Source: a virus. Taken from it: DNA of 34,060 nt. The stretch lies in the IMG/VR virus record IMGVR_UViG_3300042154_000840, positions 1-34,060 of that record. One strand, 5' to 3'. Shown here piece after piece: positions 1 to 34,060 of this stretch. The notes below the pieces were generated by a model, which did no database searches, was not told where the DNA came from, and saw nothing but the letters and a program-made list of their open reading frames with translations. The position numbers and the translations under genes are program-made. Positions within the stretch are counted from its first letter, which is position 1. Every line of letters begins with the position of its first letter.

Positions 1-123
1 TGTTTCACCTGACCAGCTTAAAATATAAATAGAACCCCAACCAATTAAATTATTGATAGCACCTTGACCCCAACCAATAACGTTATTTACAGCACCTTGT
101 CCCCAACCTATATTATTTGCCAT
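1..123 (-). CDS. Gly-Trp repeat small phage protein (3' end outside window)
   Basis: This reading frame starts at the ATG at 123-121 on the minus strand and runs off the left edge without a stop, giving 41 visible residues. It opens MANNIGWGQG and carries a short tandem repeat of the form NN-x-IGWGQGA-x, seen about two and a half times, followed by a hydrophobic stretch (IYILSW). It follows the 202-residue appendage-like protein by 2 bases, so it is probably part of the same late operon. Its position beside a tail appendage gene suggests a small virion or adsorption-related protein, but I do not know a defined function. The frame and repeat are directly visible; the role is inference. Confidence 0.65.
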   Translation of the reverse strand, partial: MANNIGWGQGAVNNVIGWGQGAINNLIGWGSIYILSWSGET

Positions 124-125
124 AA

Positions 126-734
126 TTAATAAACTTTAGTTAATGTGAAATTTTGTGAACGTATTGTATTAGCTACGTTATTAGTTACCCATTGAGCACT
201 TATAGTTAACGTATTTGAAACAGTAGTGTCAAAAACAGTATTACTTACTAATCCAAAATTAATACCTTCAATAGCATTTGAAGCATTTTTATTATAAGTG
301 AAAACACCATTGGCAAATAATTCGCCTACACCAGCAGCTCCTAATTTTGTTATTGTAAAGTCTAGTATTAAATCAAAAAACTTATTTGTAGCAGTTGCTA
401 ATGTATATTCTAAAGCATCTATAATAACTACTCCATTTGAACGAATTCTAAAACGAATTATAGAATTATTAGAACAAGATAATTGTCCACACATTTTAGC
501 TGTAAATGAATCACCAACTTTAAACGCATTTGCAGGTACAGTTAAAGTACCAACACCAGCTCCAATTAAACTAGTTTCGCCACTTGCAAAAACTACAGGA
601 GTGCTTAAAGCTGTTTGAGCATATAAACCTTTTGAAACTTCTATAAAATTATCATTAACTTTATCAAACGCTTCTCTTATGTCATCACCAGTACCATCAT
701 TTGCAGTTGTACCTATATTAATTGTTTGTATCAT
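126..734 (-). CDS. tail/appendage structural protein with N-terminal NDGTGD motif
   Basis: The 202-residue product begins with INIGTTANDGTGDDIREAF followed by KVNDNF. This N-terminal signature is widespread in phage baseplate, tail-fibre and appendage proteins, where a short N-terminal module precedes a beta-rich body. The rest (about residues 40-202) is rich in Thr, Val, Asn and Gly with no catalytic motif, consistent with a beta-sandwich trimer or decoration domain. It lies downstream of the connector and portal genes, where tail appendage genes are common. Its start overlaps the 3' end of a 33-codon ORF by 17 bases. The structural role is reasonably sure; the exact location in the virion is not. 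Confidence 0.7.
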   Translation of the reverse strand: MIQTINIGTTANDGTGDDIREAFDKVNDNFIEVSKGLYAQTALSTPVVFASGETSLIGAGVGTLTVPANAFKVGDSFTAKMCGQLSCSNNSIIRFRIRSNGVVIIDALEYTLATATNKFFDLILDFTITKLGAAGVGELFANGVFTYNKNASNAIEGINFGLVSNTVFDTTVSNTLTISAQWVTNNVANTIRSQNFTLTKVY

Positions 735-819
735 TTTTTTCTTTTAGTTTATTTAAAAAAACTTCTAATTTCTTTACGTTTTTTTCTTTTGGTTTATATG
801 TTTCTTTTATAGTATCCAT
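718..819 (-). CDS. short Lys-rich peptide (33 aa)
   Basis: An ATG at 819-817 opens a 33-codon frame (MDTIKETYKPKEKN...) ending in TAA at 720-718. It overlaps the end of the connector gene by 13 bases and the start of the appendage gene by 17 bases, the tight packing typical of this genome. The product is highly charged (Lys and Glu rich) and likely helical. No function is recognised. It could be a chance frame in A-rich DNA, but it fills what would otherwise be the only sizeable gap between these two genes. Confidence 0.4.
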   Translation of the reverse strand: MDTIKETYKPKEKNVKKLEVFLNKLKEKNDTNN

Positions 820-1310
820 CCGGTAAAATTAGCATCTGAATCGGGATATACATCACCATTTGAATTTAAGTTATATTCAGGAAAAGATTGTTGATTAAAA
901 CACATATAATCAATAAATCTATTTGTATAACTTTGAGCAATATCTCTTTCTTTTTCAATTAAGAAGTCTATTTCATTCTTTTCTACATTCGTACTATTTT
1001 CGCTATTATGTTTGAATACACCTTTATTAGCTATTGTATAAGCTGCGTAAGGCAAATATTCTACCATAGCAAAGTGTATAACCATAGGTTTAATATACTT
1101 GTTTAAAAGCGTTGTATATGGTTCAACTAATGTACCTTCAATAATAGCAGTATTGAATTTGTCATATAATTTTGTGCCTAGATAGTTTTGTATATGTATA
1201 TCTTGTGCTATTTTAATGTATTGTATGTATTTATCTACATCAATATTTCCATTTAATGCAGTAAATCTAACGATATCATCTCTAGTAATAAATAATGCTT
1301 GTTGTGCCAT
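807..1310 (-). CDS. head-tail connector/adaptor-like protein
   Basis: A 167-residue protein starting MAQQALFITRDDIVRFTALNGNID. The opening (a helix start after 'FITRDDIVRFT', then a 'KYIQYIKIAQDIHIQNYLG' helix) and the mostly alpha-helical body with a Tyr/Asn-rich C-terminus resemble gp6-type head-tail adaptors, in particular the small connector family found beside portal genes of Bacteroidetes phages (DUF6712-like). It lies 2 bases after the portal gene, which supports a role at the portal ring. Homology is recalled from family features rather than searched. An alternative is another small neck protein. Confidence 0.6.
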   Translation of the reverse strand: MAQQALFITRDDIVRFTALNGNIDVDKYIQYIKIAQDIHIQNYLGTKLYDKFNTAIIEGTLVEPYTTLLNKYIKPMVIHFAMVEYLPYAAYTIANKGVFKHNSENSTNVEKNEIDFLIEKERDIAQSYTNRFIDYMCFNQQSFPEYNLNSNGDVYPDSDANFTGWIL

Positions 1311-1312
1311 AG

Positions 1313-3100
1313 TTAGTTTTTAAATCCCATTTTATTCCAATATTCTTGTGTAAATCCTTTTGTAGGCATATCACTTGGCTTCATAGAAACTTCTTTATCG
1401 TTTCTTACTCTATATCCGTATTTTTCAGCAGTAGCAATACTTAAAACTTTATCTTTAGCCGTCGGGCTTGTAGGGTCTATTTTAACACCTTCAAAATTAG
1501 CATAAGTTCTTCTTAACCATCTATGATTGCATCTAGCACCGCCTTTATATAACCAAATAGAATAATTAGGAGCTCCTTTTACACCAAATCCAGGATTAAC
1601 AGATAAAGATTCCATTCCTATAATATCTTCTTTTCTATAAACCTTATCAGCATTTAACATTTTATTGCAAAATTCTCTTTCACCTGTAAAAGCACCACTA
1701 TAAACGTATCTAGTAATAAACTGAATACCATCAATCTTTTTATCTTGTTCAGATTTTACATTTGGTTTAGCAGTTCCTGTACTTACAAAGTTCCATATTT
1801 TAGATAATGTACTTTGTTCTTTTTTGCTTTTATTGTTTAATGATTCTATTTCAGCATCTAATTCTTCTTCAGTATCATAATCTACTTCTGTTTCATCAAT
1901 TAAAAACCATTCATCACTTAAAGTTTCACCTTTATCAATTAACAAATCAGCATTACTATCAGAACTCATTTTAATTCCTGTTTCTTCTTCAGCAGTTTCT
2001 GTATTCATTCCCGTAGTATCTACAAACTCTAAAGGTTGTATAGTTCTAAAGTATAATTTTAAAGATATGTCATTAACAGCTAAAATCTTATCTAATGCGT
2101 CAATAATTTCTAATTGATATGGTTTTATTACTATATTGTCAAATAATAGCGTAGCAGTCTTTATTTCATCTGCATTGTTACCTAATCCACCACCTGTTTC
2201 TCTAATTCCTAATAACATTGGTGAAGTAACTCTATGCCCTACAATTAACTTTTCAAAACATTCTTTTGATAAATATTCGTAATGTGCAGGCGCATCATTT
2301 AAAGGTATATCTTCAACAGTAGTTTTAGATTCAGCATTTGCATTAAAAGCTACAATTACTTTTTCACCTCTAGCAGAAGTTAGTTTGCGTAATACATCAG
2401 TTTTGATTTTTTCACGCATTTCTTCACTAGGTACACCGTTATTAAAGTTAATTACTTTTGTACCACTAAAACCATTCTGACAATCATTAATTTGATAATC
2501 AGCTATATTTTCTTCAAGCAAAGCGTAAGGTAAAGCACCACTATAATCTATCGGAGTATAATAATGGAATCCAGGGACGTATTTTTTAATAACATATATT
2601 TCAACTTCATTACCATTACCAAAACCAAATGAAGGAATACGTTTAGCTACTTCAGTAGGTTTCTTTTTAGTCCAATCAGGATGATAATACCAAGCTTCTA
2701 TTTCACCTTTATCATTACATTTTTCAGCTCTTAATGTATTCATAGGAAAAGCCTCTACGCTTTTAACTCTTTTGTTTTCCATAACAACCTGAAAACAACC
2801 CATTCCTAACATTTTACGTTCTAATCCTGCTCTATAAATTGCATCGTCTTTTACAATAGATTTCATTTGAGCATATTCATTAGGCTTCTTATTAGAATCT
2901 AAAGCATCTATTCCTTTACCATAAATCATATTAGCAATACCAACTATAATAGCGTTGTTTGTAGTGCTATAAAGGTATCTATCTATTAAATATTGAAAGT
3001 AATTATTATCACTTCCATATTCAATAAAATCATTCTTTTTGTTTTCTTGAATTACAGGGCTTGTGTAAGCACTTAAATTTACTATTGATATATTACTCAT
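1313..3100 (-). CDS. phage portal protein with C-terminal Cys/His extension
   Basis: A 595-residue protein. Residues about 1-370 have the usual portal layout: an N-terminal 'YGSDNNYFQYLIDRY' segment, a central region with 'GCFQVV' and an RTGGGLGNNADEI-like loop, and a long helix ('IIDALDKILAVN') likely to be the stem/crown. This forms the dodecameric ring through which DNA is packaged. Residues about 380-430 are acidic and low in complexity. Residues about 460-595 form a separate domain with 'REFCNKM', 'YRKEDI', 'VNPGFGVKGA', 'YKGGARCNHRW' and a C-terminal 'KPSDMPTKGF' motif, a module I associate with Bacteroidetes phage portal or protease proteins. Overlap with the upstream gene is 8 bases. 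The portal call is firm; the job of the extension is unknown. Confidence 0.85.
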   Translation of the reverse strand: MSNISIVNLSAYTSPVIQENKKNDFIEYGSDNNYFQYLIDRYLYSTTNNAIIVGIANMIYGKGIDALDSNKKPNEYAQMKSIVKDDAIYRAGLERKMLGMGCFQVVMENKRVKSVEAFPMNTLRAEKCNDKGEIEAWYYHPDWTKKKPTEVAKRIPSFGFGNGNEVEIYVIKKYVPGFHYYTPIDYSGALPYALLEENIADYQINDCQNGFSGTKVINFNNGVPSEEMREKIKTDVLRKLTSARGEKVIVAFNANAESKTTVEDIPLNDAPAHYEYLSKECFEKLIVGHRVTSPMLLGIRETGGGLGNNADEIKTATLLFDNIVIKPYQLEIIDALDKILAVNDISLKLYFRTIQPLEFVDTTGMNTETAEEETGIKMSSDSNADLLIDKGETLSDEWFLIDETEVDYDTEEELDAEIESLNNKSKKEQSTLSKIWNFVSTGTAKPNVKSEQDKKIDGIQFITRYVYSGAFTGEREFCNKMLNADKVYRKEDIIGMESLSVNPGFGVKGAPNYSIWLYKGGARCNHRWLRRTYANFEGVKIDPTSPTAKDKVLSIATAEKYGYRVRNDKEVSMKPSDMPTKGFTQEYWNKMGFKN

Positions 3101-3506
3101 AAACTATATATTCGTTTGTTGTAGCGTGTGAAACGTATTTATCTGCATTAACACTAAACACATTTGTATTTTGATTTGTACAAAAGATTTTATCTTTATA
3201 GACTATTAAATTATCTATGCTTAATTGTGTCATATCAGCAGTTAATATATTATTATCTACAGTTATTATTGTATTATCAGCTGTAAATGGTAAAGCGTTT
3301 TTAATAACCGTTAAAGTATAAAAGTTATCTTCCTTTAAATCTAAAACCAAATCACATTTTAAATAATATCCTTCAATTTCAAATGTAGGGTTATATAATT
3401 CAAATGTATTAGTTGTTTCGTTTTTTATAATAAGAGTATCAGCCGAATATTCTCTCGGTATGAATTTAATAGTTTGTGGCTCTATTTGCTCTTTTAAAAT
3501 AATCAT
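3093..3506 (-). CDS. hypothetical beta-rich protein upstream of portal
   Basis: A 137-residue protein (MIILKEQIEPQTIKF...) with alternating hydrophobic and polar residues and many Thr, Asn and Val, suggesting an all-beta fold. There is no signal peptide, membrane segment or catalytic motif. A near repeat 'NTIITVDNN-ILTADMTQLSIDN' around residues 78-101 hints at short beta arches. Its 3' end overlaps the portal start by 8 bases, so the two are translationally coupled; a small virion protein associated with the portal or capsid is plausible. It is the first gene of the leftmost minus-strand block, just left of the divergent promoter region. Confidence 0.55.
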   Translation of the reverse strand: MIILKEQIEPQTIKFIPREYSADTLIIKNETTNTFELYNPTFEIEGYYLKCDLVLDLKEDNFYTLTVIKNALPFTADNTIITVDNNILTADMTQLSIDNLIVYKDKIFCTNQNTNVFSVNADKYVSHATTNEYIVYE

Positions 3507-3550
3507 AAAACTTTTTTATTAATAATAACTTTAAACTAGAATTGTTTTAA

Positions 3551-3612
3551 ATAGTTAAATATTTGTTAAAATAGATTTTGTGTTATAAAGTTTTATATAT
3601 TTGTCAAAACAA
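3551..3612 (+). promoter_or_regulatory. phage promoter P1 (plus strand)
   Basis: A perfect Bacteroidetes -7 box TATATTTG lies at 3596-3603, with a TTTG at 3577-3580 (15-bp gap, shorter than the usual 17-23) and a TTTGTTAAA at 3562-3570, starting 34 bases before the -7 box. The block is almost a copy of promoter P2 on the other strand: 3551-3573 is identical over 23 bases to the reverse complement of 15808-15830, and the -7 box and the following GTCAAAACAA are also shared. It drives the two plus-strand genes. Confidence 0.75.
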
Positions 3613-3627
3613 TTAAAAATAAATAAA

Positions 3628-3843
3628 ATGGCAGAAACAGCAGTTGATAAATTTTTTAGAAAAACAATTTTAGAGTGTACGTTCGATACTAATAGAAATA
3701 TCTATGATAATTGTAAAATAAAAGAAAAATTAGAATTTAAAAGATTTTTTGATTTAGGAGTTATGGCTTTGTGTCAACAAAAAGATAATTTAAATAAAGA
3801 AGAAGCTTTTGAATATTGGTATAATAAATATTTAGAAAAATGA
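3628..3843 (+). CDS. small acidic/helical protein of the plus-strand cassette (71 aa)
   Basis: The start is placed at ATG 3628. An upstream TTG at 3601 in the same frame lies inside the -7 promoter box, so it cannot be the translated start. The product, MAETAVDKFFRKTILECTF..., is 71 residues, charged and probably helical, with no membrane segment. Its stop overlaps the next gene's ATG (ATGA at 3840-3843), so the two are co-translated. It lies opposite to all neighbouring structural genes and has its own promoter and terminator, an arrangement typical of phage moron genes. No function is recognised. Confidence 0.75.
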   Translation: MAETAVDKFFRKTILECTFDTNRNIYDNCKIKEKLEFKRFFDLGVMALCQQKDNLNKEEAFEYWYNKYLEK

Positions 3844-4025
3844 AATACGCAATTAAAATATTAGAAAAAGAAAAACAATTATTAGAAGAATGTTTAAAAG
3901 AATGGAAACCTGAAAATTATCCTGAAGCTTTTAAAGAAAGAAACAGAAAGTTAAAAGAAATTGAAAAAGCTATTCAAACTTTAATTTCAAAACAAAGTTT
4001 AATAGAATTAATGAATATGGAATAA
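3840..4025 (+). CDS. small coiled-coil protein of the plus-strand cassette (61 aa)
   Basis: Sixty-one residues (MKYAIKILEKEKQLLEECLKE...), rich in Lys, Glu and Leu, with heptad-like spacing over most of its length. A central 'PENYPEAFKERNRKLKEIEKAI' resembles small phage accessory proteins with an antiparallel helical hairpin. It overlaps the preceding gene by ATGA and is followed within 4 bases by a hairpin terminator. No catalytic residues are visible. Its role is unknown; together with the preceding gene it forms a two-gene unit. Confidence 0.7.
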   Translation: MKYAIKILEKEKQLLEECLKEWKPENYPEAFKERNRKLKEIEKAIQTLISKQSLIELMNME

Positions 4026-4028
4026 AAA

Positions 4029-4049
4029 AAAGGGACTTAATGTCCCTTT
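4029..4049. terminator. bidirectional hairpin terminator between convergent genes
   Basis: Perfect 8-bp stem AAAGGGAC/GTCCCTTT with a 5-base loop. A run of eight A precedes it on the plus strand (a U tract for minus-strand transcripts), and a short T-rich stretch follows. It sits exactly between the end of the plus-strand cassette (4025) and the stop of the converging minus-strand gene (4052). Confidence 0.75.
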
Positions 4050-4051
4050 AA

Positions 4052-4411
4052 TTATTTAATTTGATTTAAAAATTTAATTGATGTATCTATTCTTTTAGCA
4101 TAATCAGATAAATCTTTATTATTATTTTTTAATTCATTAGGTAAATCAATACCTAAATCTGCAGCTTGTTTTTTTACATTATCAAATATCTTATTTGCTA
4201 ATAAAATTTGTTCGCCTGAATTATCAAATAAATCTTGAATTGTTTTAGCGTAGCTTTTTAATTCTTTTAATTTATTATCTGCACTTACATAAGTTGCAAT
4301 TGCTTTTTGAACTGAAGAATAATAATCATCAATAACAGATAATTCAACTTTTTGATTTGCTAATTCTGTTTTGAATAATTTATTCCCTATTTTTTTTACT
4401 TCAGGATTCAT
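4052..4411 (-). CDS. coiled helical protein, paralogue of the 6553-6918 protein
   Basis: A 119-residue, mostly helical protein (MNPEVKKIGNKLFKTELANQKVEL...). It shares a clear pattern with the 121-residue protein encoded at 6553-6918: 'LF-KTELA-QKVEL' near the N-terminus, a helical centre, and an 'LGI-x-P-xE' turn near residue 90 followed by another helix. The two genes flank the scaffold, capsid and putative tail-tube genes. Neither has a recognised domain; small capsid-associated or scaffold-like helper proteins are plausible. A hairpin terminator lies directly upstream, so expression probably depends on read-through. Paralogy is read by eye and is fairly strong. Confidence 0.65.
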   Translation of the reverse strand: MNPEVKKIGNKLFKTELANQKVELSVIDDYYSSVQKAIATYVSADNKLKELKSYAKTIQDLFDNSGEQILLANKIFDNVKKQAADLGIDLPNELKNNNKDLSDYAKRIDTSIKFLNQIK

Positions 4412-4427
4412 ATTATAAATTTTAAAA

Positions 4428-4445
4428 AGGGGTTTTTACACCCCT
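4428..4445 (-). terminator. hairpin terminator/attenuator
   Basis: Stem AGGGGT/ACCCCT (6 bp) with a 6-base loop. In the minus-strand sense it is followed by a run of five T (plus-strand A at 4424-4428). It lies between the putative tail-tube gene and the 119-aa gene, inside the same direction of transcription. Confidence 0.7.
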
Positions 4446-4455
4446 ATGTTATTAA

Positions 4456-4983
4456 TTAAGAACCAACAGTTACTGTAAATCCAGAAGCTACTAATGTATC
4501 ACCCAAGAAGTTTGCAGGTACAGGCTCTTGACCTGATAATGTTAAAGTGTACCCTGACATATCTGCCATAGCCGCACCTGTAACAATAGTTCCACCTGAT
4601 ACTTCCATTCCTTTAGTTAATCCACAATAAAAGATATTACCATTGTTATCTTCTACTAAAACTTGTGGTCTACCGTAAGAAAGTAGTTTAATTTGTTTGT
4701 GGTCTACAATAGACAATTTCTTTAAACTTAAATTTAAAGTTTGTTCAAAAAATGTAGTTCCATTATCTCTTGAACTAGTTATAGTTTGTTCAAAAGATGA
4801 AGTTCCTTTTAAATCGTATTTGAAAGCAACAGGAGTACCCGCTACTGTATCAATTACATCTGTATTAGTTATATCGTATGTATAACCTGTAGCATCACCC
4901 CAATTAACAAAATAAACAGCTCTTAAGCCACCTATTGAGTCCTTACAAGGTTCGATTCTACCTAATGAAATATCACAAGCCAT
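4456..4983 (-). CDS. putative major tail (tube) protein
   Basis: A 175-residue protein starting MACDISLGRIEPCKDSIGG. The opening 'GRIEPCKDSIGGL-AVYFVNW' recurs in Bacteroidetes siphophages. The body is beta-rich with an 'FEQT...FFEQTLNLSLKKL' section like the paired strands of tail-tube proteins, and a C-terminal 'MSGYTLTLSGQEPVPANFL' segment. Size, beta content and position just after the capsid gene fit a tail tube subunit, but a capsid decoration protein is an alternative. It has its own downstream hairpin terminator and another one just upstream, so its transcript level may be set separately from that of the capsid gene. Confidence 0.55.
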   Translation of the reverse strand: MACDISLGRIEPCKDSIGGLRAVYFVNWGDATGYTYDITNTDVIDTVAGTPVAFKYDLKGTSSFEQTITSSRDNGTTFFEQTLNLSLKKLSIVDHKQIKLLSYGRPQVLVEDNNGNIFYCGLTKGMEVSGGTIVTGAAMADMSGYTLTLSGQEPVPANFLGDTLVASGFTVTVGS

Positions 4984-5010
4984 AGTTTTTATTTTTTAAA
5001 GTTAAAAAAA

Positions 5011-5035
5011 AAGGGAAGGCATTTTACCTCCCCTT
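5011..5035 (-). terminator. strong hairpin terminator after the capsid gene
   Basis: In the minus-strand sense, AAGGGGAGG pairs with CCTTCCCTT (9 bp, one G-U) around a 7-base loop and is followed directly by a run of nine T (5004-5012 as A). It lies 20 bases past the major capsid stop codon. Confidence 0.8.
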
Positions 5036-5055
5036 AATTTGGTATTCTATTTTAA

Positions 5056-5988
5056 TTATGCTGGTGTGTAAAGTACAATTTCAGAACCAAATCCGTATTG
5101 AACACCTGCGGTGAAACGCATTACAACTCTTAAATTTTCAGATCCGTCTAAATCGCTCATATCCAGTAACTTAACTTCATTATGGTCAGATAATAGACCT
5201 GTACCAAAATATAAGTTAGATTTTTGTGCAGCCATCATATAATTAGCAGTCATTCCGTTTGCAACAAAGATTTTAACACCGTCAAAAGAAAGTGAACCAT
5301 TGTTGAACCATTGAGTTCCCATTGCATTAGTACCATTAGCTCCTAATCCTGAAGCTCCGAATCCACCTAAAGCTCTTACATAAGCTCTAGCAACACTTTG
5401 AGAAACGTAGATATATAAATCTTCTTTTCCATAAAGTTTAGCAGGGATAGCATCAACAACTTTTCCAAGTTCAGCAATTACGTTTGCAGCAGTAACTGTA
5501 GTTCCAACAACATCAATAACAGTTGCATCAGCAGTAGCTTTAACAACTAATCCGTCAAATTCTCCTGTATTAGCAGTAGCACCGTGCCAAATGTTAGTTT
5601 CATTCTTTTCAGCAACTTTAGCAACAACGTGAGCTAAAATAAAATCAGCAAATGCTGGAGGTAAATTATCAAATGCAGAATATCCCATTTGTACAGCTTC
5701 CCAATCTGATTTAAAGTCTTTCTTACAAAGTTGTAAGTTTACTTGAAATTCTTCAGGTTGCAAAATAGCTTCTGTTAATGTAACAGTAGATGTAGCAGTA
5801 AAATCACAAGTAGCATCTTTTTGAATTGCATCAGTAGCAAGTTTTTTGATAACTTCTTTATATTTTACATTTGGTTTAACTTCAATACCACCGTTTTCGA
5901 TAGTTGAAGCAGAAAGTAAAGCAGCAGAAATGTATTTTCCGGCAAATTCACCAGCATAGCTAGTCGTAATACTTGTTGTAGTCGGCAT
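5056..5988 (-). CDS. major capsid protein (HK97-like fold)
   Basis: A 310-residue protein in the range of small HK97-type capsid proteins without a long delta domain. Features include an N-terminal 'YAGEFAGKYISAALLSA' helix, an E-loop region with 'FQVNLQLCKKDFKSDWEA', a spine-helix-like Ala/Val-rich segment, Gly-rich 'GGFGASGLGANG' near residue 215, and a C-terminal 'VVMRFTAGVQYGFGSEIVLY' typical of Bacteroidetes capsid proteins. The gene follows the scaffold-like protein by 11 bases and is followed by a strong terminator, as expected for the most abundant virion protein. Codons are noticeably richer in G and C than in accessory genes, consistent with high expression. Confidence 0.85.
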   Translation of the reverse strand: MPTTTSITTSYAGEFAGKYISAALLSASTIENGGIEVKPNVKYKEVIKKLATDAIQKDATCDFTATSTVTLTEAILQPEEFQVNLQLCKKDFKSDWEAVQMGYSAFDNLPPAFADFILAHVVAKVAEKNETNIWHGATANTGEFDGLVVKATADATVIDVVGTTVTAANVIAELGKVVDAIPAKLYGKEDLYIYVSQSVARAYVRALGGFGASGLGANGTNAMGTQWFNNGSLSFDGVKIFVANGMTANYMMAAQKSNLYFGTGLLSDHNEVKLLDMSDLDGSENLRVVMRFTAGVQYGFGSEIVLYTPA

Positions 5989-5999
5989 AGTTTTATTAT

Positions 6000-6542
6000 T
6001 TATTTGTTAAGTTTTGCGAATACTCTATCTAAAGTAGACATTTCACGAGATTTTGAAAATTGATTAAATTTAACTTCGTTTGTAATTTCAGGTGAGTGTG
6101 TTAATGATTCAACAACTACATCTGAACTTAATTCTTCTTTAACAACTTCTTTAACTGATTTTAACTCAGCAATTTCAGTTCTTAATTTTTCAATTTCAGC
6201 AAAGAACATTTCTTTAGAAACTGATTCAACAATTCTTTTCGGAGTTGCAAGTTCAGCTTGTGCTTCAACCTCAACTTCTACTTCAGCTTCAGGAGCTTCT
6301 TCTTCAACAATGGCTTCTTTAATTTCAGCAATAATACCTTCTTCAGATACTACTAAAACCATTCCATCCTCAAGAATATACTCGCCAATAGGTAAAGCAA
6401 TTCTATCTTCTTCATTGATAATAAAAACAGGTTGTCCAGCTTCAAACATTTCAGCTTCTAACACTGTGCCATTATCAAGTTTCATTTGAGCGAGTTTTAT
6501 CTCCATACCCAAAAGAGTTTTGATTTCATTAATTACATTCAT
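6000..6542 (-). CDS. putative capsid scaffolding protein
   Basis: A 180-residue protein. Residues 1-80 form a small beta-rich domain ('MKLDNGTVLEAEMFEAGQ' ... 'LPIGEYILEDG') resembling the N-terminal domain of proteins encoded just before Bacteroidetes capsid genes. Residues 80-105 are an extremely acidic Glu/Val/Ala tract, followed by a coiled coil ('EIEKLRTEIAELK') and a basic C-terminus ('DRVFAKLNK'). An acidic linker, coiled coil and basic tail immediately upstream of the capsid gene are hallmarks of a scaffold. The call rests on architecture and position, not on a recognised catalytic or binding motif. Confidence 0.65.
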   Translation of the reverse strand: MNVINEIKTLLGMEIKLAQMKLDNGTVLEAEMFEAGQPVFIINEEDRIALPIGEYILEDGMVLVVSEEGIIAEIKEAIVEEEAPEAEVEVEVEAQAELATPKRIVESVSKEMFFAEIEKLRTEIAELKSVKEVVKEELSSDVVVESLTHSPEITNEVKFNQFSKSREMSTLDRVFAKLNK

Positions 6543-6552
6543 ATTTACTTAT

Positions 6553-6918
6553 TTAAAGTTTAGCTGATTCAAGACCTTTAATATATTGAGCAAAAGTACC
6601 TTTTAACCCATCCTGAATATTTTGTTTTTGGTCTGTAATTTCTTTTGGCATTGGTATACCTAATTCTTTAATCATCGCCTCAAATTTTGCAAAAATTGGT
6701 AATGAATTTTCATTTATTGCTTTTAAATTTTTTAATTCTGATAAAGCACTTGCAACTGCAGATTTAGCACCATTGTAAACATCCAAGCTTTTTTTTCTTG
6801 CAGCTATTGCTTCGTTATAAGATTTCTTAACATCATCATTAATTGCTAATTCAACTTTTTGCGTAGCTAATTCTGTTTTTCCAAATAAGGATTTAAATAC
6901 TAATTTTTCAGTAGACAT
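6553..6918 (-). CDS. coiled helical protein, paralogue of the 4052-4411 protein
   Basis: A 121-residue helical protein containing 'LFGKTELATQKVELAIND' at residues 10-27 and 'ELGIPMPKEI' near residue 90, both matching the pattern of the 119-residue protein at 4052-4411. The middle is Lys/Ala-rich and likely a helical bundle. It precedes the scaffold-like gene by 10 bases. Duplication and divergence of one ancestral gene on either side of the capsid block is the simplest reading. Function unknown; a structural or assembly helper is suggested by location only. Confidence 0.65.
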   Translation of the reverse strand: MSTEKLVFKSLFGKTELATQKVELAINDDVKKSYNEAIAARKKSLDVYNGAKSAVASALSELKNLKAINENSLPIFAKFEAMIKELGIPMPKEITDQKQNIQDGLKGTFAQYIKGLESAKL

Positions 6919-6964
6919 AATTTTATTTTTTATATTAATACTTATTATTTATATTTGTTATAAA

Positions 6965-7147
6965 TTAGCCGTTAGAACTTACAATAGTTCTTACTCCGTC
7001 TACGTTATTTACAACTGAAGTTTCTTGACCTACTAAACTTCCTACTCCTTGTTCTGATAGTTCACCATTACAACATTCTGATTTGTAAGTTCCGTCTTTA
7101 CATAGACACCCTCTTTTTCCGCCTTTTGGACTTGTAGTTTTACTCAT
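6965..7147 (-). CDS. small Cys-rich protein (60 aa)
   Basis: Sixty residues with a basic, Gly-rich N-terminus ('SPKGGKRGCLCKDGTYKSECC') that holds four Cys in a CxC-x8-CC pattern, followed by a Gly/Val/Ser-rich tail. The Cys cluster could bind a metal or form disulphides in the virion. It overlaps the protease gene by 8 bases and so is in the head operon. I recall similar Cys-motif proteins in flavobacterial phages, but no assigned function. Confidence 0.6.
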   Translation of the reverse strand: MSKTTSPKGGKRGCLCKDGTYKSECCNGELSEQGVGSLVGQETSVVNNVDGVRTIVSSNG

Positions 7148-7730
7148 TGTTTTTAATTATTGATTTAATTTTTTCTATTAACTCTTTTTCTAATTCTAAT
7201 TCTAAACTCATTTCTAATTTATCGCTGAAATAACCCTCCACACTTATTCCTAAATATGTACCGTTTTTTATTTCTTCCCAAACTTTGTCATTATCAATAC
7301 TCATAATAACAGCCCAAGAACCTTCAGTAGCATTTAAATTGTAGATAGCTGTTTTATCTAATTTAGGGTTTTCTACTATCCAAGATTCAACAACTGAAAC
7401 ACCTTCTACTTCTGTTTTGTGTTCTAAAGTAGCGTTATTGTTATTTAGTCTTTTTAAATATAATTGACCTGCTTTTTTTACAGTTTCTTTTGAAAATTTA
7501 ATATTATATTCGTGTTCTCCATTTCTTCTATAAATTTCTTTATCAGGAACTAAAGCTAATCCTATAATAATTCTTTTTTCATCATCAATAGATTTAAATT
7601 CTATTTTATGATTATTTAATGCTACCCAATTTTCTTCAGTAGCAGGAAACTTTACTAGACTTAAAGCTTCTATACCATCATTTTCAGCAGTTTCATCTAT
7701 AAAAAGTTCTATTGTTTCTAATTTAGCCAT
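7140..7730 (-). CDS. XkdF-like prohead protease
   Basis: A 196-residue protein. The core at residues 58-125 ('GLALVPDKEIYRRNGEHEYNI', then 'KETVKKAGQLYLKR', 'ATLEHKTEVEGV-VVESWIVE') follows the pattern of the XkdF family of phage serine proteases, with a candidate catalytic His in 'LEHK' and Ser in 'VVESW'. Such proteases cleave scaffold or capsid precursors during head maturation. Downstream residues ('GSWAVIMSIDNDKVWEEIKNG', 'GISVEGYFSD') also fit. Its start overlaps the end of the homing endonuclease gene by 13 bases. It lacks the C-terminal Cys/His module that here sits on the portal. Confidence 0.75.
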   Translation of the reverse strand: MAKLETIELFIDETAENDGIEALSLVKFPATEENWVALNNHKIEFKSIDDEKRIIIGLALVPDKEIYRRNGEHEYNIKFSKETVKKAGQLYLKRLNNNNATLEHKTEVEGVSVVESWIVENPKLDKTAIYNLNATEGSWAVIMSIDNDKVWEEIKNGTYLGISVEGYFSDKLEMSLELELEKELIEKIKSIIKNNE

Positions 7731-8269
7731 TGTAAATTTGTTTTATTAATTCTTTTGTTATTTAACATTTCGCTTAATACTGAATAATTTATTTTATTAT
7801 CTTCAGATGCTTTACGCATAGATTCAAATATAATTCCCGTTTCTGTATTTATTATTTTTTTATTGTTTTTACCTAAACAAGAATTACGCATATTTAATTT
7901 ATAATCTTCATTTTGCGTAAAAGAATAATCTTTTTGATTTTTATTGTAATTAGTTAATCTAATTTTTCTTTTTGATTTTTCTTCTAAATTCATATTAGAA
8001 AATCCTTCACCACCATCAGTCATATTAACTAACTTTCCTAAATTCAAATCTTTTCTTCCGTAGTATGATATTAAATTTATTTCTAATTCTTTTGCTAAAT
8101 CATATTCAATATTGTTTGTTAATATCTGAACTTCATAGCCATATTTATTTACGGTATTTAACCAATGTTTATTTCTACCGTATTTAGAATAAGCTCTTTT
8201 TTTTGATATTCCAATTCCTATATAAAAAACTTCACCGCAAGGTTTCAAATGTCTATATAATAAAGCCAT
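7718..8269 (-). CDS. GIY-YIG homing endonuclease, free-standing
   Basis: A 183-residue protein with an N-terminal GIY-YIG nuclease domain (residues 1-95). 'LLYRHL' and 'VFYIGIG' form the paired strands, and 'KKRAYSKYGRNKHW' and 'NMTDGGEGFS' are conserved blocks of the SegA-like branch. The C-terminal third ('KKIINTETGIIFESMRKASE' ... 'LQWLN') looks like a NUMOD1-type DNA-binding helix-turn-helix. Such enzymes cut intron- or gene-less alleles and spread into related phages. It sits between the tape measure and the protease genes and overlaps the protease start by 13 bases. It is unrelated in function to the neighbouring virion genes, so it is an insertion. Confidence 0.85.
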   Translation of the reverse strand: MALLYRHLKPCGEVFYIGIGISKKRAYSKYGRNKHWLNTVNKYGYEVQILTNNIEYDLAKELEINLISYYGRKDLNLGKLVNMTDGGEGFSNMNLEEKSKRKIRLTNYNKNQKDYSFTQNEDYKLNMRNSCLGKNNKKIINTETGIIFESMRKASEDNKINYSVLSEMLNNKRINKTNLQWLN

Positions 8270-8312
8270 TATTTTTTTTATTAAAAATTAAAATTTATCT
8301 TTTTTGTTTTAT

Positions 8313-10067
8313 TTATCCAATAGAAGCATTTGATATTATATTTCTATCTAAACTTTGAGCTGAAGTAACTGCACCTGATACTACATAAGCTTGTAAAGGT
8401 TGTGCGTTTTGATTAGCCATTGATTGTGCTAATTGACTTGTACCTGTATTACCTACTACATTAAATTGGGGCGCACCACCAGCTGGAGCTTTTGTGTTTG
8501 ACATTGCGCCACCACCTGCACCACCACCACCTACTGCTTGTAATGCTTTTGCAGTCGCAGCTATTGTAGTAGCTATTCCTAATCCAGTAGTAATGTTATT
8601 CATTGCTATAACAGGAGCTGCACTTGCACCAGAAGTTAATATTGCTTGTGGAGTTGCTAAAGCACCAATATTAGCAGCGTTATTAGCTATAATCATTTTG
8701 CCTATACCAATAGCATTTTCAGCTATTATAGCAGCTTTTTGTATTGTTTTATTTTTACCCGCAATAGACTTTAAAAAATCAACTGCACCACTTGCTAATT
8801 GTAATTGTGCATTTTGAATATCTTGTTTTTGTTGTGCTTCAGCATTTGCTACTAATATTCTATAATCAGCCTCACGTTCTTCTTGTTCAGAAGTTTTTTT
8901 AGTATATTCCTCTAAAGCCTCTAATTGACCTTGTCTAATTTCATCCTGTTGCTGATTATATTTATCAGAATTTTCTTTTGATTTATTAAAAAAATCTTCA
9001 GCTTCTTTTAAATCTTCTGCTATTTTTCTATTTTTTTCGTCTTGTATTTCTTTTGCTTTTCTATCTCTTTCACTTTTTTCTTTTTCATTAGCAGATTTTA
9101 TTTTGTCTAAATTATCTTGTAATAATTTATTTTTTTCTGCTTTTTCTTCTTCATCTATTTTCTTTTTAGCTAAAGCGTTCTGTTTTCTTAATAATTCTTC
9201 ATTATATAAACCAGTTTTAACTGCTTCAAAATATTCATTATCAGCTGCTATTTTATCTTTTTGATATTTAGTTAATTCTTGTGCGTGTTCTTTTAAATAT
9301 TTATCGTTTTGCTTTAATGATTTTTCTGCATTTTTAGTCATTTTTTCCATAGCTCTTTCAGCTTCAGAAGTAACACCTATAAAATCAGTAACCGAATTAA
9401 TAATATTACCAAAAAATTCTCCTATTTGTGCAAGTCCAGGAACTAAATTTAATACAGCTTTTTTAACTTTATCAAAGTTTGCAATTAATAAACCCAATCC
9501 AACTACGATAGCACCTATTCCTGTTGAAACTAAAGCTAATCTAAATAATTTTAATCCTGTAGTCGCTGCATTAGTTACAAATGTGGCTGTTGCGGTAACA
9601 CTAGTATATAGTACTTGAGCAGCTGAAGTATTTTTTAAAACCGCTGCTAATTGTCTAAATGAATCTATACTTTCTCCAACAGATTGCAACCCTTGAGATA
9701 AAGCCATTGCAGACTGAACCTTTAATAATTGTCTTTCTAAATCAGCACTTTCTACACCTATCAAACCCATTCCGCCTTGAATAGCAGCAAATCCACCAGC
9801 TACACCACTTAATGAAGCTGTTAATGCTTTAAATTTAGCATCAGGATTAAAGGCGTCAGTTAATGCTTTTGCATCTCCTATTCTATCTTTTAATTCAGCA
9901 GTTCTTTTAGCCGCTTCAACAGCTTGTTTTGATGTTGCTCCAAATTTATCGGATAATGAATTTACTTCATTTTGAGCTTCTCTTAATTGTGTTTTTAAGC
10001 TACTAATACTTTTAGTAGTATTGTCTAAATTACTATTGACTTCTAAACTAACTACTTTTGTTTCCAT
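8313..10067 (-). CDS. tail tape measure protein
   Basis: A 584-residue protein: a coiled-coil N-terminus with 'SLKTQLREAQNEVNSLSDKFG', Ala/Gly-rich helices, a hydrophobic segment near residues 180-200 ('ALVSTGIGAIVVGLGLLIAN'), a long charged coiled coil (about residues 235-410), and an Ala/Gly-rich C-terminus with a Gly run. This is the usual composition of a tape measure protein, which sets siphophage tail length and travels down the tube during ejection. At roughly 1.5 angstrom per residue it would predict a tail on the order of 85-90 nm. No muramidase or peptidase domain is visible. Its start overlaps the 48-codon gene upstream. Confidence 0.85.
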   Translation of the reverse strand: METKVVSLEVNSNLDNTTKSISSLKTQLREAQNEVNSLSDKFGATSKQAVEAAKRTAELKDRIGDAKALTDAFNPDAKFKALTASLSGVAGGFAAIQGGMGLIGVESADLERQLLKVQSAMALSQGLQSVGESIDSFRQLAAVLKNTSAAQVLYTSVTATATFVTNAATTGLKLFRLALVSTGIGAIVVGLGLLIANFDKVKKAVLNLVPGLAQIGEFFGNIINSVTDFIGVTSEAERAMEKMTKNAEKSLKQNDKYLKEHAQELTKYQKDKIAADNEYFEAVKTGLYNEELLRKQNALAKKKIDEEEKAEKNKLLQDNLDKIKSANEKEKSERDRKAKEIQDEKNRKIAEDLKEAEDFFNKSKENSDKYNQQQDEIRQGQLEALEEYTKKTSEQEEREADYRILVANAEAQQKQDIQNAQLQLASGAVDFLKSIAGKNKTIQKAAIIAENAIGIGKMIIANNAANIGALATPQAILTSGASAAPVIAMNNITTGLGIATTIAATAKALQAVGGGGAGGGAMSNTKAPAGGAPQFNVVGNTGTSQLAQSMANQNAQPLQAYVVSGAVTSAQSLDRNIISNASIG

Positions 10068-10198
10068 TCTCTTTTTATTTTATTTATTGCTTGTTTAAAT
10101 GAAGTTGGCATCTGATTCTTTCCTTTTGCTATATCTATATTCTCGCCTCGACCATAGAAATCATCTATTGAAAGCATTTTTAAAATATGTTCTATCAT
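10052..10198 (-). CDS. short gene between tail protein and tape measure (48 aa)
   Basis: The ATG at 10198-10196 overlaps the TGA of the 829-residue tail gene (ATGA). The frame ends in TAG at 10054-10052, 16 bases inside the tape measure gene. The product (MIEHILKMLSIDDFYG...MPTSFKQAINKIKREWKQK) is small and basic at the C-terminus. Coupling on both sides argues that it is real. Tail assembly chaperones often precede tape measure genes, but this peptide does not resemble one and a chaperone candidate is found elsewhere (14713-15455). Function unknown. Confidence 0.7.
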   Translation of the reverse strand: MIEHILKMLSIDDFYGRGENIDIAKGKNQMPTSFKQAINKIKREWKQK

Positions 10199-12684
10199 CC
10201 TAATTGTGTTATTGATAAATTAATTGTCGTTAAAACTCCATCCTTATAATAATCTACTTCTATTAATTGTAACCTTTCTAATACTGTTCCGTTTGGTGCA
10301 ATCGTAATTGTAAATGTTACATCTTCTGTATTGTCTAATTCATCAGTAAACGATGCAAATGTTTTTACCCCTGACACATCAAAACTATCAAATTCATTTC
10401 TGAATATAGTCATTTGATAACTTTGAGCTGTATTGTCTAGAATTACAACATCACTTGTAGAGAATCTATAACCTATTGTATTTAGATTATCAACTTGTCT
10501 ATAATCAGTTATTAATTCTAGGTCTGTTTCACCTGTTGTTAAATCAGTTGTAAATGAATTTATAATGAATCTTTTATCCCTAATTATAATTCTGTCTTTT
10601 AATGTTAAAGTATTTAAAACAATATCAGAAAGTACAGCTTTTACTTTATAAATTCTAGTCTTAATATTATAAAGGTTTTCTATATAATTTCTGTAATGTC
10701 TTTGATATAAACTAGCCGAAGCGTTTGTATTATAAAATGGCGATTGATATTCACCCCAGTTCATACTCATTAAATAACTTAAATCACTCGCGACGGGTGC
10801 TATTTCATTTGAGAATCTATTATAGTTTACCATAACATCCTGATCTATTTCAGTTGTAATTCTTATTTTATGAATATCTGTTAGTTCATTTGGTAATAAA
10901 CCATTCTCATAAAGAAATACAGGTTTTGGCGTGTATGGGTTTAAATCTTTATCAATAAATGTAGCAGTTAAAAACGGTGCTTCTTCACCTATTTGTTTTT
11001 CAAATAATACATCTTCAAATGGTACTTTAATTTCATAGTTTGCACTTTCATTAGATTTTTTATCTGTAAAAGTTAAATCACCATATTGTAAATTAAATAA
11101 ACCATAGAAAGCATCATTTAAAATACTATTAGATTTTTCATATTCAAACTTAATAGCTTTGAATAGTTTAGGTCTTTCAATATCAAAATCATCTGACTTA
11201 ATATATTTAGTTAAGTCAACTATTCTCCCTTGTTGGTAAAATAATTCTAAAGGTACTAACTCAAATTCAGTAGGACTTTTAGGTAGAATCATTAAGTTAA
11301 ATAACTTAACTACACCTGTAAAAAAATCAGCTATTGTAATATCAGGTACAAATCCTTGTATATTACTATCTGCTGCTGTTGTTTGTGCTACTGATTGTGT
11401 AGCTACACCTCTTACTTTAAATATACTTGAAGTAACCCATCTTTTATCATAATCTAAATAACTTGTAAAAGTCATTTCTGATGCCGATTGAATATAAAAA
11501 GTAAACTTATAATTTGTAGGGTCATTAAAATATGAATTATCAAAAAAGTAAACAGTTTCAACGCCAACTAAATTATCAAAAGTTTGCCATAATAAACCTT
11601 CATTATAAACTAATAATTTATAAGGAATATTTGTTACCGTAGGCGTAATTACAATAGGACATATAATTCTTCTAGCGTAATATTGATTTGAATTAGCTAA
11701 AGCCCCTACATTTGTAAAGTCCCAATCAAAATTCAAAGTGTCAGTTGTTAAATCAAAATCATCAAATAACAAAGGACTTCCCGACGGTAATGTAATTGCT
11801 TTTGAATTAAAATTAATTTTAGTAGGTGGTGTAAAATAATTTACATCTTTATCATTCTTTAAAAGAAGTCTTAATTTAGTCCATTGTGTGTAATTTAAAA
11901 ATGAACCTGTAAAAGATATTCCGTATTTGCTCTGAATACCATTAAATATATCACTTAATCTAATAGCAGGGAATAAATTATTCCATTCAATAGCTCCACC
12001 TGATAAAGTTATATCTTCATTTACGCTTCCTGTTTCATATTCAAACTTTCTATTATTACCTAATAAAGGGTACATAACAGATTCTGATGTACTTGATACA
12101 ATTCTATTTATTATTTCTGTAGAAGTCCAAGGATGGTTTAAATAACCATAATCTAATTCATTTAATTTATCTTCTTTAAATAAGTCTTTTAATTGTGTTA
12201 AGTTGCCATAAAAAGTAACTGAATAACTTTCTATAAACCCATTCTTTCTATTTGCTTTTTCTAATTGTACATTACCCTGTCTAAATGGTATTGTATTTAT
12301 TTCTATATAAGCATTGTAACGTACTCTATGGTCATAACCATTATCTACATCAGATTCATACCAATGTGAGAAAATACTATTGTTATAATCGTTTGCAGGT
12401 ATAGTAAATGATTGACTAAAGTCCGTAAATACTTTTCCTATGTCATTTGCGTTTTGTAATGAACTTGTAACACTAATTTTTTCATCATTAAATAGCTCTA
12501 CTCTTTTAGCTAATTTCGTAGTGCCAAAATATCCACCTAATGAATTTAATGTATCTACTAAACAAGTTTCTGCTTCAAATGTTCCACCATCAGCAACAAT
12601 AGAAGTTTCAATACTATTAACTACATCAGCAGTTATATTTACAGGAACATCTACATAAATATATAATGCAACTTGGTTTTCCAT
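10195..12684 (-). CDS. large distal-tail/tail-tip protein
   Basis: An 829-residue protein, mostly beta. After a short N-terminal region with 'FEAETCLVDTLNS' (residues 36-48), the segment 'VFTDFSQSFTIPANDYNN' and 'FRQGNVQLEKANRKNG' matches a conserved tail protein of flavobacterial siphophages. The centre has a 'TDITIADFFTGVVKLFNLMI'-like amphipathic stretch and the C-terminus has Ig-like beta-strand composition. By size and place, between the 342-residue tail protein and the tape measure, it most likely forms part of the tail tip or baseplate (Dit/Tal-like). No hydrolase motif is seen. The FEA...CL...TLNS motif recurs in one of the fibre proteins. Confidence 0.65.
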   Translation of the reverse strand: MENQVALYIYVDVPVNITADVVNSIETSIVADGGTFEAETCLVDTLNSLGGYFGTTKLAKRVELFNDEKISVTSSLQNANDIGKVFTDFSQSFTIPANDYNNSIFSHWYESDVDNGYDHRVRYNAYIEINTIPFRQGNVQLEKANRKNGFIESYSVTFYGNLTQLKDLFKEDKLNELDYGYLNHPWTSTEIINRIVSSTSESVMYPLLGNNRKFEYETGSVNEDITLSGGAIEWNNLFPAIRLSDIFNGIQSKYGISFTGSFLNYTQWTKLRLLLKNDKDVNYFTPPTKINFNSKAITLPSGSPLLFDDFDLTTDTLNFDWDFTNVGALANSNQYYARRIICPIVITPTVTNIPYKLLVYNEGLLWQTFDNLVGVETVYFFDNSYFNDPTNYKFTFYIQSASEMTFTSYLDYDKRWVTSSIFKVRGVATQSVAQTTAADSNIQGFVPDITIADFFTGVVKLFNLMILPKSPTEFELVPLELFYQQGRIVDLTKYIKSDDFDIERPKLFKAIKFEYEKSNSILNDAFYGLFNLQYGDLTFTDKKSNESANYEIKVPFEDVLFEKQIGEEAPFLTATFIDKDLNPYTPKPVFLYENGLLPNELTDIHKIRITTEIDQDVMVNYNRFSNEIAPVASDLSYLMSMNWGEYQSPFYNTNASASLYQRHYRNYIENLYNIKTRIYKVKAVLSDIVLNTLTLKDRIIIRDKRFIINSFTTDLTTGETDLELITDYRQVDNLNTIGYRFSTSDVVILDNTAQSYQMTIFRNEFDSFDVSGVKTFASFTDELDNTEDVTFTITIAPNGTVLERLQLIEVDYYKDGVLTTINLSITQLG

Positions 12685-13713
12685 TTATATATTATTATTG
12701 ATTAAAGTATAAGCATATTCAAACTCCATTTCGTAATTTATGTTTTTATCTTGTAATGAAGTTTTTAAATTAGTTGACTTTGTCATTACTTTAACAGGTT
12801 TATTATCTAATAATACAGTTTCACTTAATAATAAATCTTGTACTAATTCTGAATAGTTTTGAGCAACCCATCCAGTATTTAATCTTATCTTTTGCGTTCC
12901 GTTTAAATTAAACGTTTTGTTTTGCCCTTCGTGAAAATCATAGTTTATATTTTCAGAAAAATGATTGTAATCACTTCCTTTAACATCTATGCTATTAACT
13001 TGTGCTTTAAAGAAGTTTATAAACGACCATCCACCAAAACGATTTATAAATGAACATACTACAGGAGTATATTTAGGTTCGCATATTTGATTTAAATTAA
13101 CTGTTGTAGTATTTTCACCGTAGCTAAGTATGTTGAAAGGATATAAATTATTATATATTAAAGGCAATTTTATTACTTTAGGATAATCTAAAACATCAAA
13201 TTCATTGTCTAAATTATTTGCGTTCCAATTATAAGTTCCAACATTAAATAAAGCATTAATATAAATTGGTTGTCCCTCAATTAAATCTAGTTTAATATCA
13301 GAATTGAATAACAAAACAACATCAGCATCAGTAGTTTGATTATAACCATTAATATAATTAGTATATCCTTCAACAGCGATATAATCAGTTGAATCTATTA
13401 AATTGTATTTATCCCTTGATTCGCCCCAATATCTTTTAACAGTCACATTACAATAAAGATTGTAATCTTCATTTTCTAATGTTGATGGATTATAATCAGG
13501 ATATACATTATTTATATATTCTCTACAATAGTTTGATATATTATAATTGTTTTCAGTTTGTGTAGCACTTGCTATATATTTAGAAAGTGTGTATGTAGGA
13601 TTAAGCGGAGCTGTATCAGGATTATTCCAAATATACAATTCAACTTTACTACCAGCTTGTCCTACTTCATCTACTGTAATAAAAAAAGGACTTCTTACAA
13701 ATATTGTGTTCAT
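12685..13713 (-). CDS. tail protein, beta-rich, upstream of tail-tip protein
   Basis: A 342-residue protein (MNTIFVRSPFFITVDEVGQ...) rich in Asn, Tyr and Thr. The opening 'VRSPFFI' and the C-terminal 'LNTGWVAQNYSELVQDLLLS' with 'TSLQDKNINYEMEFEYA' are conserved features of a tail component of Bacteroidetes phages. It abuts the 829-residue gene with no gap and shares one base with the upstream gene. A baseplate or distal-tail role is inferred from this neighbourhood; no enzymatic motif is seen. Confidence 0.6.
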   Translation of the reverse strand: MNTIFVRSPFFITVDEVGQAGSKVELYIWNNPDTAPLNPTYTLSKYIASATQTENNYNISNYCREYINNVYPDYNPSTLENEDYNLYCNVTVKRYWGESRDKYNLIDSTDYIAVEGYTNYINGYNQTTDADVVLLFNSDIKLDLIEGQPIYINALFNVGTYNWNANNLDNEFDVLDYPKVIKLPLIYNNLYPFNILSYGENTTTVNLNQICEPKYTPVVCSFINRFGGWSFINFFKAQVNSIDVKGSDYNHFSENINYDFHEGQNKTFNLNGTQKIRLNTGWVAQNYSELVQDLLLSETVLLDNKPVKVMTKSTNLKTSLQDKNINYEMEFEYAYTLINNNI

Positions 13714-14258
13714 TATTTTATATCTTTTAAACTAAATTTTAATAATTCTTCTATGTCTAATCCAAATGCTTCTTCTAATTCTTTTGTAATATATTTATCG
13801 TAACCTTCTTGAAATGGTTTTGTAAAAAATAATGTTGGTTTCATTCCCTTATGATATATTGACCTTGTAATTAAATACGCAGTTTGTTTATAAGATAGAA
13901 ATTGTCCTTTAGTTCCTTTACCTTCTTTTTGTCTAAATTGAAATCCTTTTTGTCTAACCCATTTATTTATTCCTTCAGTTAAACCACCTTTTTTACCTGA
14001 ACCTGAACCAAATCTATATGGACTATTAGGAGCTTTATTAGAACTTGTTTTACCTTTAACACCTTTGTCTTGAAACAATCCATATTGTTGCATAGTAAAA
14101 TCTAATTGAAAACTATTCTCACTTACTATAACTTTAGAATTGTCTAAAGACTTTGCTAATGCACCTGTATTATCTTTGCCTCTTAAATTATTTTTAGCTC
14201 TTAAAACTACATAATCCCTAAAAGCTACTAATGTTTTATATGTATTATTAGGTATCAT
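13713..14258 (-). CDS. HK97 gp10-like neck/tail completion protein
   Basis: A 181-residue basic protein. The N-terminal helix ('AFRDYVVLRAKNNLRGK'), then 'TGALAKSLDNSKVIVSENS', 'YGLFQDKGVKGK' and a C-terminal 'MKPTLFFTKPFQEGYDKY' follow the HK97 gp10/tail completion pattern, where a short Lys/Gly-rich loop separates the strands. These proteins join head and tail or cap the tail tube. It overlaps neighbours at both ends by single bases. The middle insertion ('GSGSGKKGGLTEGINKWVRQ') is longer than usual for the family. Confidence 0.65.
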   Translation of the reverse strand: MIPNNTYKTLVAFRDYVVLRAKNNLRGKDNTGALAKSLDNSKVIVSENSFQLDFTMQQYGLFQDKGVKGKTSSNKAPNSPYRFGSGSGKKGGLTEGINKWVRQKGFQFRQKEGKGTKGQFLSYKQTAYLITRSIYHKGMKPTLFFTKPFQEGYDKYITKELEEAFGLDIEELLKFSLKDIK

Positions 14259-14713
14259 TAACAGATAGTCATTGTGTTTGCTATTTGAACATCAAACGTT
14301 ACTGTCCATCCAGCTATCTTGTTTTCAAATCTATCTACAAATGGTTCACAAGTTGGACTTCCTGTTAGTTCAAAATAATCATTATACATATCACCTCTAC
14401 GCAACATTTCTAATACTCTATTAATTACTGCTAATTGAGTATTTAATACATCTTGTTCGTTATCATTACCTAAAAACAAATCAATAGTTTCATCTTTAGA
14501 TATGTCTACAATATCCATACATAGTACTGATAAATTAAATTGCCATACGTTGTTTAAATACGTTGCATTATTTACCATTATATGTGACAATGGGAATATA
14601 GTTTGCTTACTTAAATCTACTTCAAATATGTCACCTATTGTAACAGTATTTACAAATGCATCTAATTGTAATTGATTCTTTAAAGCTGTTGTTACGTTGT
14701 AATATCCTTGCAT
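14258..14713 (-). CDS. putative tail terminator/completion protein
   Basis: A 151-residue alpha/beta protein (MQGYYNVTTALKNQLQLDAF...) with the pattern 'NEQDVLNTQLAVINRVLEML-RGD' and 'PTCEPFVDRFENKIAGWTV', which recurs in Bacteroidetes phage tail operons. Size and fold pattern fit a tail terminator that ends tube polymerisation. Its start codon overlaps the stop of the frameshifted tail chaperone product (TAATG at 14715-14711), which links it to that gene rather than to the shorter zero-frame product. The exact role is inferred. Confidence 0.55.
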   Translation of the reverse strand: MQGYYNVTTALKNQLQLDAFVNTVTIGDIFEVDLSKQTIFPLSHIMVNNATYLNNVWQFNLSVLCMDIVDISKDETIDLFLGNDNEQDVLNTQLAVINRVLEMLRRGDMYNDYFELTGSPTCEPFVDRFENKIAGWTVTFDVQIANTMTIC

Positions 14714-15455
14714 TATTTTCCTTTTATTAATTCTATTTCTATTTCGTTCTTTTGTTTCTCAAATATTAAATATGTCAAACATTGGTGTAGTGAAAGTTTT
14801 GTTGTGGCATCAAATTCTCTAAGGTTTCCTTGACTAATAGCATAGATGCTTGAATACCATCCCCAACGCTTCCCGAATTGTGCTTGTTTAGAATATTCTG
14901 TACCTCCTGATTGTTCTCCAAATAGTTCAGTGTAGCGGTCAATAATTCGTTGCCTAAATGATAAAAAAAAACAACAGCCCCTAGAACAACATCTAAAGGG
15001 GCGTGTTTCATTACATCACTATATGTTATTGAACCATTGTACTTTTCTATTTCGTATGTACTACCAAATCCTTTTTTAGTTATTGGTCTATATAAAACAG
15101 CCATTGCTTTATTCATTTGTGTCCAATCAGAAATGTAAGTATCTAAGTCTGTATATTCGCCAAATGTTATTTCTTCAAGATTAGGTATAAATCCGAACTC
15201 TACGCCACCCATTTTAAAATGTGGTATAAACTTATGTTCTTTAGAAAACAATGCACCTAGTGATTCTGAAATGTCTTTTACGGTAGTGTATTTAATTTGT
15301 GCAACATCTTTTAAATCTATTCCACAAAAAAGCTGAACCATTTTTTGTTGTAGAAACTCTGATTCAGGATTGTCTTTAGCTATTTCTAAAAACTTTTGAT
15401 ATTGAAGTAATTTTATTTCTTTTAATTCGGTAGGTATGTTAATCTCTAACTTCAT
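14713..15455 (-). CDS. tail assembly chaperone, -1 frameshift long form (about 247 aa)
   Basis: Translation of the gene starting at 15455 can move to the -1 frame at a T9 run (14963-14971 as A on the plus strand). The -1 frame is then open for 83 codons to the TAA at 14715-14713. The added part reads 'FGEQSGGTEYSKQAQFGKRW', 'WGWYSSIYAISQGNLREFD', 'LSLHQCLTYLIFEKQKNEIE', a coherent, protein-like sequence whose WGWY and CL-YL-FEK features I recall from C-terminal parts of Bacteroidetes phage tail chaperones. The long form would be 164 zero-frame residues plus 83, like lambda gpGT. Its stop forms TAATG with the next start. The open frame and run are seen; frameshifting itself is inferred. Confidence 0.7.
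14775..15455 (-). CDS. tail assembly chaperone, zero-frame form (226 aa)
   Basis: A 226-residue protein (MKLEINIPTELKEIKLLQYQ...) with the pattern 'FGFIPNLEEITFGEYTDLDT' followed by 'MNKAMAVLYRPITKKG' and 'PLDVVLGAVVFFYHLGNEL', which I associate with the tail chaperone found upstream of tape measure genes in Bacteroidetes phages. It would act like gpG, binding the tape measure before tube assembly. The last 62 residues are read only if the ribosome stays in frame across the T9 run. The zero-frame tail ('SGSVGDGIQASMLLVKETLE') is also protein-like, so both products are probably made. A terminator hairpin lies 50 bases upstream of its start. Confidence 0.7.
   Translation of the reverse strand: MKLEINIPTELKEIKLLQYQKFLEIAKDNPESEFLQQKMVQLFCGIDLKDVAQIKYTTVKDISESLGALFSKEHKFIPHFKMGGVEFGFIPNLEEITFGEYTDLDTYISDWTQMNKAMAVLYRPITKKGFGSTYEIEKYNGSITYSDVMKHAPLDVVLGAVVFFYHLGNELLTATLNYLENNQEVQNILNKHNSGSVGDGIQASMLLVKETLENLMPQQNFHYTNV
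14963..14971 (-). promoter_or_regulatory. candidate -1 ribosomal slippery run (T9)
   Basis: Nine consecutive T on the coding strand in the context GTT-GTT-TTT-TTT-TAT. In the zero frame this reads Val-Phe-Phe-Tyr; a one-base backward slip on the T run reads Leu-Ser and enters an 83-codon open frame. The run satisfies the XXX-YYY-Z heptamer rule with X=Y=T. I did not identify a strong pseudoknot downstream. Confidence 0.65.
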
Positions 15456-15505
15456 AAACTTTTTATTTAATAATAAAATAAAAGTCTATTTGTATTAAAC
15501 GAAAA

Positions 15506-15529
15506 AAGGTAGCTATTTCTAACTACCTT
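15506..15529 (-). terminator. hairpin terminator of the P2 cassette
   Basis: AAGGTAG pairs with CTACCTT (7 bp, 10-base loop) and is followed on the minus strand by a T run (plus-strand A at 15502-15507). It lies 25 bases after the 68-residue gene and before the tail chaperone gene. Confidence 0.75.
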
Positions 15530-15553
15530 AAATCAACCATTAACTAACCAAAA

Positions 15554-15760
15554 TTAACTTAACTTTTCTAATGCTAATTGAATTATATCTTCTATTTGTT
15601 TATTACTTAATATTTCATAAACATCTACACCTTGTATTGATATTGTCACATCATCTATTGAATCAGATGGTGAGTAATGATGCCAAGGTTGAAACTCTTG
15701 TTTGTAATGAGTTCCTTTAACTTCAAATGTTATATCACAATATTCTACTTCTACTATCAT
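15554..15760 (-). CDS. small acidic protein of the P2 cassette (68 aa)
   Basis: Sixty-eight residues (MIVEVEYCDITFEVKGTHYK...), acidic, with a short beta region, a 'PWHHYSPSDS' turn and a C-terminal helix ('EDIIQLALEKLS'). I recall similarly built small acidic proteins in many phages, without a secure function. It has its own promoter only about 18 bases upstream and its own terminator downstream, so it forms a one-gene unit embedded in the late operon. The promoter is nearly identical to the one driving the plus-strand cassette at 3.6 kb. An early host-takeover or anti-defence role is possible but speculative. Confidence 0.7.
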   Translation of the reverse strand: MIVEVEYCDITFEVKGTHYKQEFQPWHHYSPSDSIDDVTISIQGVDVYEILSNKQIEDIIQLALEKLS

Positions 15761-15775
15761 AATGTTTTTTGTTTT

Positions 15776-15830
15776 GACAAATATATAACTTTTATTTTAA
15801 TCAAATATATTTTAACAAATATTTAACTAT
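15776..15830 (-). promoter_or_regulatory. phage promoter P2 (minus strand)
   Basis: Minus-strand -7 box TATATTTG (plus strand 15778-15785), an upstream TTTG (15802-15805, 16-bp gap) and TTTGTTAAA (15811-15819) whose start is 34 bases before the -7 box, exactly as in P1. Plus-strand 15808-15830 is the reverse complement of 3551-3573 with no mismatch. The upstream part overlaps the last codons of the 49-codon gene. Confidence 0.75.
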
Positions 15831-15972
15831 TCAAATAAGCTGAAGCAATTAAATACATTTGTTGCATCTTTTTAATTTGTCCTACATTTAAAGGTAATTC
15901 TATTCCTACTTCTATTCCTTTCTTATGATGTATATAACATTGTATCGTAGCAATCATTTGTCCGTATGTCAT
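15823..15972 (-). CDS. short protein after terminase (49 aa)
   Basis: The ATG at 15972-15970 lies 2 bases after the terminase stop, and the frame ends in TAA at 15825-15823. The product (MTYGQMIATIQCYIHHKKGIE...) is 49 residues, mildly basic, with a C-terminal helix 'GQIKKMQQMYLIASAY'. The tight spacing after the terminase supports a real, co-translated gene. Its last 8 bases overlap the shared upstream block of promoter P2. No function recognised. Confidence 0.65.
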   Translation of the reverse strand: MTYGQMIATIQCYIHHKKGIEVGIELPLNVGQIKKMQQMYLIASAYLNS

Positions 15973-15974
15973 AA

Positions 15975-17141
15975 TTAATATACAAAGTAACTCCCTTTGT
16001 TTGGGTTTTCTAATTGACTTGTTATAGCGTACCTCATAGCATCTATTGCGTGGTTATACGCATCAATTGGTTTATTTAGTTTAACTCCTGTTTTATCTAC
16101 AGTCCATATATAGTTTCTTAATTCGTTTATTAAGTTCTTACTTCTTGATGTTACATATATCTTATTTTGATTAATTAAATTAATACCATATACGATACTA
16201 TCTCTACCTTTTGTTACTGGTAATACATTATGTCCATAACTATTTAACTCTGCTATTGATTTTGGTTCAGCACAATCTGCGTGTATAATATCTTCAACAT
16301 CATTTGCTTTTAATAGATTAGATATTTCACTATTCAATAAACCTTTCTTATATATTATTTCATCAAAGATATATGAATCATTATATTTATACATAGCTAC
16401 TAATGAAGTAGGGTCATTAGAATATCCAAAGTCCATACCATAACATAATACTCTTGCTTCTGTTGGTAAATCTATTTCGTTCCAATCAGTAATACATACT
16501 CCTTCTAAACTACCTGTTTGTCCAAGTCCATATACTTGCCACCAATTAGCCCAATATGTAGAAGTTAATGCTTTTATTTTAGCTGATTCTATTTCTTTTA
16601 TAATAGTATCTGATAATGCTTCATTGTCTAAATAAGTTAATGTAATAAAGTCTACGTTGTCTTGTGTTAGTATTTCTTTATCTACCCAAAATGTAGATGC
16701 TGGATTATAATCTAACCATATATCTCCTGATGTTCTAATTGCCATTTGATAATAAGAATCAAAATCAATATTATTACACTCATTTACGTATAATATATTT
16801 CTTCTTGCACCTCTTAATTTATCAGGTTGGTCAACACTAAAGAACTCTATATAACTTCCATTTGCAAATGTGTATTTTAAAGTACTCTTATTGAAGTTTG
16901 CATCTGTATATCTACCAAGTGCCATTATAATCTTTAAAAAGTCTTTTAATGCACCTCTACGCAAGTGTGGTATAGATTCTGACACTACACTTATTTCAAG
17001 CATAGGTTCTTTTATTGCTTTGTCAATTAACAAAGGTAGAATACCAAAAGTTTTACCAGCTGAAGTACCTCCTCTAATAACTTTAATACGTTGCTTTAAA
17101 CGTAATAACTTTTTAATTGCAGTAGTTACTATAAATTCCAT
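15975..17141 (-). CDS. terminase large subunit
   Basis: A 388-residue packaging motor and nuclease of the Terminase_3 (PBSX XtmB-like) type. The ATPase has Walker A GGTSAGKT at residues 24-31 and Walker B ILYVNE at 116-121 with Glu121 as catalytic acid; 'DIWLDYNPAS' (140-149) is the coupling region. The RNase H-like nuclease has 'YGMDFGYSNDPTS' (Asp237), 'HADCAEPKS' (Asp289) and 'DAYNHAIDAMRYA' (Asp360/Asp367). The length is compact but complete. It follows the small subunit by 11 bases and is followed by a 49-codon gene. Confidence is high on motif order. Confidence 0.93.
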   Translation of the reverse strand: MEFIVTTAIKKLLRLKQRIKVIRGGTSAGKTFGILPLLIDKAIKEPMLEISVVSESIPHLRRGALKDFLKIIMALGRYTDANFNKSTLKYTFANGSYIEFFSVDQPDKLRGARRNILYVNECNNIDFDSYYQMAIRTSGDIWLDYNPASTFWVDKEILTQDNVDFITLTYLDNEALSDTIIKEIESAKIKALTSTYWANWWQVYGLGQTGSLEGVCITDWNEIDLPTEARVLCYGMDFGYSNDPTSLVAMYKYNDSYIFDEIIYKKGLLNSEISNLLKANDVEDIIHADCAEPKSIAELNSYGHNVLPVTKGRDSIVYGINLINQNKIYVTSRSKNLINELRNYIWTVDKTGVKLNKPIDAYNHAIDAMRYAITSQLENPNKGSYFVY

Positions 17142-17152
17142 AAGATAATCGT

Positions 17153-17413
17153 TTAAACTAAGTCTAAATCATCTATATTAAATATAGGTTGTTCATTTGT
17201 TACTGTTATATCTTTTGTTTCTCTTGGTTTACCTGCATAGTAGTTATAGAATAGTTGAGTAAATTTAAAGTCACCTTTCTCCAATCCTTTTTCTAATGCT
17301 TCAAATGCTAATGGTTCTAATGCCGAAAGTTTCTCAATCAGTTTAACTTCTTCTGATTTTGATTTTCTACCTGCAGATTTATGTCCACCATTAAACTTTC
17401 TTTTATCTTCCAT
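17153..17413 (-). CDS. putative terminase small subunit
   Basis: Eighty-six residues with a basic N-terminus 'KFNGGHKSAGRKSKSEEVKL' and a helical 'LSALEPLAFEALEKGLEKGD' plus 'FKFTQLFYNYYAGKPRE' region. This pattern is characteristic of very small terminase-associated proteins in Bacteroidetes phages, which lie immediately before the large subunit. It would bind the packaging site and recruit TerL. It lacks a full classic helix-turn-helix plus oligomerisation domain, so the call leans on position and the basic head. Confidence 0.7.
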   Translation of the reverse strand: MEDKRKFNGGHKSAGRKSKSEEVKLIEKLSALEPLAFEALEKGLEKGDFKFTQLFYNYYAGKPRETKDITVTNEQPIFNIDDLDLV

Positions 17414-17453
17414 AATTAAAAAATATTATTATTAATTTAAAAATAAATAAAAT

Positions 17454-17630
17454 CTATTGTTGTTTTGTTGTTAATATTAATCTTAAATTTTCTACTTCTT
17501 TTTTTAAATTAGAATTTATAACTTTAATTTCTTTTAATTCATTATCCAATCTTTCATTTTTATTTTCTATTTTTAACAAATCTATTTTTAAATCTACTAT
17601 TTTATCTATTAAATTATTTATTGTTTTCAT
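17454..17630 (-). CDS. leucine-zipper-like coiled-coil protein (58 aa)
   Basis: The start is placed at the ATG 17630-17628 (MKTINNLIDKIV...) because it overlaps the TGA of the preceding 44-codon gene (ATGA); an in-frame ATG 18 bases earlier would add MEKTNK. Nearly the whole product is a coiled coil with Leu/Ile at heptad positions ('LKIDLLKIENKNERLDNELK'). It could dimerise or partner with the neighbouring terminase small subunit, but no function is recognised. Confidence 0.6.
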   Translation of the reverse strand: MKTINNLIDKIVDLKIDLLKIENKNERLDNELKEIKVINSNLKKEVENLRLILTTKQQ

Positions 17631-17761
17631 TTTGTTTGTCTTTTCCAAATTAATTTAGCGTTAAGTAATACTTTTTCTTTTTTATTTAGTTTTTTCATAT
17701 AACCTAAAAAGCAATCTTCATTAGCTACATATAAAAAATTAAAATACTTAAATTGCTCCAT
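17627..17761 (-). CDS. short hypothetical protein (44 aa)
   Basis: ATG at 17761-17759, TGA at 17629-17627, overlapping the next start as ATGA. The product (MEQFKYFNFLYVANEDCFLG...) has an aromatic N-terminal half and a basic C-terminal half. It is preceded by a 46-codon gene ending 2 bases before its start. Function unknown. Confidence 0.6.
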   Translation of the reverse strand: MEQFKYFNFLYVANEDCFLGYMKKLNKKEKVLLNAKLIWKRQTK

Positions 17762-17763
17762 AA

Positions 17764-17904
17764 TTATCTTTTATAAAGTTTACTTAATTCTTTCGCTACT
17801 TCTTTCCAATGTCCTGATTGTTGCATATTACCTGATATTAAAGTTCTATTGTATTCTATTGAATATTTATCAAATAATATCTTTGCTCTTTCTTTTGCTG
17901 TCAT
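17764..17904 (-). CDS. short hypothetical protein (46 aa)
   Basis: The ATG at 17904-17902 overlaps the TGA of the DnaA-domain-like gene (ATGA), and the frame ends in TAA at 17766-17764. The product opens MTAKERAKILFDKYSIEYN, a 'TAKE-A--L---Y' start that I associate with small phage proteins of unknown role, and ends in a basic helix. Overlap on the upstream side and 2-base spacing on the other support translation. Confidence 0.65.
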   Translation of the reverse strand: MTAKERAKILFDKYSIEYNRTLISGNMQQSGHWKEVAKELSKLYKR

Positions 17905-18398
17905 AGTTTTATTTTGTTATTCATCTTATAGTATGCTTCTAGTCTTTCTAGAATCATTATGTGTTGTTCAGTTCCTTTTGTTTCTTCTAATAACTCTGTT
18001 AGCTTATCTATTATGTTATATGTTTGTTTTTGTTCTTCAAGTCTATTTTGTAAAGCTATGTTTTCAAATTTTAGTTTATATATTTCTTTTTGTAGTTTGT
18101 CTTGTTCTTTATCTGTTTTTATTTCTACTCCTGTAAAGTTATATATTATTTTTGATTTTAATTGGTTTAATTCTTTATTGAATTTAGAATATACTTTATA
18201 CATTTTTAACGAGTGTATAACAGTTGCGTGGTCTAATTGTAATTCATTACCTAATTGATGTAATGTCTTATGTGGTTTTAGTTCTTTTAATACAGTAAAG
18301 TATAAACTTCTTAATTCTATTGTTTCTCTTTTTCTAGTTAGAATTGTTATATCTACTTTTGTTTCTTCTAGTATTGTTTTTATTATTGTTTCTTCCAT
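17901..18398 (-). CDS. DnaA domain IV-like DNA-binding protein with coiled coil
   Basis: A 165-residue protein. Residues about 20-75 read 'RKRETIELRSLYFTVLKEL' then 'HKTLHQLGNELQLDHATVIHSLKMY', matching the DnaA C-terminal DnaA-box-binding domain, including the DHATVIHS signature that contacts the 9-mer box. There is no AAA+ ATPase domain. Residues about 95-150 form a coiled coil, likely for dimerisation. It may bind DnaA-box-like sites on phage or host DNA to control replication or transcription. It is in the operon leading to the terminase. DNA binding is well supported by the motif; the target is unknown. Confidence 0.7.
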   Translation of the reverse strand: MEETIIKTILEETKVDITILTRKRETIELRSLYFTVLKELKPHKTLHQLGNELQLDHATVIHSLKMYKVYSKFNKELNQLKSKIIYNFTGVEIKTDKEQDKLQKEIYKLKFENIALQNRLEEQKQTYNIIDKLTELLEETKGTEQHIMILERLEAYYKMNNKIKL

Positions 18399-18607
18399 TT
18401 TACTTTTATTTTATTTTTGTTATTTCTTACTAATTCTGTTAGTACATTAAATGATACTACTTCTAATGCCATAAATATACCTTGACATTCTTCATATTCT
18501 TCTAATGATTCATAATGTTTTAATATTTCTCTTACTTGATTTAAAGGAATACCTTTTTCTATTTCGTGTAATGTAAGGTTATAATGGTCTATTGCTTTAT
18601 CGTTCAT
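18383..18607 (-). CDS. hypothetical protein (74 aa)
   Basis: Seventy-four residues (MNDKAIDHYNLTLHEIEKGI...), helical, ending in a Lys-rich tail ('NNKNKIKVKWKKQ'). It overlaps the DnaA-domain-like gene by 16 bases and shares one base with the 152-residue gene upstream, so it is embedded in the operon. No motif recognised; an 'ILKHYESLEEYEECQGI' helix may mediate protein contacts. Confidence 0.6.
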   Translation of the reverse strand: MNDKAIDHYNLTLHEIEKGIPLNQVREILKHYESLEEYEECQGIFMALEVVSFNVLTELVRNNKNKIKVKWKKQ

Positions 18608-19065
18608 TATAATTCAAATCTTAATCGTTCTTTTACTGATTCGTGTGTTTCTTGTTGAAAGAATAATTTTAAATCATTATCTGTTGTTGTTTTAAATATT
18701 CCTTTTATAAAGTCTGTTTTGTTTTTTTTATCTTTAACATCATTTATGTTTTTAATTTCATAAATCATTGTTATTCCATTTACAGTTTCACAAGTTTCTG
18801 TATTTACATTTGAACGAATTATAAAACATTGTACTTGTGTTTTGTCATTTAAAGTTACTCCAACATAATTTGATAATTGCATAAGTGTATTTAAAGAAGT
18901 GGTATCTTCATTCTTCTTATGGTCTATCATAAATGTATTAAAATAATATTTACTTAATACACAATCAATATCCATTATAGAACGACTTGTATCTGTTAAT
19001 TCACTTATCAAATAATTAAATTCGTTGTTGTGATAATTGTTGTTAAATTTTTTTCTTGTTTTCAT
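18607..19065 (-). CDS. hypothetical protein (152 aa)
   Basis: A 152-residue alpha/beta protein. 'DTSRSIMDIDCVLSKYYFN' followed by 'FMIDHKKNED' and later 'VQCFIIRSN' vaguely resembles the Asp...(D/E)xK arrangement of PD-(D/E)XK nucleases (Asp in DID and Asp-x-Lys in IDHKK), but the match is weak. It overlaps the ASCH gene by 4 bases and the 74-residue gene by 1. I do not assign a function; the nuclease-like reading is only a lead. Confidence 0.55.
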   Translation of the reverse strand: MKTRKKFNNNYHNNEFNYLISELTDTSRSIMDIDCVLSKYYFNTFMIDHKKNEDTTSLNTLMQLSNYVGVTLNDKTQVQCFIIRSNVNTETCETVNGITMIYEIKNINDVKDKKNKTDFIKGIFKTTTDNDLKLFFQQETHESVKERLRFEL

Positions 19066-19280
19066 TTTATTCCTAAGATTAATATATCATTTATATTGTA
19101 AATAGATATGTCTGTTATGTATGTAATTGTTTTTATAATACTTTCATTAGTTTCTAAATTAACTAACGTTAAATCGTCTCCTATTAAGTAATTTCTGTTA
19201 TTACGTCTTATTTCAAATTTTTTAATTCCTGTTTTTATATCATTGAAATATTTGTCTTGTATGTCTAAAATATGATTCAT
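19062..19280 (-). CDS. ASCH/DUF3850-like PUA-fold protein
   Basis: The start is set at ATG 19280-19278, which overlaps the TAA of the ABC-GNAT gene as TAATG; an upstream in-frame ATG would add 13 residues inside that gene. The 72-residue product (MNHILDIQDKYFNDIKTGIK...) has 'YFNDIKTGIKKFEIRRNNRN' then 'IGDDLTLVNLE' and 'TYITD', the pattern of DUF3850, a member of the ASCH/PUA-like fold. Such domains bind RNA or modified nucleotides. Coupled translation with the GNAT fusion suggests they work together. Homology by pattern only. Confidence 0.75.
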   Translation of the reverse strand: MNHILDIQDKYFNDIKTGIKKFEIRRNNRNYLIGDDLTLVNLETNESIIKTITYITDISIYNINDILILGIK

Positions 19281-20443
19281 TAAAACATTGATATTTGATT
19301 TTGTGCTACATCCTTCCAAGCATCAGCATTAAACGTTATTAAATCTGTATTAATATCATCTTTATTACCTATGAATTTATATGATTTAGATACTCTTGTA
19401 GACGTGTTGTATTCTCCTTGTGTTTTTTGTTTCTTGGATTGCATCATTTCTGCTTTTTCTTCGCCTTTAGTTTCGCCACAAAATAACCAATTATTAGAAT
19501 TATTAAACACTGACCACAAAGCAGGATTAGATGTTTTTATATACATTGTTTTATTATCATTTTTATAAACTTGACCGAACCAATTACAAATTTTAAAACC
19601 AATACCTAAACCTTGGAAATCAGGCAATACTACAACTCTTGATATTCTATAACCATTTTGAATAACACCACTTGGAAAAGGTAATATAGCCATAAACGCT
19701 ATTGGTTTATCATTAAACAAAGCTACATAACATTTAGCTGCTTTATTTAAATCTTCAGTTAAATAATGATTGTGTTTGAATAATTTCCAAGTTTCATATC
19801 TACATCGAAATACCTGAAGTTCAATTTTTGGTTGCCGAAGTGATGGCGCTATCTCAAGACGCCCTTTTGATGGTGAATAAATCCAATCAGGTTGCAACCA
19901 TTCCATTATATCAAAATGACAAGATGCAAGTACAATCTTTTTATTAGTTCTTCTAATATATTTTTGTAATGCATTACTCATAGCTTTTGCAACATCTCTA
20001 TCTACAACAGATGTATATTCATCAATCAATATTACTTCGTTTTCTGATGCACTGCCTACGATATAAGCAAGATTTGCTCTGTATTGTTCACCATTTGAAA
20101 GTGTATTGAAAGGTCTCAACCAAGTTGGAACAGAACTTAAACCCATAGCAGATAATAAAAATGTAGCATCTTTAGGTTCTAACCAATCAAAATTTGAAAT
20201 TAATGATTTAGAATTATCAAAATATGATTTGTCCATTTCTTTTTTAAAGTAATTTTTTAATATAGTAGTTTTACCTGTACCACTACCACCATAAACTACA
20301 CCTATGTTCCATTGATTAGGTAAATTTTCTAAATTAGCTTCAACAATTACATTTGATTCATCTTTGTTTTGTATGTCAAATGCTTCATAAATATAATTAG
20401 TATATTTATCATTGTTAATTTTATGTGTTAAATTTATTTTCAT
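19280..20443 (-). CDS. ABC-family ATPase fused to GNAT acetyltransferase domain (Mom-like candidate)
   Basis: A 387-residue two-domain protein. Residues 1-200 are an ABC ATPase: Walker A GGSGTGKT (52-59), signature LSNGEQ (115-120), Walker B VILIDE (137-142) with catalytic Glu142 and an H-loop His (176 in ASCHFD). No membrane segments are present, so it is a soluble ABC protein. Residues about 205-325 are a GNAT domain with 'HNHYLTEDL', 'KPIAFMAILPFPSG' and the acetyl-CoA motif 'RVVVLPDFQGLGIG'. The HYL and VLPDxQGxGIG pattern recalls phage Mu Mom and related predicted DNA base modifiers. It lies between an exonuclease and an ASCH gene. Domains are clear; DNA modification is inference. Confidence 0.8.
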   Translation of the reverse strand: MKINLTHKINNDKYTNYIYEAFDIQNKDESNVIVEANLENLPNQWNIGVVYGGSGTGKTTILKNYFKKEMDKSYFDNSKSLISNFDWLEPKDATFLLSAMGLSSVPTWLRPFNTLSNGEQYRANLAYIVGSASENEVILIDEYTSVVDRDVAKAMSNALQKYIRRTNKKIVLASCHFDIMEWLQPDWIYSPSKGRLEIAPSLRQPKIELQVFRCRYETWKLFKHNHYLTEDLNKAAKCYVALFNDKPIAFMAILPFPSGVIQNGYRISRVVVLPDFQGLGIGFKICNWFGQVYKNDNKTMYIKTSNPALWSVFNNSNNWLFCGETKGEEKAEMMQSKKQKTQGEYNTSTRVSKSYKFIGNKDDINTDLITFNADAWKDVAQNQISMF

Positions 20444-20444
20444 T

Positions 20445-21158
20445 TTAATTAATTCTTAATTTTAATAGATTATAACATTCAATATATTTATATTTTGCTT
20501 TTGATTTATGTATTGTTTTAAATAATTCATATATCTTTTTAGTGTATTGATATTTAGTTTTGCAATCTACTAAATATTTTTCAGCAAACTTTTTACCAAA
20601 TCCTTTGCAATAATTTACATTATCAGCAGTATCACCTATTATCATTTGTTCGTAAAAGTTATACATTGCTTCTTCTTCTGATATATCATATACTACTTTA
20701 TGCTTAATATGATAGTTATACATCAAACAAGGAAATTGCTTATAGTCTTTATCTATTGAAACTATTATTACATTATCCCTTCCTATTTCATTTGATAGTG
20801 TAAACCAATACCTAGCAACCATATCATCTGTTTCACATCCATAACCCCAAATAGAATCATATTGTTCTTTAACGTATTCGTGTACTTCATTTAATAAAGG
20901 TGGCAAATTGTTATAATCTCTATTAGCTTTATACTTTGGTGTTATGTATTTTCTAAAGTTACCTTTACTACCTGAAAATGTTTTTACTTCATTTATTTCG
21001 TATATATCTTCTAAGTGGTTTATAATAGACATAAACACTTCATCAAATTTAGCTATTGCATCTTCTATGTTATGATGAAATCCATCATCTTCTATTGTTT
21101 CTCGTTTCTTATAGCAACTTGAAAATATCAAACTATCAGCATCAAATAGTACTATCAT
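20445..21158 (-). CDS. 5'-3' exonuclease (FEN-like)
   Basis: A 237-residue nuclease of the PIN/FEN superfamily. 'LFDADSLIFSS' gives the first metal-binding Asp, 'GSKGNFRKYITPKYKANRD' the helical-arch Arg/Lys region, 'CETDDMVARYW' the acidic cluster, 'IVSIDKDYKQFP' the next Asp pair, and 'GDTADNV-YCKGFGKKFAEK' the final Asp plus helix-hairpin-helix. It would trim 5' ends during replication or recombination, like T4 RNase H or T7 gp6. Its end is 2 bases from the ABC-GNAT start and its own start overlaps the upstream gene by 17 bases. Confidence 0.9.
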   Translation of the reverse strand: MIVLFDADSLIFSSCYKKRETIEDDGFHHNIEDAIAKFDEVFMSIINHLEDIYEINEVKTFSGSKGNFRKYITPKYKANRDYNNLPPLLNEVHEYVKEQYDSIWGYGCETDDMVARYWFTLSNEIGRDNVIIVSIDKDYKQFPCLMYNYHIKHKVVYDISEEEAMYNFYEQMIIGDTADNVNYCKGFGKKFAEKYLVDCKTKYQYTKKIYELFKTIHKSKAKYKYIECYNLLKLRIN

Positions 21159-21348
21159 TCTTTATTAGTTTTAAAATGTATTGCCAAACTTCTAATTCTC
21201 TATCTGTAGATTCTAAACACTTTATTAAATGTTCTTCGCTTATGTCAGTCTTGCCCGTTACAATTAATGTAGCGTAGTTTACTGATTCTCTTTGCAACCC
21301 TGCTATTTTAGATGCTGCTTTCCAATATGCTTTTTTGTTTATATCCAT
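21142..21348 (-). CDS. hypothetical protein (68 aa)
   Basis: Sixty-eight residues (MDINKKAYWKAASKIAGLQR...), helical, with a 'VTGKTDISEEHLIKCLESTD' centre. No recognised domain. It overlaps the exonuclease start by 17 bases, so it may be translationally coupled to it. The 'Y-KAA-KIAGLQRESV' opening resembles small operon-mates of phage exonucleases only in general character. Confidence 0.6.
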   Translation of the reverse strand: MDINKKAYWKAASKIAGLQRESVNYATLIVTGKTDISEEHLIKCLESTDRELEVWQYILKLIKNDSTI

Positions 21349-21410
21349 ATCAATATTATTATTAGCAATACAATAAATGATATTATTACGTTTCTATCTT
21401 CTTTGTTCAT
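21339..21410 (-). CDS. tiny predicted membrane peptide (23 aa)
   Basis: ATG at 21410-21408, TAA at 21341-21339. The product is a short charged head (MNKEDRN) followed by one hydrophobic helix made almost only of Ile, Leu, Val and Trp. It overlaps the neighbouring genes at both ends (17 and 10 bases) and fills the gap between them. It may be a micro-membrane protein; a chance frame in AT-rich DNA is the alternative. Confidence 0.35.
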   Translation of the reverse strand: MNKEDRNVIISFIVLLIIILIWI

Positions 21411-21576
21411 CGTTTAAAGTTTGTCTTATTTGTTCGTAATACATATCACTTTCACTCCATTCATCAACTAATGATGTTCTAACATTGTTTAGTCTATTGC
21501 CTATTGCTACGTTCTCAAGACTATATAAATAGTCTATACATAATGTTAGTTCTTTAATTATTTCTTCTTTGTTCAT
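21394..21576 (-). CDS. hypothetical protein (60 aa)
   Basis: Sixty residues (MNKEEIIKELTLCIDYLYSL...), acidic and helical, ending 'YEQIRQTLNDEQRR'. It is preceded by a 40-codon gene that overlaps it by 23 bases and followed by the small membrane peptide. No domain recognised; it belongs to the leader of the P4 operon. Confidence 0.55.
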   Translation of the reverse strand: MNKEEIIKELTLCIDYLYSLENVAIGNRLNNVRTSLVDEWSESDMYYEQIRQTLNDEQRR

Positions 21577-21676
21577 CTTGTTTTAATTTAGTTAATAATG
21601 TTTTTGCTTCTTGTTTAAATCGGTATTGTTGCTCCCAAATTGTTTCTTTCTTTTCTGCTGGTTTCTTGTTTCTCAT
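21554..21676 (-). CDS. short first gene of the P4 operon (40 aa)
   Basis: ATG at 21676-21674, TAA at 21556-21554. The product (MRNKKPAEKKETIWEQQYRF...) is strongly basic and helical. It is the first frame downstream of promoter P4, whose -7 box ends 23 bases upstream of the start. It overlaps the next gene by 23 bases. Function unknown. Confidence 0.55.
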   Translation of the reverse strand: MRNKKPAEKKETIWEQQYRFKQEAKTLLTKLKQDEQRRNN

Positions 21677-21698
21677 TTATTTGTTTTTAATTGTTATA

Positions 21699-21740
21699 CA
21701 AATATAAACAAGTTATTAATATAAATTACATTTTAACAAA
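21699..21740 (-). promoter_or_regulatory. phage promoter P4 (minus strand)
   Basis: Minus-strand TATATTTG (plus strand 21699-21706) with TTTGTTAAA (21732-21740) starting exactly 34 bases upstream, as in P1 and P2. It lies directly after the terminator of the preceding operon and before the gene block ending in the terminase. No clear TTTG at the classic -33 spacing is present here. Confidence 0.7.
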
Positions 21741-21757
21741 AAATTAACATAAAAAAA

Positions 21758-21780
21758 AAGAGTAGCTATTTGCTACCCTT
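21758..21780 (-). terminator. strong terminator of the replication operon
   Basis: On the minus strand AAGGGTAGC pairs with GCTACTCTT (9 bp, one G-U) around AAATA and is followed by a run of nine T. The stop codon of the 47-residue gene lies inside the hairpin. Confidence 0.8.
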
Positions 21781-21909
21781 AATTTGATTTCTACATATAG
21801 AATACCTTTGGTCTTTATCAGGATATTCTTTTGTCATAACTTCATCTGACATACAACGTTGTAAAAACTCTTGTTCGTTTTCTGTATTTCTTTTTTCAGG
21901 TATTGGCAT
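21766..21909 (-). CDS. small conserved-type protein with RCM/IC motif (47 aa)
   Basis: ATG at 21909-21907, TAG at 21768-21766 inside the terminator hairpin. The product has 'EFLQRCMSDEVM' then 'YPDKDQRYSICRNQ'. The pattern 'F--RCM-D------P---QR---C' is widespread in small phage proteins, often encoded near head genes, and is of unknown function. The two Cys and the central Pro-Asp make a metal or disulphide role possible. Confidence 0.65.
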   Translation of the reverse strand: MPIPEKRNTENEQEFLQRCMSDEVMTKEYPDKDQRYSICRNQIKGSK

Positions 21910-21914
21910 AATAT

Positions 21915-22037
21915 TTATTTTTGATTAATTATATTTCGATAAACTTTATTTACTCTTTCTGAATTTATACCTCTTGAGTGATAAAATTCTAATACTCTAT
22001 TTATTCTTGTTAGTGGTTTAAATCTGCTCTTTGTCAT
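21915..22037 (-). CDS. short basic hypothetical protein (40 aa)
   Basis: ATG at 22037-22035, TAA at 21917-21915. The product (MTKSRFKPLTRINRVLEFYH...) is basic with a helix-turn-helix-like length, but too short for a firm DNA-binding call. It overlaps the MazG-like gene by 20 bases and precedes the 47-residue gene by 5 bases. Confidence 0.55.
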   Translation of the reverse strand: MTKSRFKPLTRINRVLEFYHSRGINSERVNKVYRNIINQK

Positions 22038-22365
22038 TTAGTTCTGTTTTTAGTTTCTGTATGTATAATGTTGCATCCATTAATTCTTCTTGAAAGTGTT
22101 GTAGCCATTCTAACGTACTTAAATCCGTTCTGTCAAGTGTAACACCATATTTATTTATTCCTACTTCAGAACGCTGTTTAAATTGTTTTATAACTGATTC
22201 TACTATTGTATCTTTTATTTTTTCTTTATTAAATTTAATATATAAATCATTTGTAGTTAAAATTGAATCTTCATTTTCCCAAAAATGTATTCCTTTCGAT
22301 TCATTACATAATACATAATGATTTCTTGATAACCATTCAGCAAATTCTATTTCTTTATTTTTCAT
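22018..22365 (-). CDS. MazG-like / nucleotide pyrophosphohydrolase-type protein
   Basis: A 115-residue protein whose C-terminal half reads 'FKQRSEVGINKYGVTLDRTD' and 'WLQHFQEELMDATLYIQKL'. The EELxDA helix preceded by a KYG-TL motif is typical of phage all-alpha nucleotide pyrophosphohydrolases related to MazG, where the acidic residues bind Mg2+. The family hydrolyses (d)NTPs or alarmones. The N-terminal half is less conserved. Only one clear EExxD motif is visible, so it may be a divergent or structural relative rather than an active enzyme. Confidence 0.6.
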   Translation of the reverse strand: MKNKEIEFAEWLSRNHYVLCNESKGIHFWENEDSILTTNDLYIKFNKEKIKDTIVESVIKQFKQRSEVGINKYGVTLDRTDLSTLEWLQHFQEELMDATLYIQKLKTELNDKEQI

Positions 22366-22616
22366 TTGAATCTTTTTGAGTGTAATTTATATAATTCCAT
22401 TATTTTCTTTAAAGCATCGTATTCTGTAAATTCAGTTTTAATATCGTTTTCTTTTAAATAAAATACTTCTTTATAATTTGATATTTGATATTTAATTATA
22501 TGATATTTAGTTTTAAAAGGTTTTAATATATAAGCCAAATCATTTTCTAAACATATATTCATACATTCAATTTCTGCACCTGTAGGCATATATTTAACTG
22601 TTTGCCTTTTTGCCAT
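22362..22616 (-). CDS. hypothetical protein (84 aa)
   Basis: Eighty-four residues (MAKRQTVKYMPTGAEIECMN...), basic, mixed alpha/beta, with an 'IIKYQISNYKEVFYLKENDI' stretch of likely beta strands. It overlaps the MazG-like gene by 4 bases and shares one base with its upstream neighbour. No domain recognised. Confidence 0.55.
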   Translation of the reverse strand: MAKRQTVKYMPTGAEIECMNICLENDLAYILKPFKTKYHIIKYQISNYKEVFYLKENDIKTEFTEYDALKKIMELYKLHSKRFK

Positions 22617-22972
22617 TATTCTAGTTTTAAAAATTCAGCTTTAGCGTATTCTACAAACCATTCTTTATTTTCTTTGTATTTATCTATTACAGCATCAATC
22701 ATTACTAATTCATCTATTGTAGACTTTTGTAATTTAGTTATAATATTTTCTATACTTCTTAAGATGTTTGTAGTTGTTTCAGGTGATGTTTCATATACTT
22801 TTTGATATTCTAATCTTACAACTTCTTCTAGGTCTTTATTTAAACTATTTATCTTATGCTTTATTTGTTGTTTATATTGAGTTGTAAAAAATAATGATTC
22901 ATTTGCTTCTAACAATAATTGACTTAATAAAACTGATTTAAGGTATTCTAATTGTATTGTGTTTACTTCCAT
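22616..22972 (-). CDS. hypothetical helical protein (118 aa)
   Basis: A 118-residue, almost all-helical protein (MEVNTIQLEYLKSVLLSQLL...) with several Leu/Lys/Glu-rich helices and a 'TSPETTTNILRSIENIITKL' linker. It overlaps the nuclease-like gene by 10 bases. No catalytic motif; operon position suggests a replication accessory or regulatory role, but I do not assign one. Confidence 0.55.
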   Translation of the reverse strand: MEVNTIQLEYLKSVLLSQLLLEANESLFFTTQYKQQIKHKINSLNKDLEEVVRLEYQKVYETSPETTTNILRSIENIITKLQKSTIDELVMIDAVIDKYKENKEWFVEYAKAEFLKLE

Positions 22973-23358
22973 TTCTTTGCTTTGTTTATTTCTAAATATG
23001 TTACTTCTTTTTCTATTCTATTTGTATTATTAAATTGTGTTGTAGCTGGATTCTTAAAATTACATTCCCAATCAGGAGTTATAGTATGCAAATTAAAACT
23101 ATATATTCCAAATGGTGTAGAATTAATATATACAGGTGTGTCTAAATGCTTTGCACATTCTTCTAACATTGCATCATACTTTTTCTTTTCTAATAGTAAA
23201 GTTTTATAATGCGTTTTCCTGCATTTAAGTTCTAGTCTATGTCCTGTTATTGGACTATAACAATCCCATCTTGACATTTGATTTTTAGCTTTAACCAAAT
23301 CAGGATATACATTATCTTTTAACCAATTAAATAAATCATTCTCATTCCAGTTATTCAT
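22963..23358 (-). CDS. PD-(D/E)XK-type nuclease-like protein
   Basis: A 131-residue protein. 'SRWDCYSPITGHRLELKCRK' around residues 29-48 gives an Asp followed by Glu-x-Lys (ELK) on the next strand, the PD-(D/E)XK signature, and then 'LLLEKKKYDAML', a helix often seen in this fold. Size suits a small Holliday-junction-resolvase or restriction-type nuclease. It sits between the DCGC-motif protein and a helical protein in the recombination operon. Activity and substrate are unverified. Confidence 0.65.
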   Translation of the reverse strand: MNNWNENDLFNWLKDNVYPDLVKAKNQMSRWDCYSPITGHRLELKCRKTHYKTLLLEKKKYDAMLEECAKHLDTPVYINSTPFGIYSFNLHTITPDWECNFKNPATTQFNNTNRIEKEVTYLEINKAKKWK

Positions 23359-23719
23359 AAGTGTTATGTACTTTTCTTAAGTCAGATAGAATATCTCTCC
23401 AACATCCAGAACAATTAGATGCTTCTAACTTTTCATTAAATACTCTTTCGTATATTGCTATAATTAAAAATTGTTCTTTCGGACTTAAATCAGCTTTATG
23501 TATATCTACTAAAGGTGTCAAGGCGTTGTAATCTTGTTCATTTAAACAGTTAATACTTTGCTTGTACGTTATTAATCTATTTAGCTTTTCTTTACGTTCA
23601 TCGCATCCACAATCAATACCTGTAATAGATGAAAATAATTCAACTGCTGCTTTAATTCCTGTTGCGGTGGTAATTTGTTCTATTGTATCACCTAATCCTT
23701 TTGATTTTCTTTTTGCCAT
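23351..23719 (-). CDS. DCGC-motif protein, shares its N-terminal domain with the 32491-32637 protein
   Basis: A 122-residue protein. Residues 8-45 ('GLGDTIEQITTATGIKAAVE' then 'DCGCDERKEKLN') closely match the 48-residue protein encoded at 32491-32637. A second Cys pair 'CSGCW' occurs near residue 105, so the protein may bind zinc through DCGC and CSGC. It is coupled to the sigma-like gene by TAATG. Similar proteins are common in flavobacterial phages, with unknown function. The region between the Cys clusters is helical. Confidence 0.65.
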   Translation of the reverse strand: MAKRKSKGLGDTIEQITTATGIKAAVELFSSITGIDCGCDERKEKLNRLITYKQSINCLNEQDYNALTPLVDIHKADLSPKEQFLIIAIYERVFNEKLEASNCSGCWRDILSDLRKVHNTYE

Positions 23720-24261
23720 TAGTAAATGTTGTTATAATCGTTATTAATAAAATCTTGATAATCCTTGTTAAACTTTGTATTTAATATTTCTTTGTAGTTT
23801 TTAATTGAGTGAAAAATAGATATTAAACTTATATTGGTTTCTTTTGCTATATCTCTCATAGACATATCTGTATCTCTATACAACTTAAATAGCTTCTTAT
23901 CATACCAATGCCAGTTTTCTATTTCATCATCAATCATTAAACATATATCGTTATATGCTTTGTGTTCTTCTATGTTTGAAGTATCAAATATTTCCCATTG
24001 TTCATCAAATGATACTTTATTTACTTTTTGCTTTTTATTGTAATACTGAAAGTATAAACTTTTTAAAGTAAAAAATACATATCCTTTTCTAACATTACCA
24101 TTCACATCTATAATTTTAGATGCATCAGCATACTTCCACAAAGCTATATAAGATTCTTGGACTATATCCTCTGCATAATCAAACTCGCCGAATCCATTAA
24201 CAATCTTAACCCATTCTTTGTGGTGTTTAGCTACTTCTCCAAGCCATTTGTTGTTATCCAT
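23719..24261 (-). CDS. phage sigma-70-like (ECF-type) factor
   Basis: A 180-residue protein with the two-domain layout of ECF sigma factors. Region 2 at residues 27-46 contains 'DYAEDIVQESYIALWKYA', the core-binding and -10/-7 recognition helix. Region 4 at about 122-160 contains 'YRDTDMSMRDIAKETNISLI' and 'SIFHSIKNYKEIL', a helix-turn-helix for the upstream element. It would redirect host RNA polymerase to phage promoters. It is in the P3 operon together with recombination genes. The natural candidate targets are the P1-P4 promoters, but that link is inference. Confidence 0.75.
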   Translation of the reverse strand: MDNNKWLGEVAKHHKEWVKIVNGFGEFDYAEDIVQESYIALWKYADASKIIDVNGNVRKGYVFFTLKSLYFQYYNKKQKVNKVSFDEQWEIFDTSNIEEHKAYNDICLMIDDEIENWHWYDKKLFKLYRDTDMSMRDIAKETNISLISIFHSIKNYKEILNTKFNKDYQDFINNDYNNIY

Positions 24262-24452
24262 ATGAAAGTTATTGAAATTACGAAAAGCACTATTTGTATA
24301 GTGTGTTCTGTTTCTTCGTCATCAATATCATCGTTATATAAAGCACCCGCCATAATACCCTTTATAGGTGCTATAATTACTTCACCGTTATATTTATTCA
24401 TTAACTGCATTAAAAAATAAATTGTAAATACTAAAAATCCTATTACTATCAT
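24231..24452 (-). CDS. two-helix membrane protein (73 aa)
   Basis: Seventy-three residues with an N-terminal transmembrane helix ('IVIGFLVFTIYFLMQLM'), a short acidic loop ('NDDIDDEETEH') and a second helix ('TIQIVLFVISITFIWI'). It overlaps the sigma-like gene by 31 bases. It could be a superinfection exclusion, inner-membrane anchor or holin-like protein, but it lies in the replication operon, which makes a lysis role unlikely. Function unknown. Confidence 0.6.
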   Translation of the reverse strand: MIVIGFLVFTIYFLMQLMNKYNGEVIIAPIKGIMAGALYNDDIDDEETEHTIQIVLFVISITFIWITTNGLEK

Positions 24453-24454
24453 AA

Positions 24455-24748
24455 CTATCTTTTTATTGTTAATCTTGCTTCTTTCTTTTCAGTTGTTACA
24501 TCTTTTAATTCAAAACTAATATTAATATGCGTTAGTTCAGAATCCTTTTTTTGTAACATTTCCATTATGTTTTCTATTTCATTCCATCTAAACCTAGAAT
24601 CTATTATAGACAACTTTTTCAAATATACTAACTTTTCTGTCAAATCTTTGAAGTAACTTATTAACACTTTGTTATCACTATTAAATAATAACATTCTTTC
24701 AGCTGATATCTGTAATTCTTCAATGTGTGTTCTAATTGTTGTTTCCAT
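24455..24748 (-). CDS. hypothetical helical protein (97 aa)
   Basis: Ninety-seven residues (METTIRTHIEELQISAERML...), helical in the first 70 residues, then a short beta-like basic tail ('ATLTIKR'-like). Its start overlaps the stop of the RecA-fold ATPase gene as TAATG, so the two are coupled. No domain recognised; it may be an ATPase partner. Confidence 0.55.
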   Translation of the reverse strand: METTIRTHIEELQISAERMLLFNSDNKVLISYFKDLTEKLVYLKKLSIIDSRFRWNEIENIMEMLQKKDSELTHINISFELKDVTTEKKEARLTIKR

Positions 24749-25590
24749 TAAAATATGTCTTTAAGTGGGTCATAAAATGCTCCTTCAACTTGTGGCAACC
24801 CAAAATTATTTACTTTAAAACTAAAGTTTTCAAATGGTGCGTTTCTTGAACGTTTACAACTTACGGTTACTAAATGTTTATTTACTGTATTTAATTCTAA
24901 TTGTATTTGCGTTTCTGCTTTCTTTTCTAAAAACGAACCTAAATGTCCTGTAGGTTTATCAGTTCCAAAATTAGAGTGAATAACAGTTATAATATGACAA
25001 TTTAATTCTTTAGTCCATTTCATTAACTTTTGCACTACTGCGTTACTTTCTTCTATGTTATTTACATCAGAACATAAATCAGCAATACCATCAATAATTA
25101 CAAGTCCAATATTTTTACCTTCTAATTTATCATAAAGATAATATTCTATAAAATCAACTCTTTCTTTAAAACTTAATTGCCTTAATGCTAATGTATGATA
25201 TTTATCTGTTTTTATACCTGTCATATCAATAGGACGTTTAAACACATTTGCAGCGTGAAAGTTGCCCTGTTCTGTATCAAAGTGTATAATATGTCTATCT
25301 TGTCTATTAGCTCTTAAATCACCCCCAAATTGTTCTAATTTATCTGCTAAATATATTGCTGATAATAATGATACAAAAAATGTTTTCTTACTTTTAGGAG
25401 GTGCTTGTAAAAAACTAAAATTACCATAAGTTCCAATAGGTGTTGGATAACTAATTTCACCGTCTTTAGTTTCATAACTTTTATAGCCAAATGAAATTGC
25501 TGGTATTGGATGTTCTATCTTTTCTAATGGATTAATAAAGCAATCTTCTTCAAACATTTGCATTAATAATCTTTGTGCTTCTTTGTCCAT
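24748..25590 (-). CDS. RecA-fold (RepA/AAA_25-like) ATPase with atypical P-loop
   Basis: A 280-residue ATPase. 'FSFLQAPPKSKKTFF' (residues 58-72) is the P-loop position, with Lys69 and Thr70 but without the usual Gly before the Lys; 'HFDTEQG' (104-110) supplies the catalytic Glu; 'GLVIIDGIADL' (162-172) is Walker B, and 'HIITVIHSNFG' a sensor motif. This is the layout of RepA/RadA-type hexameric ATPases, which act as helicases or recombination mediators in phages. It follows SSB, with a hairpin terminator between. The KSKKT variant is seen in related Bacteroidetes proteins, so it is probably functional. Confidence 0.75.
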   Translation of the reverse strand: MDKEAQRLLMQMFEEDCFINPLEKIEHPIPAISFGYKSYETKDGEISYPTPIGTYGNFSFLQAPPKSKKTFFVSLLSAIYLADKLEQFGGDLRANRQDRHIIHFDTEQGNFHAANVFKRPIDMTGIKTDKYHTLALRQLSFKERVDFIEYYLYDKLEGKNIGLVIIDGIADLCSDVNNIEESNAVVQKLMKWTKELNCHIITVIHSNFGTDKPTGHLGSFLEKKAETQIQLELNTVNKHLVTVSCKRSRNAPFENFSFKVNNFGLPQVEGAFYDPLKDIF

Positions 25591-25610
25591 TTGTTTTGTT
25601 TGTTTAAAAA

Positions 25611-25628
25611 AGGGGCTGTTACACCCCT
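25611..25628 (-). terminator. hairpin between SSB and ATPase genes
   Basis: AGGGG/CCCCT stem (5 bp, GC-rich, 8-base loop) followed on the minus strand by six T. It lies 9 bases after the SSB stop and upstream of the ATPase gene. It resembles the hairpin at 4428-4445 in sequence and is probably a partial attenuator. Confidence 0.6.
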
Positions 25629-25636
25629 ATTAATTT

Positions 25637-25933
25637 CTAGAAAGGTAAATCTGATTCTACTTCTTTAGCAGTTACTTCAGCTTTTTTATCAGCAACTGAA
25701 ATAGTACCGTTTGTCCAAATTACATTTCCGTTACCTAAATACGTTTTAGGCTTCTTTGCTTCTCTTTCTTCTTTAGTTTGACTATCTGTTAAAGAAACAT
25801 TTTGACCCCATTGATTAGATTCATCATTTACTCCAACTGTAAAGTTGTAATAAACTGCTCCATCTTTTCCTGATACAAATTTTTCTTTAGGTAATTTGTC
25901 AACTCTTAAACTTACATTAATTAATGCACTCAT
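25637..25933 (-). CDS. ssb: single-stranded DNA-binding protein
   Basis: A 98-residue OB-fold-type protein (MSALINVSLRVDKLPKEKFV...) with 'YYNFTVGVNDESNQWGQNVS', 'YLGNGNVIWTNGTISV' and an acidic C-terminal tail ending 'ESDLPF'. The terminal D-L-P-F is the classic SSB tip that recruits partner enzymes. It is shorter than bacterial SSB, as phage versions often are. It lies between the ERF annealing protein and the RecA-fold ATPase, a common recombination set. Confidence 0.85.
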   Translation of the reverse strand: MSALINVSLRVDKLPKEKFVSGKDGAVYYNFTVGVNDESNQWGQNVSLTDSQTKEEREAKKPKTYLGNGNVIWTNGTISVADKKAEVTAKEVESDLPF

Positions 25934-25988
25934 ATTATATATATTTATTTGCTTACCTTTTTTTACTGTTGTCAGCTATTCAGTTTTA

Positions 25989-26558
25989 TTATTTACTTAA
26001 TTCTTCTTTAACTTCTTTAGTCATTTTATATTTAGCTTCTATTGCAGAAATAGAACCACCACCTTTAATGTATTCAACTGCTTTTTTAAATTCAGGTGTA
26101 TTTTTATTTAACCATTTTAATTCTTCACTAGACGTATTCTTTTCGTGCTTATTAGAAGCATCAGCATCTTGTGTATCATCAATTAAAAGTAAATTACCTA
26201 ATGCGTACTTTTTTCCGTAAGAAGATGCAGAACCAAATTGTTGTGGTACTTGCATACCTTTTTGATTTAAGTCAATTCCAACAATAGCTGTAGCTGATAT
26301 TTTATTAACTCCATTGTTATCTAAAATAGTTGCTATTGATTTTAACATTGGTGGAAAATTACTATTACTATCAAAACTTGAAACTATCCGTTCTGTGATA
26401 ATAAAACTTACTTGGTATTTTTCATTATAAGGTTTTAATGCTTCTAATATATCTTCAGCACTTCTAAAGTTATATTTACCAAAGCTATTGAATTTTGATT
26501 TGTTTGCTTTAAATTCTTTTTGAATTAAAGATAATTTTTGATTTAATGTTAATTCCAT
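25989..26558 (-). CDS. erf: ERF-family single-strand annealing protein
   Basis: A 189-residue protein. The ERF signature is clear: 'YNFRSAEDILEALKP' near residues 28-42, a beta region, then 'QQFGSASSYGKKYALGNLLL' and 'DDTQDADA' near residues 107-133. ERF proteins anneal complementary strands, circularise phage genomes and promote recombination together with a 5'-3' exonuclease and SSB, both encoded in this window. The C-terminal third is a Lys/Glu helix pair. It starts 1 base after the end of a 59-codon gene. Confidence 0.88.
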   Translation of the reverse strand: MELTLNQKLSLIQKEFKANKSKFNSFGKYNFRSAEDILEALKPYNEKYQVSFIITERIVSSFDSNSNFPPMLKSIATILDNNGVNKISATAIVGIDLNQKGMQVPQQFGSASSYGKKYALGNLLLIDDTQDADASNKHEKNTSSEELKWLNKNTPEFKKAVEYIKGGGSISAIEAKYKMTKEVKEELSK

Positions 26559-26559
26559 T

Positions 26560-26739
26560 TTAGTTTTGTGTTAGTTCGTAAATTTCTTGTTTAATAATTG
26601 TTTTGTATTCTTGCGGACATTCTTCATCTAATGCTTCAAAGCAATAATTTTGAAGTTTAGTTAATTTGCTTTCAAGTTCACAAATCTTATTTTGCATAAC
26701 TTCCATTCTGAATCTGTTAAAATCTAATAAGTCTTTCAT
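26560..26739 (-). CDS. small coiled-coil protein before ERF (59 aa)
   Basis: ATG at 26739-26737 overlaps the TAA of the preceding 30-codon gene (TAATG); TAA at 26562-26560. The product (MKDLLDFNRFRMEVMQNKIC...) is helical with two or three Cys and Leu-rich heptads. Tight coupling on both sides supports it strongly. No function recognised. Confidence 0.7.
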   Translation of the reverse strand: MKDLLDFNRFRMEVMQNKICELESKLTKLQNYCFEALDEECPQEYKTIIKQEIYELTQN

Positions 26740-26831
26740 TATGTTCTAAATATTAATTGGATTAAAAAATATACAGCTAATACCTGTACGAATAAAATTT
26801 GATAATTTGCTTTTGATAAAAATTGTTTCAT
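26739..26831 (-). CDS. tiny membrane peptide leading the P3 operon (30 aa)
   Basis: ATG at 26831-26829, TAA at 26741-26739. The product (MKQFLSKANYQILFVQVLAV...) has one hydrophobic helix over about residues 11-27. It is the first frame after promoter P3 and is coupled to the next gene by TAATG. It could be a leader peptide controlling translation of the operon or a real membrane micro-protein. Confidence 0.5.
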   Translation of the reverse strand: MKQFLSKANYQILFVQVLAVYFLIQLIFRT

Positions 26832-26856
26832 AATTGTTTTATTTGTTTGTTGAGTA

Positions 26857-26920
26857 CAAATATATAACTTGTTTTCAATTAAAAAACTATTAATTTAAAC
26901 TTTAACAAAACTTTAACAAA
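26857..26920 (-). promoter_or_regulatory. phage promoter P3 (minus strand)
   Basis: Minus-strand TATATTTG (26857-26864) with two copies of TTTGTTAAA (26901-26909 and 26912-26920) 11 bases apart, starting 45 and 56 bases upstream. These spacings are the 34 of P1, P2 and P4 plus 11 and 22, that is, one and two helical turns. It drives the ERF/SSB/ATPase/sigma operon and sits right after the NinG terminator. Confidence 0.65.
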
Positions 26921-26921
26921 A

Positions 26922-26949
26922 AAGGGAATACTAATTAAAGTACTCCCTT
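26922..26949 (-). terminator. terminator after ninG-like gene
   Basis: On the minus strand AAGGGAGTACT pairs with AGTATTCCCTT (11 bp, one G-U) around a 6-base loop, followed by a T-rich stretch that merges into the TTTGTTAAA element of P3. Confidence 0.8.
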
Positions 26950-26974
26950 CAAACAAAAACAAAGAAACAGAATC

Positions 26975-27352
26975 TTATATATTTTCTAATTGGTCGTTAT
27001 AGTATTGAATCATATCTATTAAATCTACATCAGCAAATTTAACAGTTTGTTTTGACTTTAAATACATTTGTTCAGATAAGTTATTACCAAGATATTGACT
27101 AAATGCATATTGCATACCTTGATTAGTTATATTACATCCATAACATTGTACACCTACGTTTGATTCTAACCAACGTGTTGAATAATGTCTACGTGACATA
27201 AAATGACCGCATTGTAATTTCTTATAATGGTCTTTTTTACCACAAGTAACACAAGTAGCTATTTCATTAATAGCATCTTTACGCCTTATGTATTGACTAA
27301 AGATTGTATCTAATTTTACTATTAAACTTTTACGTGTGGGTTTTTTAGACAT
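26975..27352 (-). CDS. ninG: NinG/Rap-like recombination nuclease
   Basis: A 125-residue basic protein. 'CVTCGKKDHYKKLQCGHF' (two Cys, then Cys-Gly-His), 'MSRRHYSTRWLESNVGVQC' and 'CYGCN' form the Cys/His cluster of the NinG (Rap) family, which in lambda processes recombination intermediates through an HNH-like site. The family is common in Bacteroidetes phages. It is transcribed alone from a promoter of the classic host type about 80 bases upstream and ends at a strong terminator. Confidence 0.85.
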   Translation of the reverse strand: MSKKPTRKSLIVKLDTIFSQYIRRKDAINEIATCVTCGKKDHYKKLQCGHFMSRRHYSTRWLESNVGVQCYGCNITNQGMQYAFSQYLGNNLSEQMYLKSKQTVKFADVDLIDMIQYYNDQLENI

Positions 27353-27379
27353 AATCTTGCAGAATATTTTTAATCCTAT

Positions 27380-27400
27380 TTTTATACTTTGGGTATAAAA
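27380..27400. promoter_or_regulatory. inverted repeat in the ninG leader
   Basis: A perfect 8-bp inverted repeat TTTTATAC/GTATAAAA with a 5-base spacer lies in the 5' leader of the ninG-like transcript, between its promoter and start codon. It could be an operator or leader hairpin. No downstream T run follows in the direction of transcription, so it is not a terminator. Confidence 0.4.
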
Positions 27401-27435
27401 TTGTGTTTGTTTTTAAACTTTTATTTTTCATTTGT

Positions 27436-27465
27436 CAAATGTAATTAAAGGTTATTAACATTCAA
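27436..27465 (-). promoter_or_regulatory. host-type promoter for ninG-like gene
   Basis: Minus-strand TTG (27463-27465), 19-bp spacer and TACATTTG (27436-27443) match the Bacteroidetes consensus TTG-N17-23-TAnnTTTG. It lacks the TTTGTTAAA element of P1-P4, so it is probably read by the host housekeeping sigma factor. The -7 box is part of a short palindrome CATTTG-T-CAAATG. Confidence 0.6.
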
Positions 27466-27469
27466 GTTA

Positions 27470-27622
27470 AAAAGTTTATTTTTAATCTATTTACTTTGTC
27501 AAAAAAAAACCGTAAATTTGTATTTTACTTTTAAATAAATAAGTTTTCTAAAAAGAAATAAAAAAAATATATAACAAAAACAAAATAAATAGCAAAAACA
27601 AAGTGTGTTGCGAATAGCTATG
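27470..27622. other. AT-rich non-coding stretch with A-rich direct repeats
   Basis: No credible frame is present between the lysis cassette and the ninG promoter (270 bases without a gene from 27353). The stretch is extremely AT-rich, has short direct repeats of the form AACAAAAACAAA and AGCAAAAACAAAG, an A9 run at 27501-27509 and a plus-strand promoter-like element TTTG (27495-27498), 14 bp, TAAATTTG (27513-27520) with no gene after it. An origin, a packaging site or a non-coding RNA are all possible; the sequence alone does not decide. Confidence 0.4.
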
Positions 27623-28069
27623 TTAAATAAGTAAACGTTTAATTATTTGATGTCTTATAAGAAAAAATAAAGGAATTAATAGTAACCATAAATAAATAAA
27701 ATAATTAGCTTTTTTATCTATTTGTTTTTTAAATGATTTAACTGAAGTTTTAATAGTTTCTTTCTTATGTTCGTTTTTAGACACTATTTTCTTTTCTATA
27801 TGTAAACTATTATCTTTTACTTTTTTATATCTTAAAACAACGTTTTTGTAGCTTACACCGTTTACTACAATATCTTTTAAAGTATCTAAAGGAGTTATAA
27901 TAAATTCATCTATTAAAATATCATTCTTAATAGCAATACTTGTTTCTTCTTTTATTTCTGTTTTAGTTTCTATTTGAACTAAACTATCTTTTTTAATAAC
28001 TTCTTTGTTTACTTTTCTAGATGCACAAGAAAATAAAACTAAACTAACTAAAATAAATATCTGCTTCAT
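27623..28069 (-). CDS. unimolecular spanin candidate
   Basis: A 148-residue protein with an N-terminal lipoprotein signal (MKQIFILVSLVLFSC, lipobox LFSC, Cys15) and a C-terminal transmembrane helix ('YFIYLWLLLIPLFFLI', about residues 123-138) followed by a basic tail. The periplasmic middle is Lys-rich and mixed beta/helix. A lipidated N-terminus in the outer membrane plus an inner-membrane C-terminus is the defining layout of u-spanins such as T1 gp11, which fuse the membranes at the end of lysis. It overlaps the endolysin gene by 26 bases. An assignment by architecture and position. Confidence 0.75.
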   Translation of the reverse strand: MKQIFILVSLVLFSCASRKVNKEVIKKDSLVQIETKTEIKEETSIAIKNDILIDEFIITPLDTLKDIVVNGVSYKNVVLRYKKVKDNSLHIEKKIVSKNEHKKETIKTSVKSFKKQIDKKANYFIYLWLLLIPLFFLIRHQIIKRLLI

Positions 28070-28493
28070 ATTTTCTACGATTGGTTAAACCTTTAACAGG
28101 TATTTTATTTACTTTATTCCATCTTAAAAATTCATTTTTAATAGATTCATCTTTAGCATTTATATTTACTTTCTTTAATAAAGTAGAACTAGAAAAATTA
28201 CCCATACCAATATTATAAGCTAAAGAAACTAAAGCATTAAATTGATTTTGAGTAATAGAATATGTAATTAATTTAGAAACTTGTTTAGCAAATTTATCAG
28301 CAATAACTTTAAACAAACTAAATGCTTCTTGTTCATTTATTGGTGTATCTAATAAAGTAACTTTTTTACCATTAGGATAGTATGTATTACCATAACCAAT
28401 AGTAGCTAGTTTAGCAGGACATAAATAAGGTTTTGAACTAAAGCCTTCAAATTTAGTTATTAATCTATAACCATCATTATTTAGTAGTTTCAT
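28044..28493 (-). CDS. endolysin, GH24 lysozyme
   Basis: A 149-residue T4/lambdoid-type muramidase. The catalytic triad is visible as Glu16 in 'KFEGFS', Cys25 eight residues later and Thr31 five residues after that ('PAKLATIGYGN'), the E-8-C-5-T spacing. 'LVSLAYNIGMGNFSSSTLLK' and 'RWNKVN-IPVKGLTNRRKYE' complete the fold. Many relatives have Asp in the second position; Cys occurs in some phage enzymes such as P1 Lyz. No signal or SAR helix is seen, so release through a holin is expected. It lies between holin-like genes and the spanin. Confidence 0.9.
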   Translation of the reverse strand: MKLLNNDGYRLITKFEGFSSKPYLCPAKLATIGYGNTYYPNGKKVTLLDTPINEQEAFSLFKVIADKFAKQVSKLITYSITQNQFNALVSLAYNIGMGNFSSSTLLKKVNINAKDESIKNEFLRWNKVNKIPVKGLTNRRKYEADIYFS

Positions 28494-28644
28494 CTTTTTT
28501 ACCTTTTAACCAATCAATTATTTTCATTGTCGTATATGCTATTGAAACCATCAATAAAACGATTTTCATTCCTGCCTCAATCTTACTTAAAGAAATTAAA
28601 AACACACTTGTATTAAGTAAATAAATTTTTAAATTATCAATCAT
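28477..28644 (-). CDS. small hydrophobic protein of the lysis cassette (55 aa)
   Basis: ATG at 28644-28642 overlaps the TGA of the preceding gene (ATGA); TAA at 28479-28477, 17 bases inside the endolysin gene. The product (MIDNLKIYLLNTSVFLISLS...) has two hydrophobic stretches ('YLLNTSVFLISL' and 'MKIVLLMVSIAY') and a charged Lys-rich tail. Size, topology and place fit a small holin or antiholin. The alternative is an unrelated membrane protein. Confidence 0.65.
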   Translation of the reverse strand: MIDNLKIYLLNTSVFLISLSKIEAGMKIVLLMVSIAYTTMKIIDWLKGKKDETTK

Positions 28645-28823
28645 TTTCTTAATCTTTCAACTATGTTAGTAATTCCCTCAATACCGATATAAGCGGTAGC
28701 AATAACAACCCAATCAGATGAAGTTAATTGACCACTAAATAAACCCCCACAAGCAACGATAAACACCATTAACTTGCGAGATATCCATTTACTTAATATT
28801 ATATCAAATTGCTCCTTACTCAT
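28641..28823 (-). CDS. holin-like protein (60 aa)
   Basis: Sixty residues with a short charged head ('KEQFDIILSKWISR'), a hydrophobic helix ('LMVFIVACGGLFSGQL'), a polar turn and a second helix ('WVVIATAYIGIEGI'), then a basic end ('NIVERLRK'). Two-helix topology and position just upstream of the endolysin fit a class II holin that permeabilises the inner membrane. The call is by topology and context. Confidence 0.7.
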   Translation of the reverse strand: MSKEQFDIILSKWISRKLMVFIVACGGLFSGQLTSSDWVVIATAYIGIEGITNIVERLRK

Positions 28824-29130
28824 TTATTGGTCCATCTGCGTTTTGAGCATATCCTGCAAAACTATGTACACAGTCAACAGGGAATATTTCACTTTCAAAA
28901 TCAATTGCAGTTTCTGACATAACATCAAAAGCATATCCATCAGCATAAACAGGTGCAGTTATTTCTTTAAAATCAGCATCGTAAATTCCATTTGTTAAAA
29001 CAATTTTACCAATTTCAACAATAGCTTGAATACCTTGACCGTAAGATAAATCTTCATTATAAACTCCTTTAGCTATTAAATCAGCTATTGCAGTTTCTGT
29101 ATCTAAATAATTTAATTTGTGTATAAACAT
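28816..29130 (-). CDS. hypothetical virion-region protein (104 aa)
   Basis: A 104-residue acidic protein (MFIHKLNYLDTETAIADLIA...) with 'IVEIGKIVLTNGIYDADFKE' and a C-terminal 'PVDCVHSFAGYAQNADGPIN'. I recall similar short proteins between fibre and lysis genes in Bacteroidetes phages, but no function. It overlaps the holin-like gene by 8 bases and starts 2 bases after the fibre gene. Confidence 0.55.
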   Translation of the reverse strand: MFIHKLNYLDTETAIADLIAKGVYNEDLSYGQGIQAIVEIGKIVLTNGIYDADFKEITAPVYADGYAFDVMSETAIDFESEIFPVDCVHSFAGYAQNADGPINE

Positions 29131-29131
29131 T

Positions 29132-30325
29132 TTATAAAGTTGTTAGTTGTGCTAATTCAGCATTTGTTAAACGTGTTTTCCAAATAGTAGCTAAATTAAT
29201 AAAATCATTTAATTGAGAAGCACTTGTTGTCCCTTGATATCCTAAATTTATTCTACTTGTAGCAGGTATAGTTGCTGATAAATTAGATTGCATTAAAACA
29301 CCATTAATATATAAAACAACACCACTTGCAGAATACCCTAAAGCTATTTTATTTATCCCTAAAGATATTGAAGCTGAAAAAGACGCTTGTTCAACACCTG
29401 ATGCAGTAACTCTTGTTAACAAAGCATTTGTACCACCGAAAGCAATAATAATTCTATTTGTATTTGTGCCATCTGTTAATTCTATAATTCTATTTACATC
29501 AATTTTAGAACTTGCATTTTTAAAGTTAATTTCAGCATAAATAGTCCCATCCGTTTGTCCTATTAAACTACTTATTCCTGTTTTATAAATAACATCAGCG
29601 TTACGTGTTACAGTTGATGCTACTGTTGGGATGTATGATGTAGCATTTGCACCCGCCTCTAATTGAGCACCCCACCATACAATAGAAGAAACACCATCTC
29701 CATTATATGTTTCACTTCCTGAAGTAGTTCCGTTTGTATTTGCTAAAAAAAATGTATTATTTCCTGTTAAATCACAAACTCCTGTAGCAGTAATTTTATA
29801 CCAACCATCTCCAACATTTGTTATAGTTCCTGTTCCGTTTACTTGACTGCCTACTGTTCCATTTGTTAAATCAAAATAAACTCTAATCCAAACTCCTGTT
29901 CCTGAACCCCCAAATTGAACATTTCTACTGCCAACTCCTCTTTTTACATAAGCACTAATCGTATAAGTAGTTCCACTTGTTAATGATATTGAGAATTTTG
30001 CCATCCTATGTTGAGTAGCAGTTGCAGAATTTTCTATAACGCTATCAGCAGTTAAAGTTCCATCAGGAGCCGTTGTTGTATTGGTAGTTACAGAAACTCC
30101 TGCTTTTACCCAACTTGCGTCATTAAATTGCTCTGAATAAGTAAATAAATTCCTTGGTACTACTTCAATCAATCCTTGCTCGTTTACTCTCGTTGCAGTT
30201 GTAGCACGAACTACATCCATTTCTCTTGGTACGTATAAATTTTGATTTAAAGCGTACCCTAAGAAACTATTCTCCTTTACGGCAAAATTATCATTGCCTA
30301 TTACTAAACTTGCTTGTTCTATCAT
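29132..30325 (-). CDS. receptor-binding/tail-fibre protein with carbohydrate-binding-like domains
   Basis: A 397-residue beta-rich protein. The N-terminus has 'REMDVVRATTATRVNEQGLI' then 'PRNLFTYSEQFNDASWVKAG', a start typical of phage fibre and carbohydrate-binding modules ('YS--F-----W'). A first beta-sandwich (about 60-230) ends 'WGAQLEAGANATSYIPTVAS', and a second concanavalin-like domain ('GTIYAEINFKN' onwards) runs to the end. It shares these blocks with the larger neighbour at 30322-32232. It probably binds host surface glycans. No depolymerase active site is apparent. Confidence 0.75.
   Translation of the reverse strand: MIEQASLVIGNDNFAVKENSFLGYALNQNLYVPREMDVVRATTATRVNEQGLIEVVPRNLFTYSEQFNDASWVKAGVSVTTNTTTAPDGTLTADSVIENSATATQHRMAKFSISLTSGTTYTISAYVKRGVGSRNVQFGGSGTGVWIRVYFDLTNGTVGSQVNGTGTITNVGDGWYKITATGVCDLTGNNTFFLANTNGTTSGSETYNGDGVSSIVWWGAQLEAGANATSYIPTVASTVTRNADVIYKTGISSLIGQTDGTIYAEINFKNASSKIDVNRIIELTDGTNTNRIIIAFGGTNALLTRVTASGVEQASFSASISLGINKIALGYSASGVVLYINGVLMQSNLSATIPATSRINLGYQGTTSASQLNDFINLATIWKTRLTNAELAQLTTL
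29551..29637. repeat. direct repeat within tail-fibre genes (copy 1; copy 2 at 30771-30857)
   Basis: About 87 bases closely match 30771-30857 at a constant offset of 1220, including a run of 20 identical bases around 29591-29611. They encode the 'PTVASTVTRNADVI' to 'SSLIGQT' block of both fibre proteins. Similarity at the DNA level suggests recent duplication or gene conversion. Confidence 0.7.
30100..30222. repeat. direct repeat within tail-fibre genes (copy 1; copy 2 at about 31855-31979)
   Basis: A stretch of about 120 bases is similar to about 31855-31979, encoding the shared N-terminal 'MDVVRATTATRVNE' to 'DASWVKAG' block. The segment reading GTTGTAGCACGAAC is identical in both copies. 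Confidence 0.65.
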
Positions 30326-32232
30326 TGTATGTTATAATTTAAAGCGATAGCCATTTTATCGTATGTGTAGAATGAATCACCTGTTAGTAATTCAAGTTGA
30401 GCGTTTGTTAAAGCTGTTTTGTAAAGTTGAACTGAATTCAAAGCATTAATTCTAAGACCATCACTTAAAATCAAACTACTTAAATTTAATGGAGCATTTC
30501 CTGTTAATTGATTAAGTTTTAAAACTCCATTTTGATAAACTTTAAACTCATTATTTTTATATGTTATGGCTATCTTTTGATTTGAATTAATAGTAAATGG
30601 AGAAAGTCCAAATGAGACTTGTTGAACATTATTTGATTTTATTGAAACAAAAGGTGTTAAACCACTATTAAAAAGTGCTACAGTGTTATTTGCCGTCCCA
30701 TCATTTAATCTAACATCTGATTCAAAGTTAGTGCTAGTTAAATACTTTAAATCTAAAAACAAAGTCCCCTCTGTTTGACCAATTAAACTACTTATCCCTG
30801 TTTTAGATATTACATCAGCGTTACGTGTTACTGTTGATGCTACTGTTGGAATATATGAAGTTGGATAAGCACCTACTTCTAATTGTGCACCCCATATAAA
30901 AGCACCGCTTGTTCCGTTAGCAGTGTAACTTGGAGGAAGAAATGGATTTCCATCAACACTTGAAACGTATATAATAGTTCTTAATAAAAGTAATAAATCA
31001 CTTGTAAATGTAATATCCCATTTTACCCAGCCATTATTTGCATTTGTAATATTAGCATTAATAAATGTAAAACCAACTCCTTCAGTAGAAAAAGTAGTTG
31101 ATATTGTTCTTGTTGATATATTAAATGAGCCTTTTATTCCATTACCTCCCTGCGAATCAATTCTAAATAATAAAAAATCATATCCACTTGGTTTAGCATA
31201 TCCACTTAAAGTGTACGTAATATTAGAATTTGCTTTTACAAATAATTGACCTATAGCAAAAGCTCCTGTTCCTGAGTTAGGAATAATTTTATCAGCATTA
31301 GAAACACCACTTGGAGAGGTAGTAGAATTTGCTGAAATTGTTAATGAACCAAATTTATTCCAAGTTGCATTGTTTAATTCCTCGCTATACCCAATTAAAT
31401 TAGTCCTCTGCGGTTCTACTAATATACTCGGACAACTTCCGTTTGTATAGTCTAATCTTGGAATATTTAGTCTTGTTGTTGTAGGGAAATATTCTGTTAT
31501 TGTTGGAGAAAATTCAAGTTGAGCTGCCGCAATACAAACCTTAGTTGCTGCTTCACTACCTAACGAAAGTAATCTAAAATAATTACCAGTAAGTGTACTA
31601 GAAAAAACATCTATTCTTTGCCATTCGTCAGTTAATTCTAAATTAAGATATGGAGAAGAATTTGATATTTTAAATCCAAAAGTTTTACCAATGTCTGATG
31701 CGTCTATTGCTTTTAGATAAAAAGAATAACTCGCATTTATTATTGTTCCCGTATCTTTTGTAATATATTTTAATGAATCTCCAATATTTGTTAAATTGTA
31801 CGTTTGAATATTTGGAAAAGGCGGTTCAATAGTTGAAAGAGCTATTGTAGCTCCTCCTGCTTTAACCCAACTAGCGTCACTAAAGTCACCAGAATAAGTC
31901 AATAAATTTCTAGGTACTATTTCAATAAGTCCTAATTCGTTTACTCTAGTCGCTGTTGTAGCACGAACAACATCCATATCGCCTAACGTAGTGTTTGGAA
32001 CTACTGAATAAAGTTTAGTTTCGTTATAAGCGTTAGGCGTAACAACAAGAGACGCATCATTTAACAAGTCTATTCTACTAATAGAATTAAGAGTATTTGT
32101 CAAACAAGCTTGCGCCTCGAATATACTACCTGGATATGTAGCCACTCTAGCTTTAAATTCCCTAACAAGTCTAGCCGCATATGTAATTAAATTTGCAGCT
32201 CTACCTATTACATTTGATATAGATATCTGCAT
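30322..32232 (-). CDS. larger receptor-binding/tail-fibre protein, paralogue of the 397-aa protein
   Basis: A 636-residue protein. Residues 38-50 carry 'FEAQACLTNTLNS', shared with the tail-tip protein at 10195-12684 and so perhaps an attachment motif. Residues about 85-125 repeat the 'MDVVRATTATRVNELGLIEI' plus 'PRNLLTYSGDFSDASWVKAG' block of the neighbour, and an inner copy ('RTNLIGYSEELNNATWNKFG') suggests a further duplicated carbohydrate-binding module. The C-terminal concanavalin-like domain begins after 'PTSYIPTVASTVTRNADVIS'. It overlaps the neighbour by 4 bases. Long DNA-level similarities link the two genes. Confidence 0.75.
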   Translation of the reverse strand: MQISISNVIGRAANLITYAARLVREFKARVATYPGSIFEAQACLTNTLNSISRIDLLNDASLVVTPNAYNETKLYSVVPNTTLGDMDVVRATTATRVNELGLIEIVPRNLLTYSGDFSDASWVKAGGATIALSTIEPPFPNIQTYNLTNIGDSLKYITKDTGTIINASYSFYLKAIDASDIGKTFGFKISNSSPYLNLELTDEWQRIDVFSSTLTGNYFRLLSLGSEAATKVCIAAAQLEFSPTITEYFPTTTRLNIPRLDYTNGSCPSILVEPQRTNLIGYSEELNNATWNKFGSLTISANSTTSPSGVSNADKIIPNSGTGAFAIGQLFVKANSNITYTLSGYAKPSGYDFLLFRIDSQGGNGIKGSFNISTRTISTTFSTEGVGFTFINANITNANNGWVKWDITFTSDLLLLLRTIIYVSSVDGNPFLPPSYTANGTSGAFIWGAQLEVGAYPTSYIPTVASTVTRNADVISKTGISSLIGQTEGTLFLDLKYLTSTNFESDVRLNDGTANNTVALFNSGLTPFVSIKSNNVQQVSFGLSPFTINSNQKIAITYKNNEFKVYQNGVLKLNQLTGNAPLNLSSLILSDGLRINALNSVQLYKTALTNAQLELLTGDSFYTYDKMAIALNYNIQ

Positions 32233-32233
32233 G

Positions 32234-32491
32234 TTACCAAAGTGCTATAATGTCCGATGCATTTGTTCCAGTAACAAGTACTCTTAATACTTGAATTGGA
32301 AGAAACGAACCGTCCTGCACATTAGCAAATACAACGCTATCTCCACCAACAGTTACAACTGCTAAGTCTCCTCCTGTACCAACGTATAATACGCAGCCAT
32401 TACTTACTCCACCGCTAATAGACGGAATGTTTACCGTGTTTGAAGGTGTTACCAATGAAGCTCTTTCAGCTTGTAGTTTTTGTGATGCCAT
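32234..32491 (-). CDS. small conserved-type virion protein (85 aa)
   Basis: Eighty-five residues. 'ERASLVTPSNTVNIPSISGG' and 'GCVLYVGTGGDLAVVTVGGD' followed by 'FANVQDGSFLPIQVLRVLVT' form a beta-rich pattern ending 'IIALW' that I recall as common in marine and freshwater phage virions. It probably forms a decoration or spike subunit. Its start overlaps the stop of the 48-residue DCGC gene as TAATG, and its end is 2 bases from the large fibre gene. Confidence 0.7.
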   Translation of the reverse strand: MASQKLQAERASLVTPSNTVNIPSISGGVSNGCVLYVGTGGDLAVVTVGGDSVVFANVQDGSFLPIQVLRVLVTGTNASDIIALW

Positions 32492-32637
32492 TATTTTAAT
32501 ATTTTGTTTATTAATAAATCAGGGTTGTTTAACTTTGCTTTTCTAGCGCTACAACCACAGTCTTTTGTTACTTTCTCAACAACCTTCTTGATTCCAGTTG
32601 CTGTTGTTATCTGTTCTATTCTGTCTCCTAATAACAT
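32491..32637 (-). CDS. short DCGC-motif protein (48 aa)
   Basis: ATG at 32637-32635, TAA at 32493-32491 overlapping the next start (TAATG). The product has 'LLGDRIEQITTATGIKKVVE' then 'DCGCSARKAKLN', almost the same as residues 8-45 of the 122-residue protein at 23351-23719. The short form lacks the second Cys pair. It lies in the virion-gene cluster, whereas the long form lies in the replication operon. Function unknown; metal binding by the Cys is possible. Confidence 0.75.
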   Translation of the reverse strand: MLLGDRIEQITTATGIKKVVEKVTKDCGCSARKAKLNNPDLLINKILK

Positions 32638-32639
32638 AA

Positions 32640-32744
32640 TTATTTCTTTTTTACAACAACCACTTTCATGCTTGTTTTTTTAATCGGTGATCCTTGTTTT
32701 TTAGTCATTGACTTCTTAGATCCATACATGCTACATCCTTTCAT
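32640..32744 (-). CDS. tiny basic protein (34 aa)
   Basis: ATG at 32744-32742, TAA at 32642-32640. The product (MKGCSMYGSKKSMTKKQGSP...) is Lys-rich with several Met and Ser. It is one of a run of basic micro-proteins before the fibre genes. It lies 2 bases before the DCGC gene and 2 bases after the preceding 43-codon gene, which supports translation. Function unknown; DNA or capsid association is plausible. Confidence 0.6.
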   Translation of the reverse strand: MKGCSMYGSKKSMTKKQGSPIKKTSMKVVVVKKK

Positions 32745-32746
32745 AA

Positions 32747-32878
32747 TTATTTCTTTTTAGTTTTACCAGCCTTCGATAAGGCAATTGCTATAGCCTGAGT
32801 TCTAGGTTTTCCGCTTTTCATCTCTGTTCTAATGTTAGCACTAATAGTTTTAGCACTACTTCCTCTTTTCAATGGCAT
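32747..32878 (-). CDS. small basic phage protein (43 aa), widespread type
   Basis: ATG at 32878-32876, TAA at 32749-32747. The product '[20 protein letters not shown]' plus '[20 protein letters not shown]' matches a very common small basic phage protein type with the 'SAN---E---GKP--QA-AIAL--A' pattern. It is likely virion-associated or DNA-binding. It is 1 base from the 68-residue basic protein upstream. Confidence 0.75.
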
Positions 32879-32879
32879 A

Positions 32880-33086
32880 TTATTGTTTTTTTACGTTACC
32901 CTTTAAATACGACATCTTTCCGTTCAATGACTTTGCAGACTCGTATTGACTTGCTTTTTTCTTAATCTTCTTCTCTTGTTCCAACATCGCCTTAGTAGGT
33001 TTCTTGCCAGATCCTTTGTTCTCTCTAATATTGTCCCATAGTCCCCTTTTAGAGTAACTACCGTCTTTTCTTTTTAACAGTTCCAT
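32880..33086 (-). CDS. small basic phage protein (68 aa)
   Basis: Sixty-eight residues with '[20 protein letters not shown]' then '[12 protein letters not shown]', a pattern I recall from many phage genomes, where it accompanies the DUF6321-type gene. Very Lys-rich and probably helical. It overlaps the upstream gene by 13 bases. Role unknown, perhaps virion or DNA-associated. Confidence 0.7.
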
Positions 33087-33346
33087 TTGTCTAATGCTAA
33101 TTTTTTTCTTGTTGGTTCTCCGTTTGGTTTTTTCATTGGTCCTGGCATTCCAGACATTCTAGCGCAGAAAGATTTTCTTCGATTCGCATCTTTACTACCT
33201 GGCTTTAACTTAGAAGGCGGAGTAGTAACTGCCATTTTTAGCTTAGAACCTGGGTTTTCTTTTCTATACGAAGCGACTCCCTTAGCGTTTAATCCGCCAG
33301 TTTTAGACTTTCCTTCTTTTCTTTGCCAAGCTGCTGTTTTTGCCAT
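33074..33346 (-). CDS. DUF6321-like basic phage protein
   Basis: Ninety residues. 'AWQRKEGKSKTGGLNAKGVA', 'KLKPGSKDANRRKSFCARMS' and a C-terminal '[12 protein letters not shown]' match a very widespread phage protein of unknown function (DUF6321 pattern). Basic, Gly/Pro-rich, with conserved Cys near the centre and at the end, suggesting a compact nucleic-acid-binding or virion protein. It is the first gene of the fibre/lysis block and its start is 24 bases from the palindromic promoter centre. Confidence 0.78.
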   Translation of the reverse strand: MAKTAAWQRKEGKSKTGGLNAKGVASYRKENPGSKLKMAVTTPPSKLKPGSKDANRRKSFCARMSGMPGPMKKPNGEPTRKKLALDKWNC

Positions 33347-33377
33347 TATTTATAAATGTTTTATCTTTGCAAAGATA
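33339..33377. promoter_or_regulatory. divergent promoter with a palindromic -7 region
   Basis: 33362-33377 is a perfect 16-bp palindrome TATCTTTGCAAAGATA, so each strand has a TATCTTTG -7 box. For the plus strand TTTG at 33339-33342 lies exactly 19 bp upstream, an ideal host-type promoter for the gene at 33392. For the minus strand (gene at 33346) no good -33 element is seen. The palindrome may also be an operator. Confidence 0.65.
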
Positions 33378-33391
33378 TAAAATATAATTAA

Positions 33392-33973
33392 ATGAAATTT
33401 ACCACATCAATAAAGAAAACATACGTAAGAACCGAGGTTACATCGGACTATCTTAAGTATTGGAGAGTTGTTCGTCATTGGGCAATAAGGAAGCATGGTC
33501 TTAGTCAGCCAGATCTTGAAATGCTTTTGTTCCTTCACAGTGAAAGATTATTCAAGAAATCAGACTTCAAAGAGTTTGAATACATATTCTCATGGGACAG
33601 ACAAAGATGGGCTAGACTACTCAATGATGGTTGGATATCTATGTGGCGAGAAAATAAAAATGGGGAGGCGGCTCTTTACGAAATATCAACAAAAGGTAAG
33701 ATGTTAATGAATACGATCTATCGTAAACTAGAAGGTAAGGAACTAATATCGGAGAATAAATCAAATAATCCAATGTACAAAGCAGATGCGTCATACTCTG
33801 ATAATATGCTGAAACGTCCTATTCGTAAGATGAAGAGAAATGCTAAAGAAAGAAAGAGGTTGTCTGATATCGAAGAGCAAGAATATCAGAAGCAACCTCA
33901 TGTTATTAAACATCACAAATCAAGAAAAACATTTCGTGATATACTAAATGATAACAACGATGTCTCTCTCTAG
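33392..33973 (+). CDS. winged-helix-like DNA-binding protein
   Basis: A 193-residue basic protein on the plus strand. Residues about 22-110 ('YWRVVRHWAIRKHGLSQPDL', 'MLLFLHSERLFKKSDFKEFE', 'SWDRQRWARLLNDGWISMWR', then 'ALYEISTKGKMLMN') follow a MarR-type winged helix: three helices, recognition helix, beta wing and closing helix. The C-terminal 80 residues are Lys/Arg-rich and likely disordered. Start at ATG 33392, about 16 bases after the expected transcription start. The last 30 bases overlap the co-chaperonin gene on the other strand. A regulator of the divergent late block is plausible. Confidence 0.65.
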   Translation: MKFTTSIKKTYVRTEVTSDYLKYWRVVRHWAIRKHGLSQPDLEMLLFLHSERLFKKSDFKEFEYIFSWDRQRWARLLNDGWISMWRENKNGEAALYEISTKGKMLMNTIYRKLEGKELISENKSNNPMYKADASYSDNMLKRPIRKMKRNAKERKRLSDIEEQEYQKQPHVIKHHKSRKTFRDILNDNNDVSL

Positions 33974-34060
33974 TATGATAGTGTACGGAACGTCATTAAT
34001 AAGCATGGTATAACCTGCCGCCTTATCGTAATATATAAGGTCTCCCTCCTTTACAACGTC
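33944..34060 (-). CDS. GroES-like co-chaperonin (5' end outside window)
   Basis: The minus-strand frame enters from the right edge and ends in TAG at 33946-33944, with 38 residues visible. 'VVKEGDLIYYDKAAGYTMLI' followed by 'DVPYTIILERDIVVII' matches the C-terminal strand pattern of GroES/Cpn10 ('VK-GD-V-------G-----------E-DI---I'). Phages such as T4 (gp31) encode a co-chaperonin to fold their capsid protein with host GroEL. The final 30 bases overlap the winged-helix gene antisense. The N-terminal half and mobile loop are not in the window. Confidence 0.75.
   Translation of the reverse strand, partial: DVVKEGDLIYYDKAAGYTMLINDVPYTIILERDIVVII

Follow-up and report, generated by a model that had tools for sequence, protein, structure and literature searches.

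That a single tail gene can yield two products is already known from phage lambda, in which the short form gpG is accompanied by a low-abundance long form, gpGT, completed in the -1 frame. The lambda slip site, GGGAAAG, lies 18 nt ahead of where the stop codon ends, and G-T lies directly before the tape measure gene. The extension of the long form contacts the tail tube protein (PMC5009743). The tail assembly chaperone frameshifts of actinobacteriophages, represented by the SEA-PHAGES set of PRFect, likewise join two overlapping tail ORFs, at a slip that averages 26 nt from the in-frame stop (PMC10885494). Two products are also obtained by transcriptional slippage on long A/T homopolymers, e.g., in Thermus dnaX (A9), Shigella spa13 and mxiE, and Citrobacter tssM (A11) (PMC1088944, PMC5009743, PMC4256274).

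A candidate for a gene of this general kind lies on the minus strand of the viral DNA analysed here (hereafter the window, the whole stretch of 34,060 nt, positions 1 to 34,060 of IMG/VR record IMGVR_UViG_3300042154_000840; Table 1). Ordinary reading of the gene would give the short form, while a switch of frame, presumably programmed slippage on a run of nine Ts (T9), would give a 247-aa protein that shares the first 164 residues and takes its final 83 from the -1 frame, which is open for 83 codons downstream of the run (LSFRQRIIDRYTELFGEQSGGTEYSKQAQFGKRWGWYSSIYAISQGNLREFDATTKLSLHQCLTYLIFEKQKNEIEIELIKGK). This T9 is the sole run of at least nine identical bases inside any likely gene of the window. 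The preliminary description of the locus had reported the position of the run, its GTT-TTT-TTT-TAT context, the 83-codon frame and the TAATG overlap, in which the -1 stop and the ATG of the next gene share a base, and all of these were recovered on the minus strand; its statement that the zero frame ends 62 bases before the -1 frame agrees with stops ending at 14775 and 14713. When synonymous codons were shuffled with the zero-frame protein held fixed, the -1 frame stayed open over the entire overlap in ~0.02% of trials (mean of 28 sequences); with the -1 protein fixed, the zero frame was as open as observed in ~1.6% (mean of 28 sequences). The boldest reading, with a probability of about 0.5, is that a widespread family of flavobacterial phages may tune the proportion of its two tail assembly chaperones through slippage of RNA polymerase on at least nine Ts instead of ribosomal frameshifting, so that control at another level would arrive at the gpG/gpGT outcome, in addition to about 20 truly dual-coding codons beyond the run.

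Table 1. Features of the two-product locus and its surroundings in the window.
Feature	Position	Strand	Evidence
Short form, zero frame, 226 aa (stop included)	14775..15455	-	phrog_32199, function unknown, E 8e-18
N domain common to both products, 164 aa	14964..15455	-	29-92% identity to 15 relatives (alignment A1)
Putative slippage run T9, G TT/TTT/TTT/T AT	14963..14971	-	At least nine Ts in all 323 sites
-1 extension, 83 codons and stop; putative hidden T-like domain with WGWY motif	14713..14964	-	Selected throughout; all-helical model
About 20 codons selected in both frames	14904..14963	-	Pairwise substitution classes; shortest zero-frame tail of the family 23 codons
Remaining zero-frame tail, open, no apparent amino-acid selection beyond -1 demands	14775..14903	-	Pairwise substitution classes
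TAATG, -1 stop overlapping next start	14711..14715	-	ATG no more than 5 nt from the -1 stop in 274/310 loci
Next gene, 151 aa, phrog_30964, function unknown	14258..14713	-	PHROG match
Tape measure protein candidate, 584 aa	8313..10067	-	phrog_3336 tail length tape measure protein, E 2e-5

A first scan of viral contigs returned 80 close relatives, with extensions 59-100% identical to that of the window, and in all 80 the T9 is in the same phase and is followed by the -1 extension. Among those with both frames complete, the zero frame stops 58 or 62 codons after the run, and the -1 frame after 82-85. Further queries, built from a distant isolate and other members, reached relatives at ~30% identity, and the -1 shift was present in 83/83 of this next set. 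A joint rescan then gave 242 scorable loci, every one with the -1 extension and at least nine Ts (9, 10 and 12 Ts in 198, 43 and 1 loci, respectively), none in-frame and none +1. These later scans used patterns of the N domain only, so the extension did not choose the loci. Window, close set and joint rescan make up 323 sites (322 related loci), of which 76 are non-redundant, and comparison over them indicates two products that share the N domain and diverge by a -1 change. That both arise through realignment at the T run is therefore, as far as conservation can tell, close to certain, and its retention in more than 300 related phages marks the device as ancient. The third frame meets a stop 0-3 codons after the run in 158/162 loci.

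The only isolated relatives found are the Nonlabens phages P12024S and P12024L, both with T9 and the same -1 extension, and in both records the two halves are annotated separately as hypothetical proteins. The preliminary description had named two outcomes that would count against it, i.e., relatives lacking the slippery run or the -1 frame, and a run that was really T8 or T10 and gave one plain frame. Neither was encountered, as relatives down to ~30% identity all keep at least nine Ts and the -1 frame, with none in-frame. Genome collections gave three matches, on contigs assigned to the bins of Flavobacterium, Winogradskyella and a Bacteroidetes bacterium, from which the hosts are taken to be Bacteroidota, probably mostly Flavobacteriia.

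Two relatives stand apart in the run or just after it. Locus L090 (1934-1960) is the only one seen with a broken extension: it keeps T10, but its -1 frame meets TGA a few codons on, which is either a real loss or a sequence error. Locus L141 (~2995-3645) has twelve Ts, with an additional TTT codon in the same phase, so that length varies upward and never falls below nine. As a separate observation, A/T runs of at least eight are strongly avoided in the genes of the 76 non-redundant loci (14 observed, ~43 expected).

How would the frame be changed? RNA polymerase would add one U (T9 to U10), and the mRNAs so lengthened would be read straight into the -1 frame, giving exactly the protein that a -1 ribosomal slip on U_UUU_UUU would give. 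Polymerase and ribosome cannot be told apart from sequence as such, because T9 always holds an in-phase T_TTT_TTT and both routes lead to the same protein. The behavior of the run across the family does bear on the choice. It has 9, 10 or 12 Ts and never 7 or 8 in any of the 323 sites, despite at least 17 codon-state changes that the tree requires at this position. In phase 1, the codon after the run starts with T in 66/66 non-redundant sequences, whichever of Y, W, S, C, L or F it encodes. Three TTT codons alone supply nine Ts in phase 0, and there the next codon starts with T in 3/10; the state without a following T requires two changes on the tree. What is kept, on this comparison, is nine Ts, not seven. 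Nine is also where, in a large share of bacterial genomes, Baranov and colleagues saw avoidance of slippage become apparent (PMC1088944).

The same length is rare elsewhere in these phages. A/T runs of at least nine occur once in their other genes against 13.0 expected (229 ORFs, 56,829 codons), an avoidance that is strongest at the greatest lengths and that could also reflect replication slippage. A search for RNA structure downstream or upstream of the run found no stimulator (downstream mean z +0.28, with 0/45 below -1.5), and no other slippery heptamer was found in any of the 76 non-redundant sequences. The absence of 7 or 8 Ts, the avoidance of runs elsewhere, the lack of downstream structure and the early stop in the third frame favor polymerase slippage, and on these grounds the slip is placed, with modest confidence, at RNA polymerase rather than at the ribosome alone.

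The strongest alternative is that the same two products come from a programmed -1 ribosomal frameshift of the lambda gpG/gpGT kind, with U_UUU_UUU as its slip site, and that the flanking codons alone hold the extra Ts. We regard this as possible, at less than even odds. The in-phase heptamer is inside every run, tail chaperones described in a review use this route (PMC5009743), and lambda-type sites need only a few percent of slippage. There are also protein reasons for T at the edges of the run: the codon before it is a hydrophobic one (V, I, L or F), and most relatives open the extension with L or F, residues that by themselves require T. Against this, the many codon changes on the tree never produced seven or eight Ts; nor has any sequence adopted an alternative heptamer or a downstream structure, and the length-dependent avoidance of A/T runs in other genes is likewise at odds with a slip at the ribosome.

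Whether each frame is maintained as protein was assessed from differences between nearest pairs of present-day sequences (no more than 15% distance), each classed by its effect in both frames and expressed per 1000 weighted opportunities. Upstream of the run, changes silent in the zero frame only occur at 37 and those silent in the -1 frame only at 2.4, which is ordinary zero-frame coding; beyond the zero-frame stop the pattern flips, to 0.6 and 23. Within the overlap both rates are low over codons 1-20 (9.0 and 2.5), with values of 8.2 and 23 over codons 21-62. Relative to one-frame regions, the overlap thus shows an about 4-fold drop in changes silent in the zero frame only. Those silent in the -1 frame only are 7- to 9-fold lower than in one-frame regions over the first 20 overlap codons, and over codons 21-62 their rate equals that found after the overlap.

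These substitution classes show that selection at the protein level acts on the -1 extension and also on the opening ~20 codons of the zero-frame tail. Both frames are selected over the ~20 codons after the run, so those bases are truly dual-coding. The last ~40 codons of the zero-frame tail look passive, the rest of the overlap appearing to be selected in the -1 frame only. Such a two-zone pattern fits the family as a whole, in which zero-frame tails span 23-77 codons beyond the run, with none below 23. Read from the codons, some of what looks like zero-frame conservation (GDGI) simply mirrors the WGWY motif of the -1 frame. The preliminary description had credited the -1 frame with protein character and had proposed a check of selection in the overlap; run as two-frame substitution classes, that check finds the -1 frame selected throughout and both frames selected over the first ~20 codons.

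The two proteins are likely to have a role like that of tail assembly chaperones. We infer this from the two-product logic, the location in a tail region and one weak fold match to a protein so named. In the proposed scheme, many short forms and few long forms would coat the tape measure protein, as gpG and gpGT do, and the helical extension would recruit tail tube subunits. The halves were folded separately as models. AlphaFold2 predicts the short form as a mixed alpha/beta domain (mean pLDDT 79), whose last long helix, residues 154-181, would contain the run, and the extension as all helical (pLDDT 80). A fold comparison with predicted viral structures pairs the short-form model with numerous uncharacterised phage proteins and with a single one called tail assembly chaperone (E 0.12, probability 0.94). 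Both models, the extension weakly, are also matched by several proteins 226-267 aa long, and such joint matches are expected if the two parts sit on one chain. Flavobacterium phage 6H, a fold neighbor, was set aside as its frames near the gene end give no simple -1 join. Behind this neighbor (record L166, 10060-10430, minus strand) some 80 codons are open without annotation, in a frame that a single simple -1 slip does not connect; this may be another hidden extension or a sequence error.

Could the slippage products be real and the protein something else, such as another head or tail assembly factor? Four genes separate the studied gene from the tape measure candidate, no convincing match to the short form came from Pfam or NCBIfam, nor to the extension from Pfam, and the PDB yielded no relative by sequence or by fold. 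The gene has its own PHROG, without known function (phrog_32199, which spans 175 positions and so resembles Nonlabens phage gp40 in length). A short and a long form with a shared N domain are nevertheless a hallmark of tail chaperones, 16/43 relatives weakly match phrog_166, a "tail protein" family (looked for in three records, with no match), and one of the fold matches carries the chaperone name. A different assembly factor is for these reasons judged unlikely. Of the original assignment as a tail assembly chaperone, the two-product core stood up over the 323 sites; the chaperone identity draws on the features above, and hhalign detects no relation to lambda G or T.

It is very improbable that the -1 frame instead belongs to an independent downstream gene initiated within the overlap. 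The P12024L record does annotate gp40 and gp41 apart, with gp41 from an internal ATG. But in 71/76 non-redundant sequences the open -1 frame lacks an ATG both ahead of the run and in the 33 codons after it, 51/76 have no ATG, GTG or TTG over the same stretch, and conservation of the -1 frame starts exactly at the run, so internal initiation was rejected. An error of sequencing or assembly, with a true T10 and one plain long ORF, or with the short form as sole product, can be dismissed for the family: homopolymers are error-prone and the relatives are mostly metagenome contigs, but hundreds of contigs and two isolate genomes agree with none in-frame, and beyond the run the zero frame, never shorter than 23 codons, is under selection of its own for ~20.

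The window carries candidates for terminase, portal, protease, capsid and tape measure genes. Along the minus strand (1313-15455) the tail genes precede the head genes, with the chaperone candidate and tape measure followed by protease, capsid and portal, an order inverted relative to lambda-like phages. An ORF of 183 aa (7718-8269, minus strand) that by eye resembles a GIY-YIG homing endonuclease separates the tape measure candidate from the head protease gene, whose start it overlaps. Another minus-strand ORF, of 387 aa (19280-20443), appears by eye to combine an ABC-type ATPase with an acetyltransferase-like domain, which is unusual in a small phage.

The open-access literature yielded no description of chaperone frameshifting in flavobacterial phages and no proposal that a phage tail gene uses transcriptional slippage. 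The present family adds a large, unannotated chaperone-like group, mostly from uncultured phages, whose second half has been missed even in isolate records. It is suggested that frameshift finders tuned to slips ~26 nt before a stop likely overlook such genes. With more than 300 sites and two isolated phages, the family is a natural experiment on whether the ratio of tail products can be set during transcription.

The simplest reading is thus of a chaperone pair like gpG/gpGT by way of working, membership by descent not being supported by homology. As in lambda, there is a short form and a putative long form in the -1 frame. In contrast to lambda, the short form of the studied gene goes on for 62 codons (186 nt) after the slip, the site is T_TTT_TTT and always lies within at least nine Ts, and the gene is not adjacent to that of the tape measure. 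The actinobacteriophage genes share the joining of two overlapping ORFs, whereas here the slip falls 69-231 nt before the short stop and the site is always a T homopolymer. With the transcriptional slippage genes the family shares a conserved A/T homopolymer of about nine or more, present at all 323 sites, together with avoidance of long runs in other genes; no phage tail gene is among the cases found, and slippage of the mRNA is here a prediction from DNA sequence. Closest are P12024S gp38-gp39 and P12024L gp40-gp41, which belong to the same family and share the T9, its phase and the -1 extension, but are only ~30% identical, have a zero-frame tail of only 25 codons and are annotated as two unrelated hypothetical proteins. 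Set beside all of these, the unusual features of the family, as its aligned sequences present them, are a slip far before the short stop, at a site that is a homopolymer only and is never shorter than nine whatever the codons.
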